DNA of 64,000 bases from a virus. A program made the position numbers and the translations under genes. The notes beneath the pieces are model-generated. The model had not been told where the DNA came from. It made no database searches and saw nothing but the letters and a program-made list of their open reading frames with translations. Location of the stretch: positions 19,312-83,311 of IMG/VR virus record IMGVR_UViG_3300042870_001850. One strand, written 5' to 3'. Positions 1-64,000 of the stretch are shown here, piece by piece (the stretch's first letter is position 1; every line of letters starts with the position of its first letter).

Positions 1-1605
1 AACGGCATTGCGATCAACGTCAATAACTACTTCAATAACGGAGCAAAATCCTACAACGGAGTATACGCAAACTCGTGGTCAACTTCTACTAACAACACTT
101 TTGATAACAACACGAACATCTACGCAGGCTCTGACTTCGTTATTGGAAACAACACAGTTGTAACTACTACCACTACTACTACCACTACGACAACAACAAG
201 CACTACTACTACTACTACTACTACAGTCCCAGAAGTGCCAACTGGCACGACAACAACTACCGAACCAGCGGTTGTCCCTCCTCCTGTTGAGACGATTCCA
301 ACAGAAAACACCACTGTCTCAATTCCTGAGTTAGACCCAAATCCAGTCGCAACTCCAGAACCAGAGACAACAGTTACAACAATTTCCCCAACTACTACAA
401 CCCTTATTGAAACAATATTTAACCCAGTGGAGGTAACCCCCGTTGAGACACCCACGAGCGAAGGTAACACCGAAGGTGATGGACCCGCCACCTCGATACC
501 ACAATATGCCCCAGAACAAGAGACAACAACACAAACGGATGAACCGCCGTTAGTTGTGCCAGAAGCTATACAAGATGCTGCCGACACTGCAGTTGCAGAT
601 ATTTTTGATGGACCCATGTCTAACGCAGGACTTGCAAACGCTGTTGATGATTTAGTTGCAGATGCGGAAACGCCTGAAGCACTAACCGCCGTGGTTAACT
701 CATTGCTTGACCAAGAACTAACAGACACGCAGTTCTCTACAGTAATTGATTCAGTGTTTGATGGACCTATGTCTGACGAAAACTTCTCTGCTGCAGTTGA
801 TGCTGTCTTTGCAGATACTTCAACGCTGAGCGACGAACAGTTTGACACTGCAGTGCAAGCAGTTTTTGATGGGCCTTTGTCAACCGAACAGTTTGGTGAC
901 GCTCTCGAGGCTGTCTTTAGCGAGCCAATCTCTGATGAGAAGTTTGATGCAATCATTGACGCCGTTTTGGATGAGCCACTTTCAGACGAACAGTTTGCAG
1001 AAGTTGTTGGGGTCCTTGAGTCCGACGCTGTCTCTGAAGAACAAGTAGCCGCAGCTGTTGATAGCATCTTGGAAAACGAAGTCACCGCTGAACAAGCAAC
1101 AGATCTTGCTACAAGCGAAAAAGTTTTGGAAAGCATTGATGCAGACCAAGCAGCAGAGATCTTCGATGCTGTTGCAGTTGATGAGCTGACTTCAGCAGAA
1201 GAAGCAGCACTTGTTGCAGCAGTAACAGACGCGCCAGATGAAGTAAAGAATGCATTCGAAGAAACAATTGACATCTTTGCTGAAGGCCTCGATGAGTACG
1301 TAGCTATTGGTTCTCAGGTTGACGTAGGAACACGTAGAAGCCTTATCGCAGCCTCTGCCGCAGTATCAACCCTGACAGCAGCCGGCGCGGCTGGAGCAGC
1401 ATCTGGAGGCTCTGGAGGACCATCTTCGAACGGTGGTGGCGGTAACGGCGGCGGCAATGGCGGCGGTAATGGAAACACCGAAGGCCGCAGTAAAAAAGAA
1501 GAAGAAGGCGAGCAAGAAGCCTCTGGTGAAATTGCTGGCCCAGAAGAAGACGAAAAGAAGAAACCCTTTACCCGTAATAGTATTTTCAAGTATCAGGAGA
1601 ACTAA
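1..1605 (+). CDS. C-terminal part of large Thr-rich, DGP-repeat surface or virion protein (partial)
   Basis: The frame is open from base 1 with no start codon in view, so the gene begins outside the window; 534 residues are visible. In order there is an Asn/Tyr-rich segment (1-50), a Thr tract encoded by act/aca triplets (bases 163-225), a Pro/Thr/Glu-rich region to about residue 185, then a run of acidic repeats of about 20-25 residues built on the pattern FDGPxSxEQFxxAVDAVF (residues 200-360). Next come an acidic helical region, an Ala-rich hydrophobic stretch (443-467), a Gly/Asn linker and a highly charged tail. No enzymatic motif is seen. The composition resembles cell-surface or virion adhesins, but I do not recognise a specific family. 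A small membrane-protein gene follows after two bases. Confidence 0.75.
   Translation, partial: NGIAINVNNYFNNGAKSYNGVYANSWSTSTNNTFDNNTNIYAGSDFVIGNNTVVTTTTTTTTTTTTSTTTTTTTTVPEVPTGTTTTTEPAVVPPPVETIPTENTTVSIPELDPNPVATPEPETTVTTISPTTTTLIETIFNPVEVTPVETPTSEGNTEGDGPATSIPQYAPEQETTTQTDEPPLVVPEAIQDAADTAVADIFDGPMSNAGLANAVDDLVADAETPEALTAVVNSLLDQELTDTQFSTVIDSVFDGPMSDENFSAAVDAVFADTSTLSDEQFDTAVQAVFDGPLSTEQFGDALEAVFSEPISDEKFDAIIDAVLDEPLSDEQFAEVVGVLESDAVSEEQVAAAVDSILENEVTAEQATDLATSEKVLESIDADQAAEIFDAVAVDELTSAEEAALVAAVTDAPDEVKNAFEETIDIFAEGLDEYVAIGSQVDVGTRRSLIAASAAVSTLTAAGAAGAASGGSGGPSSNGGGGNGGGNGGGNGNTEGRSKKEEEGEQEASGEIAGPEEDEKKKPFTRNSIFKYQEN
163..225 (+). repeat. act/aca triplet microsatellite encoding a poly-Thr tract
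   Basis: Twenty-one consecutive codons read twelve Thr, one Ser and eight Thr, mostly act. The triplet repeat stays in frame, so slippage would change linker length without breaking the protein. Confidence 0.8.
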
Positions 1606-1607
1606 CC

Positions 1608-1805
1608 ATGAAAAGAAAATTCAGCCCCATTGGATTCATCAAGAAGTTTGCAGACGAGACAGCCGCTTTGGCTTTCACGCTTGCAGGAAGCACCGTTGTG
1701 TTTGTCACCCTCTCGGGTCAAACACGCAAGATTGCTATCATTGCAACAGGAGTAGCTCTTCTTGTTCATTACATCCGTGTAATGGCCAAGAACGATATGG
1801 ACTAA
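1608..1805 (+). CDS. Small membrane protein
   Basis: 65 residues with a basic N-terminus (MKRKF) and two hydrophobic stretches, about residues 18-35 and 41-57, so probably two membrane segments with short basic loops. A good Shine-Dalgarno (aggag) lies 8 bases before the ATG, overlapping the end of the preceding large gene, so the two are probably co-transcribed. The size and shape would fit a holin or a membrane anchor for the preceding protein, but there is no lysin beside it. Function unknown. Confidence 0.6.
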   Translation: MKRKFSPIGFIKKFADETAALAFTLAGSTVVFVTLSGQTRKIAIIATGVALLVHYIRVMAKNDMD

Positions 1806-1808
1806 AAT
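1803..1808 (+). promoter_or_regulatory. -10 element of a predicted leaderless promoter for the nuclease gene
   Basis: TAAAAT is followed by exactly six bases and then the ATG at 1815, so transcription would start at or next to the start codon. No Shine-Dalgarno precedes this ATG. Confidence 0.4.
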
Positions 1809-1814
1809 ACAGCC

Positions 1815-2225
1815 ATGTATGAATACCATGTAAAGAAAGTCACCAAGATCGTTGACGGTGACACCATCGATGTTGAAATAGATCTTGGATTTGACATTTC
1901 ATTCTCGTCTCGAGTTCGCCTTGCTGGTATTGACACCCCTGAGTCACGCACAAAAGACTTAGCAGAAAAAACTCTTGGCCTTGAAGTAAAAGACAAGCTA
2001 AAGCATCTTATTGAAGGTGCTAAATCAATTGTAATTAAGACAGAAAAGATGGACAGCTCAGAGAAGTACGGCCGTATCCTCGGCTGGCTCTATCTTGACG
2101 GTGCAGAGACTTCTGTCAACGAAGCTCTTATCGCTGGAGGGTACGCATGGGGCTACATGGGCGATACCAAAGTAAAAGACTTTGAAGCTCTTCGCGCTCA
2201 GCGAATCAAAAGCGGCACAGCGTAA
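1815..2225 (+). CDS. Thermonuclease (staphylococcal-nuclease-like)
   Basis: 136 residues matching the SNase OB-fold: VDGDT at 13-17, RVRLAGIDTPES at 33-44 and YGRILGWL at 85-92. The catalytic set is present as R35, E43 and R87 with D16, D40 and T41 as calcium-site candidates, which is the numbering of the classical enzyme. It lacks an obvious signal peptide, so it is probably intracellular or virion-associated and would hydrolyse DNA or RNA to 3'-phosphomononucleotides. Such nucleases in phages may degrade host DNA or recycle nucleotides. The gene ends before a 75-bp gap that carries the promoter of the next gene. Confidence 0.85.
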   Translation: MYEYHVKKVTKIVDGDTIDVEIDLGFDISFSSRVRLAGIDTPESRTKDLAEKTLGLEVKDKLKHLIEGAKSIVIKTEKMDSSEKYGRILGWLYLDGAETSVNEALIAGGYAWGYMGDTKVKDFEALRAQRIKSGTA

Positions 2226-2288
2226 ATCGTTGTATTGACGCAGTTGAAGAATGCCCAAGAGAATGCATTTTTATAGAGCCCTGAGGCG

Positions 2289-2294
2289 TATAAT
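2289..2294 (+). promoter_or_regulatory. -10 element of a predicted leaderless promoter
   Basis: TATAAT, then six bases, then the ATG at 2301. No Shine-Dalgarno is visible before this ATG and no convincing -35 is seen. Confidence 0.5.
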
Positions 2295-2300
2295 AAATGT

Positions 2301-2975
2301 ATGGCAAAACCACGCGTAATCATTCTAGCCGCTGGCGATGGCGAACGCTGGAAAAACTTTCGTGGCACGCCAAAGCACCTAACAAAGGTTGAAAACAAAG
2401 TTCTGCTAGAGCGCACATGTGAGCAGTTCTTAAAGTACACCGACGATGTCTGTGTTATCGGATTAGATAACAGGTACCAAGTTGAAGGTACAAGTCTTTA
2501 TGTCATCAAGGCGCAGAACACTCACTGGAAAGACGCATCAAAGTTCTTGTCATCTAAGAATCTGTGGCTGAGAGATGGCAGAACAATTCTTGTCTTTGGC
2601 GATGTCTACTTTACTAGCGAAGCTGTCAAGACAATCATGAAGAACAATGACCCATTCAAGTTCTTCTTACGCACTGGTCCAAATGAACAAACAGGCGCTC
2701 GCTGGAAAGAAATCTTTGCGCTGTCGTTTGATCAAACAATGGCGCCAAAGATCGGGCAGAACCTTTTGTATCTGACATCGAGGGGTCAGGTAGACATTCA
2801 AGCAGGCTGGGCACTGTACCGCTATATGATTGGCACAACAGCAAACGGTCTATTTAACAATCCTTATTTCATCGAGATCAACGACTGGACAGAAGACTTT
2901 GACTTCCCAGAAGATCTTGAAATCTGGGAAGCGCATCGCGCTCGTCGGGCTGAAAACGCAGCTAAACTCGCGTAG
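2301..2975 (+). CDS. GT-A-fold nucleotidyltransferase-like protein (sugar-nucleotide pyrophosphorylase type)
   Basis: 224 residues. The N-terminus ILAAGDGERW (8-17) followed by GTPKHL (23-28) is the dinucleotide-binding signature of NTP-transferase pyrophosphorylases (LAAGxGxR...PK), with the Lys positioned for the NTP phosphates. A later FGDVYF segment resembles the metal-binding Asp region. These enzymes couple a sugar-1-phosphate or similar to an NTP; the acceptor cannot be told from sequence. It sits before a PhyH-type oxygenase and in the same genome as a beta-propeller glycosidase-like protein and methyltransferases, so a role in making a modified sugar is plausible but unproven. Confidence 0.7.
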   Translation: MAKPRVIILAAGDGERWKNFRGTPKHLTKVENKVLLERTCEQFLKYTDDVCVIGLDNRYQVEGTSLYVIKAQNTHWKDASKFLSSKNLWLRDGRTILVFGDVYFTSEAVKTIMKNNDPFKFFLRTGPNEQTGARWKEIFALSFDQTMAPKIGQNLLYLTSRGQVDIQAGWALYRYMIGTTANGLFNNPYFIEINDWTEDFDFPEDLEIWEAHRARRAENAAKLA

Positions 2976-3022
2976 CCAACCAGTCTACGCTGGCCACGTT
3001 GCTAGCAGATATAGTTGCGTAC

Positions 3023-3703
3023 ATGAACTTAAACCTCAATACGTGGCAAAGCGACGGTGTAGTGATTGTTCGCGGTCTCGCAGAAGAACACCTTATGACT
3101 GCGTACGAGGATTTATTCTTGGCAGAGCACACAGATACCAGCGGAAACATTAACTATTTAGGGTGGCTTGAGCAAGATCCGCATCTTGGCCGAAAAGAAA
3201 TACTTGATCTTTTTTGCACAGGCAGCATCGCAGAAAGTGCAAATCAAATAAGTAACACTGTAACTCTTCAGTCAGTTCTTACAACATGGATTTCTCCTGA
3301 ACTGCGATGGCACCAAGACATTAGAGTGTCTTTCCCTGACAAAAACCCACGGTACTTTGGCGCATGGGTTGCATTAGACAGAATAACAGTAGAATCAGGA
3401 CCTTTTTCAGCAGTACCAGGATCTCATCTGTGGGATTTTGACATAGAAGAATTACACAAAAGCACAGCAAATTACTATGAAGAACGGTTCTTTGAAGAGC
3501 AGATTGTTGCAAGAGCAGCAGAACCGCTAGTCTGTCTTCTTGATCGAGGCGATGTTGTGTTCTGGGGCGGATACACTGTCCATTCCGCTATGTGGGCAGC
3601 TCCTGGTGCAACGCGCAAGTGCGTGATTGGCCACTACGCTGAGCCAGAAGACAAGCCCGTTGTAAAACACGGAATCGGGTCATACTTAAGTTTCAACAGA
3701 TAG
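3023..3703 (+). CDS. Phytanoyl-CoA dioxygenase (PhyH)-family 2OG-Fe(II) oxygenase
   Basis: 226 residues from the ATG at 3023; an in-frame TTG eight codons upstream is possible but neither has a clear ribosome site. The jelly-roll metal triad reads WHQD (H97, D99) and H187 in YTVHSAM, with R198 in ATRKCVIGHY as the likely 2-oxoglutarate-binding Arg. SGPFSAVPGSH around residue 130 is the typical PhyH core strand. The enzyme would hydroxylate a small organic substrate using O2 and 2-oxoglutarate. It is similar in design to the PhyH gene at 17737-18489. The substrate is unknown. Confidence 0.85.
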   Translation: MNLNLNTWQSDGVVIVRGLAEEHLMTAYEDLFLAEHTDTSGNINYLGWLEQDPHLGRKEILDLFCTGSIAESANQISNTVTLQSVLTTWISPELRWHQDIRVSFPDKNPRYFGAWVALDRITVESGPFSAVPGSHLWDFDIEELHKSTANYYEERFFEEQIVARAAEPLVCLLDRGDVVFWGGYTVHSAMWAAPGATRKCVIGHYAEPEDKPVVKHGIGSYLSFNR

Positions 3704-3735
3704 TTTTTTGCTGATCACACTTTTTAATTTATCGT

Positions 3736-3744
3736 TGTTATAAT
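3736..3744 (+). promoter_or_regulatory. Extended -10 promoter before the HTH gene cluster
   Basis: TGTTATAAT is a perfect extended -10 (TGn-TATAAT). No -35 at proper spacing is seen, as expected for extended -10 promoters. It lies 46 bases before the ATG at 3790 and would drive the run of small coupled genes to 5521. Confidence 0.5.
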
Positions 3745-3789
3745 CGCAACTGTACATGTGTAACCACACATTAGATCTACAGGAGCAAA

Positions 3790-4269
3790 ATGACAAAGTC
3801 GGAATTAGTAACGCAGTACGCAGAGAAGATTAAACCGCTACTGCCACTTGCAAAGAAAGCCTATGGCTCAAGGACACAGGTAACGCCCGCGCACATAGCA
3901 AGCCAAGAGTACACGCAGTTACTTGTTGCGTTTGCAGAGCAAGGCGGAAGTCTATTACAGCTAGCAAAAGAACTTGATGTTGCGTACTCCGGTATGCGTC
4001 GTCGCATCTTCACGTCTGGCACAACACTTCCGTCAAACGCGCAGACAAAGCGCAGACTGACACCAGATCAAATCAATGAAGCAGTACTTCGCGTAGCTAC
4101 TGCTAAGAGTAAAGGCACCCAAGAGTATCATGCGCAATTGTCGTATGAATACTACGAAACAGGTGTATCACTCGGTGCACTTGCTAAAGGTCTTGGCATC
4201 ACAAATGCAGCACCGCTATATTACGGAATCAACCGACACTCAATGCGACAGGCGAATCAGCTGTCATGA
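3790..4269 (+). CDS. Small DNA-binding protein with HTH-like repeats
   Basis: 159 residues, preceded by a Shine-Dalgarno (caggag) and an extended -10 promoter. The segment LLQLAKELDVAYSGMRRRIF (56-75) reads as a helix-turn-helix, and the C-terminal half repeats the theme with SLGALAKGLGITNAAPLYYG, so the protein may hold two tandem HTH units. The rest is charged and helical. It is the first gene of a run of short genes whose stops and starts overlap, and could regulate them. I do not recognise a named family. Confidence 0.6.
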   Translation: MTKSELVTQYAEKIKPLLPLAKKAYGSRTQVTPAHIASQEYTQLLVAFAEQGGSLLQLAKELDVAYSGMRRRIFTSGTTLPSNAQTKRRLTPDQINEAVLRVATAKSKGTQEYHAQLSYEYYETGVSLGALAKGLGITNAAPLYYGINRHSMRQANQLS

Positions 4270-4433
4270 TGCCGCAGACAGCTCATGGAAATAAAGAAAG
4301 AGCAATAGTACGCGCACTAACAAGTCGTGGAGTTGTTCTATGGGACGGAATTCCCGAGCGTATTATTGAAGAACTACACAACAGCGGCTATAAAATCAAA
4401 AAGCGTAAAAGAGTAAAAAGAAAACAAACATGA
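4266..4433 (+). CDS. Small basic hypothetical protein
   Basis: 55 residues starting MMPQTAHGNK. The start overlaps the previous stop (atgatg over tga), which implies translational coupling. The C-terminal third is very basic (KIKKRKRVKRKQ), suggesting nucleic-acid binding. No family recognised. Confidence 0.5.
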   Translation: MMPQTAHGNKERAIVRALTSRGVVLWDGIPERIIEELHNSGYKIKKRKRVKRKQT

Positions 4434-4513
4434 GTACGCTCCTATACAACATCGCAGGCTGCGTCGTCCTTGTCGGAATCGTTTGGATGTTCTGGTGGAC
4501 AAGACCAAAATGA
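4430..4513 (+). CDS. Tiny single-span membrane peptide
   Basis: 27 residues that are almost entirely one hydrophobic segment ending in a Trp-rich belt (VWMFWW) and a short basic tail. Its ATG overlaps the stop of the gene before and its stop overlaps the ATG of the gene after (ATGA in both cases), so it sits in a coupled chain that supports it being real. Function unknown. Confidence 0.45.
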   Translation: MSTLLYNIAGCVVLVGIVWMFWWTRPK

Positions 4514-4653
4514 AAGACCAAGACCTCGTGCAGCGGCTGCTCTCCGCGTATGATGACATGCGCACAGGCTCTCGTAGCGATCTAAAAGATGCCGCTGATG
4601 AAATAACTACACTTCGCAAGAAACTAAAAGAATGCGAGAATCGCAATGAATGA
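4510..4653 (+). CDS. Small helical hypothetical protein
   Basis: 47 residues, predicted helical with a coiled-coil-like end (EITTLRKKLKECENRNE). It overlaps its neighbours by 4 and 8 bases in the same coupled chain. Not recognised. Confidence 0.45.
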   Translation: MKDQDLVQRLLSAYDDMRTGSRSDLKDAADEITTLRKKLKECENRNE

Positions 4654-5026
4654 ATACCAATCTCTAGCGCCATACATGCTCGAAAAGGATCCTGGTTACA
4701 GGATTGACTGCGGCCCCGGCTGGAAAGCGATTGTGCTTGACTGCCATGAGAAACTTTTAGCAATAGACCCAGACTATAAGATTTTGCAAATCAAGCAAAA
4801 GTTTAATGGACTGCGGTACTACTTTGCGTCAGACAGCGATAGGAAACAAGAGATGCTTGCAATCACTCAGAAGTATGAAACGCTGTCATTTAGTATTGAC
4901 GAACAGACAGGCGCACAGGTTGCACCAAAAGATCCTGACTCAGAAATAGAACGCTTAAACGTAGTAATCATAAATAAGACTGCCGACAATCAGTACTACC
5001 AAGCACTGCAGCGGGAGACTTACTAA
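4646..5026 (+). CDS. Conserved phage hypothetical protein
   Basis: 126 residues. The central pattern GPGWKAIVLDCHEKLLAIDPDY followed by KQKFNGLRYYF is a theme seen in many small phage proteins of unknown function (a helix with a DPxY turn, then a KFGGLRFY-like strand). The C-terminal region is charged and helical. The start overlaps the previous gene by 8 bases and the stop overlaps the next start by one base. No activity can be assigned. Confidence 0.55.
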   Translation: MNEYQSLAPYMLEKDPGYRIDCGPGWKAIVLDCHEKLLAIDPDYKILQIKQKFNGLRYYFASDSDRKQEMLAITQKYETLSFSIDEQTGAQVAPKDPDSEIERLNVVIINKTADNQYYQALQRETY

Positions 5027-5229
5027 TGATGTACCCAATCGTTTACATTTTTGGACTTTTCTCCGGATACCTTTTCTACTATTGGTGGATTAAGCCAGAC
5101 ATTAACGAACTAAAAGCAAAAGTAAGAAAGCACGAAGCACTTCGGGAAGCACGTCTACAGCGCGGAATAGATTTACTAAGAAAGACTAGAGCTCTGCAAG
5201 GAATAGATATAGATGGTGACGATGCCTGA
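5026..5229 (+). CDS. Small membrane-anchored coiled-coil protein
   Basis: 67 residues: an N-terminal hydrophobic span (residues 3-22, YPIVYIFGLFSGYLFYYWW) followed by a charged helix (LKAKVRKHEALREARLQ). Start codon shares a base with the preceding stop. This is the architecture of small phage membrane or spanin-like accessory proteins, but no specific function can be given. Confidence 0.5.
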   Translation: MMYPIVYIFGLFSGYLFYYWWIKPDINELKAKVRKHEALREARLQRGIDLLRKTRALQGIDIDGDDA

Positions 5230-5521
5230 TTTTTACGAAATGCGTAAAGCAGTGCTAAACGCAGACAAACGCTTTATCTTTGAAAATAATGTCTCTGAAC
5301 GTCTAAACAAAGAATACAAAGTTGAAATGAACTACACAAATATATACAGAACAGTCTATGAATCGCTAAAGCGTGATAGGTATAAGCACGAAGAGTTACA
5401 CTCGGCTTCAATAAGAATCACAGACGCTATATGGGAACTGCTCATTATGTGCAAAGAAGACAACGGCCTGCCTGAGACTGCAGGAACAATTGTTGACTCA
5501 GTTCTGAAGATTCTTAACTGA
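5213..5521 (+). CDS. Hypothetical helical protein
   Basis: 102 residues, mostly helical and charged, with no motif I recognise. The ATG at 5213 has an aggaat Shine-Dalgarno at usable spacing; a second ATG at 5222 is possible. It overlaps the preceding gene by 17 bases and its end converges on the WhiB gene, overlapping it by 24 bases tail to tail. Confidence 0.5.
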   Translation: MVTMPDFYEMRKAVLNADKRFIFENNVSERLNKEYKVEMNYTNIYRTVYESLKRDRYKHEELHSASIRITDAIWELLIMCKEDNGLPETAGTIVDSVLKILN

Positions 5522-5818
5522 CCTCTGCCGCCTAGCGCGGTCTCTACGATGCAGCACCGGATCTTTCAGATATCCAATAGCGTATCTTTGATCCTCGGAC
5601 TCGCCACCCCAAAAACCGTGCTCACCGTTCCTACGCGCGTACTCTCTACATTCATATGCAACAGTGCACTTCGCGCATATAGCCGCGGCTTTCTTTTCTT
5701 TCAAACGTTTGTCTACTGGCTTGTCAGTTGTGTCCGCAAAGAACAACTTAGACTGTCCCTTGCAGTTAGCTTCTTCAAACCACTCAATGTCATTGTCCAT
5801 CGTTCGTATGTTTTGCAT
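5498..5818 (-). CDS. WhiB-like iron-sulfur transcription regulator
   Basis: 106 residues from the chosen ATG at 5818. The four cluster cysteines are C19, C48, C51 and C57 in the Wbl order C...CxxCxxxxxC, followed by the family turn (G-FWGG, residues 68-72) and a basic C-terminal arm (HRRDRARRQR) for DNA contact. Wbl proteins hold a 4Fe-4S cluster, bind the host primary sigma factor and are confined to actinobacteria and their phages. Alternative starts exist at 5836 (inside an inverted repeat) and 5800. The repeat over the start suggests autoregulation. It is one of two Wbl genes here. Confidence 0.9.
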   Translation of the reverse strand: MQNIRTMDNDIEWFEEANCKGQSKLFFADTTDKPVDKRLKEKKAAAICAKCTVAYECREYARRNGEHGFWGGESEDQRYAIGYLKDPVLHRRDRARRQRSVKNLQN

Positions 5819-5836
5819 GATACAAAATTGTATCAT
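5817..5836. promoter_or_regulatory. Inverted repeat over the WhiB gene start, probable operator
   Basis: ATGATACA and TGTATCAT form 8-bp perfect arms around a 4-base centre. On the minus strand a TACAAT -10-like hexamer lies inside it, eight bases before the ATG at 5818, so a bound repressor would cover promoter and start codon. Confidence 0.45.
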
Positions 5837-5866
5837 GGTGACTTACTAAAATGAAGTTGAATGATC

Positions 5867-6022
5867 TTAATTATTAGTTAGTTTTTGTCTAACATCAAGA
5901 AGTAAGTCTGATATTTCAGATGCAGATACAAGAGTAGCATTTAACATATGAGAAAGCGCTTCGTCAATAATTAGTATAGCAGAGTTAATGCACTCTTCAG
6001 CTTCAGCGCTAATTGTCATCAT
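5867..6022 (-). CDS. Small acidic helical protein
   Basis: 51 residues (MMTISAEAEECINSA...), predicted all-helical and amphipathic, ending VRQKLTNN. A TAGAAT hexamer sits exactly six bases before the ATG, the leaderless arrangement found repeatedly in this window, which supports the gene. Not recognised. Confidence 0.5.
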   Translation of the reverse strand: MMTISAEAEECINSAILIIDEALSHMLNATLVSASEISDLLLDVRQKLTNN

Positions 6023-6028
6023 AGTAGC

Positions 6029-6034
6029 ATTCTA
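6029..6034 (-). promoter_or_regulatory. -10 element of a predicted leaderless promoter
   Basis: On the minus strand, TAGAAT is followed by six bases and the ATG at 6022. Confidence 0.45.
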
Positions 6035-6038
6035 CTAC

Positions 6039-6278
6039 TTACGCTTGCTTTTTCTCTACCTTTGCAAAGACAGCATTGATTTCTGCAACTGACAATTTGC
6101 CGTCATCCAAGAATGCGCGACTGAGTCCTTCGACAACAACTGCGACTCCTGCAATGCCTGCCATAAAGCACGCTTTATACAAAGGCACTCCTGCAATTGC
6201 ACCAGCGCCAATGACGCCTAAACCACTTGCAGCGAATGTAGCAACAATTCGCAACACGATATTCTTAACTTGTTCCAT
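6039..6278 (-). CDS. Holin-like small membrane protein
   Basis: 79 residues with two Ala/Gly/Val-rich membrane spans (about 6-27 and 33-52) and a short acidic cytoplasmic-type tail containing DDGKLSVAEINAVF, an EF-hand-like loop. The layout matches class II holin-like proteins annotated in actinobacterial and environmental phages. A strong Shine-Dalgarno (aggagagg) precedes the ATG. It is downstream of nothing obviously lytic on this strand; the endolysin is 5 kb away on the other strand. Holin role is inference. Confidence 0.55.
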   Translation of the reverse strand: MEQVKNIVLRIVATFAASGLGVIGAGAIAGVPLYKACFMAGIAGVAVVVEGLSRAFLDDGKLSVAEINAVFAKVEKKQA

Positions 6279-6329
6279 GACCTCTCCTAGAGAATTCGCC
6301 CTCTCCAGGATATGGTCATTCTATCGCAT

Positions 6330-8375
6330 CTATTGGTTGTTCTTTATGAGCTTAATCTCACAAGCATCAGTTGTGCAGTACGCTTCTCCAATAGCATCGG
6401 CAGCCAGTCCACCATAGACTCCAGAGAAATCAATTGGGAAGAGTTTCATTGTCGCATCTGTGTATTCTTCTTCAGTGATCTGCGTGTATGGCATTTGCGG
6501 ATAAGTGAAGTTGCCCGAAGGTAAAAACGAAACAGTCTTAAGCTGGCCGTCATACATATGCAATACAGTCCCCACATGTTCTGACTCCGTCTCTGGATCA
6601 AATGAAATAGTTACCGATACAGAGTTGTCTGACCAGTACCGCTGAGCAACAGCAGCAAGTGACATCTTCTCAAAGATTGTTACATCGCGCTCTGCACGCT
6701 CTGCATCAGACTTAATTGGAAAGAACACAACGCTTGTTGTATCTGGCGACTCTGACGCCGGTTCAACTCGGTAGTTAGCCATCTTAAATAGTGGCAACAT
6801 TGGATCCTCGTTTGAAAAACGAATTGCACGGTTGAAGTACTTACCACCTGGAGTCCAGTGAACTCCTGGTGACTCACCAGCAAGAATTGAAACAGTACCT
6901 GATGGCTTGACTGTTGTCATCTTGATTGACTCACGAATACCTAACCACTCAGAATAGATGTTGTCATAATTCTTAATCGTGTTGTATCCAGTATCCATCC
7001 ACTCGCGAAGAACTGGCAGACCGACACGGTCAGCAAAGTTAGCAACACCTGACATTGAAGTCCCAATGCGACGGTTTCGTTGCATGATTGCGTTTGTCTC
7101 TTCCCAGTGCGTCGGCAACAGCGTAACCGTCTTAGCATACAGATACGCAAACTTAAGTGTGCGCTTGTAGTCTTCAAGACTCTCATGACGGTTTAGATAC
7201 GTTTCAACAAGTGTGCAACACTCGTATGACTCAAGTGACTGCTCTGCACAAGGATTGTATCCAGCAACGCGCCAGTCCTTGTTGTTAGCAGGATCAGCAA
7301 GTCGTCCATACTCGCGTGACATGTCTAACCAAACAACACCAGGCTCACCATTGAGCGCGATGCCTTCAACAATTCCCGACAAATCTCTACCAACACTTGT
7401 TTTGACAGAGTTGTTTGACATCCAACCCCACCCTTGCGAATCAGCATCATATGAGTTGCGCTCTGGAAACTTCTCTATGTTCTTAAGATTCAAGAAGTCT
7501 TGATCGTCAAGGCGGCCAAGTAGCAACTCAGCAGAACGACGCACGTTACCAGATACTACGCACACTCCGATGAGGTTTCCAATATCAGCAATATCAACGC
7601 GGGTAAGTTTTTGTCCAGCACGTCCATTGAATGTACGGCGAATATGATTATGCAGTTTTTCAAGTGGCTCGTGTCCAGCAGCGGTTCCACCAAATGTTGT
7701 AATAGGCGCTCCGAGCGGGCGAACCAGGCTGTAGTCAAACTTAATTGTATTCTGTTCAGGCTTTAAGTAAGAGTTAATTAGATGAGTCATTGACTCAACC
7801 CAACCTTCACGAGTGTCAGGCACTTCGTAAACATAAACTGCAAGAGAGTTTGGCTCGTGAATCGTGAAGTCTTTATCTGCGCCAAGATCATCAAAGCCAA
7901 CACCAACACCAAGCATTGACGCTTCCATTAAAAAACCAAACGGCTTAGCAGGATTGTTCTTTGTCATCTCTGCAGTAGAAACAAATGCGCAGTTTTGCAA
8001 TGCAGCAGAGTTTCTGTGTTTGTTAACGAGCTCTGTTCCCATAATCCAAAGTCCACGACCGGGCGGCGTCCACTTCAAATTAAACAAGCGATCAAAAGCT
8101 TCCTTTGCACTTGCTTGTGCCTTAGAGTCATTCCATGGAAGACGACTAGTTTTGCAATGATCTTTCTGCAAAGAATACATTCCATTGATAACTCGCTCAC
8201 AAACATCTGCCCAAGTTTCTTTTGTACCATCTTCTTTTAGACGAGAATACGTTCTTAAGAAAGTAATTTCTCCTACGGAGTTTCCTCCCGCGTCTCTGTA
8301 TCCAAATGGCGCAAACTTATCTTTGTACCCGGAAACGAAGTCGTCAGTAAGACGGAAAGAGAATAAAGAAGACAC
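6330..8375 (-). CDS. nrdJ: Class II (adenosylcobalamin-dependent) ribonucleoside-triphosphate reductase
   Basis: 681 residues, the length of the monomeric Lactobacillus-type enzyme. Active-site residues are in place: C129 in LQNCAF and C387 as the redox pair, N374, the radical cysteine C376 and E378 in YNPCAEQ. C667 and C672 near the C-terminus match the five-residue-spaced shuttle cysteines of the family. It reduces NTPs to dNTPs with B12 as radical source, so it works without oxygen-dependent diiron chemistry and depends on host or environmental cobalamin. The start is GTG with a good Shine-Dalgarno (aggtggg). It supplies precursors for the polymerase encoded at 56690-58513. Confidence 0.95.
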   Translation of the reverse strand: MSSLFSFRLTDDFVSGYKDKFAPFGYRDAGGNSVGEITFLRTYSRLKEDGTKETWADVCERVINGMYSLQKDHCKTSRLPWNDSKAQASAKEAFDRLFNLKWTPPGRGLWIMGTELVNKHRNSAALQNCAFVSTAEMTKNNPAKPFGFLMEASMLGVGVGFDDLGADKDFTIHEPNSLAVYVYEVPDTREGWVESMTHLINSYLKPEQNTIKFDYSLVRPLGAPITTFGGTAAGHEPLEKLHNHIRRTFNGRAGQKLTRVDIADIGNLIGVCVVSGNVRRSAELLLGRLDDQDFLNLKNIEKFPERNSYDADSQGWGWMSNNSVKTSVGRDLSGIVEGIALNGEPGVVWLDMSREYGRLADPANNKDWRVAGYNPCAEQSLESYECCTLVETYLNRHESLEDYKRTLKFAYLYAKTVTLLPTHWEETNAIMQRNRRIGTSMSGVANFADRVGLPVLREWMDTGYNTIKNYDNIYSEWLGIRESIKMTTVKPSGTVSILAGESPGVHWTPGGKYFNRAIRFSNEDPMLPLFKMANYRVEPASESPDTTSVVFFPIKSDAERAERDVTIFEKMSLAAVAQRYWSDNSVSVTISFDPETESEHVGTVLHMYDGQLKTVSFLPSGNFTYPQMPYTQITEEEYTDATMKLFPIDFSGVYGGLAADAIGEAYCTTDACEIKLIKNNQ

Positions 8376-8412
8376 GGGCCCACCTAGCGTTTTATACGAT
8401 TGTTGAAACCAA

Positions 8413-8418
8413 ATTATA
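8413..8418 (-). promoter_or_regulatory. -10 element upstream of the reductase gene
   Basis: TATAAT on the minus strand, 38 bases before the GTG start, at the very end of the preceding gene. A weak -35-like TTGTCT lies 19 bases further upstream. Confidence 0.4.
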
Positions 8419-8647
8419 CTTGGTCATGGCCTGCTTCAGACAATCGAGAGTGTATCTCTCTGCATGAAGGACAGACTTGAAAATCATCTGGTGCACGACT
8501 TGGCACCCATATTTTTCCGCATAAAGCTATAACAGGTACACCTTCAACAAATGCTCTTGTTATTTCTTCTTTTTCAACATAGTGAGCAAATCTGTCATGA
8601 TCACCATTTATAGTAGAATGACCAGGTTTAAGAAAAGTGTCAGACAT
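8414..8647 (-). CDS. DUF3039-family small zinc-binding protein
   Basis: 77 residues from the ATG at 8647, which overlaps the upstream stop by 8 bases. The core GDHDRFAHYVEKEEI, then VPVIALCGKIWVPSRAPD and CPSCREIH, is the DUF3039 pattern common in actinobacteria. C43, C59 and C62 (with a nearby His) are likely zinc ligands. The function of the family is unknown; its presence points to an actinobacterial host. Confidence 0.75.
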   Translation of the reverse strand: MSDTFLKPGHSTINGDHDRFAHYVEKEEITRAFVEGVPVIALCGKIWVPSRAPDDFQVCPSCREIHSRLSEAGHDQV

Positions 8648-8828
8648 CTTTTTCTTCAAGTTCTCTTTGTTTATTTTTTCTGTGGTGTCTTTCCATACTC
8701 ATATAGTGCGTAGCCAAAACAAGCACAACTCCACCAGCAAATTGCAAGTGCCAGCGAAACGATGCCCAACCTTCCGGCGTATTAGGAAGATATGTGTTGT
8801 CTGTTCTATATTCAAATCCACGCGACAT
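8640..8828 (-). CDS. Small single-span membrane protein
   Basis: 62 residues with one hydrophobic segment (about 28-43, FAGGVVLVLATHYM) and a highly charged tail (ERHHRKNKQRELEEKD). An aggaa sequence lies seven bases before the ATG. Between the Nei and DUF3039 genes in the same direction, so probably one operon. Function unknown. Confidence 0.5.
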   Translation of the reverse strand: MSRGFEYRTDNTYLPNTPEGWASFRWHLQFAGGVVLVLATHYMSMERHHRKNKQRELEEKDV

Positions 8829-8842
8829 CTAAAGATTCCTAG

Positions 8843-9637
8843 CTACGCCTGGCAAGTTGGGCACCAATAGAGCTGCCGACCTGACAAATCTTGTGTCTGT
8901 ACGGACGTAGAACAGATACGGCACGGCGCTGCAGTGCGCTTATAGACATAGCTATTCTGCGAGTGGCCACGAGTCTCGAGCTCGTTACACGTCATATGTT
9001 CTGGCTTCACAGTCTTAATTTTACCATCAACTGCGCCATCACTCAGAAGACGAACTGAATTGGCCCATATTTCATCAAACTTGCCTCTAGTAACTTGCAT
9101 TCCAAGTGTGAATGGTGATAGATTAGAGAGAAATAGCAATTCCGCTCGGTACACATTTCCGATGCCAGCAATGACTGCTTGATCCATTAGTAACGCGCCA
9201 ATAGTTTTAGAGCTCTTATGAATCTTTGCCCAAGCTTTTTCGGGATCAGCATCATCGCGCAGCGGGTCTGGTCCAAGTTTTGCTACTGTCTTTGCAAGAT
9301 CGTCAAATGTGACCAGAGCGCACCTTGTGGGCCCTCGAAGACACGACAAGTACTCATCATTAGCAATTCGCAAACGAACTGAATCTTTAGGCACTTGCCC
9401 TTTGTTTTTGTAAAGGTCAAACCAACCATACAAACCAAGATGAATATGAATAGCTAATTCATCAAAGTGCAAAAACAAATGCTTGCCATATGCAGATGTA
9501 TCAGTCATTAGTCTGCCGTCTAATAGTGTAGCCTCTTCAGAGAAACGACCCTGCGGGCTTGAAGCTTCTACAATAGTTCCAGCAAAAGCATGATGATGTA
9601 AACTGGCAAAGTGTCGTATGGAGTGTCCTTCTGGCAT
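8843..9637 (-). CDS. Fpg/Nei-family DNA glycosylase (endonuclease VIII-like)
   Basis: 264 residues. It starts MPEGHSIRH, so the catalytic P2 and E3 are present once Met is removed. The helix-two-turn-helix AGIGNVYRAE sits mid-protein and a zinc finger at the C-terminus has C239, C242, C259 and C262. The MPEGH start is typical of actinobacterial Nei-type enzymes, which remove oxidised pyrimidines and cleave the strand. In this genome, rich in O2- and iron-using enzymes, repair of oxidised bases is a sensible partner. Transcription probably starts at the ATG (TATTAT six bases upstream). Confidence 0.9.
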   Translation of the reverse strand: MPEGHSIRHFASLHHHAFAGTIVEASSPQGRFSEEATLLDGRLMTDTSAYGKHLFLHFDELAIHIHLGLYGWFDLYKNKGQVPKDSVRLRIANDEYLSCLRGPTRCALVTFDDLAKTVAKLGPDPLRDDADPEKAWAKIHKSSKTIGALLMDQAVIAGIGNVYRAELLFLSNLSPFTLGMQVTRGKFDEIWANSVRLLSDGAVDGKIKTVKPEHMTCNELETRGHSQNSYVYKRTAAPCRICSTSVQTQDLSGRQLYWCPTCQA

Positions 9638-9643
9638 AGCTAT

Positions 9644-9649
9644 ATAATA
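9644..9649 (-). promoter_or_regulatory. -10 element of a predicted leaderless promoter for the glycosylase
   Basis: TATTAT on the minus strand, six bases before the ATG at 9637. Confidence 0.4.
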
Positions 9650-9651
9650 AC

Positions 9652-10599
9652 TTAGTCGTCAATTGTTTTCATGATCTTCAAGATCTTTTCAAAGTCAATA
9701 ATTGCGAGATGCGAAGATATATCGTCTTTGCCAAAGCTAATTACAAGTTTGTCATTTTTCATAATCATCCCATTGGCAAACTCAATGCCTGGTGAGACAA
9801 ACACAAAAGGCTCACTAATTTCTGTTGCCCAGCCTTCGTTGCTAAATCGCATTACATAGTGCTCATAATACTTTTCAACATACTCAACAATGCCAAACGT
9901 TGATCCTGAAAACTTCTGTGTCTTTCGTACTCGCAATGAATGCATCATTCCTAAATATGTGCCGTCTGGCATTTCTATTAGATGCGCGTTGCCGCGAAGC
10001 TTTGCTAGCTCTTTAGCATCTCTCATACGGTGAATAATGCGATCACCAATAACAATTCCATTGCTGTCATAGACGTAGTCAAACTTCTTAGGCTTTTTAG
10101 ACGCGGTCATCCAGTTCTTTTCTGGGCGTTTTGCATCGTAGCCTTGAAGTATCTCTATATGAGTAACTTCAGTAGCAGCAGCGTTTAAGTAGCAGACACA
10201 GTTCCGTGCAATAGGAGTATTCCTTTCAAGAAACACTGCAGTAAACACCCACTTCCCATCTCTCCATAAGAGCTTAGGGTCTTCGACTCCTCTTGGTACA
10301 TCAATACCGGCGCCTGAAAAATCGATCTTTCGTAAGTTCTCAAGTCCCCACTCGCTATTTAGTTCAGCAAACCAAACTTGATTACGAATAGGCCCGCCTG
10401 TTGTTACGCTTAACTCACCGTGTTCAAGAATCACATAATTGCTAGAGCGAAATGCAACAGCGCAGTTTCCTTTGTCATCTATTCCAATTGACGGATTAAA
10501 CGCAGACCAAGTCTTTACATTTCTATCTACAAGTCTTCTGAGATACTTAATCTCTCCGCCAAGGTCCTCAAACGTAGATACCAACGGGGTGCCTTTCAA
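9652..10599 (-). CDS. Five-bladed beta-propeller protein (GH43/GH130-like)
   Basis: 315 residues. FNPSIGIDDKGNCAVAFR near residue 35, PRGVEDPKLLW near 105, RGNAHLIEMPDGTYLG near 205 and GIEFANGMIM near 275 are the repeated blade motifs of glycoside phosphorylase/hydrolase propellers, with candidate acidic residues in VEDP. Such proteins act on mannosides or related sugars, or as sugar-binding domains. The start is TTG and overlaps the preceding methyltransferase gene by 32 bases, so the two are probably translated together. Together with the nucleotidyltransferase at 2301 it may belong to a sugar-modifying set. Exact substrate unknown. Confidence 0.6.
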   Translation of the reverse strand: MKGTPLVSTFEDLGGEIKYLRRLVDRNVKTWSAFNPSIGIDDKGNCAVAFRSSNYVILEHGELSVTTGGPIRNQVWFAELNSEWGLENLRKIDFSGAGIDVPRGVEDPKLLWRDGKWVFTAVFLERNTPIARNCVCYLNAAATEVTHIEILQGYDAKRPEKNWMTASKKPKKFDYVYDSNGIVIGDRIIHRMRDAKELAKLRGNAHLIEMPDGTYLGMMHSLRVRKTQKFSGSTFGIVEYVEKYYEHYVMRFSNEGWATEISEPFVFVSPGIEFANGMIMKNDKLVISFGKDDISSHLAIIDFEKILKIMKTIDD

Positions 10600-11389
10600 C
10601 TACTCCAGAAACCTTTGTGCCAATTGCCAAAAGATTATCTCCAACATTTTCAATGGTAAACCCGGCTTTTTGCAGACGATTAACTTCGTATGTTAGACCG
10701 TCTTCAAATAAGTCTTCAGTCCAAACGTTTGCGTCAAATCCAGCGCTACGCAGAACGTGCAGCAAACTTCTGCACGAGTACTCATAGTTATGACGATGGT
10801 ACTCACGATTCTTATGATACTGCATGTAAAAATATGGCTCGGTGCCTTGGAGCATTTTAGTTATCCCACGAGAACTTACAACATTAGGAGTAGTAAGAAT
10901 AACTTTTCCATTAGTTTTTAAGACTCTGTTGACTTCGCTAAGCATATACATTGGGTCAATCTCCATATGTTCAAGCACCTCACAGCAAAGAACAATGTCG
11001 TACGTCTCGTCTTCAGCCGGAATCACGTCATACTCAAGATCAATACCGAATGCAGTCACTGTCACAGACTGACCAGATAGCTCGTACGCAACCTGACTAA
11101 CGTGATCTTTCACAAAGCTTTCTACAAGTGTCCACGCGTTGTCATAGTTAGTTACATCAATAGTGACGCCTGGAAAAAGCGACTTTAGCGCAATAGGAAA
11201 AAGTCCAGTCGTGCCAAGCTCAAGAATTCTGCATGTCCCGCCGTATTCCTGAATAGTGTCTTTTACCATTTGAAAGGTTCTAGCAAAACGTGCAGCATGA
11301 GTACGATGATACTCATCACTATTGTCAATAAGTGGCTTAACGATACTCACTATTTCTTTGTCTATATCAAGATACGGGTGAGACTTCAT
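10568..11389 (-). CDS. Class I SAM-dependent methyltransferase
   Basis: 273 residues. CRILELGTTGLFP around residue 55 is motif I, VLCCEVLEHME around 130 is the motif IV region, and NGKVILTTPN around 155 is the post-core strand. This is a Methyltransf_11/23 type small-molecule or sugar methyltransferase fold; the acceptor is not evident. A TAGAAT hexamer six bases before the ATG predicts a leaderless transcript. The downstream gene overlaps it and shares the likely operon. Confidence 0.8.
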   Translation of the reverse strand: MKSHPYLDIDKEIVSIVKPLIDNSDEYHRTHAARFARTFQMVKDTIQEYGGTCRILELGTTGLFPIALKSLFPGVTIDVTNYDNAWTLVESFVKDHVSQVAYELSGQSVTVTAFGIDLEYDVIPAEDETYDIVLCCEVLEHMEIDPMYMLSEVNRVLKTNGKVILTTPNVVSSRGITKMLQGTEPYFYMQYHKNREYHRHNYEYSCRSLLHVLRSAGFDANVWTEDLFEDGLTYEVNRLQKAGFTIENVGDNLLAIGTKVSGVVERHPVGIYV

Positions 11390-11395
11390 TGTACT

Positions 11396-11401
11396 ATTCT
11401 A
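11396..11401 (-). promoter_or_regulatory. -10 element of a predicted leaderless promoter for the methyltransferase
   Basis: TAGAAT on the minus strand followed by six bases and the ATG at 11389. It shares an 87-bp divergent intergenic region with the endolysin promoter. Confidence 0.5.
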
Positions 11402-11436
11402 CACTGTAGACAAAAATGAAGGTCAAAGAAACAAGC

Positions 11437-11442
11437 TATAAT
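11437..11442 (+). promoter_or_regulatory. -10 element upstream of the endolysin operon
   Basis: TATAAT 34 bases before the ATG at 11477, with a separate Shine-Dalgarno (cggag) in the leader. No clear -35. Confidence 0.4.
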
Positions 11443-11476
11443 TCCCTTTAGTCCCTAGCACACGGAGCGATCTATT

Positions 11477-12007
11477 ATGCCACGCAAGTACCCTTACTAC
11501 CCTTCATTTGACGGTAAAGGAGCCCAACCGGGAACTGAAAAGCTCGTTGAACTATGCGCAAAACGCTGGAAGACCAAGAACATGGGAATCTATGTTGCTC
11601 GTCTTATGCGCAACTCTCATACTGAAGGCAAGAAAATGAGCGATCCTGGCATGGAAAAGTGGATGAGCGTTCATGCCACTGGCGCAGCCTGTGACATTGG
11701 CTACCCTGATCGTAAAACTGGCGTTGCTATGTGGGATTGGTTCCTTGCAAACACAGAAGCTCTTGGAATTGTTGAAATCCACGACTACGCGTATGACGCA
11801 ACAGCAACAGACAAAAAGCCCGGCTATGGTCGGGGCTTCCGCTGCTCACGCGGTGAAGGCGCTAAAGGCGTCAAGATCTTTACTGCTGACGACAACGCTG
11901 GCTCATTCGGCGGACAGTGGCTGCACATCGAGCTTGATCAAACAATGGCAAAAGATGCCGCAAAGTTTGAAGCTGCATGGCGGGCAATTCCTAAGCCTGG
12001 CGCATAA
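11477..12007 (+). CDS. M15-family D-Ala-D-Ala carboxypeptidase-like endolysin
   Basis: 176 residues. SVHATGAACDIGYP holds H66 and D73, and GQWLHIEL holds H150, the zinc triad of M15 peptidases (HxxxxxxD...H). There is no signal peptide, as usual for a holin-dependent lysin. It would cleave the peptide part of peptidoglycan. The next gene, overlapping by one base, encodes a membrane protein with the shape of a holin, giving a compact lysis pair. A second cell-wall set on the opposite strand follows at 12651-13974. Confidence 0.85.
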   Translation: MPRKYPYYPSFDGKGAQPGTEKLVELCAKRWKTKNMGIYVARLMRNSHTEGKKMSDPGMEKWMSVHATGAACDIGYPDRKTGVAMWDWFLANTEALGIVEIHDYAYDATATDKKPGYGRGFRCSRGEGAKGVKIFTADDNAGSFGGQWLHIELDQTMAKDAAKFEAAWRAIPKPGA

Positions 12008-12258
12008 TGAACGAGGTAGTCGTCGCGCTAATCGGCGGACTTAGTCTTGTCATTGTTGCAATGATTCAAACAGGTAGAAAAACTGGAAAAGCCCGCTGGG
12101 AAGAAAACAAAGCAGACCATAACTTTGTAGTTGAAAAGATTGATCAACTAGGTAAGTCTCTCGGGCGTTCAGTTGATCGCATAGAAAAGACTGCTGAACG
12201 AACAGAAGTAAAGCTTGACACGCACATAAATGACCATCTGACTGGAAAGCTAGATTAG
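12007..12258 (+). CDS. Holin-like membrane protein with coiled-coil tail
   Basis: 83 residues: an N-terminal membrane span (residues 4-22, VVVALIGGLSLVIVAMIQT) and a charged helical tail rich in heptads. It resembles the DUF2746-type membrane proteins next to lysins in actinobacteriophages. The stop of the endolysin and the ATG overlap (taatg), so translation is coupled. A holin or lysis accessory role is inferred from position. Confidence 0.6.
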   Translation: MNEVVVALIGGLSLVIVAMIQTGRKTGKARWEENKADHNFVVEKIDQLGKSLGRSVDRIEKTAERTEVKLDTHINDHLTGKLD

Positions 12259-12263
12259 TTCTT

Positions 12264-12488
12264 ATGGGCAAAAAGAAGAAGTCAAGCGGAGGTGGCGGCT
12301 CTACAGGTAGAGTTCGCATTAACCCAATCACTGGTCAAACTGAGACAGTTCCAGGAACTCGCTCGGGAAGAAAACGCAATCGCCTTCAGTTTGGCGATCC
12401 ACTTCGCACACACGATCTTAAAGCGCCAGGCTCACGCAAAAAGCGTCACGAAGACCTGATGAAAAGAAACGACAAAGAAAAGCAGTAA
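12264..12488 (+). CDS. Small basic hypothetical protein
   Basis: 74 residues, very basic, with a Gly-Ser run after a Lys cluster at the N-terminus and no hydrophobic core, so probably disordered or nucleic-acid-bound. Five bases separate it from the preceding gene. Not recognised. Confidence 0.5.
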   Translation: MGKKKKSSGGGGSTGRVRINPITGQTETVPGTRSGRKRNRLQFGDPLRTHDLKAPGSRKKRHEDLMKRNDKEKQ

Positions 12489-12495
12489 CAGCAAA

Positions 12496-12645
12496 CTCTA
12501 AATGACACACGAGCATCACAGTGCCGTCGATTAGAGAAAGGATTAACAATAGGGACGGCTGAAAAGTTACAACCCTAGCGTTTACAAAACCTAAGCGCTA
12601 CCTTAGGACGGGGCGGACCACCGGTGCGGAGGTGACGGTGGTCTC
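12496..12645 (+). ncRNA. Candidate structured RNA with nested and crossing helices
   Basis: The 160-bp gap between convergent genes holds several complementary pairs: CTCTAA 12496-12501 with TTAGAG 12531-12536; GCCGTC 12523-12528 with GACGGC 12554-12559, which crosses the first pair; hairpin CCTAAG/CTTAGG 12590-12607 whose loop CGCTA (12596-12600) can pair with TAGCG 12576-12580; and the strong hairpin 12615-12644. Two possible pseudoknots are more than a simple terminator needs. I do not recognise a known riboswitch class. It could also be chance plus a terminator. Confidence 0.3.
12615..12644. terminator. Strong hairpin between convergent genes
   Basis: GACCACCG (12616-12623) and CGGTGGTC (12636-12643) form an 8-bp perfect stem plus a G-U closing pair around a 12-base loop. 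No U-tract follows, so this would be an atypical bidirectional terminator. Confidence 0.4.
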
Positions 12646-12650
12646 CCTTC

Positions 12651-13235
12651 CTAATCAGTTTCCCAAGGCTTGATCGGTTGATCGCCTGGTTCCCAGTCGT
12701 CAGGTACTGGCCAATCTTCTCCACGGTAGACGTGTGATCCAAATGGAATGTCATCGTGACATAAACTTTTCATTGGGCGCGTTGGTGGCTTGAATTCGCC
12801 AGTTGGTCTTATCCAACCAGTAGCATATGTTCTTATCCAAACGAGTGCTTGCTCTTTTGAAGTAGCGTCTTGCGGACGCTTAGCAAACTCTGCACCGCCC
12901 CACTGAAGCCATGTTGACTGTTTAGCAGAATAGTCTTTGTATACTTTGTTTGACTTGTGCATAAATCCAAAGCCACCGGCGTATTCACCACGGTCACTCC
13001 AGCCTTGACGTGTCTCGCACCATGCAACGTATAGCAAGTGCTTAAAGCTTGGTATCTTTTTACCAAGAACCTCATCGAGGATATCCGGCTGTTTGTCCAT
13101 GACCAGTAGTTTTTTACTGTAGTCAATAGCGACGGCCGGAACTTTTGATTCTGTTGTTACTTTATTGTCTAAAACTCTGGTTGACCCAGAGATAAGTAGA
13201 ACGACGCTCGCCCAAATGACGAGCAAAGCCTTCAA
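12651..13235 (-). CDS. Secreted Rpf-like transglycosylase (resuscitation-promoting-factor domain)
   Basis: 194 residues with a signal peptide (hydrophobic 3-17). The core VAWCETRQGWSDRGEYAGGF matches the Rpf lysozyme-like fold, with E74 as catalytic acid, followed by STWLQWGGAEFAKRPQDATSKEQAL, the second conserved half. Rpf proteins cleave peptidoglycan glycan strands and are restricted to actinobacteria. The C-terminal 60 residues are Pro/Asp/Trp-rich. The start is TTG (cttgaagg) with a Shine-Dalgarno upstream. It lies head to tail after a second lytic-transglycosylase-like gene. It may be a virion-associated lysin, or an enzyme acting on host growth state. Confidence 0.75.
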   Translation of the reverse strand: MKALLVIWASVVLLISGSTRVLDNKVTTESKVPAVAIDYSKKLLVMDKQPDILDEVLGKKIPSFKHLLYVAWCETRQGWSDRGEYAGGFGFMHKSNKVYKDYSAKQSTWLQWGGAEFAKRPQDATSKEQALVWIRTYATGWIRPTGEFKPPTRPMKSLCHDDIPFGSHVYRGEDWPVPDDWEPGDQPIKPWETD

Positions 13236-13287
13236 GATACTTCACCTTGATAGACGGATATTACTGTACAAGTGTTCATGATACTTC

Positions 13288-13974
13288 CTAACGTGACTTG
13301 TATACTCGCCAATTACCTAGACCACCCTTAGAGTTGTCCATAATGTACTTAGCGACTTTAAGATTGCAATCGAGATCAAGCAGAACCTTGAGGTTGCCGC
13401 GCTCTGAATTGCATACTTGGGAAACAACTGTCTTCCAAGACGAGTTGATTTGTAAAAGGCCAGAGTCATACGATCCGTCTTTGTTTAGTGTCCAGACAAT
13501 CTTGCCGTTTTTCCAAATAGCGTTAATTGCGCCGACTCTGCAGCGGCTTTCGCGATACGCAATGTACGAAAATACTTCAACAGGCTCAAGCCCTGCTGCA
13601 CGAATTCTGTCTTCAAACTTTGGACATCTACGCTCTTTACTTTGCGGTATGCCATACTGCTTTGCCACTGACACAAACGGAAGCGCTGGAAGAACACTGA
13701 GTGACACTCCAGCGGCCTCCACGGCCTTCTTATGAGCCTTATAGGTCTGCTTGCCGTAGATACCGTCTTGGTACACTCCGTTGCCTAGCGCTTTTTGAAG
13801 TTTCAGAACGCGATTGCTTTTTTCGCCAAACTTATATTTTATAGTAAGAATGTCAGCAGCAGGAATAGTAACAACTGAAGCCTCAGTTGAGATTGTCGTT
13901 GCGTCTCTAGCCTGTACTTGATGAATACCAAGTACAGAACATAGAAAGAATAATAGTAAACCAGTAGTCTTCAT
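13288..13974 (-). CDS. Secreted lysozyme-like lytic transglycosylase with peptidoglycan-binding-like N-domain
   Basis: 228 residues: signal peptide (1-22), a PG_binding_1-like segment (50-86, SNRVLKLQKALGNGVYQDGIYG), and a C-terminal lysozyme-fold domain with AYRESRC (E142 as catalytic acid) and SGLLQINSSW (about 171-180). Cysteines suggest disulfides outside the membrane. The strong Shine-Dalgarno (aggagg) and an upstream TATAAT (14021-14026) give it its own transcription start; the Rpf-like gene follows. Together with the M15 protein the phage has three distinct wall-degrading activities. Confidence 0.8.
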   Translation of the reverse strand: MKTTGLLLFFLCSVLGIHQVQARDATTISTEASVVTIPAADILTIKYKFGEKSNRVLKLQKALGNGVYQDGIYGKQTYKAHKKAVEAAGVSLSVLPALPFVSVAKQYGIPQSKERRCPKFEDRIRAAGLEPVEVFSYIAYRESRCRVGAINAIWKNGKIVWTLNKDGSYDSGLLQINSSWKTVVSQVCNSERGNLKVLLDLDCNLKVAKYIMDNSKGGLGNWRVYKSR

Positions 13975-14020
13975 GATGGGTGCAGTCCTCCTAGGAGAAA
14001 GGTGTCGGGCTGTTGCAGTA

Positions 14021-14026
14021 ATTATA
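14021..14026 (-). promoter_or_regulatory. -10 element for the lysozyme/Rpf operon
   Basis: TATAAT on the minus strand about 47 bases before the ATG at 13974, with an AGGAGG ribosome site between. Confidence 0.4.
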
Positions 14027-14071
14027 CCCCGATAGATCTATTACACGGGTATTGTCAGCCACAATCGTGCT

Positions 14072-14086
14072 CTGGCCTATGGCCAG
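14072..14086. terminator. Short perfect hairpin, possible terminator
   Basis: CTGGCC-TAT-GGCCAG, six-base arms and a three-base loop, in the gap after the minus-strand gene at 14151-14474. A run of A on the plus side gives only a weak U-tract context. Confidence 0.35.
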
Positions 14087-14150
14087 TATGGAAAAAAACT
14101 TTGCGAAAAAGTGCTAAAAAACAGCAAGTTTACAGGAAATTACATCCAGA

Positions 14151-14474
14151 TTACGAAGATATTCTAGTTGTTGTCTCTATAAAAGAAAGACCAGAAGCGG
14201 CCGTCGCTTCAAGTAAGTACGTTCGGCCTTTATACTTTTCGGCATCAATTATTCTGCCGGGCTTTATTTCTATACTGGTGTTAGAAAAACGCACAACGCC
14301 ACTAGAGAAACGCATAACGCCGTAACCACTTGTAATAGCAACAGCTGAAGAAAATCCTCCAGGAGCTTGGACAGTGTACGTCTTGCCTCGGTCAAGGTAA
14401 ACGCGTTTCACAGAGACTCCAAAGTCAGTGTAAAGGTCTTCTAGGTGTCCCCAGTCATGATTCTCGTGTTCCAT
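14151..14474 (-). CDS. Small beta-rich (cupin-like) hypothetical protein
   Basis: 107 residues, mostly alternating hydrophobic strands (TYTVQAPGGFSSAVAITSG, GVVRFSNTSIEIKPG), which looks like a single small beta barrel. No metal-binding motif is evident. A TAGAAT hexamer six bases before the ATG predicts a leaderless transcript. Function unknown. Confidence 0.5.
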   Translation of the reverse strand: MEHENHDWGHLEDLYTDFGVSVKRVYLDRGKTYTVQAPGGFSSAVAITSGYGVMRFSSGVVRFSNTSIEIKPGRIIDAEKYKGRTYLLEATAASGLSFIETTTRISS

Positions 14475-14480
14475 GATTCT

Positions 14481-14486
14481 ATTCTA
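14481..14486 (-). promoter_or_regulatory. -10 element of a predicted leaderless promoter
   Basis: TAGAAT on the minus strand, six bases before the ATG at 14474. Confidence 0.5.
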
Positions 14487-14540
14487 CAAGATTATGCAAC
14501 TAGAAGTGTAACATTGTATGAATTTGATCAAAACTCGTAG

Positions 14541-14546
14541 TATAGT
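14541..14546 (+). promoter_or_regulatory. -10 element of a predicted leaderless promoter
   Basis: TATAGT, six bases, then the ATG at 14553; divergent from the promoter at 14481-14486. Confidence 0.45.
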
Positions 14547-14552
14547 CTGATT

Positions 14553-14654
14553 ATGAGAAAAAACACGGCAAAAACGTCATCTAACAAGATGAAGCGGGCC
14601 ATCAAAAACAAGAAAAGGATCGCCCAGAAGAAAAATAAGTATCAGCCAGTTTAG
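14553..14654 (+). CDS. Very small basic peptide
   Basis: 33 residues, of which twelve are Lys or Arg (KMKRAIKNKKRIAQKKNK), so it probably binds nucleic acid. It is supported by the six-base-spaced -10 element and by hairpins directly over and after its stop. Too short to assign. Confidence 0.45.
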   Translation: MRKNTAKTSSNKMKRAIKNKKRIAQKKNKYQPV

Positions 14655-14683
14655 GCTGATCAAACCCTTACTGGACAAGGGTT
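14641..14683 (+). terminator. Tandem hairpins ending the small basic gene
   Basis: Hairpin one is ATCAGCC/GGCTGAT (14641-14660, overlapping the stop codon). Hairpin two is AACCCTT/AAGGGTT (14663-14683) followed by ctatt. The second has the form of a weak Rho-independent terminator. Confidence 0.5.
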
Positions 14684-14789
14684 CTATTCATACAGCATTA
14701 ACATTAAAGTTGTATGTTTGCTTTTGTACAGAAAGCCCGGAAACCCTTTGATACCAATGTATTCATCACGAGCCCCCAAGGAGCCAAAA

Positions 14790-15467
14790 ATGATCGTAAT
14801 CGACAGCTTTTTAGATCAAAGCACATACGAAGAGGTTCTTCAAGATCCAATATTCTTTCCAGAATCAATGGGAGACGGAGAAAAGATTGCCGCAGAGCTA
14901 AACTCTTATCACTACGAGCAATCAAGCTGCTACGCTCCTTATATGTTCTGGGACGGCTGGTGGAGAAGTCCGGCGAATACTCTTAAGAAGAGAGTTGTTC
15001 AGTCAATCTGGGAAAATCATCTTAAAGCTCCTCAAGAAGACATTCTTGGCTTTGAGTACTGGACAAGAACATTTGCGGCTGGCCAGTACTTAGATCTACA
15101 TGTAGATGAAGATACTTTTATGTACGAGGAAACAAAAACATTTCAAGGACCATTTGACGGCTGCATCTTCTACGGGGCTGACAACCGTGAAGGCGGATTT
15201 GTAGAGATCCACTCTTCTAGTCCTCAACTGGTCAATGGGGCAGAGCTCGGGCTGGAACGAGAAACTCTTGACAAGGTCCAGTCACCTCTCGAGGATAGAG
15301 AAAGAATTGCCTACCGAGGCAATCGCCTAGTGATCTTTGACACCGGACATGTTCTTCACGCCACAACACCGGCCAAGTCTGGGATACGACAAGTCATGGT
15401 TATAAATGTTTGGCACAGAGACAATCCGCCCACAGCTCTAAGCAAAGGGACTTTTTACTATGAATAG
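14790..15467 (+). CDS. 2OG-Fe(II) oxygenase
   Basis: 225 residues from the ATG at 14790, chosen for its Shine-Dalgarno (aaggag); an upstream ATG at 14718 has none. The metal pair LDLHVDED gives H104 and D106, the distal His is H187 or H190 in GHVLHATTP, and R200 in SGIRQVM is the 2-oxoglutarate contact. The protein is more distant from the 31-45 kb array members. It overlaps the next oxygenase gene by 8 bases, so they act together. Substrate unknown. Confidence 0.75.
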   Translation: MIVIDSFLDQSTYEEVLQDPIFFPESMGDGEKIAAELNSYHYEQSSCYAPYMFWDGWWRSPANTLKKRVVQSIWENHLKAPQEDILGFEYWTRTFAAGQYLDLHVDEDTFMYEETKTFQGPFDGCIFYGADNREGGFVEIHSSSPQLVNGAELGLERETLDKVQSPLEDRERIAYRGNRLVIFDTGHVLHATTPAKSGIRQVMVINVWHRDNPPTALSKGTFYYE

Positions 15468-16101
15468 AGAAATCAAGAACGTTTCGTTGGTCTCGCAATT
15501 AGTGCATGTCACAAAACTAGAAGACATCGATCACGACCAGGTTGCATCAGACATCGAGCTGTATGCTGTTGGGATCAAGCAAGAGTCACCAGAATACGGT
15601 TGGATAAGCAGAGGATTTGTCCAGCACGAGGACCTCGTCATGCCAGTGACACCAGAGATAACAAAGCTCGAATCTGCAATTCTTGAAACTGTCAAGCAAA
15701 TGACAACTCGCGACTACAAAATTGACGACATGTGGGCGGTCAAGCTTGTGAAAAATCAAAGTGTAATCGCGCATAGCCATCATTCAAATTCTCACGTCCA
15801 TCCTGAAGAGTACTATTCAGTCGCGTACTACCCACAAGCACCACAAGGATCTGCTGAGCTTATTTTTTCTGCGAACTGGTGCGGAGTCATGCAGACAAAT
15901 GTGCCAGTGATACCCGAAAAAGGAAAGCTTGTCGTGTTTAATTCGTACATAACACACATGACGGCCCGGCATAGCATTGATGAACCGCGACTAGTCGTAA
16001 GCATGAATTTAGCGCCTGTTGTTCCAAACATCGATCCCAACGCTGACTGGTCAGTTTACTGGAACAGACCCATCATTGACAATCCGAAACTAGTTAAGTA
16101 A
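15460..16101 (+). CDS. 2OG-Fe(II) oxygenase of the phage-associated 2OG-FeII_Oxy_5 type
   Basis: 213 residues. HSHHSNSHVHPEEYYSVAYY (mid-protein) and FNSYITHMTARHS followed by EPRLVVSMNL are the near and far halves of the metal site of this family, which is common in cyanophages and other aquatic phages and often lies by structural genes. The pattern uses His-rich ligands rather than a plain HxD. It overlaps its neighbours by 8 bases upstream and one base downstream. The substrate is unknown; protein or DNA targets have been suggested for the family. Confidence 0.7.
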   Translation: MNREIKNVSLVSQLVHVTKLEDIDHDQVASDIELYAVGIKQESPEYGWISRGFVQHEDLVMPVTPEITKLESAILETVKQMTTRDYKIDDMWAVKLVKNQSVIAHSHHSNSHVHPEEYYSVAYYPQAPQGSAELIFSANWCGVMQTNVPVIPEKGKLVVFNSYITHMTARHSIDEPRLVVSMNLAPVVPNIDPNADWSVYWNRPIIDNPKLVK

Positions 16102-16784
16102 TGAGCGCGAAAAGTGCACGTAAAGAAATCGCTCTTCTCTATGCAAGAGTGTCTACGCAGATGCAAGTCAATGATGGAATGTCACTCGATGCGCAAGAAA
16201 GAGATCTTAAAAGAGCAGCAGAGCACGCAGGTTTTACTGAGTTTGAAATACTGCGCGAAGAAGGTCGATCAGGCAAATCAATCAAAGGACGCCCCGTTTT
16301 AAGTGCGGCTTTAGCTAAACTCGACAAAGGTGAAGCAGCAGCTATCTTTGTTACTCGTATTGACAGACTCGCAAGATCGACTCAAGACTTTCTTAGCATT
16401 GTCGACAGAGCAAACAGCAACAACTGGCGTATTGTAATGCTCGATCTCAATTTAGATACAGCGTCGTACCAGGGAAGATTTGTTGTAACAATCATGAGTG
16501 CACTTGCAGAAATGGAACGCGCTATCATTGCTGAACGTCAAAAAGACGTGCACAGAGACCGCAGAGAAAAAGGAAAGGTTTGGGGTGTTGACCTTGGCTT
16601 AAAGACAAAAGTATCTGCTGAAGTCAGACTGCAAATCTCAGAGTACAGAAGTCTTGGCATGTCGTATGGCAAGATAGCAGAAAAGCTCAATGAAGAGAAT
16701 ATCCCACCGACGCGTGGAGCTAAGTGGTACGCATCGACTATTCACAGCTTGGTGAACAATCTAAAAGACAAAGGATCTATTTAG
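16101..16784 (+). CDS. Small serine recombinase (resolvase/invertase family)
   Basis: 227 residues. ALLYARVSTQ places the catalytic serine at S18, and TRIDRLARS (about 85-93) with the Arg pair completes the active site; the helix ending in EMERAIIAERQ is the E helix. The C-terminal 70 residues form a short recombinase/HTH region (SYGKIAEKLNEENIPPTRGAKWYASTI). The length fits a resolvase or invertase rather than a large integrase. It could resolve genome multimers, invert a segment or integrate; no site is recognisable here. It converges on the next gene with an 8-base tail overlap. Confidence 0.9.
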   Translation: MSAKSARKEIALLYARVSTQMQVNDGMSLDAQERDLKRAAEHAGFTEFEILREEGRSGKSIKGRPVLSAALAKLDKGEAAAIFVTRIDRLARSTQDFLSIVDRANSNNWRIVMLDLNLDTASYQGRFVVTIMSALAEMERAIIAERQKDVHRDRREKGKVWGVDLGLKTKVSAEVRLQISEYRSLGMSYGKIAEKLNEENIPPTRGAKWYASTIHSLVNNLKDKGSI

Positions 16785-17535
16785 ATTCCATTTTCTTGCG
16801 AATCTCTGTTGCAGAAATAGCTTCAATGTCGGCACCAAGCTCTACTTGCTCAATCTTGTAACCAACGTCGCGTCCATAAACAATGTTTGTAATGTTTGGC
16901 ATCATTGTCACAAAAGCATCTGGAAGATCTTCTAAGATTAGCTCTTTCACTCTGGTATACTCAAATGGATCTTTATCGGACACTCCGCCAGTATCTCGTA
17001 CGCCGATAACAACTTGATTGCCACGCTTCTTTGCTTCTTCGTAGAGTGCTCTGTGACCAGCGTGCCACGGCTGGTATCGGCCAAGCATAAGCGTTGTTGG
17101 CGCTTTCCAGCAATGTATCTTCATTAGATTAAAACAAAGATCGCCTTCTTGCTTTACAGTAAGGCCGTTGTTAATCTTTAAGTCGTACTCGTCTATAGAA
17201 AGATCTTGCCACATGCGGTTCGTGTCTTCATAGCGACCTTCGTCAATTCTGTTTACCCAGAACGTGAAGTCGGCTTTGCCAAACACCTTACGAGTTTCTT
17301 TTGTCGGACATACAAAGTCTACAATACATAGCTTATCTTGAGAGCTAATCAAACGCGCAATTGCGCCAAGTCTGCGAGCCTGCTCTAAACGGTCTGTTGT
17401 TGTAAAGCCTAGGTCGCTACTGAGATCAGCACGTACAACATCCGCGTTGAGATGAATTGCTCCGCTTCGAGCTACAAGTTCTTCCGCTAGTGCAGTTTTA
17501 CCTGCGCCCGGCAGACCTACAATTAAAATGATCAC
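16777..17535 (-). CDS. Bifunctional APS-kinase-like and HxGH nucleotidyltransferase protein
   Basis: 252 residues in two domains. The N-terminal half has a P-loop GLPGAGKT (8-15) and NADVVRADLSSDLGFTTTDR, closely following the adenylylsulfate kinase signature, so it would phosphorylate APS to PAPS. The C-terminal half has LGRYQPWHAGH (about 150-160) and ISATEIR (about 241-247), the signature pair of cytidylyl/adenylyltransferases such as NMN or pantetheine-phosphate adenylyltransferases. The nucleotidyltransferase is not a classical ATP sulfurylase, so the combined pathway is unclear. PAPS would be the donor for the sulfotransferase domain at 31987. GTG start with a ggag ribosome site. Confidence 0.75.
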   Translation of the reverse strand: MIILIVGLPGAGKTALAEELVARSGAIHLNADVVRADLSSDLGFTTTDRLEQARRLGAIARLISSQDKLCIVDFVCPTKETRKVFGKADFTFWVNRIDEGRYEDTNRMWQDLSIDEYDLKINNGLTVKQEGDLCFNLMKIHCWKAPTTLMLGRYQPWHAGHRALYEEAKKRGNQVVIGVRDTGGVSDKDPFEYTRVKELILEDLPDAFVTMMPNITNIVYGRDVGYKIEQVELGADIEAISATEIRKKMESK

Positions 17536-17558
17536 TGCTGCTCCAAAGGGACAAGGTT

Positions 17559-17604
17559 GAGTTGGGCGGGCGAATCATTTGCCGTGCCTCGGCCCACCCA
17601 ACTC
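17559..17604. terminator. Long hairpin between oxygenase and kinase genes
   Basis: A 13-bp stem with one mismatch (GAGTTGGG...CCCAACTC at its base) and a 20-base loop. It lies downstream of the minus-strand oxygenase gene and just upstream of the kinase gene. A second hairpin, ACGTCT/AGACGT, sits beside it at 17608-17626. Likely a terminator isolating the two units. Confidence 0.55.
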
Positions 17605-17736
17605 TAAACGTCTCTCTCCCAAGACGTTACACCTATGATTAGAATAGTATCTTGACTTGGCGGCAGAAAGTGTAATTGCCAACAAGATTTATAAATAGAC
17701 GACGGCGGCAGCAACATAGCGTGTCTTTGGTCCTGA

Positions 17737-18489
17737 CTACTTAAAGTAGTACCCACCGGACTCCCATTTGGCATAGCGTTTAGCGTCTTCATCCATGCTG
17801 GAGAAAATAGTAGACGCATCGGGTTGAAGATCTTCTTGATCCTTGTGAGCGTAGTTGTTACAGTAGTGCCCGATGATCGACATGCGAGTTGCGTCTTTCT
17901 TTTGAGGAATAGTTCCACGGTGGACAAGGCGACCGTGCCACACAAGAACATCGCCACGCTTTGCTAAGAAAGTAAAAGTCTCTCCTTTGCGCTTTTCAAT
18001 TTCTTCAAGTAAGTACTCATAAGATCCATAGGTGCCTTCATAGACGTTATCGCCAATGGCATAGAGCTTTGCAAAATCAAGATCCCATAAATGAGATCCA
18101 ATGATTAACTCGAACGGACCAGACTCTGGAGTCACGTCTTCAAGAGCAACCCAAACGCCAATATAGTTTTCTGCAGCGATCTCGTTATCCAGCGCTGAGT
18201 CGTGGTGCCACCCCATCGTCGTTGATGTCCCGTAAGTGCGACTCGAGTGAAGGGCCACTCCTCGGTTGATCTCAGCAAAGACTTCGTGAATGCTTGAGTG
18301 ACAAAGAATATCCATAATCTCCGTATGCTCAAGGTACGAGTCCCACTTATTCCACCCGACAAGAAGACCTTGTTCGTCACGAACATCGCCAACCTCGGCA
18401 TGCCACTTGTCTTCGTACTTCTTTAGAAGCTCTTCAGGTATGGAGTTCTGTAAAACAAAAAATCCATTGTCTTCGTAAAACTTATTCAT
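17737..18489 (-). CDS. PhyH-family 2OG-Fe(II) oxygenase
   Basis: 250 residues. GWHHDSAL provides the HxD pair near residue 95, VHRGTIPQ near 193 the distal His, and ATRMSIIGHY the 2-oxoglutarate Arg, in the same layout as the protein at 3023-3703 (both have SGPFELIIGSHLWD/SGPFSAVPGSHLWD-like cores). It would hydroxylate a small organic molecule. Its start overlaps the end of a small RHH-like gene, so the two are coupled. The 3' side is closed by hairpins. A 17604-17957 minus frame inside it is a shadow. Confidence 0.85.
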   Translation of the reverse strand: MNKFYEDNGFFVLQNSIPEELLKKYEDKWHAEVGDVRDEQGLLVGWNKWDSYLEHTEIMDILCHSSIHEVFAEINRGVALHSSRTYGTSTTMGWHHDSALDNEIAAENYIGVWVALEDVTPESGPFELIIGSHLWDLDFAKLYAIGDNVYEGTYGSYEYLLEEIEKRKGETFTFLAKRGDVLVWHGRLVHRGTIPQKKDATRMSIIGHYCNNYAHKDQEDLQPDASTIFSSMDEDAKRYAKWESGGYYFK

Positions 18490-18661
18490 TAGTTCTCGTT
18501 ATCTCTGTAATAACTTTAATTATAAACTGTTCTACAGTAGTACCAGTGACTGCCGCGGCAGTTTCCATTAAACGGATCTCTTCAGATGTGAGACGAACTA
18601 CAGCAAACTTTTTGCCAGTTTTAGCAGAGCGAAACACAAGGCGGTGTCGTCTAATCTTCAT
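18482..18661 (-). CDS. Small ribbon-helix-helix-like protein
   Basis: 59 residues: a basic beta-like N-terminus (FAVVRLTSEEIRLMETAAAV) followed by a second helix (TTVEQFIIKVITEI), the pattern of RHH DNA-binding proteins related to DUF1778. It overlaps the oxygenase start by 8 bases and lies 7 bases after the primase stop, so all three belong to one minus-strand unit. No toxin-like acetyltransferase partner is beside it, so a toxin-antitoxin role is unlikely. Confidence 0.5.
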   Translation of the reverse strand: MKIRRHRLVFRSAKTGKKFAVVRLTSEEIRLMETAAAVTGTTVEQFIIKVITEITRTNE

Positions 18662-18668
18662 TTAGAAC

Positions 18669-21311
18669 TCACGACCCTCTCGCAAATCTATTTGCAATGC
18701 CCCAGTCGACTTCACCAGTTGGCACAGCTCTAGGCAGCAGCAGTCTGCCTTGAATCTGTGCTCGTGAACCAACACCGTCCACTTCAATACCACGCTCTGA
18801 AATCTTGCGTTGAAACGCAATTTGAGTCATTGGTCGTTCACCACGCTCATCGCTCCACGCGCGATACACTGCGTATAGCGACTTAACAGGAGTGGCAGCG
18901 CCTTCTACTTCTTTAGTTTCTTCGCCCAAGAAGATACCAATGCGGTCTTCGTTTTTTCGATAGATGTCAGATGCTTCGCTAACTGCTTTGCACCAACCTA
19001 AACCATCGCGCGCGCTTGAACCAAGTAGCTTTATTGCACCTTCAACTGCCCATGAAAGTACTGCAGGCAGTCCACCTTCCGGATCAAAGATGTAATGCTT
19101 GAGATCTGGATCTGGACTCTCAGGCACGCACGTAAGAGGAACTGGGCGGATACGACGCCACATAGCATCGTCAGTAATGATTGGTCTGTGGTTAGTTGTA
19201 ATCCAAAGCTTAGCACGCGATTGAAATGTAAAAGGCTTTTCGCCTGGTGATCTTGCTGAGATTTCGCTCGAGCCTGTTAGCTTCTTAATAGAGTTTTCTT
19301 TGATTCGTTCGCCGTCTGGTAATTCGTCAACCCAGACAAATCTACGACCGCGCAGCTCAGCCCAGTGATAAAGATCTGAGCCATGCGATTGCCCATCATT
19401 TTGAGCAAGAATACTAGAATCAAGAGGCCATGCGTATTGCGATGTTCCCATTGCTTTTACGAGAGCTTCGACCAGTGTGTTCTTACCAGATCCAGGAGGA
19501 CCATAGACTAAAAACATCACGTCATAAGTACGTAAACCAGTTAGTGAGTATCCGGCAGCGCGTTGCAACCACTCTTGCAATTCTTTATCGCCGCCAGTTG
19601 CAAAGTCAATAAACTGTTCCCAACGCACATTACGAATTCCAGGATTGTATGCAACAGGCGCACGGCGAGTGATATAAAGATCAGGACGACCTTTAAGTAG
19701 CTCACCTGTTCGCAAGTCAATTACACCATTTGATACGCCCATAAGCGTTTCGTCGCTGTCCCAAGTGTCAACACCTACAAGTACGCGTGGGTCAGATGTA
19801 GCACTTTCTATTGTGCCGTTTATCCGTGAGTTAGATTTTGCTTGCTGAGCCCACTTAATAACTTCTGATTGCTTATCGGCATCGTCAAGATAGTGAACAA
19901 CTTCACTTGCAATAACTGGAGCAACCTTTTTAGAAAGTTCACGCATCTCGAGATTTTCAACATCAGGTTTCCAGTATCCACCGTCCCAGTGAAACCAACC
20001 AAGCCCTGGTGTATATCTAATTGCTGGACCAAAAGAGTCAACCATTCGGCGACCATTGCCAGTGTCAGTAAGTGACCGCTTGCCCGGATCTCCACCTTCA
20101 TCTTCGCTAAGCGCGTCAGGGTCAAGAGGAACATCGATATTATTGAGCTTACTAGCCGCAGCAATAGAATCGCCGTCTTCAACCGACGATTGAATTGTTC
20201 CACCGATTGTTCCAGGGAATGAAGTACTATGCGAAGGCGACTGTTGTTCTAGTTTTGGTTTAGAAGACAGAGATGATTTTGGTTTGCCTAGTGTAGCGCT
20301 TGAAGACCGAGACTCTTCTTGCGACTTGTTGGCCCACTCTTGAAGACCAGGCCAGAGACGTTCTGTTTTTGGATTATCAAGAACAAACTGAATTGCACGA
20401 CGCACGTGCATCAGCAGACTGTTGGGTCCTTCTAGTTCCATTGGCGGACGAACTTTTTCAGCATTGAAACGAATCATCATTGTCTCAACAGCAAGTCGTC
20501 CTGCTTCAGTGTTTACTGGAAACTTATTCGCAAGTGCACAAGCCATTGCGTAAATGTCGATTGCACGTGAACCTTCTTCAATGCCTTCTGAAAGAAGACG
20601 GTCGATATCGACGCGCTCGCCTCCCCACTCCATGCTATCGAGGAATCCCCAATCGCCTTCCGAGTGAGAAGTACCGAGGCGGGCATTTTTCTTGCGAAGA
20701 GAAACTAGTAGTTCTTCCGGCGCTTGAGCAATTTCAATTTCCCAAGGAGCTTTCCCAGGGACCCATTCGTAACAAAGACCAGAAAAGTGTCGTGATGGCG
20801 CAATAAGAACATATCCATTGTGCTTAATGTCAATACCGCCAAGACCAGCTTTCTTTAAGTTGCCAACCAGTTGCTCTGACTCATCGCACTTATAGAATAG
20901 GTGACGGCCGCGCTGAATCTTTCCACCCATGTTGTATTCGCCGGTAATAGCTTCAACTGTCGGTGGCAGTGCGCCTTCAACTAGAGCTTCAAACTTTTCA
21001 AATGAATCAGGGCCACCAGCACGAGGATCAATGTCGATTACAAAGAATCCGCTAGGGCGGCAGAAAACGCTGACATTGCTTTCTGGCGCTACTTCCCACC
21101 AACGAGCTACAGCAGCAGGATCCGAAGTTGCTTGAGTGTTCCATTCGGCGATACTCGGGTGCTTGCCTACGTCTTTTGGTTCGGCATGGGTTCCACCGCA
21201 CGTGCACCGTCCATTGATAATTCCGTAACATGGGAGAATCTGCCAACCCGTGGACGCATACCAGTCTGCTGCGGGGCCAAGTCTGCCTTGCGCTGAATCC
21301 CAAGCGGACAT
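18669..21311 (-). CDS. Prim-Pol primase with SF3 (D5/P4-type) helicase
   Basis: 880 residues. The N-terminal third is a bifunctional primase/polymerase domain, with FFVIDIDP giving D93 and D95 as metal ligands. A Zn-like CTCGG is seen at residues 36-40 and RGRHLFYK downstream. After a low-complexity Ser/Lys linker (about 330-400) comes the D5_N/helicase part with Walker A GPPGSGKNT near 599-607 and WVDELPDG as Walker B, then TTNHRPIITDDAMWRRIRPV, the SF3 motif C and arginine-finger region. It primes and unwinds DNA at phage replication forks. Transcribed away from an operator-containing intergenic region. Confidence 0.9.
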   Translation of the reverse strand: MSAWDSAQGRLGPAADWYASTGWQILPCYGIINGRCTCGGTHAEPKDVGKHPSIAEWNTQATSDPAAVARWWEVAPESNVSVFCRPSGFFVIDIDPRAGGPDSFEKFEALVEGALPPTVEAITGEYNMGGKIQRGRHLFYKCDESEQLVGNLKKAGLGGIDIKHNGYVLIAPSRHFSGLCYEWVPGKAPWEIEIAQAPEELLVSLRKKNARLGTSHSEGDWGFLDSMEWGGERVDIDRLLSEGIEEGSRAIDIYAMACALANKFPVNTEAGRLAVETMMIRFNAEKVRPPMELEGPNSLLMHVRRAIQFVLDNPKTERLWPGLQEWANKSQEESRSSSATLGKPKSSLSSKPKLEQQSPSHSTSFPGTIGGTIQSSVEDGDSIAAASKLNNIDVPLDPDALSEDEGGDPGKRSLTDTGNGRRMVDSFGPAIRYTPGLGWFHWDGGYWKPDVENLEMRELSKKVAPVIASEVVHYLDDADKQSEVIKWAQQAKSNSRINGTIESATSDPRVLVGVDTWDSDETLMGVSNGVIDLRTGELLKGRPDLYITRRAPVAYNPGIRNVRWEQFIDFATGGDKELQEWLQRAAGYSLTGLRTYDVMFLVYGPPGSGKNTLVEALVKAMGTSQYAWPLDSSILAQNDGQSHGSDLYHWAELRGRRFVWVDELPDGERIKENSIKKLTGSSEISARSPGEKPFTFQSRAKLWITTNHRPIITDDAMWRRIRPVPLTCVPESPDPDLKHYIFDPEGGLPAVLSWAVEGAIKLLGSSARDGLGWCKAVSEASDIYRKNEDRIGIFLGEETKEVEGAATPVKSLYAVYRAWSDERGERPMTQIAFQRKISERGIEVDGVGSRAQIQGRLLLPRAVPTGEVDWGIANRFARGS

Positions 21312-21606
21312 CTAAAGATAGCCTTTTTCAGTGATGTCTTCTACTATGCTTATGTCGTTCATGGCGTTACTTTCAGATGGAGAGAGATTGCAAAAAAGCG
21401 TAACGCTGTCAATATAACTTACGACCCTATTGAATGACGTGATGCAGTGCAACTTTTTGTTTTTTCTTACAAGATTTAGGTAGCAATAATACCACAAGAG
21501 TCATGTACAAGGCATGCTGTATGGTGTACTATTTATATTTCAGTACACTGTATAGTTACAGGTACAAGTGACAAACATACTCACACCTACACAGCAGGAG
21601 AATTCT
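21312..21606. other. Divergent regulatory gap
   Basis: 295 bases between the primase gene (minus) and the HTH gene (plus) hold the inverted repeat at 21524-21548 and a TATAGT element at 21551-21556. A 16-residue minus-strand frame ending at 21312 directly before the primase ATG (MNDISIVEDITEKGYL) might be a leader peptide but has only a weak ribosome site. No other gene is supported. Confidence 0.45.
21524..21548. promoter_or_regulatory. Inverted repeat, probable operator
   Basis: GTGTACT and AGTACAC are perfect 7-bp arms 11 bases apart, directly before TATAGT at 21551-21556. The next plus-strand gene encodes a small HTH-like protein, a plausible binder. Confidence 0.45.
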
Positions 21607-21846
21607 ATGGGATCGTTGTTTGACGAAATAAAAGAACAAAAGTCAAAGCAAGGCAACAGATCAAGAATCGCAGAGATTCTAGATTCAATGCCAGACCCAG
21701 ATAGAAAAGATCTACTAAAAGCGCTCAATGATCATAGCATTCCTGCATCAAACATTTCCAAAGCTTTATTAAAGCATGGACATAAGCTAGCAATCAATGT
21801 TATTAGTCGCTATCGTCGTGGAGAATTGACGACGGAAATCAAATGA
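21607..21846 (+). CDS. Small HTH-like DNA-binding protein
   Basis: 79 residues from the ATG at 21607, which has a strong Shine-Dalgarno (caggag); an upstream in-frame GTG at 21568 lacks one. RSRIAEILDSMPDPDRKDLLKALND and then ASNISKALLKHGHKLAINVISRYRRGE reads as a helical domain with a C-terminal helix-turn-helix recognition segment. It may repress its own promoter. The stop overlaps the start of the phosphoesterase gene. Confidence 0.6.
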   Translation: MGSLFDEIKEQKSKQGNRSRIAEILDSMPDPDRKDLLKALNDHSIPASNISKALLKHGHKLAINVISRYRRGELTTEIK

Positions 21847-22841
21847 GCCTTTCTGACGATATAAATAAGGAAGAAGAAATATCAGAGCTTAGAAGAGCTC
21901 TAAAAGCTTCTCAACAAGCGGAATACAAAGCCAAACGAAAAACAGAGGCTCTTGTAGATGCAGTATACACGGCCGCAAAAGAGTCCGTTCTTGCTTGCGG
22001 AAATGGAAAAGCGCAAAAAATAGCTATTCCACCTAAAGATCCTCGCAAAGCAAAGGCTGAAGTTGCACTAGTTCATGCGACGGACTGGCAGAATGGAAAG
22101 CTCACAACTACTTATAACATTCAAAAGTGCTCTGATCGCATGGAGCAACTTGCTGCCAAAGTTATAGAGCTTACAACTGTTCAAAGAAGCCACCACCCAG
22201 TTCGTGAATGCACCGTCATGTTTGGCGGTGACATGGTCGAAGGTATTTCAATTTTCCCTGGACAAGCTTGGGAAGTAGAAGCTCACATATTTGAACAGCT
22301 TTTTGAGACTGTCCGCATTGAGGAATCAATGATTAGAACTTTTGCTGCATTCTTTGACAAAGTAAACGTTGTATGCGAGTTTGGTAACCACGGACGACTA
22401 GGCCGTAAAGGTGAAATGCCAGCAAATGACAATATTGATGCAATCAGCTATCGCATCGCGCAGGATCGCACAAAAGATCTAAAAAATGTTACTTGGCAAA
22501 TGTCCCCTGACTGGTATCAAATGGTGACAATTGGAAATTATAAAGCTATGCTCGTGCACGGTGACGAATGCCGAGGCATGTCAGGAATTCTTCGTAAGGC
22601 AAATGCATGGGCAACTGGCGTCGTTGAACCGTTTCAAGACGTGTACATGGGTCACTTCCACACGCCGACAACAATGACAATGGCTAATGCTGGACGAGTG
22701 TTCATCACTGGCTCTCCAGAATCTCACAATGAGTACGCTCGTGAAGTCATTGCAGCTGTCGGTAAGCCATCTCAGCGGTTGCATTTTATTGACCCAATAA
22801 AAGGCAGAGTAACTGCAGAGTACACAATCTGGTTGGAATAG
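21843..22841 (+). CDS. Calcineurin-like metallophosphoesterase
   Basis: 332 residues. After an N-terminal coiled coil (5-45), the metal motifs appear in order: D81 in HATDWQ, D130 in FGGDMVEG, N182-H183 in FGNHGR, HGDE near 231, and GHFHT near 264. The first motif DxH is altered to DxQ, a variation that should be checked. It would hydrolyse phosphate esters or DNA ends with two metals. It is larger than Mre11-like phage nucleases and is coupled to the HTH gene by a 4-base overlap. Confidence 0.8.
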   Translation: MSLSDDINKEEEISELRRALKASQQAEYKAKRKTEALVDAVYTAAKESVLACGNGKAQKIAIPPKDPRKAKAEVALVHATDWQNGKLTTTYNIQKCSDRMEQLAAKVIELTTVQRSHHPVRECTVMFGGDMVEGISIFPGQAWEVEAHIFEQLFETVRIEESMIRTFAAFFDKVNVVCEFGNHGRLGRKGEMPANDNIDAISYRIAQDRTKDLKNVTWQMSPDWYQMVTIGNYKAMLVHGDECRGMSGILRKANAWATGVVEPFQDVYMGHFHTPTTMTMANAGRVFITGSPESHNEYAREVIAAVGKPSQRLHFIDPIKGRVTAEYTIWLE

Positions 22842-22867
22842 TAAACGCAGTAGATCCTAAATAGGTG

Positions 22868-22873
22868 TATGAT
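22868..22873 (+). promoter_or_regulatory. -10 element of a predicted leaderless promoter
   Basis: TATGAT, six bases, then the GTG at 22880. No Shine-Dalgarno precedes this start. Confidence 0.4.
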
Positions 22874-22879
22874 AACTAA

Positions 22880-23245
22880 GTGGGAATCTTAAAGCCGCGT
22901 AATACGACTAAAAAGAAGACAGTGCTGAAGAACGCAGAAGCACTATTATCAGAAAAAATAGAGCAAGGTTACGACACAGATCTAGCAAGAATTGGTGTCT
23001 CATGGTCTGGTATTTTGGATCTAGAAGGACCAATTGCCGCATCTGAGGTAGCAGCAATGCTCGCAAGCGCTTCTCTAATTAGAGCAACAACTCTTGTTGA
23101 CTCAGAGGAGCATTGGACAAGCGCGGCGGCATTTTCTGCGCTTGGGCACACCGTTGAGCTTGACGTTCGACCGCCTCTAGATACTGAAAATCCCGACGAC
23201 GAAAAAATGTCTAATCCAATTGGCTTTGTACCGCAAAGTGAATAA
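22880..23245 (+). CDS. Hypothetical protein upstream of fibre genes
   Basis: 121 residues with a basic N-terminus (KPRNTTKKKTVLKN), a helical middle containing GPIAASEVAAMLASASLIRATT and an acidic C-terminus. GTG start supported by the six-base-spaced -10 element. It directly precedes the tail genes, so could be a small structural protein. Not recognised. Confidence 0.5.
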   Translation: MGILKPRNTTKKKTVLKNAEALLSEKIEQGYDTDLARIGVSWSGILDLEGPIAASEVAAMLASASLIRATTLVDSEEHWTSAAAFSALGHTVELDVRPPLDTENPDDEKMSNPIGFVPQSE

Positions 23246-23306
23246 GCACTACAATCACTTTTGCTTTTATTTGATAAAATCCAACCAGATCTAGATTGGA
23301 GACTAC

Positions 23307-24044
23307 GTGCCTTGGCCTAATGACGTTGTCACAAGAACTGTAACGGGCACGTATTTGACGCCGCAAGGAAATGCTGCTGTCGGACGAGTCACTTTTACTC
23401 CAACAGCCAGAATTGTAGATATCAATGATGACGTTATTATTGAAGACACTATTACGGCAACTTTATCTGCATCAGGGGTATTTACAGTAAGTCTTCCGAC
23501 AACTGATAATACTCTACTGAGCCCGCAAGGTTGGGCGTACCAAGTTAACGTCCGACTTCGCGGTGTCAAACCACAGAAGTTTTACGCGTTTCTTCCACTA
23601 GGTGACGGTTCTAGTGTAGATCTAAACCAAGAGCTAAGCGGATCTGCTACAGTCACAGACGCAACAGCGCCAACGTCTGTTAGAGGCCCTATCGGCCCTA
23701 GAGGACCGGGAACTGTCACCGGAATTGGCCTTCCAACATACGTGATTGGTCAAGATGGGGACATCTACATTGACACAGATACTGGCTACTACTACGGACC
23801 AAAAACTGCCGGCGAGTGGCCTGGGGTTCCATTTTTTACCGCAGGTGCAACTCAAAGACACATTCATACGCAGGCTTCAGTTTCTGCAACATGGACAATC
23901 ACACATGTTCTTGGCGGAAAACCTTCTGTGTCAGTAGTAGACTCTTCTGGAACTGTAGTGGTTGGAGAAGTAAGATATGATAGCAATACAGTAGTGACAG
24001 TTTTGTTCACTACTCCATTTTCAGGATACGCGTACCTTACGTAG
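23307..24044 (+). CDS. Tail-fibre-like protein with short collagen-like segment
   Basis: 245 residues. The N-terminal 110 residues are a beta-sandwich-like domain (VTGTYLTPQGNAAVGRVTFT), then GPIGPRGPG near residue 130 makes three Gly-X-Y triplets, then GLPTYVIGQDGDIYIDTDTGYYYGPK, a common fibre-shaft motif, and a C-terminal GSxVSVVDSSGTVV-type domain ending FTTPFSGYAYLT, typical of phage fibre C-terminal strands. GTG start with a ggag ribosome site. Prolines in the Gly-X-Y part are possible targets for the P4H-like enzymes encoded downstream. Confidence 0.7.
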   Translation: MPWPNDVVTRTVTGTYLTPQGNAAVGRVTFTPTARIVDINDDVIIEDTITATLSASGVFTVSLPTTDNTLLSPQGWAYQVNVRLRGVKPQKFYAFLPLGDGSSVDLNQELSGSATVTDATAPTSVRGPIGPRGPGTVTGIGLPTYVIGQDGDIYIDTDTGYYYGPKTAGEWPGVPFFTAGATQRHIHTQASVSATWTITHVLGGKPSVSVVDSSGTVVVGEVRYDSNTVVTVLFTTPFSGYAYLT

Positions 24045-24073
24045 CTTGAATAGACAATAAGGAGTCGCTCCCC

Positions 24074-25558
24074 GTGGCACAAAAATTTGTTACAAACTTA
24101 GATCTTAATCAAAATCAACTTCTTAATGCCACATTTGAAGTGCTGTCGTCAAACCCTGAGTCAGGCAACTTTGAAGGTCGAATGATTTACAACAGCACCA
24201 CGGATTCTATCCTGGTGTACGGCAATGGCGCATGGCGCAAAGTCGTAAATAGCATTTCGTCTGGTGGCGGTGCGGGTATTGCTGAAGCCCTTACTGTTTC
24301 GGAATCAAATGGCGCTGTAACCCTTACGCTCCATGTCGCGGATACAGATAGCGCTGGTCTTCTTCCAGCCGCGATGTGGAACATGCTTACTGATGCAACT
24401 GCTGATGCGACTTCTTCTAAATTGGTTAAAAGAGACGGAAGCGGTAACGCAAAAGTTGCCACACCAACAGACGCCGCACATATTGCAACTAAAGGCTACG
24501 TAGACGCTGCCCGTCAAGGTCTTGATGTCAAGGCTTCAGTAAGAGCAGCCACCACTGCCGCGATTAACATTTCAACCGATCTTAATAACGGCGACGTCAT
24601 TGACGGTGTAACGCTTGTTACTGGTGACCGTGTTCTTGTTAAGAACCAAGGAACAGCTTCTGAAAATGGCATCTATGTGGTCACCGCTACTGGTGCGGGT
24701 GCTCGTTCATCTGACGCAAACGGAACCGCCGATACTGGCGAACTTACAAGTGGAACCTTCACCTTCGTAGAAGAAGGAACCGTTAACTTTGACTCTGGTT
24801 TTGTCGTTTCAACCAATGGGACAATCACCGTCGGCACAACAGGCATTACTTGGACACAGTTTTCTGGCGCTGGCTCATTTGAAGCAGGGGATGGACTCTC
24901 AAAGAGTGGCACGACAGTAAATGTCAATGTAACCTCTAACAGAACAGCGATTACCGCAGACGCGATCGACATTTCAGCTAACTACGTTGGTCAGTCTTCA
25001 ATCACGACCCTCGGAACAATCACCACTGGTACGTGGGACGCCACAACTGTAGCGGTTACTGCTGGTGGTACTGGTGTTGAGTCGTTTACTGACAACGGCG
25101 TTGTTTATGGTAACGGAACAAGCGCACTTGATGTAACTGGTGCTGGAACGGAACATCAGGTTCTCCGTGCAGGCTCTGGTGGGGTTCCCGCCTTTGGTGC
25201 TGTTGACCTTTCGCAGACCGCCGCGACAACCAATTCACTCTTAATCTCACGAGGCGGAACCAATGCTTCCACAGAAGCAACCGCACGAACAAACCTTGCC
25301 GCTGGTGGAACTCAGGGCGCTGGAGTAAGCACACCGGCACTTGCGCGCAAAGTTACAAAGGCTGTCGGCAACGGAGTAGATACTTCATTTACACTTGTTC
25401 ACGCATTTAACACACGTGAAGTAATGGTTCAAGTGTACGATTCAGCTACCTACGACACAGTCATTACAGACGTTGTTCGTACCGATGCTAATACAGTTAC
25501 AGTTGCATTCTCAGTTGCACCGACATCTAGCGCGTACACTGTCGTTGTGATAGGTTAA
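24074..25558 (+). CDS. Tail fibre protein
   Basis: 494 residues, beta-rich. It opens with FVTNLDLNQNQLLNATFEVL and LVYGNGAWRKV, a known fibre N-terminal pattern. A module beginning YVDAARQGLDVKASVRAAT (about 140-290) contains VTGDRVLVKNQGTASENGIY and is related to the two modules of the next large fibre gene. The C-terminus (FNTREVMVQVYDSATYDTV...) matches the end domain of many phage fibres. GTG start with aaggag upstream. A small hairpin (GCACC/GGTGC, 25565-25579) follows the stop. Confidence 0.75.
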   Translation: MAQKFVTNLDLNQNQLLNATFEVLSSNPESGNFEGRMIYNSTTDSILVYGNGAWRKVVNSISSGGGAGIAEALTVSESNGAVTLTLHVADTDSAGLLPAAMWNMLTDATADATSSKLVKRDGSGNAKVATPTDAAHIATKGYVDAARQGLDVKASVRAATTAAINISTDLNNGDVIDGVTLVTGDRVLVKNQGTASENGIYVVTATGAGARSSDANGTADTGELTSGTFTFVEEGTVNFDSGFVVSTNGTITVGTTGITWTQFSGAGSFEAGDGLSKSGTTVNVNVTSNRTAITADAIDISANYVGQSSITTLGTITTGTWDATTVAVTAGGTGVESFTDNGVVYGNGTSALDVTGAGTEHQVLRAGSGGVPAFGAVDLSQTAATTNSLLISRGGTNASTEATARTNLAAGGTQGAGVSTPALARKVTKAVGNGVDTSFTLVHAFNTREVMVQVYDSATYDTVITDVVRTDANTVTVAFSVAPTSSAYTVVVIG

Positions 25559-25615
25559 TTCATAGCACCTCGCGGGGTGCGAACTATAAAGAAAGAAACA
25601 GTTGAGGCTGTATCA

Positions 25616-26068
25616 ATGACAAGATTTGTTGGAACTCCGCTACGCGGAACTGAATTTGCTAACGCCGGTGATGAAGCTATCTCCGCCCGTGTTGGCACAG
25701 ATTCGTATCCACGAGTACGCATTGATGCAGGCGGCAGGATTACATGGTCATCCGGAGCAGCAACTGGAGACACCACTTTATATAGAAGTGGCAGTGACAC
25801 GTTAGTAACTGACGATGTCTTTAAGGCATTACAAGGCATAGTCACATTAGTAACAGACGGCGCGCCTACTCAAGCGCTGCCAAACGGTGCAATTGCAATT
25901 GACACTACCAACAGCATATTCTATTTTCGTTCAGAAAACACTTGGCAGCTAGTAAGCGGTGGTGGCTCTGTTACTGGAGACATAGACGGTGGAAATCATT
26001 TGAATGATATCCAAGAAGCAGAAGTAACTAACTACGTATTCGCGTCATTTGACGGAGAGGAGCTGTAA
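25616..26068 (+). CDS. Fibre-associated structural protein
   Basis: 150 residues from the ATG at 25616; a GTG at 25577 would add 13 residues. TRFVGTPLRGTEFANAGDEAI and YPRVRIDAGGRITWSSG are fibre-shaft patterns, ending in LNDIQEAEVTNY. The stop overlaps the ATG of the large fibre gene by one base. Probably part of the same fibre complex as its neighbours. Confidence 0.6.
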   Translation: MTRFVGTPLRGTEFANAGDEAISARVGTDSYPRVRIDAGGRITWSSGAATGDTTLYRSGSDTLVTDDVFKALQGIVTLVTDGAPTQALPNGAIAIDTTNSIFYFRSENTWQLVSGGGSVTGDIDGGNHLNDIQEAEVTNYVFASFDGEEL

Positions 26069-29000
26069 TGGCTGGAGCAAGAATTCAACTAAAGAGGGCT
26101 ACAGCATCTCAATGGACATCTGCAAACACTGTCCTATTTGCCGGTGAAATTGGATATGAAACAGACGCCAATAAGTTCAAAATTGGCGACGGTACTACAG
26201 CGTGGACATCGCTTTCTTACTTCAATGGAAACTTGTCAGGATCAAACCTAAATGATCTTTTAGATGTAACTATCACGTCTGCAGCGAACGGCGACTTCCT
26301 TCGTTGGAGCGGCACAGCATGGATCAATGACGCAGTTAATCTTGGAACTGATACAGCAGGCTCATTTGTTGAAAGTCTTATTGCTGGTACAGGTGTAACA
26401 CTCACAAACAATAGCGGTGAAAGCTCCACACCAACAATTGCAATTGGTCAATCTGTAGCAACAAACACAACTCCAACATTTGCTGGATTGACTCTCAATG
26501 GCAACATTACTTTTGAAGGTACAACTGCTGACGATTTCGAGACAGTACTCGCGATTACCGACCCAACAGCGGATAGAACAATCACAATCCCTGACGCGAC
26601 TGGAACAGTTGCCTTAAATGGCTCAATTGCTCTAGGTACAGACACAACTGGTAACTATGTCAATGACGTAACTGCCGGCACGGGCGTAACGGTAACTCAT
26701 ACACCTGGCGAAGGCTCATCTCCTACAGTGGCGATTGGGCAGAGCGTTGCAACGTCTGCTTCACCAACATTTGCTAACGTCACTATTAGCTCTGTCCCAA
26801 CAAGTGACACACATGCTGCAACAAAAGCGTATGTCGACTACCACGCGGCAGGAATTGTATGGCATGACGCCGTTAAATTGGCAACAAACGCCGTGCTTCC
26901 AGGAACACCTACGTATAGCAATGGAACATCGGGTGTAGGCGCAACATTAACCGCAACCGCGAATGCGCGTCTTAGCATTGATGGAGCTAACGCAACAACA
27001 AATGACAGAGTTCTTGTCAAAGATCAAGCCGACGCAACACAAAACGGTGTGTACAAAGTAACAGCTCAAGGCAGCGTAAGCGTGCCGTACGTCTTAACAA
27101 GAGCGACAGACTTTGATACAAGCACGCCGTACGAAATCATCGGCGTAACCGGAGACGCAGTTTATATTTCTAGCGGCTCGTATAACGCTAATCAAGGATA
27201 CATCACGACTTCAACCGGCACAGGCACTGACGGCGCGCACGTTCTCGGGACTGACAATTTGACGTTTAGCCAATTTACTGGTACAGCAACATTTAGTGCT
27301 GGAACAGGTATCGCAATTAGCGGTAACACAATTAACGTACAAACAGCAAATGCTGGTCGCATAGTTGTCAATGCTGATGACATTGATCTTGCAACTGTCA
27401 CCCGCACAGACACAAGCGGTTCTGCCGGTAAGTCATTTGTTCAATCATTTACAACTGACTCATATGGCCGAGTAACCGGTGCTGTAACAGCAGACACTGC
27501 AATTACTCTTGGCACTGATACGTCTGGTAGCTATGTAGAAAGTCTTACCGCAGGCACCGGCATTACACTAAGTAATAACAGCGGCGAAGGCGCTAGCCCG
27601 ACAGTAGCGGTAACCGCAAACACGTATGACGCGTACGGCGCGTCGTCGACTCATGCAGGTTTAACAGAAGCACATGGTGCGACAGGCGCAGTAGTGGGAA
27701 CGACAAATACTCAGACCCTTACCAACAAAACTCTGACATCTCCAAAAGTAAATGAAGATGTTGTACTGACTTCTACAGCAACTGAACTTAACATTCTTGA
27801 CGGTGCGACTCTTTCAACAACCGAACTTAACTATGTTGACGGTGTCACAAGTGCTATTCAGACTCAACTTGATGCAAAAGCACCTTTAGCGTCGCCAACA
27901 TTTACCGGCTCGGTCACACTTCCTGACAACACGGTTGCTCTTGGAACCAAGACAACTGGTGACTATGTAGCAACAATAACGGGTGGAACTGGTGTTAGTT
28001 CAACAGCCGCAACAACTGGTGAGGGAACAACCCACACACTGTCCATTGGTCAAGCGATCGCAACAACAGATTCACCAACCTTTGCAGGACTTACCGTCAA
28101 CGGAGCAAGCGTTGTCTTTGAAGGTGCAACTGCAAACGACTTTGAGACTACTCTTTCCGTAACAGATCCAACAGCGGATAGAACAATCACAATCCCTGAC
28201 GCGACTGGGACAGTTGCCCTTACCTCGGATGTTACGACTCACGCAAACCTGACAGAAGCACATGGTGCAACTGGTGCAGTAGTTGGGACAACGAACACTC
28301 AAACACTTACTAATAAAACACTGACATCACCAAAAATCAACGAAGATGTTGTACTGACTTCTACGGCAACAGAATTAAACTATGTTGATGGCGTTACAAG
28401 TGCCATTCAGACCCAACTTGATGCAAAGGCACCGCTCGCGTCGCCAACATTTACTGGTACACCAACACTGCCAACAGGCACTATTGCTACAACACAGACT
28501 GCTGCAAATAGCACAACCGCAGTTGCTACTACTGCGTTTGTTACAACTGCAGACAACCTCAAAGCAAACATCGACTCACCGACATTTACTGGAACAGTTG
28601 CTGGAATAACAAAGACAATGGTCGGTCTCGGCAATGTTGACAACACTGCAGACACTGCAAAGCCAGTGTCAACGGCACAGCAGACAGCTCTTGATCTTAA
28701 AGCAAATATTGCTTCACCAACTTTTACTGGTACGGTTACACTTGCTGCTGATCCAGGTTCTGCGCTTCAAGCAGCAACAAAGCAGTATGTTGACAACGTT
28801 GTCTCTGGAGTAAACTTCCATGAGTCAGTAGTTGCAGCGACAACTGGCAATCTCGCTGGAACATACAACAATGGAACCAGCGGTGTAGGCGCAACAATTA
28901 CAAAAGCAACAAATGGTTCAATTGGAACTATTGACGGTGCAACAGTAATTGTTGGAAGCAGAATTCTTCTCAAGTCGCAGACTGATCCAAAAGAAAATGG

Positions 29001-30054
29001 TATTTATACCGTTACCGCAGTTGGAAGCGTCAGCGCTCCTTGGGTGGTAACCAGAGCAACTGATGCAGACAACAACCCATCAGGTGAAATGGAAAATGGA
29101 GACTTCTGCTTCGTAACTGGTGGTTCAACTAACTCTGGCTACGGATACATCAATAACTCTACTGCAAGCCCAATTGTCATTGGAACTGACGACATTACTT
29201 ACGCAGTATTCAATGCGGCTCAAGTCGTCACTGGAGGCACTGGTCTAGCGTTTGATGGGAATATTCTCAATGTTGGAACTGCATCAACCAGCAGAATTGT
29301 TGTCAACGCAGACAACATTGATCTCGCCTCTGGAGTTGCCACAATCGGCACCTACAAGTCAGTAACAGTTGATACCTACGGCCGAGTAACTGCTGGAACA
29401 AACCCAACAACGCTTTCTGGATACGGCATCACTGACGCAGCGCCAATCAATGACGCATCATTTACGGGAACATTCTCTGCTCCTTCTGGAACTATCACTA
29501 GCACGATGATTGCCGATGGAACTATCGTCAACGGCGACATCAATGCTTCTGCAGGCATCGCGCTTAGCAAACTTGCTACAAGCACCGCCGGTAACATTAT
29601 TGTCTACAACTCGTCTGGTGTTCCGACAGCAGTAGCAGAAACAGGAGACGTCACAATCTCCGACACTGGCGTTACAGCAATTGGCACAGGAGTAATCGTC
29701 AACGCGGATGTTTCCACAACTGCAGCAATTGACCTTGGTAAACTGGCTGATATTTCAACTAACGCGCAAACAGCAAGCTACACACTCGTCTTGGCAGACA
29801 AGAATAAGCTAGTTGAAATGAGTGTCGCTTCTGGAAACACTTTAACAGTTCCGCCAAACGTAGATGTTGCATTCCCAGTAGGTTCTCAAATTAGAGTTCT
29901 TCAAACAAACACTGGTCAATGCACACTTACTGCAGGCGCTGGTGTTACGATAAATGGTACGCCAGGTCTTAAGCTTAGAACTCAGTGGGCATCTGCTACA
30001 CTGATTAAACGAGCAACAAATACTTGGGTAGCAGTAGGAGACCTTTCAGCATGA
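26068..30054 (+). CDS. Large multi-module tail fibre
   Basis: 1328 residues, nearly all short beta repeats. The N-terminus (IQLKRATASQWTSANTVLFAGEIGYE, then IGDGTTAWTSL) is the tropism-determinant/hyaluronidase-type fibre head. Two copies of a 165-residue module (about 253-424 and 904-1069) start AAT/ATKxYVD and carry DRVLVKDQADATQNGVY or SRILLKSQTDPKENGIY; they are homologous to the module in the preceding gene. The middle has repeats with TLTNKTLTSPK and STATELNxVDG. The end (PPNVDVAFPVGSQIRVLQT) is a common fibre C-terminal domain. It binds the host surface, by inference. Confidence 0.85.
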   Translation: MAGARIQLKRATASQWTSANTVLFAGEIGYETDANKFKIGDGTTAWTSLSYFNGNLSGSNLNDLLDVTITSAANGDFLRWSGTAWINDAVNLGTDTAGSFVESLIAGTGVTLTNNSGESSTPTIAIGQSVATNTTPTFAGLTLNGNITFEGTTADDFETVLAITDPTADRTITIPDATGTVALNGSIALGTDTTGNYVNDVTAGTGVTVTHTPGEGSSPTVAIGQSVATSASPTFANVTISSVPTSDTHAATKAYVDYHAAGIVWHDAVKLATNAVLPGTPTYSNGTSGVGATLTATANARLSIDGANATTNDRVLVKDQADATQNGVYKVTAQGSVSVPYVLTRATDFDTSTPYEIIGVTGDAVYISSGSYNANQGYITTSTGTGTDGAHVLGTDNLTFSQFTGTATFSAGTGIAISGNTINVQTANAGRIVVNADDIDLATVTRTDTSGSAGKSFVQSFTTDSYGRVTGAVTADTAITLGTDTSGSYVESLTAGTGITLSNNSGEGASPTVAVTANTYDAYGASSTHAGLTEAHGATGAVVGTTNTQTLTNKTLTSPKVNEDVVLTSTATELNILDGATLSTTELNYVDGVTSAIQTQLDAKAPLASPTFTGSVTLPDNTVALGTKTTGDYVATITGGTGVSSTAATTGEGTTHTLSIGQAIATTDSPTFAGLTVNGASVVFEGATANDFETTLSVTDPTADRTITIPDATGTVALTSDVTTHANLTEAHGATGAVVGTTNTQTLTNKTLTSPKINEDVVLTSTATELNYVDGVTSAIQTQLDAKAPLASPTFTGTPTLPTGTIATTQTAANSTTAVATTAFVTTADNLKANIDSPTFTGTVAGITKTMVGLGNVDNTADTAKPVSTAQQTALDLKANIASPTFTGTVTLAADPGSALQAATKQYVDNVVSGVNFHESVVAATTGNLAGTYNNGTSGVGATITKATNGSIGTIDGATVIVGSRILLKSQTDPKENGIYTVTAVGSVSAPWVVTRATDADNNPSGEMENGDFCFVTGGSTNSGYGYINNSTASPIVIGTDDITYAVFNAAQVVTGGTGLAFDGNILNVGTASTSRIVVNADNIDLASGVATIGTYKSVTVDTYGRVTAGTNPTTLSGYGITDAAPINDASFTGTFSAPSGTITSTMIADGTIVNGDINASAGIALSKLATSTAGNIIVYNSSGVPTAVAETGDVTISDTGVTAIGTGVIVNADVSTTAAIDLGKLADISTNAQTASYTLVLADKNKLVEMSVASGNTLTVPPNVDVAFPVGSQIRVLQTNTGQCTLTAGAGVTINGTPGLKLRTQWASATLIKRATNTWVAVGDLSA
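26563..26613 (+). repeat. Near-identical 51-bp repeat in the fibre gene, copy 1
   Basis: Matches 28168-28218 with one difference over 51 bases; homology continues more weakly on both sides. It encodes PTADRTITIPDATGTVA. Confidence 0.8.
27663..27770 (+). repeat. Diverged repeat in the fibre gene, first copy
   Basis: The segment encoding TEAHGATGAVVGTTNTQTL and NKTLTSPK is repeated at about 28253-28360 with mainly silent differences. Confidence 0.7.
28168..28218 (+). repeat. 51-bp repeat in the fibre gene, copy 2
   Basis: Second copy of the 26563-26613 repeat. Confidence 0.8.
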
Positions 30055-31370
30055 GCATGACATCTGGTGACGTAGAGAGTGGTGGCAAACAGCCGACTGC
30101 GCCCGTAATTGGCACACCAACTTGGGTATCGAGCACTGTCGCTTCAGTAGCTTTTACTCCGTCAACATATACTGGTAAAGGCACAATCTCTTACACAGTA
30201 ACTGCAAGCTCTGGTCAAACTGGAACTGGATCTTCAAGTCCTATTCAAGTCACTGGGTTAACCGCTGGCTCAACAGTTACTTTCACTGTCACAGCTGTTT
30301 CAGTTACTGGCGTTCAGTCTAGTGCATCTGGCACAAGCGCATCGCTTGTCATGGGTATTGCTCCGTCTGCTCCAACAATCGGAACAGCATCCATAGTCCA
30401 GAACGTCGATAGAAACATTGACGTCCCGTACACTGCAGGATCTACAGGAACCTCTGGCTCTGTAACATACACAGCCACTTCTTCTCCCGGCGGAATTACA
30501 GCAACTGGCGCGTCACCAATTCGCGTCTCTGGTCTTACAGCAGGCACTGCATACACATTTACAGTTACCGCGTCTACAATATACGGCAGCGCCGCATCTT
30601 CTGCATCTAACTCTGTGACTGCAGGAAACAGGCCATCAGGCCTAGCGGCTCCTACTGCTACAAACAACGGCCAGACCAGCGGCTACACTGTCAGTGTAGG
30701 TAGTTGGAGTGGAACAGGGTCAACTACAGGCTTCACTTTTACCGCTTCCACTGGTCAAACTATCAGTACAAGCGGCGGCAGCCCAAGCTATTACGAATGG
30801 GCTATATCTCCTCTGGGCACCGCGCGAACATTTACGGCTACAGCGACAAACGCTTACGGTACATCGGCAGCATCTGCTGCGTCTGCTGCAGTGGCAAACG
30901 GGTTCAGGCCCGGAGGAAGCGGTGGCCAGTGGAGCAGTTTCTCCATCGCAGCAGGAAACGCCCTAGTAACAGTCACTTTTGCGATGAGTGCCGGTGGAAC
31001 CGGAGCAGAAACGTATACTATTCGCGTACATAGAGTGAGTGACGGCGCTGTTATTTCCACTGTCAGTGGTGTCACTGCCTCACCGGTTACTTTCACTGGT
31101 TTGACGAACGGCACTGCGTACTATGCCCGAGGAACTGCCGTAAACGCCTATGGCACTAGCCTAGACTTTCAGACAGGCAATGTCACCCCTGTTGCACCTC
31201 CGTATTTCCCTCCTTACTTTCCTCCGTATTTCCCTCCTTACTTTCCTCCGTACTTTCCTCCGTACTTTCCTCCGTATTTCCCTCCTTACTTCCCACCTTA
31301 CTTTCCTCCGTATTTCCCACCTTTCTTCCCACCGCACTTCCCACCTTTCTTCCCACCAGGATTTAAGTAA
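30051..31370 (+). CDS. Fibronectin-III-repeat tail/adhesin protein ending in PPYF repeats
   Basis: 439 residues from the ATG at 30051, which overlaps the preceding stop (ATGA). Three to four fibronectin type III-like domains follow one another (PTAPVIGTPTWVSSTVASV; APSAPTIGTASIV; RPSGLAAPTATNN; a last one ending near residue 380), each with the xxVTGLTxGTxYTFTVTA strand. The last 58 residues are fourteen PPxF units, ten PPYF then PPFF, PPHF, PPFF, PPGF, ending in Lys. FN3 domains in phage tails usually bind carbohydrate. The repeat directly precedes the prolyl-hydroxylase-like array. Confidence 0.8.
   Translation: MSMTSGDVESGGKQPTAPVIGTPTWVSSTVASVAFTPSTYTGKGTISYTVTASSGQTGTGSSSPIQVTGLTAGSTVTFTVTAVSVTGVQSSASGTSASLVMGIAPSAPTIGTASIVQNVDRNIDVPYTAGSTGTSGSVTYTATSSPGGITATGASPIRVSGLTAGTAYTFTVTASTIYGSAASSASNSVTAGNRPSGLAAPTATNNGQTSGYTVSVGSWSGTGSTTGFTFTASTGQTISTSGGSPSYYEWAISPLGTARTFTATATNAYGTSAASAASAAVANGFRPGGSGGQWSSFSIAAGNALVTVTFAMSAGGTGAETYTIRVHRVSDGAVISTVSGVTASPVTFTGLTNGTAYYARGTAVNAYGTSLDFQTGNVTPVAPPYFPPYFPPYFPPYFPPYFPPYFPPYFPPYFPPYFPPYFPPFFPPHFPPFFPPGFK
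31197..31364 (+). repeat. 12-bp tandem repeat encoding fourteen PPxF units
   Basis: Fourteen consecutive 12-base units such as cctccgtatttc and cctccttacttt. Codons vary silently between units while Pro-Pro-Tyr-Phe is kept in ten, so selection acts on the peptide. Confidence 0.95.
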
Positions 31371-31397
31371 ATAGCAAATCACTTTCGCGAGTAGCAC

Positions 31398-32009
31398 ATG
31401 CACGACGACTACAAATTAGAAGCAGCAGATCCAGCTAACATTGTGATCATCGAAAACTTTATTTCTGCTGAACATCTTGATGCTATTTATGACTATTGCT
31501 ACAGCATCACTGAATGGGAATCTCAGTCTATTGCGCAAACTGATAAAATCAGCACGGGCGCAACGATGAAGAAGAATTCGCCAGAAGTCTATGACATAAT
31601 GTCGTCATACCTAAATAAAGTGCAAAAGGCTGTTGAATATAAGTTCGGCAGAAAGCTAGAGCCAAGTGTGCCAGGTATTCGTCGCTGGGATGCTGGAGAA
31701 CGCCAAGGGCCGCATGCTGATGGAGAAACAGTGCACGGCGTCGCCACAGACACATATATTGTCGACTACGGTTCAATAATGTATATAAATGACAACTACG
31801 ACGGTGGAGAGCTTTACTTTCCAGCATATGGAATTGACTTTCAACCTAAAGCTGGAACACTTGCATTTTTTCCGTCAAGTACGTACTACGTCCACGGCGT
31901 AAAAGAAGTGATTGCTGGCGTACGATACACTTCACCGCACTTTTGGGTCCCAACAAAACATAAACGACTAATTGAAATGACAAAAAATGAACAACAATCA
32001 GTCCATTAG
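31398..32009 (+). CDS. Prolyl-4-hydroxylase-like 2OG-Fe(II) oxygenase (array gene 1)
   Basis: 203 residues of the P4Hc double-stranded beta-helix fold. GPHADGE gives H106 and D108, YYVHGVKEV gives H166, and AGVRYTSPHFW gives R176 for 2-oxoglutarate. YDGGELYFP is the family strand between them. It is the first gene after the PPYF tail protein and overlaps the sulfotransferase-P4H gene by 23 bases. All metal ligands are intact, so it should be active, on peptidyl proline or a related residue. Confidence 0.85.
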   Translation: MHDDYKLEAADPANIVIIENFISAEHLDAIYDYCYSITEWESQSIAQTDKISTGATMKKNSPEVYDIMSSYLNKVQKAVEYKFGRKLEPSVPGIRRWDAGERQGPHADGETVHGVATDTYIVDYGSIMYINDNYDGGELYFPAYGIDFQPKAGTLAFFPSSTYYVHGVKEVIAGVRYTSPHFWVPTKHKRLIEMTKNEQQSVH

Positions 32010-33462
32010 ACCTATATACAATCTTCACATTCCTAGAACATCTGGCACTAATACGCTGTTTGCTCTGCAGCGAGAAATCGCGCGCATGCCAGAAGCTAAT
32101 AAGAACAAACTAAATAAGCATAAAGAACCAGAGTACGCGGATCTTAATATGTATACTCCAGACGTCTTAGAGTTCATCTATGACCACGACAAGATGAAGA
32201 ATTATAACTACATCTCAGGACATTTTGCCACAAATCCAATACACGAAATCGACAACTTACTTACGTTTTCTATAGTGAGAAATCCAGTAGATCAGTTTGT
32301 AAGCACTATTGCGTACAGATGCATGACCGCGCGAGTGCCGTTTACTTCACACGAACTGGACCTGTACATAGATGGCATGTACAAAATATGGGGAGAATTT
32401 GAAGGATTCTCTGGCATTGACAATCCGCAATCGCACTTTCTTTCACAAAAACTTGCCGCGTTCGAGCTAGAAAAAAGCAATAGGGGAAACGGAAGCTTAA
32501 AAGGAATGGCATTTGTAGGCTCACCGCAAAGTCTTGCCGACGTTCGTCAATTTACAGATGACATGATCATTAGCACACTTGAGAATCGGCACATTACAAT
32601 CGATAAAATAAATGTGGTACTGCAAAAACAATTCGGTATCACTATAGAAAACGATACAAGAAAAGTCAATAGCATTATGAAGCTTCGTTTTGAGATCTCT
32701 AAAGATCAAATGAAAAAGATGAAAGCCAAACTAGAACTTGACGAAGAAGTGTACCAGCACGTGAAACAGCAAGAGAAAAACGTGCCAAGTAGAATAAATA
32801 AAGCTAAAAAAGAGCCTCAACAAAAAGTCCAGTTGGCGCCACAAAAAGAGTCAATAGCGCAGATGTTTGGCACAGATTCTTCTATGATACGCGTCATTGA
32901 CAATTTTATTCCTAGCAACGATATCGAGAAGATCGTGGAAATGGCTTCTAAAATAACTGAATGGCGCCACGAAGAGCCTGGAACAGAGTGGCATGTACGG
33001 TTGTCGGATGCTGATAGCCTAGTTAAATTAAATTCAGATACTTACGGTATTCTTGAAACGTACGCAAGGGCAGCCAAGAATTGCGCAGAAGAACTGTTTA
33101 ACTGCACTCTTAAGTTTAGAAAACCAGCGCTCGTAAGATGTATAGCAGGAATGCACCAACCGGAGCTGCACACTAACAAACAAAATCTAGACGGCTATCT
33201 TAAAGAAGGAATTGGCGACGGCGATCTGTCAGCTGTCATGTATCTCAATGACGACTTTGAAGGCGGCGAGCTCGTGTTCCCGCAGCACGATGTGCGCGTA
33301 ACACCCACAGCGGGGCGTATTGTAATCTATCCTGGGGACAACGCGTACCTCCACTACGTCGATCAGGTCACTGCCGGTGTTCGCTGGGCGTGTCCGCTAT
33401 TCTTTTCAGTAGACGAAGAAGCATGTCAACACACAAAAGAACAAGAGAAAAAAGATGTCTAG
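31987..33462 (+). CDS. Sulfotransferase-like domain fused to P4H-like domain (array gene 2)
   Basis: 491 residues. The N-terminal half has NLHIPRTSGTN (12-22), the 5'-phosphosulfate-binding loop, and SIVRNPVDQFVS (95-106), the 3'-phosphate motif, both hallmarks of PAPS-dependent sulfotransferases. After a Lys/Gln-rich linker (about 255-295) comes a P4H-like domain with H395, H456 and R466. The usual HxD is here HTN: N397 replaces the metal-binding Asp, whereas the close paralogue at 36230 keeps HAD in the same sequence context. The domain may be inactive, scaffold-like or altered in chemistry. The donor PAPS could come from the APS-kinase-like protein at 16777. Confidence 0.8.
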   Translation: MNNNQSIRPIYNLHIPRTSGTNTLFALQREIARMPEANKNKLNKHKEPEYADLNMYTPDVLEFIYDHDKMKNYNYISGHFATNPIHEIDNLLTFSIVRNPVDQFVSTIAYRCMTARVPFTSHELDLYIDGMYKIWGEFEGFSGIDNPQSHFLSQKLAAFELEKSNRGNGSLKGMAFVGSPQSLADVRQFTDDMIISTLENRHITIDKINVVLQKQFGITIENDTRKVNSIMKLRFEISKDQMKKMKAKLELDEEVYQHVKQQEKNVPSRINKAKKEPQQKVQLAPQKESIAQMFGTDSSMIRVIDNFIPSNDIEKIVEMASKITEWRHEEPGTEWHVRLSDADSLVKLNSDTYGILETYARAAKNCAEELFNCTLKFRKPALVRCIAGMHQPELHTNKQNLDGYLKEGIGDGDLSAVMYLNDDFEGGELVFPQHDVRVTPTAGRIVIYPGDNAYLHYVDQVTAGVRWACPLFFSVDEEACQHTKEQEKKDV

Positions 33463-34078
33463 TCCATGGAAAATTGCACCAGGGCATTTTGGAGACTCTC
33501 CAGAAAACATTGTCACAATAGAGAACTTCGTTGAACTAGAAGATCTTAAAATTATTCAAGAGTTCTGCCCAACTATCAACGAGTGGAATAACGAAAAAGA
33601 ATCCGTGTATGCAGAAGATGGTACATGTCTTTACAATGCAGACTACTGGAATGATCGCCAGTGCAGCAATGATATTCTTGAAAGAATCAATCCTCAGGTA
33701 TGGAACATCATTGACAAATACATAACTAAAATGCAATTGGTCATTGAAGATAAGTTTAATTGCAAAGTAAGTTCTAGACCCCCAGTAATCATGAAATGGC
33801 GGCCTGGAACTGAACAGCGCCCGCACGCAGACAAGCAATTAAACGATGGCCAACCGAACGCGTTCCCAGACTACGACCTCAACTCATTGATTTACTACAA
33901 TGACGACTTTGAAGGCGGTGATCTTTTCTATCCGCAACACGACATCGTAGTTCGCCCAAAACCTGGCCTCGCGGTGTTTCACCCAGGAGATGTAAACTAT
34001 CTTCACGGAGTGTCAATGGTAACGAGTGGATACCGATACACGACACCGTCTTTCTACACGATTGAAGAATTCATATGA
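33455..34078 (+). CDS. P4H-like 2OG-Fe(II) oxygenase (array gene 3)
   Basis: 207 residues. RPHADKQ gives H124 and D126, YLHGVSMV gives H184, SGYRYTTPSFY gives R194; FEGGDLFYPQHD is the core strand. The N-terminal part (NIVTIENFVELEDLKIIQEF) has the helical lead-in shared by most array members. It overlaps genes on both sides by 4-8 bases. Complete active site. Confidence 0.85.
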   Translation: MSSPWKIAPGHFGDSPENIVTIENFVELEDLKIIQEFCPTINEWNNEKESVYAEDGTCLYNADYWNDRQCSNDILERINPQVWNIIDKYITKMQLVIEDKFNCKVSSRPPVIMKWRPGTEQRPHADKQLNDGQPNAFPDYDLNSLIYYNDDFEGGDLFYPQHDIVVRPKPGLAVFHPGDVNYLHGVSMVTSGYRYTTPSFYTIEEFI

Positions 34079-34617
34079 TATTCGCAGTTATATCAAATTT
34101 TATAGATAGAGAAACATGCAACAATCTTACTGATCTTTTATCTACTTGCGAGTGGGAATCAGTTGTAAGAAATGACGTTGACATTTTTAGCATAATGACA
34201 ACTGATATTGACGAGATACACGCTATTGGATCAAAGCTGTGGAATGCGCTCGAGTCTCAGGTGTCTAAAGTAGCTAAACGTCAAATCGTAAAAGAAACGT
34301 CGGAGGCGGCACTAGCGTACACACGATATAGCACTGGCCAAGGACTAATGTGGCATTCTGATGGCGGTGACGGCGCGCAGACAAATACATCAGGAAGAAA
34401 GATCGACGTCTCGGCTATTGTATACTTAAACGATGAGTATAGCGGTGGAGAGTTGTCTATGGCAAAAGCAAATAGCCGAGTAAACAACGTCTTTATGGTT
34501 AAGCCATCTACAGGGGACCTTGTCATAATTGATGGCGCAACGTGGCACGAGGCACTGCCAGTAGCTAGCGGAACAAAATACGTGATGTCTGCAAGATGGC
34601 AGCTAGATCAAGGATAG
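34075..34617 (+). CDS. P4H-like 2OG-Fe(II) oxygenase (array gene 4)
   Basis: 180 residues, the shortest of the array. MWHSDGG gives H94 and D96, TWHEALPV gives H158, and the 2-oxoglutarate contact is K168 (SGTKYVMSARW) instead of Arg, as in animal collagen prolyl 4-hydroxylases. YSGGELSMA is the core strand. The last 26 bases of this gene were copied along with the next gene's start region to 35413 (see the repeat entries). Confidence 0.8.
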   Translation: MIFAVISNFIDRETCNNLTDLLSTCEWESVVRNDVDIFSIMTTDIDEIHAIGSKLWNALESQVSKVAKRQIVKETSEAALAYTRYSTGQGLMWHSDGGDGAQTNTSGRKIDVSAIVYLNDEYSGGELSMAKANSRVNNVFMVKPSTGDLVIIDGATWHEALPVASGTKYVMSARWQLDQG

Positions 34618-34629
34618 AACAGTTTTATG
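34592..34629 (+). repeat. 38-bp direct repeat, copy 1, spanning gene end, gap and next start
   Basis: 36 of 38 positions match 35413-35450. This copy covers the end of array gene 4, the gap with its -10 element, and the ATG of array gene 5. It marks a tandem duplication endpoint. Confidence 0.9.
34615..34620 (+). promoter_or_regulatory. -10 element of a predicted leaderless promoter inside the array
   Basis: TAGAAC, six bases, ATG at 34627; the duplicated version at 35436 reads TAGAAT. Confidence 0.4.
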
Positions 34630-35391
34630 AGTACCCCAGCAAACCCTAACCACATAAAAATAATAGATAATTTCGTAGAACCAGAAGATCTTGCAGTGCT
34701 CGACAACTTGTGTAGAAGCAATGCAGGCAACGTTTGGTGGAGTGAAAAAAGTATGCCAACGCAGGACTACGTGCATTTTGCACTCGGGGATTACAAAGAG
34801 CATTGCGCTAAAGCCCGCAGCGAGGGGGCAAATGCAAATGTGCATCCGCTCTTGGGCAAGTACATGAACAAATTAAGAACAATTATTAGTTACGAAGCCG
34901 GGCATCAGCTTGTTCCGATATTTGATTTTTGTCGAATGGAGACACCTGTCGGTGGGTCTTGCCCTGGGCACACAGACTCAGAAGGCCACGGTATAACTGG
35001 GACAGCGTTTCTTCCAGAGTACTCGCCGCTGCATGTCTATGAGCCAAACTTAATAGATATGTCGGCAAACATTTATGTTAATAACGATTTTGAAGGCGGT
35101 CAGCTCTACTTCGAGCAGTACGACCTCACTGTTAATCATACTCCCGGCCAACTCGTGTGGTTTCCCGGTTCGCATGAATACATGCATGGTGTTCATGAAA
35201 TAAAGAGTGGCAGCCCTCGGTGGAATATTATTACTCATTTTGCACGGCCAAAATTGATAGAACTTCACAGTATGATCCACAACATGTACGTAAAGCTCAA
35301 TGAAGATCAAAAAGCCGAATTCCCAGTCTCCTGGGACATAAACACTCACATGCCACGTGGAATTCGTGGAGACAACAACTATGATTACTAG
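34627..35391 (+). CDS. P4H-like 2OG-Fe(II) oxygenase (array gene 5)
   Basis: 254 residues. GHTDSEG gives H115 and D117, YMHGVHE gives H187, SPRWNIITHF gives R198. FEGGQLYFEQYD is the core strand. It is the closest relative of the next gene: both start with HIKxIxNFVEPEDL and end with a PxGIRGDN/PRGTLGEH-type tail. The two arose by tandem duplication, as the shared upstream repeat shows. Confidence 0.85.
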   Translation: MSTPANPNHIKIIDNFVEPEDLAVLDNLCRSNAGNVWWSEKSMPTQDYVHFALGDYKEHCAKARSEGANANVHPLLGKYMNKLRTIISYEAGHQLVPIFDFCRMETPVGGSCPGHTDSEGHGITGTAFLPEYSPLHVYEPNLIDMSANIYVNNDFEGGQLYFEQYDLTVNHTPGQLVWFPGSHEYMHGVHEIKSGSPRWNIITHFARPKLIELHSMIHNMYVKLNEDQKAEFPVSWDINTHMPRGIRGDNNYDY

Positions 35392-35412
35392 TGCCATATT
35401 AAGCACAATCGT

Positions 35413-35450
35413 CAAGATGGCAGCTAGAACAAGGATAGAATAGTTTTATG
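35413..35450 (+). repeat. 38-bp direct repeat, copy 2
   Basis: Copy of 34592-34629. Here it is not part of an upstream gene: the fragment of array gene 4 is left stranded between array genes 5 and 6, ending in a duplicated promoter and ATG. Confidence 0.9.
35436..35441 (+). promoter_or_regulatory. -10 element of a predicted leaderless promoter inside the array
   Basis: TAGAAT, six bases, ATG at 35448. Confidence 0.45.
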
Positions 35451-36230
35451 GAAACAGCAAGCCCAGAGCATATAAAAGTAATTAACAATTTTGTTGAGCC
35501 TGAAGACCTTAAAATTCTAGATGAACTATGCAGATCATCTGTAAATTATGACGACTTCAAAGATAATGACAAGTGGTGGTTCCATAAAAAGCCAGGTCCT
35601 GAGTACATTAAGCACGCGTCTGGCGCGTACAAGCAGCTGTGCCTTGACTCGATGGAACAGCCGTATGGAAAAAACGTGCACCCATTGCTTCTTAAATATA
35701 TGAAGAAACTTGAAAAAGTAGCAAGCTATGAGACCGGCCATAAGCTTGTGCCAATGTTTGGCTTCAACAGGCATCAAACTTTAGAAGGTGGATTCTGCCC
35801 CGGACATCAGGACGCAGAAGCAGAGAAAAACGGTGAAGGCGAATATCTCCCAGAGTATGCGCCACATCACACATTTGAGCCGTGCTTAATAGACACATCA
35901 GCAAATATCTACATCAATGCAGAGTATGAAGGTGGCCAGCTCGAGTTTGAGCATTACGGAATTAGAATTGAGCACACTCCAGGGCAGCTTGTTATTTTTC
36001 CCGGCGCTCTTGAATACATGCACGGAGTCACACCGATTACTAAAGGCACACGATGGAATCTAATTACACATCTTGCACGACCAAAAGTTGTTGAAATGCA
36101 TAGTTTGATCTATAACCTTTACAATGAACTTGGCGAAGACAAGCAAAGTCTATTCCCAGAAGACTGGCGCAATCGCCAAGACCCGAGAGGAACATTAGGC
36201 GAACACGTTCACTGGGAACCAGAGCAGTAA
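35448..36230 (+). CDS. P4H-like 2OG-Fe(II) oxygenase (array gene 6)
   Basis: 260 residues. GHQDAEA gives H120 and D122, YMHGVTPI gives H192, GTRWNLITHL gives R202. Duplicate of array gene 5 with an insertion near residue 38 and a diverged HxD loop (EAEKNGEG against EGHGITG), the kind of change expected if substrate choice has drifted. Its stop overlaps the next ATG by one base. Confidence 0.85.
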   Translation: METASPEHIKVINNFVEPEDLKILDELCRSSVNYDDFKDNDKWWFHKKPGPEYIKHASGAYKQLCLDSMEQPYGKNVHPLLLKYMKKLEKVASYETGHKLVPMFGFNRHQTLEGGFCPGHQDAEAEKNGEGEYLPEYAPHHTFEPCLIDTSANIYINAEYEGGQLEFEHYGIRIEHTPGQLVIFPGALEYMHGVTPITKGTRWNLITHLARPKVVEMHSLIYNLYNELGEDKQSLFPEDWRNRQDPRGTLGEHVHWEPEQ

Positions 36231-37615
36231 TGAAAGCCACTCCTCTAAATATCGTAAGAATACCTAATTTTTTATCAGATAAAGAAATTGAATATTTCGT
36301 AAATCACTCGCGTTCCTTAGATATCTTAAATGATCCGAATGTTACGTCAAGAGCGATGCTGCGCATCGACGGCGATAAAGACGCTACTGACGAAATGCGC
36401 GACTACATAGCAAAGGTACAGGAAGCAGTGACATTTCATTGCGGCATGCAAATCACTGATTTGTGCGGAATTGCGCTTAGGAAATGGCTACCAGGAGAAC
36501 TACAAGATCCGCACGCAGACTGTGAAGCAGTGTTTGTCGAAGACTACACTAATTGGCAAATGACCCCGCTTAATAATTTTTCTTCGTTATTTATAGAGTA
36601 CGCTGCGTTGGTGTACCTAAATGACGACTATGAAGGCGGAGAAATCTACTTTCCAGAGTACGACGTAGAAATTAAGCCAAACAAAGGTGACTTAATATTC
36701 TTTCCCGGCACGCACTACTATATGCACGGCGTTCGCGAAGTACTAAGTGGCCATCGCCTCGCGCTGATGTCGTTTTTTACGACGCCTAAGCTTCAGTATA
36801 TTTGGAAGTACTTCGTGCTAGACGATACGCCAATACGTTTTGTCGATCGCACGCAGGACGATGCAATGGCAGGTGTTGGACTATTTAGCAGAAGCCACAT
36901 TCCACTTAGTTTAGCTACTTTTGGAGACAAACTGCCAAGTACACTAGACGTTAAAGTGGCGCACAGAGAATTAACTAGCTATAGTTATACTAGAAGTCTT
37001 TTTGGAACTCATAGGTCTAATATCAACATAGTCCACAATTTTATAGACAAAGACAGCGTTGACGCGTTAATGTGTCTCGCGCATACGATAACCGAGTGGA
37101 ATGACTGCGGAAAAAATGTGTATGACGACGCGGGAGTGCTAATCCACAACGCAGAAGACTGGCGTGATAAGACCTGCGGCGCTGATATTCTTACGCGCAC
37201 TGCGCCTGCGGAGTACGCGGTAATGGAAATCTATGCGCTTAAGGCAAAACTTGCTGCTGAAAAATTCTTTAAGTGCAGCCTTAGCTACAGAAAGCCAGCG
37301 CTTGTTAGGTGGAGAGCCGGCGGGCACACACCAGAGCCGCACGCTGACAAACAAAATATAGATGGAACACCTAAGCTCGGAATGGAAGACCTAGATGTCT
37401 CAGCTGTAATGTATCTAAATGATGACTATGAAGGTGGAGAGCTTGTGTTTCCGCAGCACAACATGAGGTTTAAGCCTGGCCGTGGGTCATTGATCTTTTT
37501 TCCAGGAGACGACGCGTACATACACTATGTTGATCATGTTAAGACAGGCACAAGATGGGCTATCCCGATGTTTTTTACGGTAGAAGCAAATAAAAGTGAG
37601 CTGCGCAATGGTTAA
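36230..37615 (+). CDS. Tandem two-domain P4H-like oxygenase (array gene 7)
   Basis: 461 residues with two complete catalytic domains. Domain one: H95 and D97 (DPHADCE), H166, R176. Domain two: H371 and D373 (EPHADKQ), H432, R442. The linker runs from about 195 to 262. Domain two is the near relative of the C-terminal half of the sulfotransferase fusion, sharing KPALVR, SAVMYLNDD and GGELVFPQH. A double-headed enzyme could act processively along a repeated peptide. Stop and next start overlap. Confidence 0.85.
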   Translation: MKATPLNIVRIPNFLSDKEIEYFVNHSRSLDILNDPNVTSRAMLRIDGDKDATDEMRDYIAKVQEAVTFHCGMQITDLCGIALRKWLPGELQDPHADCEAVFVEDYTNWQMTPLNNFSSLFIEYAALVYLNDDYEGGEIYFPEYDVEIKPNKGDLIFFPGTHYYMHGVREVLSGHRLALMSFFTTPKLQYIWKYFVLDDTPIRFVDRTQDDAMAGVGLFSRSHIPLSLATFGDKLPSTLDVKVAHRELTSYSYTRSLFGTHRSNINIVHNFIDKDSVDALMCLAHTITEWNDCGKNVYDDAGVLIHNAEDWRDKTCGADILTRTAPAEYAVMEIYALKAKLAAEKFFKCSLSYRKPALVRWRAGGHTPEPHADKQNIDGTPKLGMEDLDVSAVMYLNDDYEGGELVFPQHNMRFKPGRGSLIFFPGDDAYIHYVDHVKTGTRWAIPMFFTVEANKSELRNG

Positions 37616-38252
37616 TGATGCAAGAACTACAAACGTTGGTTCACAAAAAAACATACTAGTAGTAGAAGACTATCTTTCTAAGTCAATATGCAAAGATCTT
37701 AGCGAAGCAATGGTGCGTACAGCATGGCGAAGGTGCCGGTCTGACTCAGAAGCCGAAAACTATAACAGCATGCAAAATATATCTTTTTTAGCAAATGACA
37801 TGGAAGACGACATTGTAAAAATTGCCAGTTACGAATTCGGCGTAAATTTGTCAGTATTTGCGGGGAAAGGCAATTTCCATAAATGGGACGTCGGAGACAG
37901 TCTTTCTCTCCACACAGACGCAGAAAAAGAAGACTGTACTGCGCCATTGGCAAGTTACATAGATATGTATCAACCGCCAACTGTTGTTTCATACACAGCT
38001 TTAGTATACATCAACGATGATTACCAAGGTGGCGAGCTTGTGTTTCCGCAGCACGGTCTAAAGATAAAACCTAAATCTGGGACATTAATAATGTTCCCAT
38101 CGACTTGCATGTACCCGCACGAAGTAGCAGAAGTCACCTCTGGAGTTAGGTACACATACTCTATGTTTATGGCTAGCGCTTCTGTAGTTCAAGCTTTTAT
38201 GGAAATGTACGCTCTGGTGACGCTAAACGAAGACAGAAAAAACGGCAAATAA
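37608..38252 (+). CDS. P4H-like 2OG-Fe(II) oxygenase (array gene 8)
   Basis: 214 residues from the ATG at 37608, overlapping the upstream stop by 8 bases; a GTG at 37596 is an alternative. SLHTDAEK gives H102 and D104, YPHEVAEV gives H171, GVRYTYSMF gives R181. YQGGELVFPQHG is the core strand. Complete site. Confidence 0.8.
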   Translation: MVNDARTTNVGSQKNILVVEDYLSKSICKDLSEAMVRTAWRRCRSDSEAENYNSMQNISFLANDMEDDIVKIASYEFGVNLSVFAGKGNFHKWDVGDSLSLHTDAEKEDCTAPLASYIDMYQPPTVVSYTALVYINDDYQGGELVFPQHGLKIKPKSGTLIMFPSTCMYPHEVAEVTSGVRYTYSMFMASASVVQAFMEMYALVTLNEDRKNGK

Positions 38253-38333
38253 AGTACGCTGTCAATTAGGAATTTGTACCGCTACTTAGGTATAGTAGTA
38301 AAGACAGCAGCTATACAGCAAAACGGAGTAAAA

Positions 38334-39053
38334 ATGGATTTTCAATACATAGGAGATCAAAAGTTTGGAATTATTCTTTATAAGAATGCTTTACCAAAAG
38401 AACTGCGACTTCCCGAAAGACTAGAAGAAACAATAGGTAATAGCACAACCGCACCGTTTATGTGGATGGAAGCTCTTGTCGGCGATGCGCAAAAAATGCC
38501 CGAGTACCGTGATTGCGTAGACTGCAAGATGGGTCCTACGCATATTCAACATCTTCCTCCGCAGTTTTCTGAAATGAAAAACATTTACAATGACACAGTA
38601 CTTCGCCTAACTGAGTGCTTGCGCGATTACGAGTCTCGGTACAACATAAAAATGGATTTTATGGAAGCGATTAACTACGTCCGCTACCATACTGGGCAAC
38701 ATTTCGCTGTGCATACAGATCATGGATTTTCATATAACTGTACTGTTTCTTCAATAATGTATCTAAATGACGGCTATGAGGGTGGCGAACTGTACTTCCC
38801 ATTCTTAGACATCACGGTTGTGCCAGAGTACGGAGACATTGTGTTTTTCCCGTCAACTTACATTTACGCACATGCTGCAAAAGCAGTCACTAGCGGTACA
38901 AAGTACGCCGCGGTGACTATGTTTGACTATAACGATAGAACGCATAAGCAGGGCTATGGAGAAAATATTGACGGCACTAAAGCCACGGAAGGCGCTGGAC
39001 TGCCAACATATGGTAGCCAGCAAAACGCTGATGGAAGATTTTTAGCGCAATGA
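38334..39053 (+). CDS. P4H-like 2OG-Fe(II) oxygenase (array gene 9)
   Basis: 239 residues from the ATG at 38334, which has a Shine-Dalgarno (acggag); an ATG 60 bases upstream has none. AVHTDHG gives H127 and D129, YAHAAKAV gives H180, and K190 (SGTKYAAVTMF) replaces the 2-oxoglutarate Arg. YEGGELYFPFLD is the core strand. A distinct C-terminal tail (TKATEGAGLPTYGSQQNADG) is Gly-rich. It overlaps the DUF6065 gene by 4 bases. Confidence 0.8.
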   Translation: MDFQYIGDQKFGIILYKNALPKELRLPERLEETIGNSTTAPFMWMEALVGDAQKMPEYRDCVDCKMGPTHIQHLPPQFSEMKNIYNDTVLRLTECLRDYESRYNIKMDFMEAINYVRYHTGQHFAVHTDHGFSYNCTVSSIMYLNDGYEGGELYFPFLDITVVPEYGDIVFFPSTYIYAHAAKAVTSGTKYAAVTMFDYNDRTHKQGYGENIDGTKATEGAGLPTYGSQQNADGRFLAQ

Positions 39054-39751
39054 AAGTGCGCCTCACAAGAAACCACCAGTCTGCGCCACGCATTGCGCAG
39101 TCTCGCGTTAAGCGCGATTGGATGGATGAAACGTACAACAAGCACGCGTACCAGTGCATGCCTATGACTGCCGCTAATACAAACGGCTGGGAGTTGATTC
39201 TTGAAGAAGATCTTGTTGTCCAATGGGACGGCGGCAACAACCCTGTCACAGTAGTTAGTGGAGGCGAACAAAACGGGCGTCAAGTAGCATTTCCTTCTAT
39301 TATTGGGATCATCTCAATTGGGATGGGTTGGACAGTCAATACTGAAGAAGGCTATGCAACGTGGCTTACCGGGTCTCCTAATTACTTCGTCGACGGCGCT
39401 GTTCCGCTTGCCGCGGCTATTCCCAGTTCATGGTGGCCAGATGAAGTGCAAATGAACTGGAAGATTACTAAAATAGGCGAACCAGTGACCTTTCCAGCGG
39501 GGTCGCCATTTTGTTTTTTTACCATCTACAAAGAAGATCTACTGCCATCTGTTGAGTTTGAAGTGTCTAACCTATGGGATAAGCCAGAGCTTATTGAAGC
39601 CAGGGTCAAGTACAGCAACGTAAAAATGAAAAATAACGCTGACAACCCGTGGACATGGACTAAGGGAATTAAAACTGGCGTAGATGCTGATGGCAATAAG
39701 ATAGGTCCAGGATTTACTGGAATAAATAAGCTCAACTCTCCGCATATGTGA
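39050..39751 (+). CDS. DUF6065-family protein
   Basis: 233 residues. MKVRLTRNHQSAPRIAQSRVKRDWMDETYN and then CMPMTAANTNGWEL with VQWDGG look like DUF6065, a family found in aquatic phages and some biosynthetic clusters near 2OG-Fe(II) oxygenases. There is no metal or nucleotide motif I can identify. Start coupled to array gene 9 by the ATGA overlap, which suggests a joint function such as substrate presentation. Confidence 0.65.
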   Translation: MKVRLTRNHQSAPRIAQSRVKRDWMDETYNKHAYQCMPMTAANTNGWELILEEDLVVQWDGGNNPVTVVSGGEQNGRQVAFPSIIGIISIGMGWTVNTEEGYATWLTGSPNYFVDGAVPLAAAIPSSWWPDEVQMNWKITKIGEPVTFPAGSPFCFFTIYKEDLLPSVEFEVSNLWDKPELIEARVKYSNVKMKNNADNPWTWTKGIKTGVDADGNKIGPGFTGINKLNSPHM

Positions 39752-39794
39752 TAAGATAGCAAAGTACTAGCTCACCTCAACAAGAATTGGACAT

Positions 39795-40028
39795 ATGAAT
39801 ATGAAGTTTACTGTAACTCTAACTAATGAAGAAAAAAAGGCAATTTACAGTCGTGCCGTACTAGACTGTGAAAGACATCTCATTACTGCGCTTATCGCCG
39901 AAGGACATGATCCCGATACTTTCGATGAGGCAACATTTGTTCCGGCGGAGACTCTTGGTGATGAATTTATTGCAAGGAATCTAACGCAACTTGCTCGCCT
40001 TAAAGCCAATGTCGCAGATCTAGGATAA
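39795..40028 (+). CDS. Small hypothetical protein
   Basis: 77 residues, acidic and helical (FTVTLTNEEKKAIYSRAV...). First of a group of four small genes inserted in the oxygenase array. Not recognised. Confidence 0.45.
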   Translation: MNMKFTVTLTNEEKKAIYSRAVLDCERHLITALIAEGHDPDTFDEATFVPAETLGDEFIARNLTQLARLKANVADLG

Positions 40029-40039
40029 TAAGAACTGCC

Positions 40040-40258
40040 ATGGCACTTTCAACAGCCCAAATAGAAAAAGCTAAAGTAAAAGCGTTAGACTACCTCGAGT
40101 TTTCAATATTCTCAATGGCTTTACTATTAAACGTCGATCTTGAGACTTTAGACGAGACATTTGTAAATCCAGCAGATAAAGACACACAACTGGACCTATG
40201 GAGTGCATACGAGTCGCTCATTGTTCAAGTAAAGTCGCACGCAAAGTTAGTAGACTAA
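40040..40258 (+). CDS. Small hypothetical protein
   Basis: 72 residues, helical, with MALSTAQIEKAKVKALDYLEF at the start. Shares length and DLETLDETFVNPAD-like wording with its upstream neighbour (DTFDEATFVPAET), so the two may be diverged duplicates. Function unknown. Confidence 0.45.
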   Translation: MALSTAQIEKAKVKALDYLEFSIFSMALLLNVDLETLDETFVNPADKDTQLDLWSAYESLIVQVKSHAKLVD

Positions 40259-40260
40259 TT

Positions 40261-40545
40261 ATGAAAATTACTCCTAAGGTGCCTAAAAAAATTCCACTTC
40301 TCGAGGCCGCATTTAAGACTGGTAAGTATCAAATTTGTCCGGACGTCAGTTTTGCCCACCCGCGTATTGTTGAGCCAACGCACAACCCAGACCGTGACAA
40401 TCAAGTTGCTCGTTGGGTGCCAGAGCAGTTTTCTTACCAAATGCCAGACGGTGGTACATTTTTTTGCGATCTCTTGCAAAATGGCGACCCAAAAACACCA
40501 TGGGACACGACTCAAGCAGATGAGTTAACAGAAGAAGACTTTTAA
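40261..40545 (+). CDS. Small hypothetical protein
   Basis: 94 residues from the ATG two bases after the preceding stop. Begins MKITPKVPKKIPLLEAAF and has a beta-rich middle (CPDVSFAHPRIVEPTHN). Stop overlaps the next ATG by one base. Not recognised. Confidence 0.5.
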   Translation: MKITPKVPKKIPLLEAAFKTGKYQICPDVSFAHPRIVEPTHNPDRDNQVARWVPEQFSYQMPDGGTFFCDLLQNGDPKTPWDTTQADELTEEDF

Positions 40546-40853
40546 TGAAAAGAACAAGAATAACTGCGGGCGAAAACTTGTATGACGCGACAAAAGATCT
40601 TGAGAGAACAGAAGGAAAACTTTTAGAGCTTATGTACATCGCAGGACTTGATAACACGGACGTCGACACTGTTACAATTGACGAACTTATTGAAGCCCTT
40701 AGAAAAGGGTTTGTCTATACTTCTGCTGTTGGAAATTCTTATAACGTTGGAGCTACTGCCTTTCTTAGACAAGAAAACTTTCATTTAGTTATCCAAGCTC
40801 GTAAATATTGGTGGTACCGCCAACTTGCAAAAGGAGCACTAAGCCGTGGATAA
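40545..40853 (+). CDS. Hypothetical helical protein
   Basis: 102 residues with charged N-terminus and hydrophobic-aromatic C-terminus (LVIQARKYWWYRQLAKG). Coupled to genes on both sides. Not recognised. Confidence 0.5.
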   Translation: MKRTRITAGENLYDATKDLERTEGKLLELMYIAGLDNTDVDTVTIDELIEALRKGFVYTSAVGNSYNVGATAFLRQENFHLVIQARKYWWYRQLAKGALSRG

Positions 40854-41580
40854 CATAGTACTTAGAACAGCGACTGTTACGCGGCTGATTAGCAACACGC
40901 TTGCCACAAGTACCTTTGAAGAAGGAAAAACGTACCGCGAAGATTCATCTGCACGCGCGTTGGCAGAATACGCTACTTTTAATATTGACAGACGGACAGT
41001 TGCAATCGGTGGCAGTGAAGAAATCTGGCTATTTGATTTGATGAAAGAAATGGACCCTTCGTGGTACGAAATGATCAACTCAGTGCAGACAATAACTGAA
41101 ATGGCCTTTTTAATGAAAAATCCTCGTAAAATTCTTTCATTTTGTGCATGCATTCCGTCTACTATGTGTTTATGGCTATCAAATATGGCCGATCCAGAAA
41201 CTGAATTGACATTTGTCAATAACCCGATGCTTGACGCGTACGAGCAGCACATGATACCTGTCAGTGACACTCACACATATTCAAAGTATTCAGTAATTGA
41301 TTATGATGACTTGGAAAATGGTATTGAAGACAAGTATGATTTTATTGCAGCTATGGCGTGGGACATTGTAAGCGATCCAGATTTGCAACGCCAAGCTGTC
41401 GATGCACTTGCGCCGGGTGGTATTTTATGTGTTGCTCTTACAAATAATGGAGGCAAGCTGTACACAGACTCGTATCATGCGCATCCATACACTGAATTTC
41501 ATGAGAATCTTGGGAAGATGGACGGGCATACATACCATATTCCGGCCTTGTACGCGCACACACTATTCATAAAGAACTAA
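40846..41580 (+). CDS. Possible SAM-dependent methyltransferase-like protein
   Basis: 244 residues, GTG start, overlapping the gene before by 8 bases. RRTVAIGGSEEIWLFDLMKEMD resembles a first Rossmann strand, and DFIAAMAWDIVSDPDLQRQAVDALAPGGILCVAL resembles the motif IV to strand 5 region of class I methyltransferases. The Gly-rich motif I is poor. Assignment is tentative. Confidence 0.45.
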   Translation: MDNIVLRTATVTRLISNTLATSTFEEGKTYREDSSARALAEYATFNIDRRTVAIGGSEEIWLFDLMKEMDPSWYEMINSVQTITEMAFLMKNPRKILSFCACIPSTMCLWLSNMADPETELTFVNNPMLDAYEQHMIPVSDTHTYSKYSVIDYDDLENGIEDKYDFIAAMAWDIVSDPDLQRQAVDALAPGGILCVALTNNGGKLYTDSYHAHPYTEFHENLGKMDGHTYHIPALYAHTLFIKN

Positions 41581-41703
41581 TACTTATCGGCAGCAATGCC
41601 GTTGACTGGTTAACGAGTGCCGCAAAAAAACTATCTTCAACGTCTGACATTAGTGCGCCAGTTGCGTTCTTTGATGCTGTTTTAATGTATAATTTGCATT
41701 GGC
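41581..41703 (+). other. Gap with an open frame lacking a start
   Basis: A frame shifted relative to the preceding gene stays open through the gap (ELILIGSNAVDWLTSAAKK and on to 41713) and looks protein-like, but no ATG, GTG or TTG opens it. It may be a decayed gene end or the product of a frameshift. TATAAT at 41688-41693, ten bases before the ATG at 41704, looks like the promoter of the next gene. Confidence 0.3.
41688..41693 (+). promoter_or_regulatory. -10 element before the second part of the oxygenase array
   Basis: TATAAT ten bases upstream of the ATG at 41704, implying a leader of only a few bases. Confidence 0.45.
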
Positions 41704-42369
41704 ATGGACACTAAGACGCTTCTTTCTAATTTACAAGTAGTAGATGAATACATACCGAAGAATGATGTCAAAGTTCTTCTTGATTTCTGTGAATCATTTC
41801 ACGAGTGGGACAACGGGTATGATAGATGTCCTGATCTTTCAAGCGTTGACATTGATGGCAAATACCGATACGATATTGAAGAAATGCATATAGCGCAAAA
41901 CCATAGCTATTTGCACCCTCTTGTTCTTAAGTACCAAAAAAAGATAGAAGAGTACGCGAGTGCTGTATACGGAAGATCTCTTACTACGTACCACAATATG
42001 CATCTTCGCAAGTATTTTGAAGGCGACAAGTTCGACGAGCACTTTGACTCTGAAGGAAAAGACGAAGGCAAGATTCAACGACTGCCAGGATACAGCTCTT
42101 CTGACAAAGTTCCGGCAGCGCTAATAGAAATTGCAGTTAACATGTATCTAAACGATGATTATTCTGGTGGAGAAATCTACTTTCCAGATCACGATGTGTC
42201 AATAAAACCAAAACCAGGGCAACTTATAATGTTTCCAGGTGGGCACGAGTTTAAGCACGGAGTCCGCACAGTAACTAGCGGCAGCAGGTACACTATGGCT
42301 TCGTTTTTGACAACACCTAAGCTACTAATGCTGCACGCGGCAGCGTACAACGGAGCAGCCAGTGAGTAG
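41704..42369 (+). CDS. P4H-like 2OG-Fe(II) oxygenase (array gene 10)
   Basis: 221 residues. DEHFDSEG gives H113 and D115, FKHGVRTV gives H185, SGSRYTMASFL gives R195. YSGGEIYFPDHD is the core strand. Opens the second half of the array after the small-gene insertion and overlaps the next start by 8 bases. Complete site. Confidence 0.85.
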   Translation: MDTKTLLSNLQVVDEYIPKNDVKVLLDFCESFHEWDNGYDRCPDLSSVDIDGKYRYDIEEMHIAQNHSYLHPLVLKYQKKIEEYASAVYGRSLTTYHNMHLRKYFEGDKFDEHFDSEGKDEGKIQRLPGYSSSDKVPAALIEIAVNMYLNDDYSGGEIYFPDHDVSIKPKPGQLIMFPGGHEFKHGVRTVTSGSRYTMASFLTTPKLLMLHAAAYNGAASE

Positions 42370-43216
42370 CGCACATCATCTAGGCGGAGGGACTGTAGTA
42401 TTCCGCAACGCAATCACAGTTCCGCAAAATACAATTATCCCGTATCTTGAAGAACTAAAAGAACAGTCACGCAGCGAAATGTTTACTATCGTCAAAGATG
42501 AAGACGGCAATCCACTGCATGCTCTTAATCAAGGTGGGTTTATCTACGATCTTGAAAAGATCAATCGCGCTCCGGTTCGAATGATGAACCTTACGCATCC
42601 GTTTTTCCAAGAGTGTGAGAATGCTTTGTATGACGCGCTTTTGCAGTACATTGAAATGTTTCCTGCAGTTCTTCAGTCTCTGTGGTGGAGAAGTGAGGGC
42701 CACATTCTTGCGTATGACAAAGGCGCTGCTCTAGGATTTCATTCAGACAACGACGTCAACTACCGCTACGGTGCAGTTCCGCCTACAGAGCACGCAACAC
42801 GGAATGTGCTAAGCGCGTTGATCTATTTCAATGACTGCATTGATGAAGGCGAAGAAGAGACTCAGTATTCTTTTTCTGGCGGCCACATGAGTGTTCCGTA
42901 CTTTAATGCGGACATCAAACCGCGCACGGGGGACATTTGCATGATGCCAGCAAACTACATCGGTGCTCACGAGATTGCAGAAGTCACGCGAGGCACTAGA
43001 TACTCATATCTTGGGTGGTTTGCGCAGGGATCAGAAGACGCCAATAAAGGAGTAAATCCTCAGCATGAGAAAATGTCTGAATCGATTGGCGGACAATACT
43101 GGATGAAAACAATTATTGAAGACTATGAAAAGTATATCTATGACAAATATCCGGACAATGCTACTAGGCCTTCGCATCTTCTTGCAGTGTCTAATAGACA
43201 GAAGGACCACGTGTGA
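42362..43216 (+). CDS. P4H-like 2OG-Fe(II) oxygenase (array gene 11)
   Basis: 284 residues, GTG start. GFHSDNDV gives H127 and D129, GAHEIAEV gives H203, GTRYSYLGWF gives R213. With the two genes that follow it forms a subfamily marked by the start HLGGGxVVF/LF, a conserved EMFP helix, GAHE as distal site and SYLGW after the Arg. The GGEL core strand is replaced by SGGHMSVPY. Confidence 0.8.
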   Translation: MSSAHHLGGGTVVFRNAITVPQNTIIPYLEELKEQSRSEMFTIVKDEDGNPLHALNQGGFIYDLEKINRAPVRMMNLTHPFFQECENALYDALLQYIEMFPAVLQSLWWRSEGHILAYDKGAALGFHSDNDVNYRYGAVPPTEHATRNVLSALIYFNDCIDEGEEETQYSFSGGHMSVPYFNADIKPRTGDICMMPANYIGAHEIAEVTRGTRYSYLGWFAQGSEDANKGVNPQHEKMSESIGGQYWMKTIIEDYEKYIYDKYPDNATRPSHLLAVSNRQKDHV

Positions 43217-44097
43217 TGCAAAATAACAACGTAGAAGCTCAACATCTTGGCGGCGGAGTTGTCTTATTTAAGAACGCTCTTAAGTGGGACTGGGACAAAG
43301 TAATAGATCTCGCTGAAGAAATATGTGCAAGAGAGCACAGCAGTATGTATACTGAGTCTGTCGATCCCGAAACTGGAGAATTTGCTTATCTTAATCGAAG
43401 TGGTTTTTACTTTAGACCGGAGTCTGTTGATGAAATGCCGCGCCGTGGGTCTCGTATTCATCAAGACGATAGACCAGAGGTTGTTGAATTTTTGACTTTT
43501 CTAGAAGAAGCTAGAGATTCTTATTTGATGAAGTACATGGAAATGTTTCCTATTGCGTTCAAAACGATTTGGTGGAAAATTAAAGGTCATATAGTTTCAT
43601 ACAAACCTGGCGGGTATCTAGGCCCACATTCAGACACCAGCTCTGACTGGGCTTACGGAGTTCACGAGCCTAAGGATCAGCTCGCAACTCGGACAACTGT
43701 AGCTTCGCTTATTTACTTTAATAGCTCAGTTGACACTGAAAAAGAATTAGACGGATCAAACTTCACAGCTGGGCATCATTACTTTAACTACCTTGATATT
43801 TTAGTCAAACCAGAACGTGGCGATCTTTTAATGTTCCCGTCAAACTATATGGGAGCGCACGAAGTGCAGCCTGTCGGCGCAGGAATTAGGTACTCATATC
43901 TTGGTTGGTACTCGCACGGCACGCCAAATCCAGCAGTAAGTGAAAGTGTTACAGACCCTCTTACTGAGCCAGAGCTTGCGAAAATCGCAACTAACGTGTA
44001 CATGCCGTATCTTAAGCGTGACTTCGTGGCACACTTAAAGAGCAAAGGTATGACTAGCGTAGACATCCCTGGCTTTACTTTTGGAGATGAGCAATGA
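43216..44097 (+). CDS. P4H-like 2OG-Fe(II) oxygenase (array gene 12)
   Basis: 293 residues from the ATG at 43216 (a GTG lies one codon before). GPHSDTSS gives H138 and D140, GAHEVQPV gives H215, GIRYSYLGWY gives R225. Tandem paralogue of array gene 11. The ATG of the next gene overlaps the stop. Confidence 0.8.
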   Translation: MQNNNVEAQHLGGGVVLFKNALKWDWDKVIDLAEEICAREHSSMYTESVDPETGEFAYLNRSGFYFRPESVDEMPRRGSRIHQDDRPEVVEFLTFLEEARDSYLMKYMEMFPIAFKTIWWKIKGHIVSYKPGGYLGPHSDTSSDWAYGVHEPKDQLATRTTVASLIYFNSSVDTEKELDGSNFTAGHHYFNYLDILVKPERGDLLMFPSNYMGAHEVQPVGAGIRYSYLGWYSHGTPNPAVSESVTDPLTEPELAKIATNVYMPYLKRDFVAHLKSKGMTSVDIPGFTFGDEQ

Positions 44098-44873
44098 ACA
44101 TCAACCACTTAGGCAACGGCATTGTTCTTTTTGAGAATGCGTTAGACGTTGACGACGATTTAGTGTCTTCATATATGTCGTACTTGCAATCAACAAACAA
44201 AGAAGTGCACTTTTTTAACACAGACGATTCTTCTGAAGTTGTAAATACTTCAGGCTACAAGTTTGACAAGAATGAAGTAAATCTAGCACCTGACAGATTT
44301 ATAAGAACTGTGACGAACAGTACTCCAAAAGAATTCGTTGATCTTGTACAGCGCTACGAGGATGTTCTATACTTATGCTTAGTTGAGTACTGCAAGATTT
44401 TTCCTGTCGCTGTTGAGGCGATAACATGGAGATCGCGTGGAAGTATAGCAACGTACAAGAATGGCCAGCATATTGGGTGCCACTCAGACTCGTCCGTTCC
44501 GTGCGTGATTGGCGAAATGCCGTCTAATCAAATTGCGTTACACACGACACTCACTGCAAGCCTTGTCATGAACAGCGATTTTGTAGGTGGAGAAATTGGA
44601 TTTAGAGCTTGGGGAACGGTGGTTGACGTAGGAGCTGGAAGCATTCTGTATTACCCGTCTACGTACGTTGGCGCTCACGAGGTTCTTCCAGTTACTTCTG
44701 GAGAACGAATTGTGTATCTACAAAGATTCTGTCATGGTCATCCAGGAATTGGAATGCCAGGTGTGCATGACGACAACTTGATGAGTGGTAACCAATGGCT
44801 GCCTTCTCTAAGAGACGACGTTGGACTGGGTAATATGTATCAAGAAATAGTGAACAAATACAGTGGTCAATGA
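44094..44873 (+). CDS. P4H-like 2OG-Fe(II) oxygenase (array gene 13)
   Basis: 259 residues. GCHSDSSV gives H130 and D132, GAHEVLPV gives H195, GERIVYLQRF gives R205. Third member of the HLGxG subfamily and the most diverged; FVGGEIGFRAWG keeps the core strand. It ends the array. Confidence 0.8.
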   Translation: MNINHLGNGIVLFENALDVDDDLVSSYMSYLQSTNKEVHFFNTDDSSEVVNTSGYKFDKNEVNLAPDRFIRTVTNSTPKEFVDLVQRYEDVLYLCLVEYCKIFPVAVEAITWRSRGSIATYKNGQHIGCHSDSSVPCVIGEMPSNQIALHTTLTASLVMNSDFVGGEIGFRAWGTVVDVGAGSILYYPSTYVGAHEVLPVTSGERIVYLQRFCHGHPGIGMPGVHDDNLMSGNQWLPSLRDDVGLGNMYQEIVNKYSGQ

Positions 44874-44895
44874 AGCCGTGGATTATAAGTAAGGA

Positions 44896-44901
44896 TATAA
44901 T
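44896..44901 (+). promoter_or_regulatory. -10 element over the peroxidase start
   Basis: TATAAT ends one base before an ATG at 44902 and six bases before a second in-frame ATG at 44908. A leaderless transcript would begin at 44908; aagga at 44891-44895 would instead serve the first ATG if transcription starts further upstream. Confidence 0.4.
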
Positions 44902-45522
44902 ATGAGCATGGAATCAACTAAATACGAGTCGGTGTATGACATTCCGCTTGCAAGCGCGGATGGAGAAGAAAACTTCCTAGCGCAGTATCGTGGCAGAGTT
45001 ACACTATTTGCTAATACAACAGGCGACTGCGGAAATGCTCCACAATTTGGAATCATCGAGCAACTCTACCAAGACTACAAAGACCGTGGATTTCAAGTTG
45101 TAGCAGTTCCTACGAATGACTATTGCGGATTCGGCGTAACATATGGTATCTACGAAGACGGTATTCGTGATGCCAAAACGTCTGAAGATTTCGGCAGAGA
45201 AAAATACGGAGTAACGTATCCGTTTACTGAGTTAGTAACTTCGCGAGAAGACCGTGATGAAGAAACTGACGGAAGAAAGATCCACGATCTCTACAACTTC
45301 TTAAATCCAGACGGTGAAAAAGCTCCCATTAACGGAAACTTTGAAAAGTTTATTGTTGACAAGCACGGTAAAAGAATTGCGCGACTTGCTAATGGAATTC
45401 TCTTAAACTATGCGCATGAAAGTGGCTACTGTGATCCACCAGAAGTAGAGCTTGAGCGTCTTCGTAAAATAATTGAAGCCGCACTTGACGAAGAATACAC
45501 AGAAACACAAACACAAGGATAA
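44902..45522 (+). CDS. Glutathione-peroxidase-like protein
   Basis: 206 residues (204 if the ATG at 44908 is used). LFANTTGDCGNAPQFGIIEQLYQDYKDRGF follows the GPx pattern around the peroxidatic Cys, here C43, and VAVPTNDYCGFG follows the CNQFG region; a second Cys (C75) lies there. The usual catalytic Gln is not in place and the WNF motif reads GNF (NGNFEKFIVDKHG), so the tetrad is incomplete. It may use thioredoxin or act as a sensor. Its place right after the oxygenase array suggests dealing with peroxide from uncoupled Fe(II)/O2 chemistry. This role is inference. Confidence 0.75.
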   Translation: MSMESTKYESVYDIPLASADGEENFLAQYRGRVTLFANTTGDCGNAPQFGIIEQLYQDYKDRGFQVVAVPTNDYCGFGVTYGIYEDGIRDAKTSEDFGREKYGVTYPFTELVTSREDRDEETDGRKIHDLYNFLNPDGEKAPINGNFEKFIVDKHGKRIARLANGILLNYAHESGYCDPPEVELERLRKIIEAALDEEYTETQTQG

Positions 45523-45702
45523 ATGATGCAAATCGAAGTTCAAAAAGTAATCAATGACATTCTCGAGCAGAACAAAAATCTTGTTCTTCAACTCTCAATT
45601 GCACGAGTAACAGTGTCTGAGCTCGAAAAGATGGTTATCAATCTTGGAGGAAGTCCTGAGGATCTTCCTCTTCCGGACCCTCAAGTTCAACCACAGGAAT
45701 AG
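45523..45702 (+). CDS. Small coiled-coil protein
   Basis: 59 residues, a long helix (VQKVINDILEQNKNLVLQLS) with an acidic Pro-rich tail. The ATG lies next to the peroxidase stop, and its 3' end runs 65 bases into the opposite WhiB-like gene. Function unknown. Confidence 0.5.
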   Translation: MMQIEVQKVINDILEQNKNLVLQLSIARVTVSELEKMVINLGGSPEDLPLPDPQVQPQE

Positions 45703-46171
45703 TTTTCCTACCGCCAGATTTTTTACTGGCATGATACGCAGTTACTGCATTAGCACTTGTGCGGCTTCTCCATGTAAACTCACATGTTTCACATGACACT
45801 AGTTTCATTGTTTTCCAACGGCCACCTTCAGGTGAGTCTGCAACGATTACTTTTAGCTTACTAGGCCTTCCACTACAGCCTGGGCAGTTTGGAAATCTTT
45901 GTCTGCGAATTTCCTGCCCAGTGTGAGACACCGAAAGTGCACGACGAATTTCGCCTTCGTCTTTGCCACCCCATACGCCGTGAATTTGCTTTGTTTCTAG
46001 CGCCCACTTAAGGCACCGCAAGCGGACAGGACAAGTAAAACAAATGTTCCTGGCCGCATACTTTTCTTCTGGCACATTTGAGAAAAAGTACTTTGCAATC
46101 TTTTTATTTTGAGGCAATGCGCAGGCAGCATTGTCTTGCCAGTCTACATCACTAAGTGGCTTCTTTGTCAC
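45638..46171 (-). CDS. WhiB-like regulator with C-terminal zinc ribbon
   Basis: 177 residues, GTG start overlapping the previous stop (GTGA). The Wbl domain has C17, C44, C47 and C53 and the GVWGG turn (65-69). The C-terminal half adds a second metal site, C96-x2-C99 and C127-x2-C130, and an acidic end. A Wbl plus zinc ribbon is longer than usual (most are 80-140 residues). It would bind sigma factor and regulate phage or host promoters. It is the last gene of the large minus-strand DNA-metabolism block. Confidence 0.85.
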   Translation of the reverse strand: MTKKPLSDVDWQDNAACALPQNKKIAKYFFSNVPEEKYAARNICFTCPVRLRCLKWALETKQIHGVWGGKDEGEIRRALSVSHTGQEIRRQRFPNCPGCSGRPSKLKVIVADSPEGGRWKTMKLVSCETCEFTWRSRTSANAVTAYHASKKSGGRKTIPVVELEGPEEEDPQDFLQD

Positions 46172-46503
46172 AGGGCAACCAAAGTGATCTCAAGAATAGT
46201 GTCTACATAGTCACCTTCACGGGTCTCTCCGCTAGAGTCACATACAGTAAAGTCCATGTCACCGTCAACTTCTCCAGCGTAGACATAGAGTGACTCTCTA
46301 CCGTCAAGCATTCTAAATCCGTCACCAAGCGACACGGCAGAGCCGTCTCTTTGAAGAGCAGAAGCAAGAGCTCTACGAACAACTTCATGCTCTAGATCTA
46401 CGTGATCTACTGTAAAAAACAGCAGCGTAGAGTCAGATAGATCTTCGTGTCCACATCCGGTCCATTCTGACCAGAGACATTCTCCTACGCGCGAGTCTTT
46501 CAT
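46168..46503 (-). CDS. Hypothetical acidic protein
   Basis: 111 residues, acidic, beta/alpha mix (LLFFTVDHVDLEHEVVRRAL; ESLYVYAGEVDGDMDF). Ends overlapping the WhiB start. A TACAAT element (46514-46519, minus) lies ten bases before its ATG. Not recognised. Confidence 0.5.
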   Translation of the reverse strand: MKDSRVGECLWSEWTGCGHEDLSDSTLLFFTVDHVDLEHEVVRRALASALQRDGSAVSLGDGFRMLDGRESLYVYAGEVDGDMDFTVCDSSGETREGDYVDTILEITLVAL

Positions 46504-46513
46504 GCTGAAGATA

Positions 46514-46519
46514 ATTGTA
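46514..46519 (-). promoter_or_regulatory. -10 element before the acidic protein/WhiB pair
   Basis: TACAAT on the minus strand, ten bases before the ATG at 46503. A short inverted repeat (ACCAG/CTGGT, 46527-46543) lies just upstream. Confidence 0.35.
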
Positions 46520-46614
46520 TACTGTCACCAGATGATTTCTGGTCACTTTTGGCCGCTTATGCGCAGTTTATCACGCAGTATTGTTGCGCGTGAGAGAAGG
46601 CTTCTGGAGGGCCG

Positions 46615-47127
46615 CTACGGGTTTTGTACGTACCCATCTTGATGTGGCCAAACGTATTCGTAATCTAAAGGCGCAATGCCGGTATCTTCAGCCCAATTAA
46701 ACTTTTTATACCAGTCATAATTCTTACAAAGTAGCGCTGTTCTGTGGGTAGAGCACATTCTTTCATAATAGTCTTTGTCAAGCATCCAACTCGGGATGAT
46801 TAGCTCCTCAGACACGCGGCCAAGCTCGAGAGCTTTATCGTAAGTCCTTTGGGTTTTTTCAAGCAAAGTTGACTTGTAGCCACGAGAGATCCACTCGTAA
46901 TAAGTTGCTGAAATGTATGACACTAGAAGTGTTTCGTGGCCGCGCCACATACGAGCCACTGGGTGGTTGTACCAGCCTTTAGGTTCTCTGTGGTTGCCTT
47001 CTGGATTCAATTTGACATTGGTTAATAGACACTGCCAAGCCTCCAGTGTTTGCTTGTGCAGACGCTTGTTGTCTATATGAGAAGCCGTTTCTTCAAATGA
47101 ATACGGTGATGTAAGAAATGATTGCAT
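46615..47127 (-). CDS. Pyrimidine-dimer DNA glycosylase-like (Pyr_excise family) protein
   Basis: 170 residues. SFEETASHIDNKRLHKQTLEAWQ, NHPVARMWRGHE and YYEWISRGYKST are the conserved blocks of the phage/bacterial homologues related to T4 endonuclease V. The protein would excise UV-induced pyrimidine dimers, useful to a phage of sunlit water. It has a strong extended -10 promoter and aagga ribosome site of its own. Confidence 0.7.
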   Translation of the reverse strand: MQSFLTSPYSFEETASHIDNKRLHKQTLEAWQCLLTNVKLNPEGNHREPKGWYNHPVARMWRGHETLLVSYISATYYEWISRGYKSTLLEKTQRTYDKALELGRVSEELIIPSWMLDKDYYERMCSTHRTALLCKNYDWYKKFNWAEDTGIAPLDYEYVWPHQDGYVQNP

Positions 47128-47153
47128 GATGCCGTCCTTGTGTCGTTAAGTAC

Positions 47154-47162
47154 ACTATAACA
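47154..47162 (-). promoter_or_regulatory. Extended -10 promoter, TGTTATAGT type
   Basis: TGTTATAGT followed six bases later by AACGACA and then AAGGA before the ATG at 47127. The same arrangement occurs before the kinase gene at 60867 and, with small changes, before the helicase gene at 56121. Confidence 0.55.
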
Positions 47163-47187
47163 CATGCACCCGCAAGATTCTTAGATT

Positions 47188-48432
47188 CTAGACTTCTGGG
47201 TACCAAGTCCGCTTAACGAAGTGACGGCTGAAGCCTTTGTCAGTGTGAAGCAAGTACTCGCGATCACCGATAAGTTCTCCTTGAGGACCAGCAGGCTGAC
47301 CTTGAAGAGCTGCCATTGCCATGTCGCCAATCCACTTACCTGCCTGAGCGGCTACTGCCTTACCCCAAGTAGATTGCAGTGCAGAGTATCCGCGTGCTTC
47401 TGAGAATTCCCAATCGTCGGGAAGACCTTGCATACGAGCAGCCTCTCTATGAGTAATTAAACGAGGCTGTGTCGGGTGAACAACATGGTCAAGGCATGAG
47501 CCAGTCAGCACATTGCACCATGAGTTTGCAGGCCAACGAGCAGGCTGTGAGAAACCAAGATCAAAATCTTTTCCTCTGATCTTTTCTGCTACACCAGCCC
47601 ATGACTGTGGGAAAGTGTCGTTGTTCTGAGCAACAGCATTGCGAAGCGCCTTACTTAAATTCTCTCTGCCTGACCAGCCACCATTACCGAGAATGTCAAA
47701 TACTTCTGAGATTCTTTGAGCATGGACGTTTGACTTTGCAATGTGTCCGTCGACAAGACCATCTTTGCGAACAAGATCCTTAACGTACTTGCTTGGAGTC
47801 TTTTTGATCTTTTGTGGATCCCATGACATTTCTAAATCTTCTAGATCGCCGATGATGTCCATGATAGTTGGCATTTCTTCAGGCGCTGTTACTGATGCAC
47901 CAAAGTTAAGACCTTCTTCAGCAGCAACCCAGAAGTAACGAGGACGGTATGAGAATCCGCCAACTTGGAGGTTGTTCATCATTACGTGATAGAGGTCGTA
48001 CTTTTTATTAGACAACGACTCAACAAGGTCACGATACTTGACCATTGCATCACGTCCTTGAGTGTATGCCTGCTGAACACATTCAAAGATAATAAGCTTA
48101 GGTTGAACCTTAGCCGCATACCGCATAAACGCGCGCGTGTGTTCGTGTGCTGCTGCGTCGGGGCCGCGATTAGCAGGACCGGACCATACAGACCAACCAG
48201 AACATGGCGGACAACCGACAACTACATCTGCTTGCTGTACTGGCCACTCTGACTCATCATCGGAAAAGAAAGAACTCCAGTTGTCACCGAGGTGATGCCT
48301 GTTGAGTTCAGCAATAGGATTGCCAAAGTTTAGCGTTCCTGTGCGAAGCCGCATTTCCATGCCTGACTGAACAAAGCCATAGCTCATAAATCCAGCGAGG
48401 CCGTTGCAGTCGATAAATGTTTTCTTAGACAT
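47188..48432 (-). CDS. DNA (cytosine-5) methyltransferase
   Basis: 414 residues. DCNGLAGFMSYGFVQSG is motif I, GCPPCSGWS holds the catalytic C77 (motif IV, with PCS where most have PCQ), FECVQQAYTQG stands for motif VI, and PRLITHREAARMQGLPDDW with a following GKAV region are motifs IX-X. The variable region between lacks a recognisable target domain. It would methylate cytosine in a specific site, protecting from host restriction. Shine-Dalgarno gagga. Relation to the predicted hydroxymethylcytosine pathway is discussed in the findings. Confidence 0.85.
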   Translation of the reverse strand: MSKKTFIDCNGLAGFMSYGFVQSGMEMRLRTGTLNFGNPIAELNRHHLGDNWSSFFSDDESEWPVQQADVVVGCPPCSGWSVWSGPANRGPDAAAHEHTRAFMRYAAKVQPKLIIFECVQQAYTQGRDAMVKYRDLVESLSNKKYDLYHVMMNNLQVGGFSYRPRYFWVAAEEGLNFGASVTAPEEMPTIMDIIGDLEDLEMSWDPQKIKKTPSKYVKDLVRKDGLVDGHIAKSNVHAQRISEVFDILGNGGWSGRENLSKALRNAVAQNNDTFPQSWAGVAEKIRGKDFDLGFSQPARWPANSWCNVLTGSCLDHVVHPTQPRLITHREAARMQGLPDDWEFSEARGYSALQSTWGKAVAAQAGKWIGDMAMAALQGQPAGPQGELIGDREYLLHTDKGFSRHFVKRTWYPEV

Positions 48433-48501
48433 AGTGAGTATCCTCTATCATTCGTTATGCTTTAGTAAAACTTATCACGTCTCATTGAGAAACCGTGACC
48501 G

Positions 48502-48801
48502 CTATTTACTATCTAGTAGGCCAACTTCAAATCCACAGCCGGCGTATCCAGCAATGTCTGTCCACGTATCTGGTTGAAATCCAGATTTTGAGGCGTATCT
48601 AGCAACCTTCACTGCAACCATAGCCATAGCAACATCTTCTTTAGTAACTGGGATTCCAAAGATCACAGACCAGATTTGTGCAATACGATTAAAGTTGTTC
48701 TCTGGTCCGCCGTACTGCTTGTCGCGGTCACCAGAAATAATGCGTGCAGCGTCTTCAAGACACTCTTGGCGTGGAAGTTTCTTACTCACTGTCATCTTCA
48801 A
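48502..48801 (-). CDS. DUF6378-like phage protein
   Basis: 99 residues; a start at the third codon (MTVSKK) is equally likely. AARIISGDRDKQYGGPENNFNRIAQIW and VTKEDVAMAMVAVKVAR then WTDIAGYAG are the conserved blocks of this small family, common in phages and of unknown function. It overlaps the upstream gene by 20 bases. Confidence 0.65.
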   Translation of the reverse strand: MKMTVSKKLPRQECLEDAARIISGDRDKQYGGPENNFNRIAQIWSVIFGIPVTKEDVAMAMVAVKVARYASKSGFQPDTWTDIAGYAGCGFEVGLLDSK

Positions 48802-48985
48802 TCTTCATTCTTACTGCAACAGTGGCTTTGTAGTGATCTACTTCATACGGTCTAATAATGAACTCAGCATCAAAAGGCAGAGGCTCGTCTTCTACATTCA
48901 TAAACTCTTGCCATGACTCATTAGCCTTATGGCGAAGTTCATCAATAGTAGAACCAATTACTTCAAACTCAATACTGACTCGCAT
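48782..48985 (-). CDS. Small hypothetical protein
   Basis: 67 residues of alternating strands and one helix (VSIEFEVIGSTIDELRHKANESW; KATVAVRMKIED). Ferredoxin-like small fold possible. Coupled to its neighbours. Not recognised. Confidence 0.5.
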   Translation of the reverse strand: MRVSIEFEVIGSTIDELRHKANESWQEFMNVEDEPLPFDAEFIIRPYEVDHYKATVAVRMKIEDDSE

Positions 48986-49404
48986 TAGCGAATTCTTTTC
49001 TCAAGAAGATATGGCGTATAGTGAGTGCCGTCTAAGAATGGCTCTTTACCATCTGTAGAACGTATGACTACATCACCGTATCTAATAGCTGTAATCTTTC
49101 CGCGTCGCCCATTGTGAATTACACCAAGTGAGCCGTCATACGCATCTTGCTTGACACGAACTTCATCGGCAACTTTTAGAAATCCCGGCTGAGCTGGGAC
49201 CCATACTTCATCAGGATTATCGTCGATGAGAGCATGCGTAAGAGCTAACTTACTAAATAGCTCTACTGCTTCTTTTGAAGCGGCAACAGATAAACCAGCA
49301 CCGTCCCATGTTTCCAAAAGTTTAAGTACCATCTTACCGGCACCTACTTTTACTTTTGCTTGATCCATCTGAGCGCGAACCCAATCAAAATCTACTTCAG
49401 GCAT
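48985..49404 (-). CDS. Hypothetical protein with KOW-like C-terminal beta domain
   Basis: 139 residues from the ATG at 49404 (Shine-Dalgarno aaagga). The longer open frame to 49755 covers the real upstream gene and is not used. The N-terminal half is helical; GSLGVIHNGRRGKITAIRYGDVVIRSTDG resembles a KOW or SH3-like barrel. Function unknown. Confidence 0.55.
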   Translation of the reverse strand: MPEVDFDWVRAQMDQAKVKVGAGKMVLKLLETWDGAGLSVAASKEAVELFSKLALTHALIDDNPDEVWVPAQPGFLKVADEVRVKQDAYDGSLGVIHNGRRGKITAIRYGDVVIRSTDGKEPFLDGTHYTPYLLEKRIR

Positions 49405-49870
49405 TATTTTTCCTTTCGGGACATTGTGATTCTTTACACGATGATACGTCGTAGTCGTCCAGTGCTCTAAAGCATGCAGTACACTTAACACCCTCATCGA
49501 GAACTTTGTAGCCAGCCTTTTGCCTATTGGCATTGACTTGCATTTTCGCGAGATACTCGGCGTCAAGTTCCTCGTCAGTAGCACCAGCAGCGCATAGAAT
49601 GTTAGCAACAAAATGGAGAACATCGACACATTCTTTAAGAATTTCTTTGCGGTCTGCGTACGGTTCATCGTGTTGCCAAGGCTTCCATGAGATTGCTTTA
49701 CGAACTTCTGCAAGTTCGTCATCGATTGCGAGCATATTCCATCGGATGTACTCAATTAGATAATTAAGATCTTCTGGATCGCTGCCGTGAAGTTTGCCGT
49801 AATCGACTTTGTAAACATTCTTTTGAAGTTCACTAGTCTTTCCTAGCCAATTATTAAATAGTGTATTCAT
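49397..49870 (-). CDS. MazG/all-alpha dUTPase-like nucleotide pyrophosphohydrolase with zinc-binding tail
   Basis: 157 residues. ELAEVRKAISWKPWQH carries an ExxE metal motif and ILKECVDVLHFVANILC the ExxxD-type partner, as in dimeric dUTPases and MazG-type enzymes. The C-terminus has CTACF...CKESQCP, a possible zinc knuckle. It would hydrolyse dUTP, or dCTP if base exclusion is needed for modified DNA. Overlaps both neighbours. Confidence 0.7.
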   Translation of the reverse strand: MNTLFNNWLGKTSELQKNVYKVDYGKLHGSDPEDLNYLIEYIRWNMLAIDDELAEVRKAISWKPWQHDEPYADRKEILKECVDVLHFVANILCAAGATDEELDAEYLAKMQVNANRQKAGYKVLDEGVKCTACFRALDDYDVSSCKESQCPERKNNA

Positions 49871-49871
49871 G

Positions 49872-50882
49872 TCATTTACCGACTAACTGTTGTATATGTG
49901 TAAGTGTGTCTTGCTCATTAGCTATATTACTAATGTATTGTTCTTTTTGCGTAACAGACAGCTCGTAATGATCTATCTGAGACATTTCTTCAATTCCTGC
50001 TGCTATATGATTCCATGCATCGCCAATCTTGCTACTAGAGATCCAATCAGTTGCAATGGGAGTTCCTGCGTTAAGAGCATGAACGTATGTTGGAGACCAC
50101 CAAGTGGTCTTATCTGTGTGAGGACCAATCAGTGCACCTAAGCTTGTGACTAGTGCGCCAAAGATGTCTTCATCAGTGCGAAGCTTATTCTTCTTAATAG
50201 ATGAACATGGAAGAGTCAAAGACGCCTCCGTGTTCTTCATCCATCGTGTACTGTCATTCTCTGTAATCCATCGGCGGACCCTATTAGTCTTAAAGGCTGT
50301 ATCAGCAATGCTAAAAGAGTCAGTGCTGATACCGGCCATTGACTTAAGTGCGTTAACTGGTACACCAGGTACGCTCATGGTGTCATCTGCCCACGGTAAG
50401 CGTGGATAGACAGTACTTGGCCAATCTTTATTAAGAAGAACGGACGCACCACGAAGCACGTGCTCTCTACGAGCGTCAGACTTTATAACTGCGCTGTACC
50501 CTTTTCTTCTTGAATAGAACGGCTTAATCAATTTTGTGCCGTCCTTTTCAATCGCTCTTAAGTTAGCAAATATCTTCCACGGTTCTGGGCCATCGATAAA
50601 TAAACCTAGCTTTTCATTGTCAGCAAGCGTAGCTATAGTTGACAAAGCTCCGTATGTAGAGTTTGATGTTACACTGAGTGCTGGCGCAACACCGACAAAG
50701 ACTTTAGAATATTCTTCAAGAAAGAATGAGTTCCACTCCACAGACGGTTCTGCAAAGTGGACTTCATACTCTAGACGCTCTAAGCACTTAGCAAGTGATC
50801 CGGCAAACGACAGTGAACGATTAGCTACTGCGGATGAATGCTGTTGTGCAGTCATTCCAGTGACTAATACTTTTTTCTTCAC
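49872..50882 (-). CDS. GT-B-like glycosyltransferase-like protein 1
   Basis: 336 residues. KKVLVTGMTAQQHSSAVANRS at the start and a C-terminal half with THVLNAGTPIATDW-like wording (YVHALNAGTPIATDWISS) resemble the two Rossmann halves of phage GT-B proteins. It is a paralogue of the next gene upstream (VTGMTAQQHSS against MTGYTAQHIGS). No DxD motif, as expected for GT-B. Acceptor unknown; modified DNA is one option. Confidence 0.5.
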   Translation of the reverse strand: MKKKVLVTGMTAQQHSSAVANRSLSFAGSLAKCLERLEYEVHFAEPSVEWNSFFLEEYSKVFVGVAPALSVTSNSTYGALSTIATLADNEKLGLFIDGPEPWKIFANLRAIEKDGTKLIKPFYSRRKGYSAVIKSDARREHVLRGASVLLNKDWPSTVYPRLPWADDTMSVPGVPVNALKSMAGISTDSFSIADTAFKTNRVRRWITENDSTRWMKNTEASLTLPCSSIKKNKLRTDEDIFGALVTSLGALIGPHTDKTTWWSPTYVHALNAGTPIATDWISSSKIGDAWNHIAAGIEEMSQIDHYELSVTQKEQYISNIANEQDTLTHIQQLVGK

Positions 50883-50884
50883 TG

Positions 50885-51922
50885 CTATTTGACCTCTGCT
50901 AATGCTCGGTGAACTGCACTCATAACTGTTTCAATAAGTTGTTCCTTAGTTGCCTGAGCCGCAAAGAACGTATCGTGCTGAGCATCTGCAAGCTCTCTTA
51001 ACTGTGAGCCATTCATTGCTTCTACTTCAGAGGCTTTAACCAAGAATGGTCCGCCAAGCGGAGCAACTTCTGCTGGATCAGCAAGCATGATTGATCGTGT
51101 GCGTGCAGTATACACAAAGCGGTTACGCCACCAGCCACTGCCGGCATGCGGATACTTTGGCGACAAGACGCCCCACGAGTTTGCGTAACGTTCTACAAGT
51201 TCGCGCTCTGTAAGTTTGGTATCTGCTTTACTTGCGCGACCGCCAATGTATTCAACAGGCCATGACAGACCCATCTTTTCTAACCACTTGTGCTGATCAG
51301 ACAACACTCCAAGAATCCACTGCTTTGATCGAATGTCGTCACTTGGAATAGGTGTATTGAATTCTTCAGCATATGGGCTGAGGTCTGCATAGCACCACTC
51401 GCGTGATGTAAGTGTATGTGTAACCTTTGAACCGTCACCCCAAGTAAACTTAGGAACAAGTGTAATCGGCCAAGGGTTGTGCAATAGCGCTTGCGCTACT
51501 GGAAAGATTTTGTCTACGTTTGCTCGTGCCCACGGGAGATCAGCACGTGCCGACCCAAGACTTTCACGAACGAGTCTATTGCTATCTTTGTTAATAGTCT
51601 TCAAACTTGTAATCAAGTTGTGCGTCTGCCAATCATCGATGTAAAACATCAAACCGCAGCCGTTTTCTTTTGCGCGCGCAACAACATCAAGTGCGCCGTA
51701 CGCGTATGTTGATCCGAGTGCAGACAGAGAAATCTGCCCACAGAGAATCAAATCGTAGCCTGAGATATCCTCATCAGGCATTGCTCTACGATGATCAACT
51801 TCACAGCCGCCGTCACGTAGTACTTCGGCAAACAAGTCTGCAACTGAGCCATACTTGACTAGTTTTCTTTGAGATCCGATGTGTTGAGCCGTGTAGCCGG
51901 TCATTAGAATTTTAATTGCCAT
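50885..51922 (-). CDS. GT-B-like glycosyltransferase-like protein 2
   Basis: 345 residues. IKILMTGYTAQHIGSQRKLVKYGSV forms the first Rossmann strand and loop, GYDLILCGQISLSALGSTYAYGAL the next, and WGVLSPKYPHAGSGWWRNRFVYTARTRSIMLAD the nucleotide-sugar-binding half. Paralogue of the adjacent gene at 49872, spaced by two bases, so a heteromer or sequential action is likely. Confidence 0.55.
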   Translation of the reverse strand: MAIKILMTGYTAQHIGSQRKLVKYGSVADLFAEVLRDGGCEVDHRRAMPDEDISGYDLILCGQISLSALGSTYAYGALDVVARAKENGCGLMFYIDDWQTHNLITSLKTINKDSNRLVRESLGSARADLPWARANVDKIFPVAQALLHNPWPITLVPKFTWGDGSKVTHTLTSREWCYADLSPYAEEFNTPIPSDDIRSKQWILGVLSDQHKWLEKMGLSWPVEYIGGRASKADTKLTERELVERYANSWGVLSPKYPHAGSGWWRNRFVYTARTRSIMLADPAEVAPLGGPFLVKASEVEAMNGSQLRELADAQHDTFFAAQATKEQLIETVMSAVHRALAEVK

Positions 51923-52007
51923 GGTTCCTCTCCTATGGTCTAAGTAAATGAGCGGGCATCAATTACGACACCCGCTCATTCATATTACTAGATTCGCGTT
52001 CTGAAAA

Positions 52008-52556
52008 TCAGAACGGAGATGCTGGCGCTGCTGCTGGTGCTTCTGCTACTGGAGCCGGTGCTGGAGCGGGCGCAGGTGCTGGAGCTGGAGCTGGAGCTGG
52101 AGCGGGCGCAGGTGCAGCTGCAACTGGTGCTGCAACTGGTGCTGCAGTACCTACAACGCTGTAGTACGCCTTGATCTCATTCTTCTTTTGGCCCTGCCAA
52201 GTGCGTGATCCAACCTGCGCACGAACATTGCGACCCTGAAGTGCTTGTTCAATTTGTGCATTGCTTGGGCTTGTTGCGAAGAACTCACGGCCGAGACCAA
52301 GTGAGTTCATCTTGCGGAAGAAGATTCCGAGTGCTGTTGGATTGTCAGTTGAAACAACGAGGTTGTCCCAAACAAGACGCTTTGCATGAGCACCGGTTTG
52401 AACCTGAGCCTTAATTGCAAACATTGTCTTACCTGACTGAGATACCTTTGCGGTAGCTTCAACAACCGTGAGGTCGTAGTCGCCGTCCGGAAGTGGATCA
52501 TAGCTGCCGACATCACCGGCGTCTTTTACTAGGTCTCCCCAGTTGAGTGTACTCAT
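52008..52556 (-). CDS. DUF669-like single-strand-binding protein with Ala-Pro tail
   Basis: 182 residues. GDYDLTVVEATAKVSQSGKTMFAIKAQV and RNVRAQVGSRTWQGQKKNEIKAYY look like the OB-fold DUF669 proteins next to phage recombinases. Residues 140-178 are almost entirely Ala and Pro, a stiff linker, and the protein ends in PASPF, with a terminal Phe as in SSB tips though without acidic residues. It precedes Sak4 in the operon. Confidence 0.65.
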   Translation of the reverse strand: MSTLNWGDLVKDAGDVGSYDPLPDGDYDLTVVEATAKVSQSGKTMFAIKAQVQTGAHAKRLVWDNLVVSTDNPTALGIFFRKMNSLGLGREFFATSPSNAQIEQALQGRNVRAQVGSRTWQGQKKNEIKAYYSVVGTAAPVAAPVAAAPAPAPAPAPAPAPAPAPAPAPVAEAPAAAPASPF

Positions 52557-52580
52557 AATGTGTACCTTGTCTTTCTTGTG

Positions 52581-53354
52581 TTATTTGTTGTTGGTGGATG
52601 TTGTTGGTTCAGGTCGTGGACCAAATACTATGTCAAGCATGCGTTCAATACTTAGATCGCCTTGCTCAACTATTTTGCCGAGTCTACCTTGAACACGTTC
52701 GCCAGCTTCATACTGGTTCGTGCGCTCAACGTACATTCGGCGTGCCTTGAATGGTCCCTGCGTCGGATCTCCACTTGGGAACTCCTCAACAGTGATTGCT
52801 CCAAGAATATCGTAGAAGTAGGGCGCCTGAATTGCAAGTTGACCTTGCAAGTAAGGACGAGCTCTACCGTCTTGACTCGAGCGAGCCATTGCAGTAAGTA
52901 CAACGGCTTCGAGTGGATTAGTTGCGTGCATCGTAAGATCTCGCAAATCGCGTAGCAACGCACCCATGTGACGAAGAAGTTCGCCCCATTGCTGCATTTG
53001 CATTTGATTTGTACCAGCAATGTTATCCATGCATTTAACTTGAAGCTCAGATACCGAGTCAATAATTAAAGACTTGAACTGGTGCTTTCCAAGTTGTAGC
53101 CACTGGTACGCTTTGAGCACCGTGTCGTATTCGGTAACATTGACGACACATGTGTCCCATGTTCCGTCTGCGATAGGTGGCTCCTCTCGTAGTGGGTCCC
53201 AATACTTAACGACGATAGGGAGGAACCTGTGTCCACCTTCGACGTCAAGCATGAGACGGGGGTATGGTGCTGTGACGGCAAACGTTGATTTACCGACCTT
53301 TGATTCGCCATAGACCATCATGGTCAAAGAGCGTTGTACATTGGACATTGTCAC
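52581..53354 (-). CDS. Sak4-like RecA-family ATPase (single-strand annealing/recombination)
   Basis: 257 residues. VYGESKVGKSTFA (14-26) is Walker A, SLIIDSVSEL (about 94-103) Walker B, and AVVLTAMARSS the third core strand. Size and layout match phage Sak4 ATPases that work with an SSB, here the DUF669-like neighbour. Start overlaps the nuclease stop by four bases. It would promote annealing during replication or repair. Confidence 0.75.
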   Translation of the reverse strand: MTMSNVQRSLTMMVYGESKVGKSTFAVTAPYPRLMLDVEGGHRFLPIVVKYWDPLREEPPIADGTWDTCVVNVTEYDTVLKAYQWLQLGKHQFKSLIIDSVSELQVKCMDNIAGTNQMQMQQWGELLRHMGALLRDLRDLTMHATNPLEAVVLTAMARSSQDGRARPYLQGQLAIQAPYFYDILGAITVEEFPSGDPTQGPFKARRMYVERTNQYEAGERVQGRLGKIVEQGDLSIERMLDIVFGPRPEPTTSTNNK

Positions 53355-54328
53355 TCACTTCCTTTCATCTCTGTTGTTGGTTTGTAGTAGCCATACGGGT
53401 CGTCGACTACATACATCTCGCTAATTGCTTGTTCAGCGGCGCTGCCGTCGTCAAACAGTGGGCAAATAGCAAAGAACTGGCACTTCCACTTGCAATCTCT
53501 GCTTGGTCTTGGATACACGACATAGTGGTGATCTCCACCTTCATTAAGAGCTTTTCGGACGGTAAGCATATCGGCAACAGTTCCATGAATACGTGACCAA
53601 AAAGACCTAAGTGCAAAAGTGTTATGACGCACTTCCATCTGCTCATAGAATGGCGGCTTAGCATTTGCTGTACGCTTAACTTTCTTAAGCATTGTAAAGA
53701 TGCCACCATCAGAGCGCTCGCCTTCTTTGTTCTGCGCCGCTTCTAAAAGCATATAAGTAAGGATTTGCTCATTCATATGAGCAAGACTTGCGAACTCAGT
53801 AAATGATCCACCGACAGTCTTAAAGTCGCGGAACATACGGACACCGTCGCCCTTGCGACGAACTCGCATGTCTAACTTACCTTGAAGCTCTACTTCACCT
53901 TCAAACATAGGCATTGAGATAATTTCTTCTGTTGAGATCATTTCAAGTTCGGCATCAATACCGTTCTCGTTTACCCAATCGAGATATCCTTCAAGCATAA
54001 TGCGACCAAGTTCTGCTTCGCTATCAAGATCACTTGTATCGCGATAGCTGTCAATGAGTATTTGTTTGTCGATTTGCACTAGCTGAGAGTGAGCCTCTAG
54101 AAGTGGAGTCTCAGTTGAGTAGTAAAGATCCAATGCACCGTGAATTCTAGAACCGAGCGCCAATGCGCCAGTCATATTCTGACTTTGAGGTTGAAGACGA
54201 CGGTAGTAAGTAAGCCACCACTTACGGCGACAGTCCTTAAATGTCTGAATCTCTGAGTTAGATATTTTGATTGGCCCAGTACGTATTTCTACTGGTACCG
54301 CTAGTTCCTGTGTTTCAAACAAACTCAT
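53351..54328 (-). CDS. PD-(D/E)XK nuclease of the RecB/Cas4 type
   Basis: 325 residues. KISNSEIQTFKDCRRKWWLTYYRRL starts the fold with the first cluster Cys, GEVELQGKLDMRV and FRDFKTVGG hold the catalytic D-x(n)-DxK, QILTYMLLEA the QxxxY helix, and CKWKCQFFAICP gives the remaining three iron-sulfur Cys. It would be a 5'-3' exonuclease paired with Sak4 and the SNF2 helicase. Confidence 0.85.
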   Translation of the reverse strand: MSLFETQELAVPVEIRTGPIKISNSEIQTFKDCRRKWWLTYYRRLQPQSQNMTGALALGSRIHGALDLYYSTETPLLEAHSQLVQIDKQILIDSYRDTSDLDSEAELGRIMLEGYLDWVNENGIDAELEMISTEEIISMPMFEGEVELQGKLDMRVRRKGDGVRMFRDFKTVGGSFTEFASLAHMNEQILTYMLLEAAQNKEGERSDGGIFTMLKKVKRTANAKPPFYEQMEVRHNTFALRSFWSRIHGTVADMLTVRKALNEGGDHHYVVYPRPSRDCKWKCQFFAICPLFDDGSAAEQAISEMYVVDDPYGYYKPTTEMKGSE

Positions 54329-56121
54329 AATGTCCCTGCCTTGTCGTCTCTGAGCATTTTTGCTAGTTGAGCTTTATCGCGAACAATTTGTTCAAAATTG
54401 TCTGCTTTGCTATCGAGTACTTGAATTACTCGTTCTTCAATAGTTCCTTCGGTGACGTAGTCCATAATGACAATGCTGTCATGGATTTCGCTACCAATAC
54501 GATGCACACGGTCAAGTGCTTGTTTGTAATCAACAAGCGACCATGGACGTTGAAGCATGACAAGACGTCGTGCGGCTGTAAGTGTAATACCGACACCACC
54601 TGCTTGAGCAGTAAACAGGATCCACTTAATTTTTCCAGACTGGAAGTCATCAACGGCTTTCTGTCGCTCATCTTCGTCCTGTGCGCCAGTAATTAACCCA
54701 TGAGGAATCTTTGCCTTTATCATTGCGGCACTTAGTAAGTCAATCAATTGGCGAGACACTGCGCAGACCGCAACCGAGTCGTCTCCAAAGTCACCACTTG
54801 AGATATCGTCCATGAGAGCATCTACCTTGCACGAAGGTTCAGCAAGAAGAGCTTTCATTTCGCCAGTCATCTCATCGACATCTATTTCAGCGTATGAACT
54901 AGAGAATTGAAGAAGTCTAGTCGTCTGCGTAAGCGGACTCGGTGCTGTGAGAGCTTCACCGCCATCAAGTTCAGCAATCATTAGATCACGCATTTGCTTG
55001 TATGCCTTTGCCTGCTTCGTTGACATCTCAACATCACGGCGTTCTTTCATAACTGGTGGAAGCCATGGAAGTACGCGTGCTTTAAGCATTCGGCGCATAC
55101 GAGGGTGTACAGCTGCGTAGAATTCATCGTTCATGTGAGGCTTTACGCCAATTACAAGCATTCCGCCAAAGGCATTCAGCATTGTGTCTACCATGCGATC
55201 AATCCAGCGTGTCTTACTTGGCCACTCAGTTGGCGACAGCCAGTGAAGAATAGACCAAAGATCGAGAACATTGTTAGCAATTGGCGTACCAGTTAGTGCA
55301 TAACGAATATCAGCATCACCAGTCGCTGCCCAGAGAGCACGGGTCTGCTTTGATTTAGGTTCTTTAGAGCGATGGATTTCGTCTGCGACTACTGCTTTGA
55401 AATCAATTGTATTGAGTTCACGCACATGCACTTCGCAGCGATTCTCTGTTACTTTTTCATCATGGCCGCCGCACTGTGGACAGCGCGCCAAAGCTACAGA
55501 GCCGTAAGGAGCAAGTCGCGAATGAGAACGCAGGGATTCCCAGTTAATAACAAATACATCGGTGTCTTCTTCGAACTGCTTGCGCCGCTGTGCTGCCGAG
55601 CCTGTAATAACAGTTACCCGAACATCAGGCCACCACATTCCAAACTCACGCTTCCAGTTTTTCTTAAGCGTGTTTGGGCAAACAATAAGAGCAGGGAATA
55701 CTTGCTCGGTCTCTTTTAACTTCTTAAGAGCGCGGATAGTCTGTGCTGTCTTTCCAAGACCAGGCTCGTCAGCAAGAAGAGCTCTGCGAGCAGTGGCAAG
55801 GAAGGCTACACCAGCACGCTGATGAGGGAATAGATCTTGATCGCCTTCAGCGTCTTCCAAGTCTCTAAGCTCATTGGCTGGAGTAACTCGTGTAACCAAT
55901 TCGTTTTGTGCCCAATCAGCAAGACCTGGTCCAATCTGAAGAGCGTCCTTAAAAGTGGAACGAAGAGCAAGACAAGTAGCCCAGCTTAATGGAGCTTTCC
56001 ATCGTTGCTCTTTTGCAGACCATGCTGCGCCTGGGATACTCTTACAGAGTTCCTTAAAACGCCACTCCGTTGCGATAGTAATCGCGTCCTTTGTGTCGTT
56101 CACTTCTACTGCTACTGCCAC
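54325..56121 (-). CDS. SNF2-family helicase with zinc-finger insertion
   Basis: 598 residues. DEPGLGKTAQT is motif I, VVADEIHRSK motif II (DEIH), ALTGTPIAN motif III, and AGGVGITLTAARR with ALDRVHRIGS motifs V-VI. Between Ia and II lies a CPQC...C insertion (about 217-235) that looks like a small zinc finger. The N-terminus has a HARP/SMARCAL1-like segment (ATEWRFKELCKSIPGAAWSAKEQRWKAP). It would remodel forks or annealed DNA. First gene after the 56122-56219 promoter region, heading the nuclease-Sak4-SSB operon. Confidence 0.9.
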   Translation of the reverse strand: MAVAVEVNDTKDAITIATEWRFKELCKSIPGAAWSAKEQRWKAPLSWATCLALRSTFKDALQIGPGLADWAQNELVTRVTPANELRDLEDAEGDQDLFPHQRAGVAFLATARRALLADEPGLGKTAQTIRALKKLKETEQVFPALIVCPNTLKKNWKREFGMWWPDVRVTVITGSAAQRRKQFEEDTDVFVINWESLRSHSRLAPYGSVALARCPQCGGHDEKVTENRCEVHVRELNTIDFKAVVADEIHRSKEPKSKQTRALWAATGDADIRYALTGTPIANNVLDLWSILHWLSPTEWPSKTRWIDRMVDTMLNAFGGMLVIGVKPHMNDEFYAAVHPRMRRMLKARVLPWLPPVMKERRDVEMSTKQAKAYKQMRDLMIAELDGGEALTAPSPLTQTTRLLQFSSSYAEIDVDEMTGEMKALLAEPSCKVDALMDDISSGDFGDDSVAVCAVSRQLIDLLSAAMIKAKIPHGLITGAQDEDERQKAVDDFQSGKIKWILFTAQAGGVGITLTAARRLVMLQRPWSLVDYKQALDRVHRIGSEIHDSIVIMDYVTEGTIEERVIQVLDSKADNFEQIVRDKAQLAKMLRDDKAGTL

Positions 56122-56155
56122 TATTGGGCCTTTCGTTATCGTTGTGTCGTTTCAT

Positions 56156-56164
56156 ACTATACCA
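56156..56164 (-). promoter_or_regulatory. Extended -10 promoter for the helicase/recombination operon
   Basis: TGGTATAGT on the minus strand, with AACGACA four bases downstream. TTGACA at 56189-56194 and TTGGCA nearby lie upstream at longer than ideal spacing. Confidence 0.5.
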
Positions 56165-56219
56165 GGTACTAAGAGGAAATGTGCCAACTGTCAACAAATT
56201 CTTTCTTAGTACATTATAA

Positions 56220-56690
56220 TTACTGCAGAAGTCGCATTGGCTTCCAGCCAGTTTTTACTAAACGAAGAAGACCATGGCGTACAGCGTCTAATGCGTGACC
56301 TTCGCCGCCTTTATGCCAGTATTCAAGTTTCTTTAGAGTTTCATTAGGGAACATTTTCTTGGCGTCAGATGGTGACTGAAAGATCAACTCATCTGGGTCA
56401 ATACCACAATCAAGCATGATGTACTTGAGAACTCCAATTTGCTCAAGGCTAAATGGAGCTTGACTATTGCGGACCGTCTGCGCGTTAATGATGAATCGCT
56501 CACACACAATGTCAATCTTCATATTCATTGCTTGAGCATACTTGATTGTTTCGTAGATTGGAATGTGGTATTCACGGAGCTGATACTCTCCAGACTTTTC
56601 AAGAACAGGTTCTTGTCCGTCAGCAGTAGAAAAAGTACAAATGCCGCTGGCTTTTCCAGGGTCTACAGCAAGAATAATCTTATTTGTCAT
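56220..56690 (-). CDS. RuvC-like/RNase H-fold resolvase
   Basis: 156 residues from the ATG at 56690, overlapping the polymerase stop by one base; a longer frame to 56774 lies inside the polymerase gene. IILAVDPGKASGICTF gives D10 of the first strand, DIVCERF the Glu, and GGEGHALDAVRHGLL the C-terminal acidic pair. This is the RuvC-type fold used by phages to cut Holliday junctions before packaging. Confidence 0.8.
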   Translation of the reverse strand: MTNKIILAVDPGKASGICTFSTADGQEPVLEKSGEYQLREYHIPIYETIKYAQAMNMKIDIVCERFIINAQTVRNSQAPFSLEQIGVLKYIMLDCGIDPDELIFQSPSDAKKMFPNETLKKLEYWHKGGEGHALDAVRHGLLRLVKTGWKPMRLLQ

Positions 56691-58513
56691 TAGTACTTGT
56701 CTCCCCAGTTCTCTAGTGGACCATCTACGTCTGCTGTTAGAGGAACTGCCCAGCCTTCTGTAGTTGTCATGCATTCTTTTACAATACGCTTGATTTCTTC
56801 AGCGTCCTTGCGAGGAGCATTGAGAACGATTTCGTCATGTACTGGCACAATAAGTAGCTCAGTAAGATCTGCTTGATCTAGTTTTACAAGATTACTCTTA
56901 AACACTTCAGCGGCACCGCCTTGAATTAAGTAGTTAACCAAAGTGTATACGCGATTATCATCACATGGGAGTCTACGACCTGTCCATGTATATACATAGC
57001 CTTGACCTTCAGCTCTAGTGCGTCGCATACCGACGTCTTCAATTTGCTTTTGGAAGAAAGCCATGCCAGGGAATCTGCTATCAAACGCGTCTGAAGTATG
57101 CTTCATCTGGACTTCATGAACGCCGGCTGTAAGTGCCTGCTTAGCAACACCAGCTCCGTACAGACGACCATAGACCATTGACTTAATAAGACCGCGTCGC
57201 TTGTCAGACTTTTGCATACTCGGGTCTTCGTATACTTCACGGCCAATCTCAGTAAATGGATCAGAGCCAGTAGCATCAGCAAGATTAAACAAGCCAATGA
57301 GGTTTGGATCTTGAGACAGACTGGCAAACATTCTAAACTCAACCTGATCAAGGTCGCTTGTTACGATTACGTGATCATCGTCTTTTGGAATAAACGCGCT
57401 GCGAACTACATTGTCTCCTTTAGGCAAAGTCTGAAGCGCTGGATTAGTAATTGACATACGACTAGTGCGAGCACCAAGAGTACGAACAGACGGATGAACT
57501 ATGCCATTGCTTGACTCAGTGAGGAAGTTAGAGAAGTACGTATTGGCAAGTTTGTCTGCTTTGCGCTGCTTCAGTGCGACGTCTGCTAGGTTAGCAATTT
57601 CTTTATTCTCATCGAGCATCAGCATCTTAAGTTGATCTTTGGTGCAAGACTTTTGCCCTGTCGGAGTAAACTCAGTAATATTTGCACCAAGACTTTCAAA
57701 CAAACGAACCAATTGCTGGTTGCTAGTTATAGATGTACCACCGTATGTTTGCTTTGCCCATGTCTTAACTGAGTCGCTATACGTAGTTAGCTCGTCAAAC
57801 TTTCTCTGTGAGTAGTCAAGGTCAATGCGAGCGCCATTGAGTTCCATACGAGTAACAATTCGTCGTGTAGCCATCTCGAGTTCATATGGCCTGCTGTACG
57901 GTCCATCTGGCCCGCATTGCTTATAAAACATTTCCCATAGACGCGTCGTAAGAATACAGTCAAGTGCGCCATATGACCAATAAGGTTGGAAGTCAATAGG
58001 AACAGTTCCCCATGTCCAGCCATTCTTAGCAAGTTCAGTGTCAAGCGTTTCTTGTAATGCAACAGCGCGACTGTCAACATGTAGTGCAGCAAGACGCTTG
58101 AGAGCGCCGGACCCAAGTGGATCAATAATGTGTGCCATGATCATCGTGTCATGCGCACGATGCCAAGGAAGTTCCCAACGAGACTGCACTGCAAACCAGC
58201 GAGCTTCGAACGCAATGTTATGGCAGATGATAGGACCATCAAACTTATCCATCGCCTCGTAGAAGACACCTTTCCATTCGTCCCACGGAATAGACCAGCC
58301 CTGCTCGCCGTCGCCGACCTGAACTAAACGAAGACGACCGTGCCATGGAGAAAATGCATCTGTGCGCGGATTACCTGGAAGCTCTCCTGTTTCAGTATCA
58401 ACTGATAGCGCATCGTACGGGCGACGTTGGCTTATCCAATGTAAAAAGTCATTTGCTTTCTGCGCGCTGTCAACTAAGTGAAGCTGCACTCCTGAAAGAT
58501 CTGGTGTTGTCAT
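56690..58513 (-). CDS. Family A DNA polymerase with 3'-5' exonuclease
   Basis: 607 residues. Exonuclease motifs: VDTETG (D39, E41), ICHNIAFEARW and WSYGALD. Polymerase motifs: SDLDQVEFRMFAS (motif A), KRRGLIKSMVYGRLYG (motif B), VPVHDEIVL (motif C). In motif B the residue equal to E. coli Phe762 is Tyr448, as in T7 polymerase. There is no 5' nuclease domain. Replicative enzyme of the phage, coupled to the resolvase gene downstream and the deaminase upstream. Confidence 0.95.
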   Translation of the reverse strand: MTTPDLSGVQLHLVDSAQKANDFLHWISQRRPYDALSVDTETGELPGNPRTDAFSPWHGRLRLVQVGDGEQGWSIPWDEWKGVFYEAMDKFDGPIICHNIAFEARWFAVQSRWELPWHRAHDTMIMAHIIDPLGSGALKRLAALHVDSRAVALQETLDTELAKNGWTWGTVPIDFQPYWSYGALDCILTTRLWEMFYKQCGPDGPYSRPYELEMATRRIVTRMELNGARIDLDYSQRKFDELTTYSDSVKTWAKQTYGGTSITSNQQLVRLFESLGANITEFTPTGQKSCTKDQLKMLMLDENKEIANLADVALKQRKADKLANTYFSNFLTESSNGIVHPSVRTLGARTSRMSITNPALQTLPKGDNVVRSAFIPKDDDHVIVTSDLDQVEFRMFASLSQDPNLIGLFNLADATGSDPFTEIGREVYEDPSMQKSDKRRGLIKSMVYGRLYGAGVAKQALTAGVHEVQMKHTSDAFDSRFPGMAFFQKQIEDVGMRRTRAEGQGYVYTWTGRRLPCDDNRVYTLVNYLIQGGAAEVFKSNLVKLDQADLTELLIVPVHDEIVLNAPRKDAEEIKRIVKECMTTTEGWAVPLTADVDGPLENWGDKY

Positions 58514-59007
58514 GCGTGTGTCGTTTCTTCTAGCGTCTCTCTGTCAACAGAGGTTACAAGTATACCACACTGTCGAAGATATTGAATTGCGTCTTCAGGC
58601 TTGCGGTGTTTATCAGACTCGCCAATCTCGCAAACAACTCGTGCAATTCCAGAGTTTGATATGAGTTTAGCACACTGCATACATGGCGGACTTACTATGT
58701 ATATAGTTCCGCCTTCGATACGTGAACGGTCAACATACAAAAGCGCATTAGCTTCTGCGTGGATTGACGGACACGCATCGTACATGTTATCTAGCGGTGC
58801 GATGCCTTGCGCACGCGGGCACCAGTTAATGCATTCGCCTTCTTGAGGAAGTGTTGCTGCTGGGCCATTGTAGCCAGTGGCAGCAATTCTCTGATCCTTA
58901 GAGATAATGACAGAACCCATCAGAGCTCTGGAGCATCGCGATCTCTTGCTAATAGTTCTAGCAACGTCAAGCCATACGCTATCCCACGAAGGCCGCGTGT
59001 CTGTCAC
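58510..59007 (-). CDS. dCMP deaminase-type zinc cytidine deaminase
   Basis: 165 residues, GTG start overlapping the previous stop. SIHAEANAL gives H83 and E85, PPCMQC gives C109 and C112: a complete zinc site. GYNGPA and the CxxH-like ligands near the N-terminus match dCMP deaminases. It would make dUMP from dCMP. Next to a thymidylate-synthase-family gene this would normally mean dTMP supply, but see that entry. Confidence 0.9.
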   Translation of the reverse strand: MTDTRPSWDSVWLDVARTISKRSRCSRALMGSVIISKDQRIAATGYNGPAATLPQEGECINWCPRAQGIAPLDNMYDACPSIHAEANALLYVDRSRIEGGTIYIVSPPCMQCAKLISNSGIARVVCEIGESDKHRKPEDAIQYLRQCGILVTSVDRETLEETTHA

Positions 59008-59177
59008 TCGTCTTCTTCGTTTCTCTGCATTTCACCAACTGCTGTTGCCATTGTCTTGGCAATCAATTCCATTGCTTCAGTTCGTGTAAATCCTGCAGCG
59101 CGCAATTCGCTGTATAACTCATGCATTTGTATTGCCGCTGCGCGAAGCGGACTTGTGTAATTTTCATCGCCGCTCAT
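59004..59177 (-). CDS. Small helical protein between deaminase and synthase genes
   Basis: 57 residues (GDENYTSPLRAAAIQMHELY...RNEEDE), amphipathic helices and an acidic tail. ATG with aggag ribosome site. Overlaps the genes on both sides by four bases (ATGA, GTGA), so it is almost surely translated. Not recognised. Confidence 0.55.
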   Translation of the reverse strand: MSGDENYTSPLRAAAIQMHELYSELRAAGFTRTEAMELIAKTMATAVGEMQRNEEDE

Positions 59178-60040
59178 TTGATTTCTCCTTTTAGAATGTT
59201 CTTATCGACAGCAGTACACATGGCTTCAGTAAACCATAGCTCACTCGCTGTAAGCTTGGACTTCAGAGATCTATTATCAACTGCGTCCATAGCTAAATGA
59301 GCAGATGATTCTACTTCACGCCATGTTCTGCCAGTAATATACGGCTGTTCTTCGACATTAGAAGTTTTTTTGAGTTTACCAGCGGCTTCATAATTATTCT
59401 CGTAAATGTGAAGAGATCCGACATGGTGAGCATATGTACCAGGCTCGATACCAAGTACAGAACACATAGCAAGTTGTACGCGAGTGAACTGAAAGAAGTC
59501 ATATGCTGAGCCAAGCCATACATCGTTTGACCGCATATACACACTCATGTTGAGTTTGTTATTGCGAATGCGGAATTGGTGCATCACTGTACACGGGTAG
59601 TCTTTCTTACCTGGAAGACAATCAAGTTCTGGGTTCCATAAAGTGACTACACCTTGACGAGAGTCAGAGTCGTTACGAAGTCTGTCGATGACAACGTCGT
59701 ACTGGCCGCGTGTTCTAGTTCCGTAAGATCCATGGAAGAATCCACTGTCTTCGGTGTAGTTAATGAACTGAGGACCGACAGCTACAACAAGCTTTGGCCT
59801 ACTCATTCCAGACAAGATTTGGCATGCTTCAACAGCACCAATTCCAGAGACCGTGCCTCTGTTTACACCTACTGGGAGGGCCGCATAGATGTTATTGATA
59901 TAAATTGTTACATCCTCAATCTCTCGTGTCTCCAGGCCTCTGGGTGCGGCTACAGAGCCATTATTAAGGACATGTTGAACAAGATCAACGTAGCCATTGA
60001 CACCGTCCTCGAGCTCTAACATTTTCATATTTACGTCCAT
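59174..60040 (-). CDS. Thymidylate-synthase-family protein, predicted dCMP hydroxymethylase
   Basis: 288 residues. Active cysteine C150 (DYPCTVMHQF), phosphate-site R170-S171 with D173 (MRSNDVWLG), and H211/Y213 (VGSLHIYEN) align with the family at the same spacings as in E. coli ThyA. Position 181, 31 residues after C150, is Asp where thymidylate synthases have Asn177; T4 gp42 (dCMP hydroxymethylase) has Asp179 there and also reads MRSNDV and VGSLHVY. So dCMP is the more likely substrate, giving hydroxymethyl-dCMP (or methyl-dCMP). A dUMP-using enzyme cannot be excluded. The gene is next to a dNMP-kinase-like gene. Confidence 0.75.
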   Translation of the reverse strand: MDVNMKMLELEDGVNGYVDLVQHVLNNGSVAAPRGLETREIEDVTIYINNIYAALPVGVNRGTVSGIGAVEACQILSGMSRPKLVVAVGPQFINYTEDSGFFHGSYGTRTRGQYDVVIDRLRNDSDSRQGVVTLWNPELDCLPGKKDYPCTVMHQFRIRNNKLNMSVYMRSNDVWLGSAYDFFQFTRVQLAMCSVLGIEPGTYAHHVGSLHIYENNYEAAGKLKKTSNVEEQPYITGRTWREVESSAHLAMDAVDNRSLKSKLTASELWFTEAMCTAVDKNILKGEIK

Positions 60041-60867
60041 TATTGCTGTATCCTTTCGACCTTGGGATTGCCAAGAACTTTAATGAGGCTATTCAGCCTG
60101 TCAGAAGACATGTGATTCTGATTTACTATGCCAACATTTCGCCAGATGCTATCTGGTAGAGACTCAATGAGAGCTTCTTCTGGACTTCCTTCTGCTGGAT
60201 AGCAAGGAAGAATAGTATCGCTACTATCCCAGCTACCGACATAAAGAATTGCAGGATCTGGAGAGCCAATATACTCGCTAAACTGAGCTAGCTTTTTAGC
60301 GTTATCGTGCACTTCTTCTGCTCTGTATATGACATGTTGAGCAAGCAAGTTAATACTGGCAGTGCTATCTGCACGGGGAGTTAGCTTACTAGTGAGACTG
60401 AGAACTTCTTGAGAAGTCTGCTCGTATAGGTCTACAATTTTCTCTAGCTCATCAAGATTTACAAAGTCGTCTCCACGAATCGCGACTCTGCTTTTGATTA
60501 CATCTAACGGCTGATACAGCCAGAACTGCGCAATACCGCGTGATGCCATGAACCATTCTGTCCAGCGCCAACCTGCTACGCCGAGAAGACCAAAGGCGTC
60601 TTTGCAAGTGTGAGGACGTTTTAGTGGCGCGTATGTTGCTTCGCCCCAATGCCAGCGATCTGCGACAACAACTGCGATAAACCAATTGACTTTTTCAATT
60701 GACATTACCCAATCATTGAGGACCCAATGACGAGTCTCTTCTTCAGGGCGTCCCTTGTGAAAACGAGTAGTGTAGAACTCTGGATACTTGTCTGCTAATT
60801 GGCGAGCGACCTCATCTGCGAGAGAGCTTTTACCAGAGCCGTCGGAGCCTTCGATAACTATAAACAT
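60040..60867 (-). CDS. P-loop deoxynucleotide kinase-like protein (thymidylate-kinase fold)
   Basis: 275 residues. FIVIEGSDGSGKSSLADEV (2-20) is the P-loop, and VVVADRWHWGEATYAPL near residue 67 holds the DR(W/Y) base-binding motif. The C-terminal 80 residues form an extra domain with no clear match. It would phosphorylate dNMPs, perhaps a modified one such as hm-dCMP. Adjacent to the hydroxymethylase-like gene with one base of overlap. Strong TGTTATAGT promoter upstream. Confidence 0.75.
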   Translation of the reverse strand: MFIVIEGSDGSGKSSLADEVARQLADKYPEFYTTRFHKGRPEEETRHWVLNDWVMSIEKVNWFIAVVVADRWHWGEATYAPLKRPHTCKDAFGLLGVAGWRWTEWFMASRGIAQFWLYQPLDVIKSRVAIRGDDFVNLDELEKIVDLYEQTSQEVLSLTSKLTPRADSTASINLLAQHVIYRAEEVHDNAKKLAQFSEYIGSPDPAILYVGSWDSSDTILPCYPAEGSPEEALIESLPDSIWRNVGIVNQNHMSSDRLNSLIKVLGNPKVERIQQ

Positions 60868-60893
60868 CTATAAGTCTTTCTGTCGTTGCTATG

Positions 60894-60902
60894 ACTATAA
60901 CA
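60894..60902 (-). promoter_or_regulatory. Extended -10 promoter, TGTTATAGT type
   Basis: TGTTATAGT, six bases, then AACGACA and AAAGA before the ATG at 60867. Same block as at 47154-47162. Confidence 0.55.
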
Positions 60903-60925
60903 CAGCGATCTTGAGATTTTATGAT

Positions 60926-61408
60926 TTACGGAATAACTTCAATTTTGTAGATAGACTCAATGTTCTTGTCTACTGCCGCAGCCTGCTCGAGAAGTCTTTG
61001 AGCAACATTTGTCAAATATCTTGCGCCGCCGTTATCGTACTTATATAGAGCTTCAAGCACCGCGTTTGGATCATCACTTACTTGTGCCCAATGGCGATTC
61101 TTTTCTGGAAAGATCATGTCAGCTTCGAATGAAGGATTACAGACGTCGCAAGGGACAAATTGCTGCGCGCGATCTTTATCCACATCGTCAATAGAGACTT
61201 CCTGCAGGCCATAGCGCTTTACAAGATGACAGGCAGCACAATGATAAATTACAGAAATACCAATTCGTGAAAGTATATAAGATCCGTTCTCTGTCTTATA
61301 GAGTTCAAACTCAATCCAGCGTAGAGAGTCTTTACGATACGAGGAAGACTTTCCAAGAAGCTTACCATTAAACTGCAGAGTCCGTGAACCGTCTTTTACT
61401 TCAATCAT
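60926..61408 (-). CDS. Hypothetical protein with zinc-binding Cys pairs
   Basis: 160 residues. IYHCAACHLVKRYG and FVPCDVCNP supply two CxxC pairs for a zinc ribbon; the N-terminus is beta-rich (SRTLQFNGKLLGKSSSYRK). The C-terminal half is helical. Preceded by an aagga ribosome site. Role unknown. Confidence 0.5.
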   Translation of the reverse strand: MIEVKDGSRTLQFNGKLLGKSSSYRKDSLRWIEFELYKTENGSYILSRIGISVIYHCAACHLVKRYGLQEVSIDDVDKDRAQQFVPCDVCNPSFEADMIFPEKNRHWAQVSDDPNAVLEALYKYDNGGARYLTNVAQRLLEQAAAVDKNIESIYKIEVIP

Positions 61409-61468
61409 TTTCTGTCATTTCCTTAAGAACTAAATAAACTGTACCATAACTAGATAAAAAGAGCGTAA

Positions 61469-63037
61469 CTACCTAGACTCTAATTCTGCTACTTTAGCAG
61501 ACAACTCTTTTACCGCGCCAATTAAATACGGAATAATCGACGTATAGTCCATCATCCATGCATCTTTGACTTCGTGTTCGCCAGTGTCTTGATTGATAGT
61601 TGCCGACTCAGCGCTGTCGCCTACGTAGACTGCAGACGGAAGAATATCATACAATTCCTGCGCGTACAGTCCATAGTTTATGTTGCCACTCTTTTGATTG
61701 ACCCACCTAAAATGCTTTGGCTTTAAACTGTCTATGATCCCTAAGGCAGTGAATTCACCAGAAACTTCTATCTTCAGTCTTGAGTCTGAGATATTTTGCA
61801 GTTGCACAGACGCGGGATCGGCTCCAGATATGTACCGCATTGCTGCAAAAGAACTGCCTGCACCTTCTTTGTAAAATGCAATAAGAGCAGCGTTGTCTGC
61901 GGAGCCGTCTCCAAGCGCAGCGCCAGTTGTCCAAGATCTTCTAAAGATGTTTATTACAGCGCCAGTGTCGTCCGAGTATCTTCTAAAGTTTGCATAAGAT
62001 TGTAAAAGCTGCATAGACGAAGTGCCGTTGCCTAGCAAAACCTCCGCAGTGTCTAAGCGTCCTGTGGTTATTGTATTGTTCCACAACTGTGTAGATCCGC
62101 CGTAGCCATCGTAGTTCATAATTCGTACGCCGGTGCCGCTACCTTGGATGTACCCGCCTGTCAGACGTAGGCCGTCCCCTGAGCCGTCAAAAGTTCCAGA
62201 TGTAAGCGTTCCACCTACAATAGCTCGACCAGTAATTGTTCCAGCAGTGATCTTGTCCGCGTTAATGTTGGCGGCAGAAATGCTGTCTGACGTTATTCGT
62301 GCTGATAAAATTACGCCAGAAGTAATTTTTGCTGCGTCAATCTCGGCTGCTGCAATGCTTGTAGATGTTATTCGCCCAGCTGCGATAACTCCAGCAGTAA
62401 TTTTTCCAGCATCTATATTAGAAAACGCCGCGTTGCCGAGACCAAAAGCTTCCCAGGCTGATCCGTTCCATTTACTTAGCTTATTGTCTTCATCGGTGTC
62501 AAACCAAAGATCGCCTGTAGACACGGCAGTTGGCGCTGATGCTGCATAAAAAACCTTATTCTTTCCGTTTGCAGTAGTCTGCGCTGCAGTTGCCGCAGCG
62601 TCTGCAGCAGCCGCCCCCGCAGCAGCCGCAGCAATGCCAAGGTCTCGCATTGAAACCCAGGCAGTTCCGCTCCAGCGTTTTAGCGTGACGCTGTCTGATG
62701 AATCAAACCATAGATCGCCGAGTACAGGGTTAGCGGGTGCAGTAGGAGTAAACGTTGTATTAGCACCGCCTGCGTCCTCGGCAAGCTCAGTACTTGTGAT
62801 TGATCCCGGCTCAATTGCATCCGCTGTAACAGAGTTAGGTGCCAGTGTTTCAGCGGTGACAGAGTCTGGTGCGAGTTCTACGTTTGTTACTGCATTCTGC
62901 GTAAGATTTGTTGTGACAATAACGCGCGAGCCAATGCGTCGCGGTGCTGGTCGTTTTTGCATATGCAATACGCGTCGGTGAAGATCGTCAATTCTCTTCC
63001 CAACTGTACGCTTGCTTCTTTTTAGATTACTGGCCAA
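61469..63037 (-). CDS. Tail fibre with C-terminal S74 intramolecular chaperone
   Basis: 522 residues from the TTG at 63037, nine bases after a GGAGG; a TTG three codons earlier is also possible. Basic N-terminus (KRSKRTVGKRIDDLHRR), repeated LAPNSVTADAIxPGSIT and AAxIDAAKITSGVI collar repeats, Ala-rich helix near 140-160, and a C-terminal chaperone domain with ISDSRLK, FRWVNQKSG and YGLYAQEL that cleaves itself off after trimer folding. Distinct from the fibres at 23-31 kb. Confidence 0.85.
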   Translation of the reverse strand: MASNLKRSKRTVGKRIDDLHRRVLHMQKRPAPRRIGSRVIVTTNLTQNAVTNVELAPDSVTAETLAPNSVTADAIEPGSITSTELAEDAGGANTTFTPTAPANPVLGDLWFDSSDSVTLKRWSGTAWVSMRDLGIAAAAAGAAAADAAATAAQTTANGKNKVFYAASAPTAVSTGDLWFDTDEDNKLSKWNGSAWEAFGLGNAAFSNIDAGKITAGVIAAGRITSTSIAAAEIDAAKITSGVILSARITSDSISAANINADKITAGTITGRAIVGGTLTSGTFDGSGDGLRLTGGYIQGSGTGVRIMNYDGYGGSTQLWNNTITTGRLDTAEVLLGNGTSSMQLLQSYANFRRYSDDTGAVINIFRRSWTTGAALGDGSADNAALIAFYKEGAGSSFAAMRYISGADPASVQLQNISDSRLKIEVSGEFTALGIIDSLKPKHFRWVNQKSGNINYGLYAQELYDILPSAVYVGDSAESATINQDTGEHEVKDAWMMDYTSIIPYLIGAVKELSAKVAELESR

Positions 63038-64000
63038 TTTGGTCAACCTCCCACTCAGTGATCAAGTTAAGTTCAACTTTCTCAGGAAACGATGGATTGT
63101 CTGGTACGTCTACTTTGTATGACTCAATCTTGCGAACAAGAAGATCTGATCTTGGTTCTAGGTTGCTAGCAAGACGAAGCTTGATAAAGTCGTCATTAAA
63201 TATTAAACAACACCAGTCTCCTGGAGAGTACGTACCAATCTTTGGACTCAATGAGCCGTTAACAGACAACTTGAGATCAGAGACGGGCGGTCTAAATTCA
63301 GACAAGTATCTTTGAGCATACGAGTACAGAGTGTCTTCATCATAGATATTCGCTGGATCGTTGCTATTAGTAATCTTTTTAGCAGTTTCAGTGCTCATTG
63401 TTTCTTCCTGATCAAGAAGTGGCCAACCTTGAGCTAATAAGTCTATTGCACTAGCAACTGAATACGGCTGACTAGCGTCTTCACCGAGGTCGCCATCGTT
63501 GCCAACAACGAAGAACCTCGTAGCAGCATCTTCAGCAGACTCATCTAGACTCGCGTCCATAATGTTTCCAGGATACTCAAACACTAAGTTCTGTGCACCG
63601 AACCTGGTGATTGGTGATGCTTCCCCTGCTGGAGGAGGATTTGGAAAGTTTACTGGTAGCACGACAAATGTCCGCTTAAATGCTGACGTTGCAGTATCGT
63701 ACTCGCAATCAATTCTGTATTCAAAGCCACTCAAAGAATCTGAGTATTCGCTTAGCTCGTCGCCAATTGACTTTAGCTCAAAGCCGCGTCTGTTCTTATC
63801 AAAGGTGTCAATGCTTACGCCGCTATACTCGCTCGTTGAAAACTCAAGACCAAAATCTGCGTTTGCTGGGAATGGTCCAAAAGTACTTATCCAGGCAGAA
63901 GGCGTTACGATTGCCGTTCCACTACATGCAACAGACTCGGAGTCAATGGCACCTGAAATTATGTAACTAAACGTAGTAGAACTTGGGACAGCCTCAATGT
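63027..64000 (-). CDS. Minor tail protein (ReqiPepy6 gp37-like), partial
   Basis: The frame is open through the right edge, so the start lies outside; about 323 residues are visible. The visible N-terminal part reads VPSSTTFSYIISGAIDSES and FGLEFSTSEYSG, and the C-terminal part GSLSPKIGTYSPGDWCCLIFND and RKIESYKVDVPDNPSFPEKVEL, as in siphophage baseplate/minor tail proteins. A TTG at 63734 could be mistaken for the start. It overlaps the S74 fibre gene by about ten bases. Confidence 0.7.
   Translation of the reverse strand, partial: IEAVPSSTTFSYIISGAIDSESVACSGTAIVTPSAWISTFGPFPANADFGLEFSTSEYSGVSIDTFDKNRRGFELKSIGDELSEYSDSLSGFEYRIDCEYDTATSAFKRTFVVLPVNFPNPPPAGEASPITRFGAQNLVFEYPGNIMDASLDESAEDAATRFFVVGNDGDLGEDASQPYSVASAIDLLAQGWPLLDQEETMSTETAKKITNSNDPANIYDEDTLYSYAQRYLSEFRPPVSDLKLSVNGSLSPKIGTYSPGDWCCLIFNDDFIKLRLASNLEPRSDLLVRKIESYKVDVPDNPSFPEKVELNLITEWEVDQIGQ

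Follow-up and report, generated by a model that had tools for sequence, protein, structure and literature searches.

Described enzymes of the thymidylate synthase family that modify pyrimidines

In bacteriophage T4 gp42, Asp145, three residues ahead of the catalytic Cys, activates a water molecule to give a hydroxymethylated product where thymidylate synthase (TS) has Leu, and the substitution D145N abolishes hydroxymethylation (PMC6400193). An Asp at the position of Escherichia coli ThyA Asn177 is established as conferring a preference for cytosine in T4 gp42 and in the CMP 5-hydroxymethylase MilA (PMC6400193, PMC5175136), and N177D by itself is enough to make ThyA a dCMP methylase, according to the work of Liu and Santi as cited in PMC8670742. 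At the sugar-contact position, Ala (as in MilA) versus Ser separates ribose from deoxyribose substrates (PMC5175136). In the metagenomic MetaGPA study, positions 147 and 177 were the two that best discriminated between enzymes of modified and of unmodified DNA, and Asp177 pointed to modified cytosine. DNA with modified cytosine was enriched in Asp177-type enzymes, and its TS domains co-occurred with dCMP deaminase and NTP pyrophosphatase (NTP-PPase) domains (PMC8670742). A 5-hydroxy-dCMP synthase has also been described (PMC13390438), for which the homologue in phage RB69 is a candidate.

A TS-family gene of probable hydroxymethylase type

The window, meaning the whole stretch of 64,000 nucleotides analysed here, is part of an 83,311-base IMG/VR record of a freshwater actinobacterial virus. 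It contains an uninterrupted TS-family open reading frame of 288 amino acids on the minus strand (60040..59174), whereas the plus strand is interrupted here by many stops. The initial annotation had placed a TS homologue at these coordinates; position and family (PF00303, E 2.8e-24; PHROG 5131/160) agree with our analysis, whilst the minus-strand orientation had been missed. The gene and its key codons are as follows.

59174..60040, minus strand: very probable dCMP 5-hydroxymethylase of the TS family (PF00303, best PDB match MilA, active-site comparison)
59498..59500, minus strand: codon of Asp181, the putative cytosine-recognition residue equivalent to T4 gp42 Asp179 and ThyA Asn177 (alignments; role from PMC6400193)
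59591..59593, minus strand: codon of Cys150, the catalytic nucleophile (invariant in alignments)
59600..59602, minus strand: codon of Asp147, equivalent to T4 gp42 Asp145, water-activating in hydroxymethylases and Leu in ThyA (alignments; PMC6400193)

Among named relatives the nearest, at 77% identity, is Actinomycetia phage DSL-LC01, assembled from a Dishui Lake metagenome, and a tree built with FastTree placed the window family with the enzymes of Gordonia phages Phendrix, Forza and GMA2, all of Asp type. It had been predicted that automatic annotation would call such a gene thymidylate synthase, and the homologues of DSL-LC01, AXL3, Phendrix and Forza are indeed all deposited under that name; PHROGs likewise pool ThyA, T4 gp42 and the dUMP hydroxymethylase SPO1 gp29 in the same families. 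If right, the residue assignments below correct a systematic misannotation.

Active-site residues

Alignment with E. coli ThyA and T4 gp42 placed Cys150 and Asp181 opposite ThyA Cys146 and Asn177 and T4 gp42 Cys148 and Asp179, confirming the initial annotation that Asp181 occupies the Asn177 site 31 residues past the active Cys. Its flanking motifs MRSNDV and VGSLHxY are those of T4 gp42 (MRSNDV, VGSLHVY) rather than of ThyA (QRSCDV, GGDTHLY), as had also been noted. More broadly, the set E71, R128, D147, C150, T151, S171, D173, D181, H211 and Y213 agrees with T4 gp42, including the equivalents of its catalytic Cys, Asp179, Asp145, Thr149, Ser169 and Asp171. Asp147, Cys150, Thr151, Ser171, Asp173 and Asp181 were each found in 92 of 92 IMG/VR relatives checked, some of them near-duplicates; the count overstates their independence because the Asp was part of one of the two search patterns by which most had been retrieved. 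Asp181 is also kept in sequences of just 30–43% identity, including distant relatives fetched by other routes, so its presence is not attributable to chance.

At window positions 147, 151 and 181 (E. coli 143, 147 and 177) the protein carries Asp, Thr and Asp in place of the ThyA signature Leu143, His147 and Asn177, whilst two deoxyuridylate hydroxymethylase-type sequences have Asp, Asn and Asn. Asp147, three residues ahead of the Cys, matches the signature published for hydroxymethylases, and Thr151 is the state of T4 gp42 and MilA. The Asp, Asp and Thr at E. coli positions 177, 143 and 147 are shared with the CMP 5-hydroxymethylases MilA and BcmA. MilA was also the best PDB sequence match, but Ser171 and Arg128 form the deoxyribose pattern where MilA, acting on ribose, has Ala176 and Lys133; a CMP hydroxymethylase was therefore ruled out. 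SPO1 gp29 and ViI-type dUMP hydroxymethylases share the Asp three before the Cys and the Gln after the phosphate-binding Arg, but have Asn at E. coli positions 147 and 177 (the uracil type), where the window family has Thr and Asp.

Differences from T4 gp42 are also apparent. Identity is only 24%, the C-terminal region is longer, and the second phosphate Arg (ThyA Arg127) is replaced by Gln129, a residue also found in SPO1 gp29. The second part of the hydroxymethylase signature, a Ser or Thr two residues before the catalytic Tyr (T4 Ser94), was absent, with Gly104 throughout the family. Since SPO1 gp29 hydroxymethylates dUMP with Ala at this position, we did not treat it as defining, but Gly104 lowers the certainty with which the protein would be placed strictly within the T4 type.

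The previously proposed switch in base choice from dUMP to dCMP is backed by T4 gp42, MilA and the Asn-to-Asp change in ThyA (PMC6400193, PMC5175136, PMC8670742). Asp181 by itself does not justify the further step to a hydroxymethylase, since ThyA N177D is a dCMP methylase; that step is instead supported through Asp147, Thr151 and the retained folate-binding Asp173. That same ThyA result, as cited in PMC8670742, is the main argument for a dCMP 5-methyltransferase of the phage XP12 type, which would form 5-methyl-dCMP and DNA containing 5mC. We consider this quite improbable, given that Asp147 stands in place of the Leu of methylating TS, that T4 gp42 loses hydroxymethylation with D145N, and that the glycosyltransferases encoded nearby would need a hydroxyl acceptor.

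Another alternative is a 5-hydroxy-dCMP synthase of the RB69 (Mosigvirus) kind, leading to arabinosyl-type sugars directly on C5. The superfamily is the same, Asp at E. coli position 177 and Thr at 147 recur in the RB69 homologue, and dCTPase and dCMP deaminase genes also occur in pentose-modified phages. In the RB69 homologue, however, the pterin-binding Asp is changed to Asn, Gly173 to Val and Tyr209 to Phe, with Glu at 143, whereas every aligned member of the window family retains D173, G177, Y213 and D147. The retention of the folate-binding Asp173 and of Gly177, unlike in RB69, led us to reject this very improbable reading.

Judged from its residues, the window gene product is thus very probably a dCMP hydroxymethylase, and we hold with considerable confidence that the best explanation is a dCMP 5-hydroxymethylase of the T4 gp42 (pyrimidine hydroxymethylase) type, acting within a predicted pathway to glycosylated 5-hydroxymethylcytosine (hmC). 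By a mechanism carried over from T4 gp42 on the strength of conserved residues, Cys150 would attack C6 of dCMP, Asp181 would recognize and protonate the cytosine ring, methylene-tetrahydrofolate would donate the one-carbon unit, and water activated by Asp147 would add to the exocyclic methylene to give 5-hydroxymethyl-dCMP (hm-dCMP).

Operon context and dTMP supply

The gene lies in an operon with nucleotide-metabolism and replication genes, listed here with two genes further downstream.

60040..60867, minus strand: P-loop nucleotide kinase of thymidylate-kinase type, directly upstream; probable hm-dCMP/dTMP kinase (PHROG 761, 7.9e-16)
58510..59007, minus strand: dCMP deaminase (PF00383, 9.5e-18; PHROG 174)
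56690..58513, minus strand: family A DNA polymerase (PolA), same operon (PF00476, 1e-55)
49397..49870, minus strand: all-alpha NTP pyrophosphatase of the Pfam family of T4 gp56 dCTPase/dUTPase (PF08761, 3.3e-12)
47188..48432, minus strand: C5-cytosine methyltransferase-like protein (PF00145, 1.6e-21)

The gene order is kinase, TS-family enzyme, dCMP deaminase, PolA, RuvC, SNF2 helicase, PD-(D/E)XK nuclease, RecA and SSB-like protein. It is kept with small variations in IMG/VR relatives down to cores of about 40% identity, the kinase adjoining the TS-family gene in these as well. The SSB-like gene is followed by a variable cassette, then the PF08761 gene and then the C5-methyltransferase-like gene. 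The glycosyltransferase-like gene GTa, described below, comes next after the SSB-like gene even in phages with core proteins about 40% identical. T4 gp56 dCTPase also matched PF08761 above the cut-off, so that, as in T4, a dCTPase-family protein is encoded in the same genome as the enzyme; the actinobacterial host and the family A polymerase set this virus apart from T4. The metagenomic Asp177-type enzymes of MetaGPA and gp28 of Stenotrophomonas phage AXL3 show the same residue triad as the window enzyme together with dCMP deaminase, kinase and NTP-PPase genes nearby, but AXL3 gp28 is only about 32% identical and belongs to a different phage group.

A rival reading is a plain thymidylate synthase that converts dUMP, delivered by the adjoining dCMP deaminase, into dTMP, as both automatic annotation and the published AXL3 annotation would have it. 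PF00303 membership, the adjoining deaminase and thymidylate-kinase-like genes, and the lack of a second TS or ThyX in both the 83-kb record and the complete DSL-LC01 genome are in keeping with that reading. On the other side, no DHFR was found in the 83-kb record, though dTMP synthesis would favour one, and ThyX co-occurs with the Asp-type enzyme elsewhere: 14 related records each held exactly one PF00303 gene, and one of these, the 116.8-kb record of locus L013, also encodes ThyX (PF02511, 2.4e-55), whilst AXL3 has an Asp-type enzyme plus its own ThyX according to its authors (PMC7504290). Together with the three residues at E. coli positions 143, 147 and 177, this co-occurrence led us to rule out an ordinary thymidylate synthase as scarcely credible. 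In records without ThyX, dTMP synthesis would fall to the host.

Beyond the residue assignment, the steps of the hydroxymethylcytosine pathway are drawn from gene content and fold and are thus conditional. The adjacent kinase would phosphorylate hm-dCMP on its way to the triphosphate. Together, the dCTPase/dUTPase-family protein and dCMP deaminase would keep down dCTP as a competitor and provide dUMP. Once hm-dC had been built into DNA by the phage polymerase, the two linked GT-B glycosyltransferases would put sugars on its hydroxymethyl groups.

The conserved C5-methyltransferase-like gene sits oddly with complete replacement of cytosine by hmC. It was found in 14 of 16 related records and accompanies the GTa cassette in distantly related phages; its motif IV (PPC) is intact, but motif VI has changed from ENV to ECV in the window protein and to ECV or ESV in all relatives aligned. 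If every cytosine were hmC, this protein would lack its ordinary substrate; hmC may therefore replace only part of the cytosine, or the protein may work in some other way. A pyrimidine dimer DNA glycosylase family protein of the T4 endonuclease V type (PF03013) is encoded close by (46615–47127, minus strand).

A predicted glycosyltransferase cassette

Two tandem genes that the initial annotation had missed lie 7–9 kb downstream of the TS-family gene.

50885..51922, minus strand: GTa, predicted GT-B glycosyltransferase with a fold like T4 beta-glucosyltransferase (BGT); probable hmC-DNA glycosyltransferase (AlphaFold2, Foldseek)
49872..50882, minus strand: GTb, paralogue of GTa and predicted GT-B glycosyltransferase (hhalign, AlphaFold2, GT-B matches)

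Neither protein had a match in Pfam or PDB sequence searches, including to the BGT family PF09198 for GTa, and a profile comparison of GTa with T4 BGT (hhalign) gave nothing significant. The two are paralogues of each other (hhalign P=100%, E 2.7e-45), and their AlphaFold2 models are confident (pLDDT 90 for GTa, 93 for GTb). The top five Foldseek matches of GTa in the PDB were all T4 BGT (E 2.2e-07), with moderate TM scores of 0.46–0.61 (best 0.59–0.61), whilst the GTb model matched GT-B enzymes with no special likeness to BGT. On the basis of these models, GTa is a probable hmC-DNA glycosyltransferase, and its invariant Asp96/Asp97 is a candidate counterpart of the catalytic Asp100 of BGT. 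The arrangement recalls T4, whose alpha- and beta-glucosyltransferases are also regarded as two GT-B paralogues (PMC13216743), and T4 BGT (phage DNA glucosyltransferase families GT63/GT72) is closest to the predicted fold of GTa; the lack of detectable sequence similarity, and a UDP-galactopyranose mutase in the cassette of some relatives, distinguish the present pair.

Gordonia phages GMA2, Phendrix, Forza, Sixama and GodonK encode GTa homologues (approximately 30% identity, E 1e-42 to 1e-52), and all five have homologues of the window enzyme, of Asp type in those checked (GMA2, Phendrix and Forza). In GMA2 the module runs GTa, small ORF, GT1-family protein, GTb-like protein, PF08761, PF00145 and WhiB; its authors regarded methylases and glycosyltransferases as possible DNA protection and described no modified base. 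In Lactobacillus phage ATCCB, an Asp-type homologue adjoins a PF09198 BGT gene. Aeromonas phage phiAS4, which is T4-like, has a GTa homologue of 24% identity between two similar-sized hypothetical proteins (L122, 3895–7167), possibly a related glycosyltransferase cluster.

Even if the window enzyme makes hm-dCMP, GTa and GTb might act on virion proteins or cell-wall sugars instead of DNA. UDP-galactopyranose mutase normally serves the cell envelope, the role assigned to it in DSL-LC01, and GTb resembles general GT-B enzymes. Against this, the pair is embedded in the replication operon, flanked by the SSB-like gene and the dCTPase-family gene, T4 BGT provides the closest solved structures to GTa, distant GTa-bearing records that were checked also have a TS-family gene (Asp type where read), and the ATCCB homologue lies directly beside a true T4-type BGT gene. 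A role away from DNA therefore appears unlikely, whilst retaining an appreciable chance.

The cassette varies among relatives. GTa, UDP-galactopyranose mutase and GTb occur together in DSL-LC01, L021–L025 and L030, and GTa with the mutase in L033; other relatives have a different set in the same slot, a 415-amino-acid protein with aminoglycoside phosphotransferase (APH)-like and HAD-like proteins, as seen at L007 (16563–19092), where the matches to PF01636 and PF00702 are both below cut-off. At L015 (18640–20642) the slot holds proteins of 457 and 213 amino acids without Pfam matches. GTa was below 40% identity at 45 of 54 loci (not dereplicated) with a RecA at least 80% identical to that of the window, yet phages whose RecA is near 40% identity keep GTa at 36–39%. 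This contrast indicates that the cassette has been exchanged or has diversified independently of the core, and far more than the neighbouring genes. The pattern is as expected from selection on a DNA coat recognized by host defences, and is compatible with other roles for the sugars as well.

Probable modified cytosine in actinophage DNA

Sequences, gene content and predicted fold together suggest that actinophages probably possess a T4-type hmC pathway with glycosylation, and that a conserved set of genes, among them those for two likely glycosyltransferases, probably replaces the cytosines of this virus with sugar-bearing hmC. The initial annotation had already raised hmC in virion DNA; we likewise infer its presence, a view strengthened by the conserved kinase, dCTPase-family and glycosyltransferase context, by ThyX in the L013 record and by the restriction resistance of AXL3. 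DNA of this cultured phage resisted 35 of 37 restriction enzymes, the two that cut both having A/T-only sites (PMC7504290), a result that fits modified C and modified G alike. Given the glycosyltransferase module, hmC carrying sugars is the likelier end product.

More tentatively, and with the balance rather against it, these actinophages may make a family of sugar-decorated hmCs through GTa/GTb-type enzymes that are unrecognizable by sequence, with exchange or divergence of the cassette changing the sugar and galactofuranose being used where the mutase is present. We know of no earlier description of galactofuranose as a DNA modification.

If these readings are true, a widespread group of actinophages from fresh water and soil would contain hypermodified cytosine. 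This would influence the range of host restriction and defence systems effective against these phages, and could skew long-read sequencing as well as library chemistry based on cytosine. The GTa/GTb family could also be a source of new reagents for hmC labelling. These predictions are testable in cultured relatives, namely Gordonia phages GMA2, Phendrix, Forza, Sixama and GodonK.

Other genes of the window

Positions 31398–44873 (plus strand) hold an extended run of 2OG-Fe(II) oxygenase-like genes, six of those tested matching PF13640. As the window holds many such oxygenases and a C5-methyltransferase, a TET-type route (C5-methyltransferase plus 2OG dioxygenase) was considered, but it was not supported, the Tet_JBP matches being below the Pfam cut-off. 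The run adjoins an open reading frame with poly-PYFPP repeats (30024–31370), and DSL-LC01 has collagen-like fibre genes, so a role for the oxygenases in prolyl hydroxylation of virion fibres is possible. Elsewhere, a kinase-like domain is fused to a cytidylyltransferase-like domain (APS_kinase, CTP_transf_like; 16777–17535, minus strand), and an open reading frame at 16101–16784 (plus strand) resembles a serine recombinase by sequence; DSL-LC01, which its authors read as lysogenic, carries an annotated recombinase.
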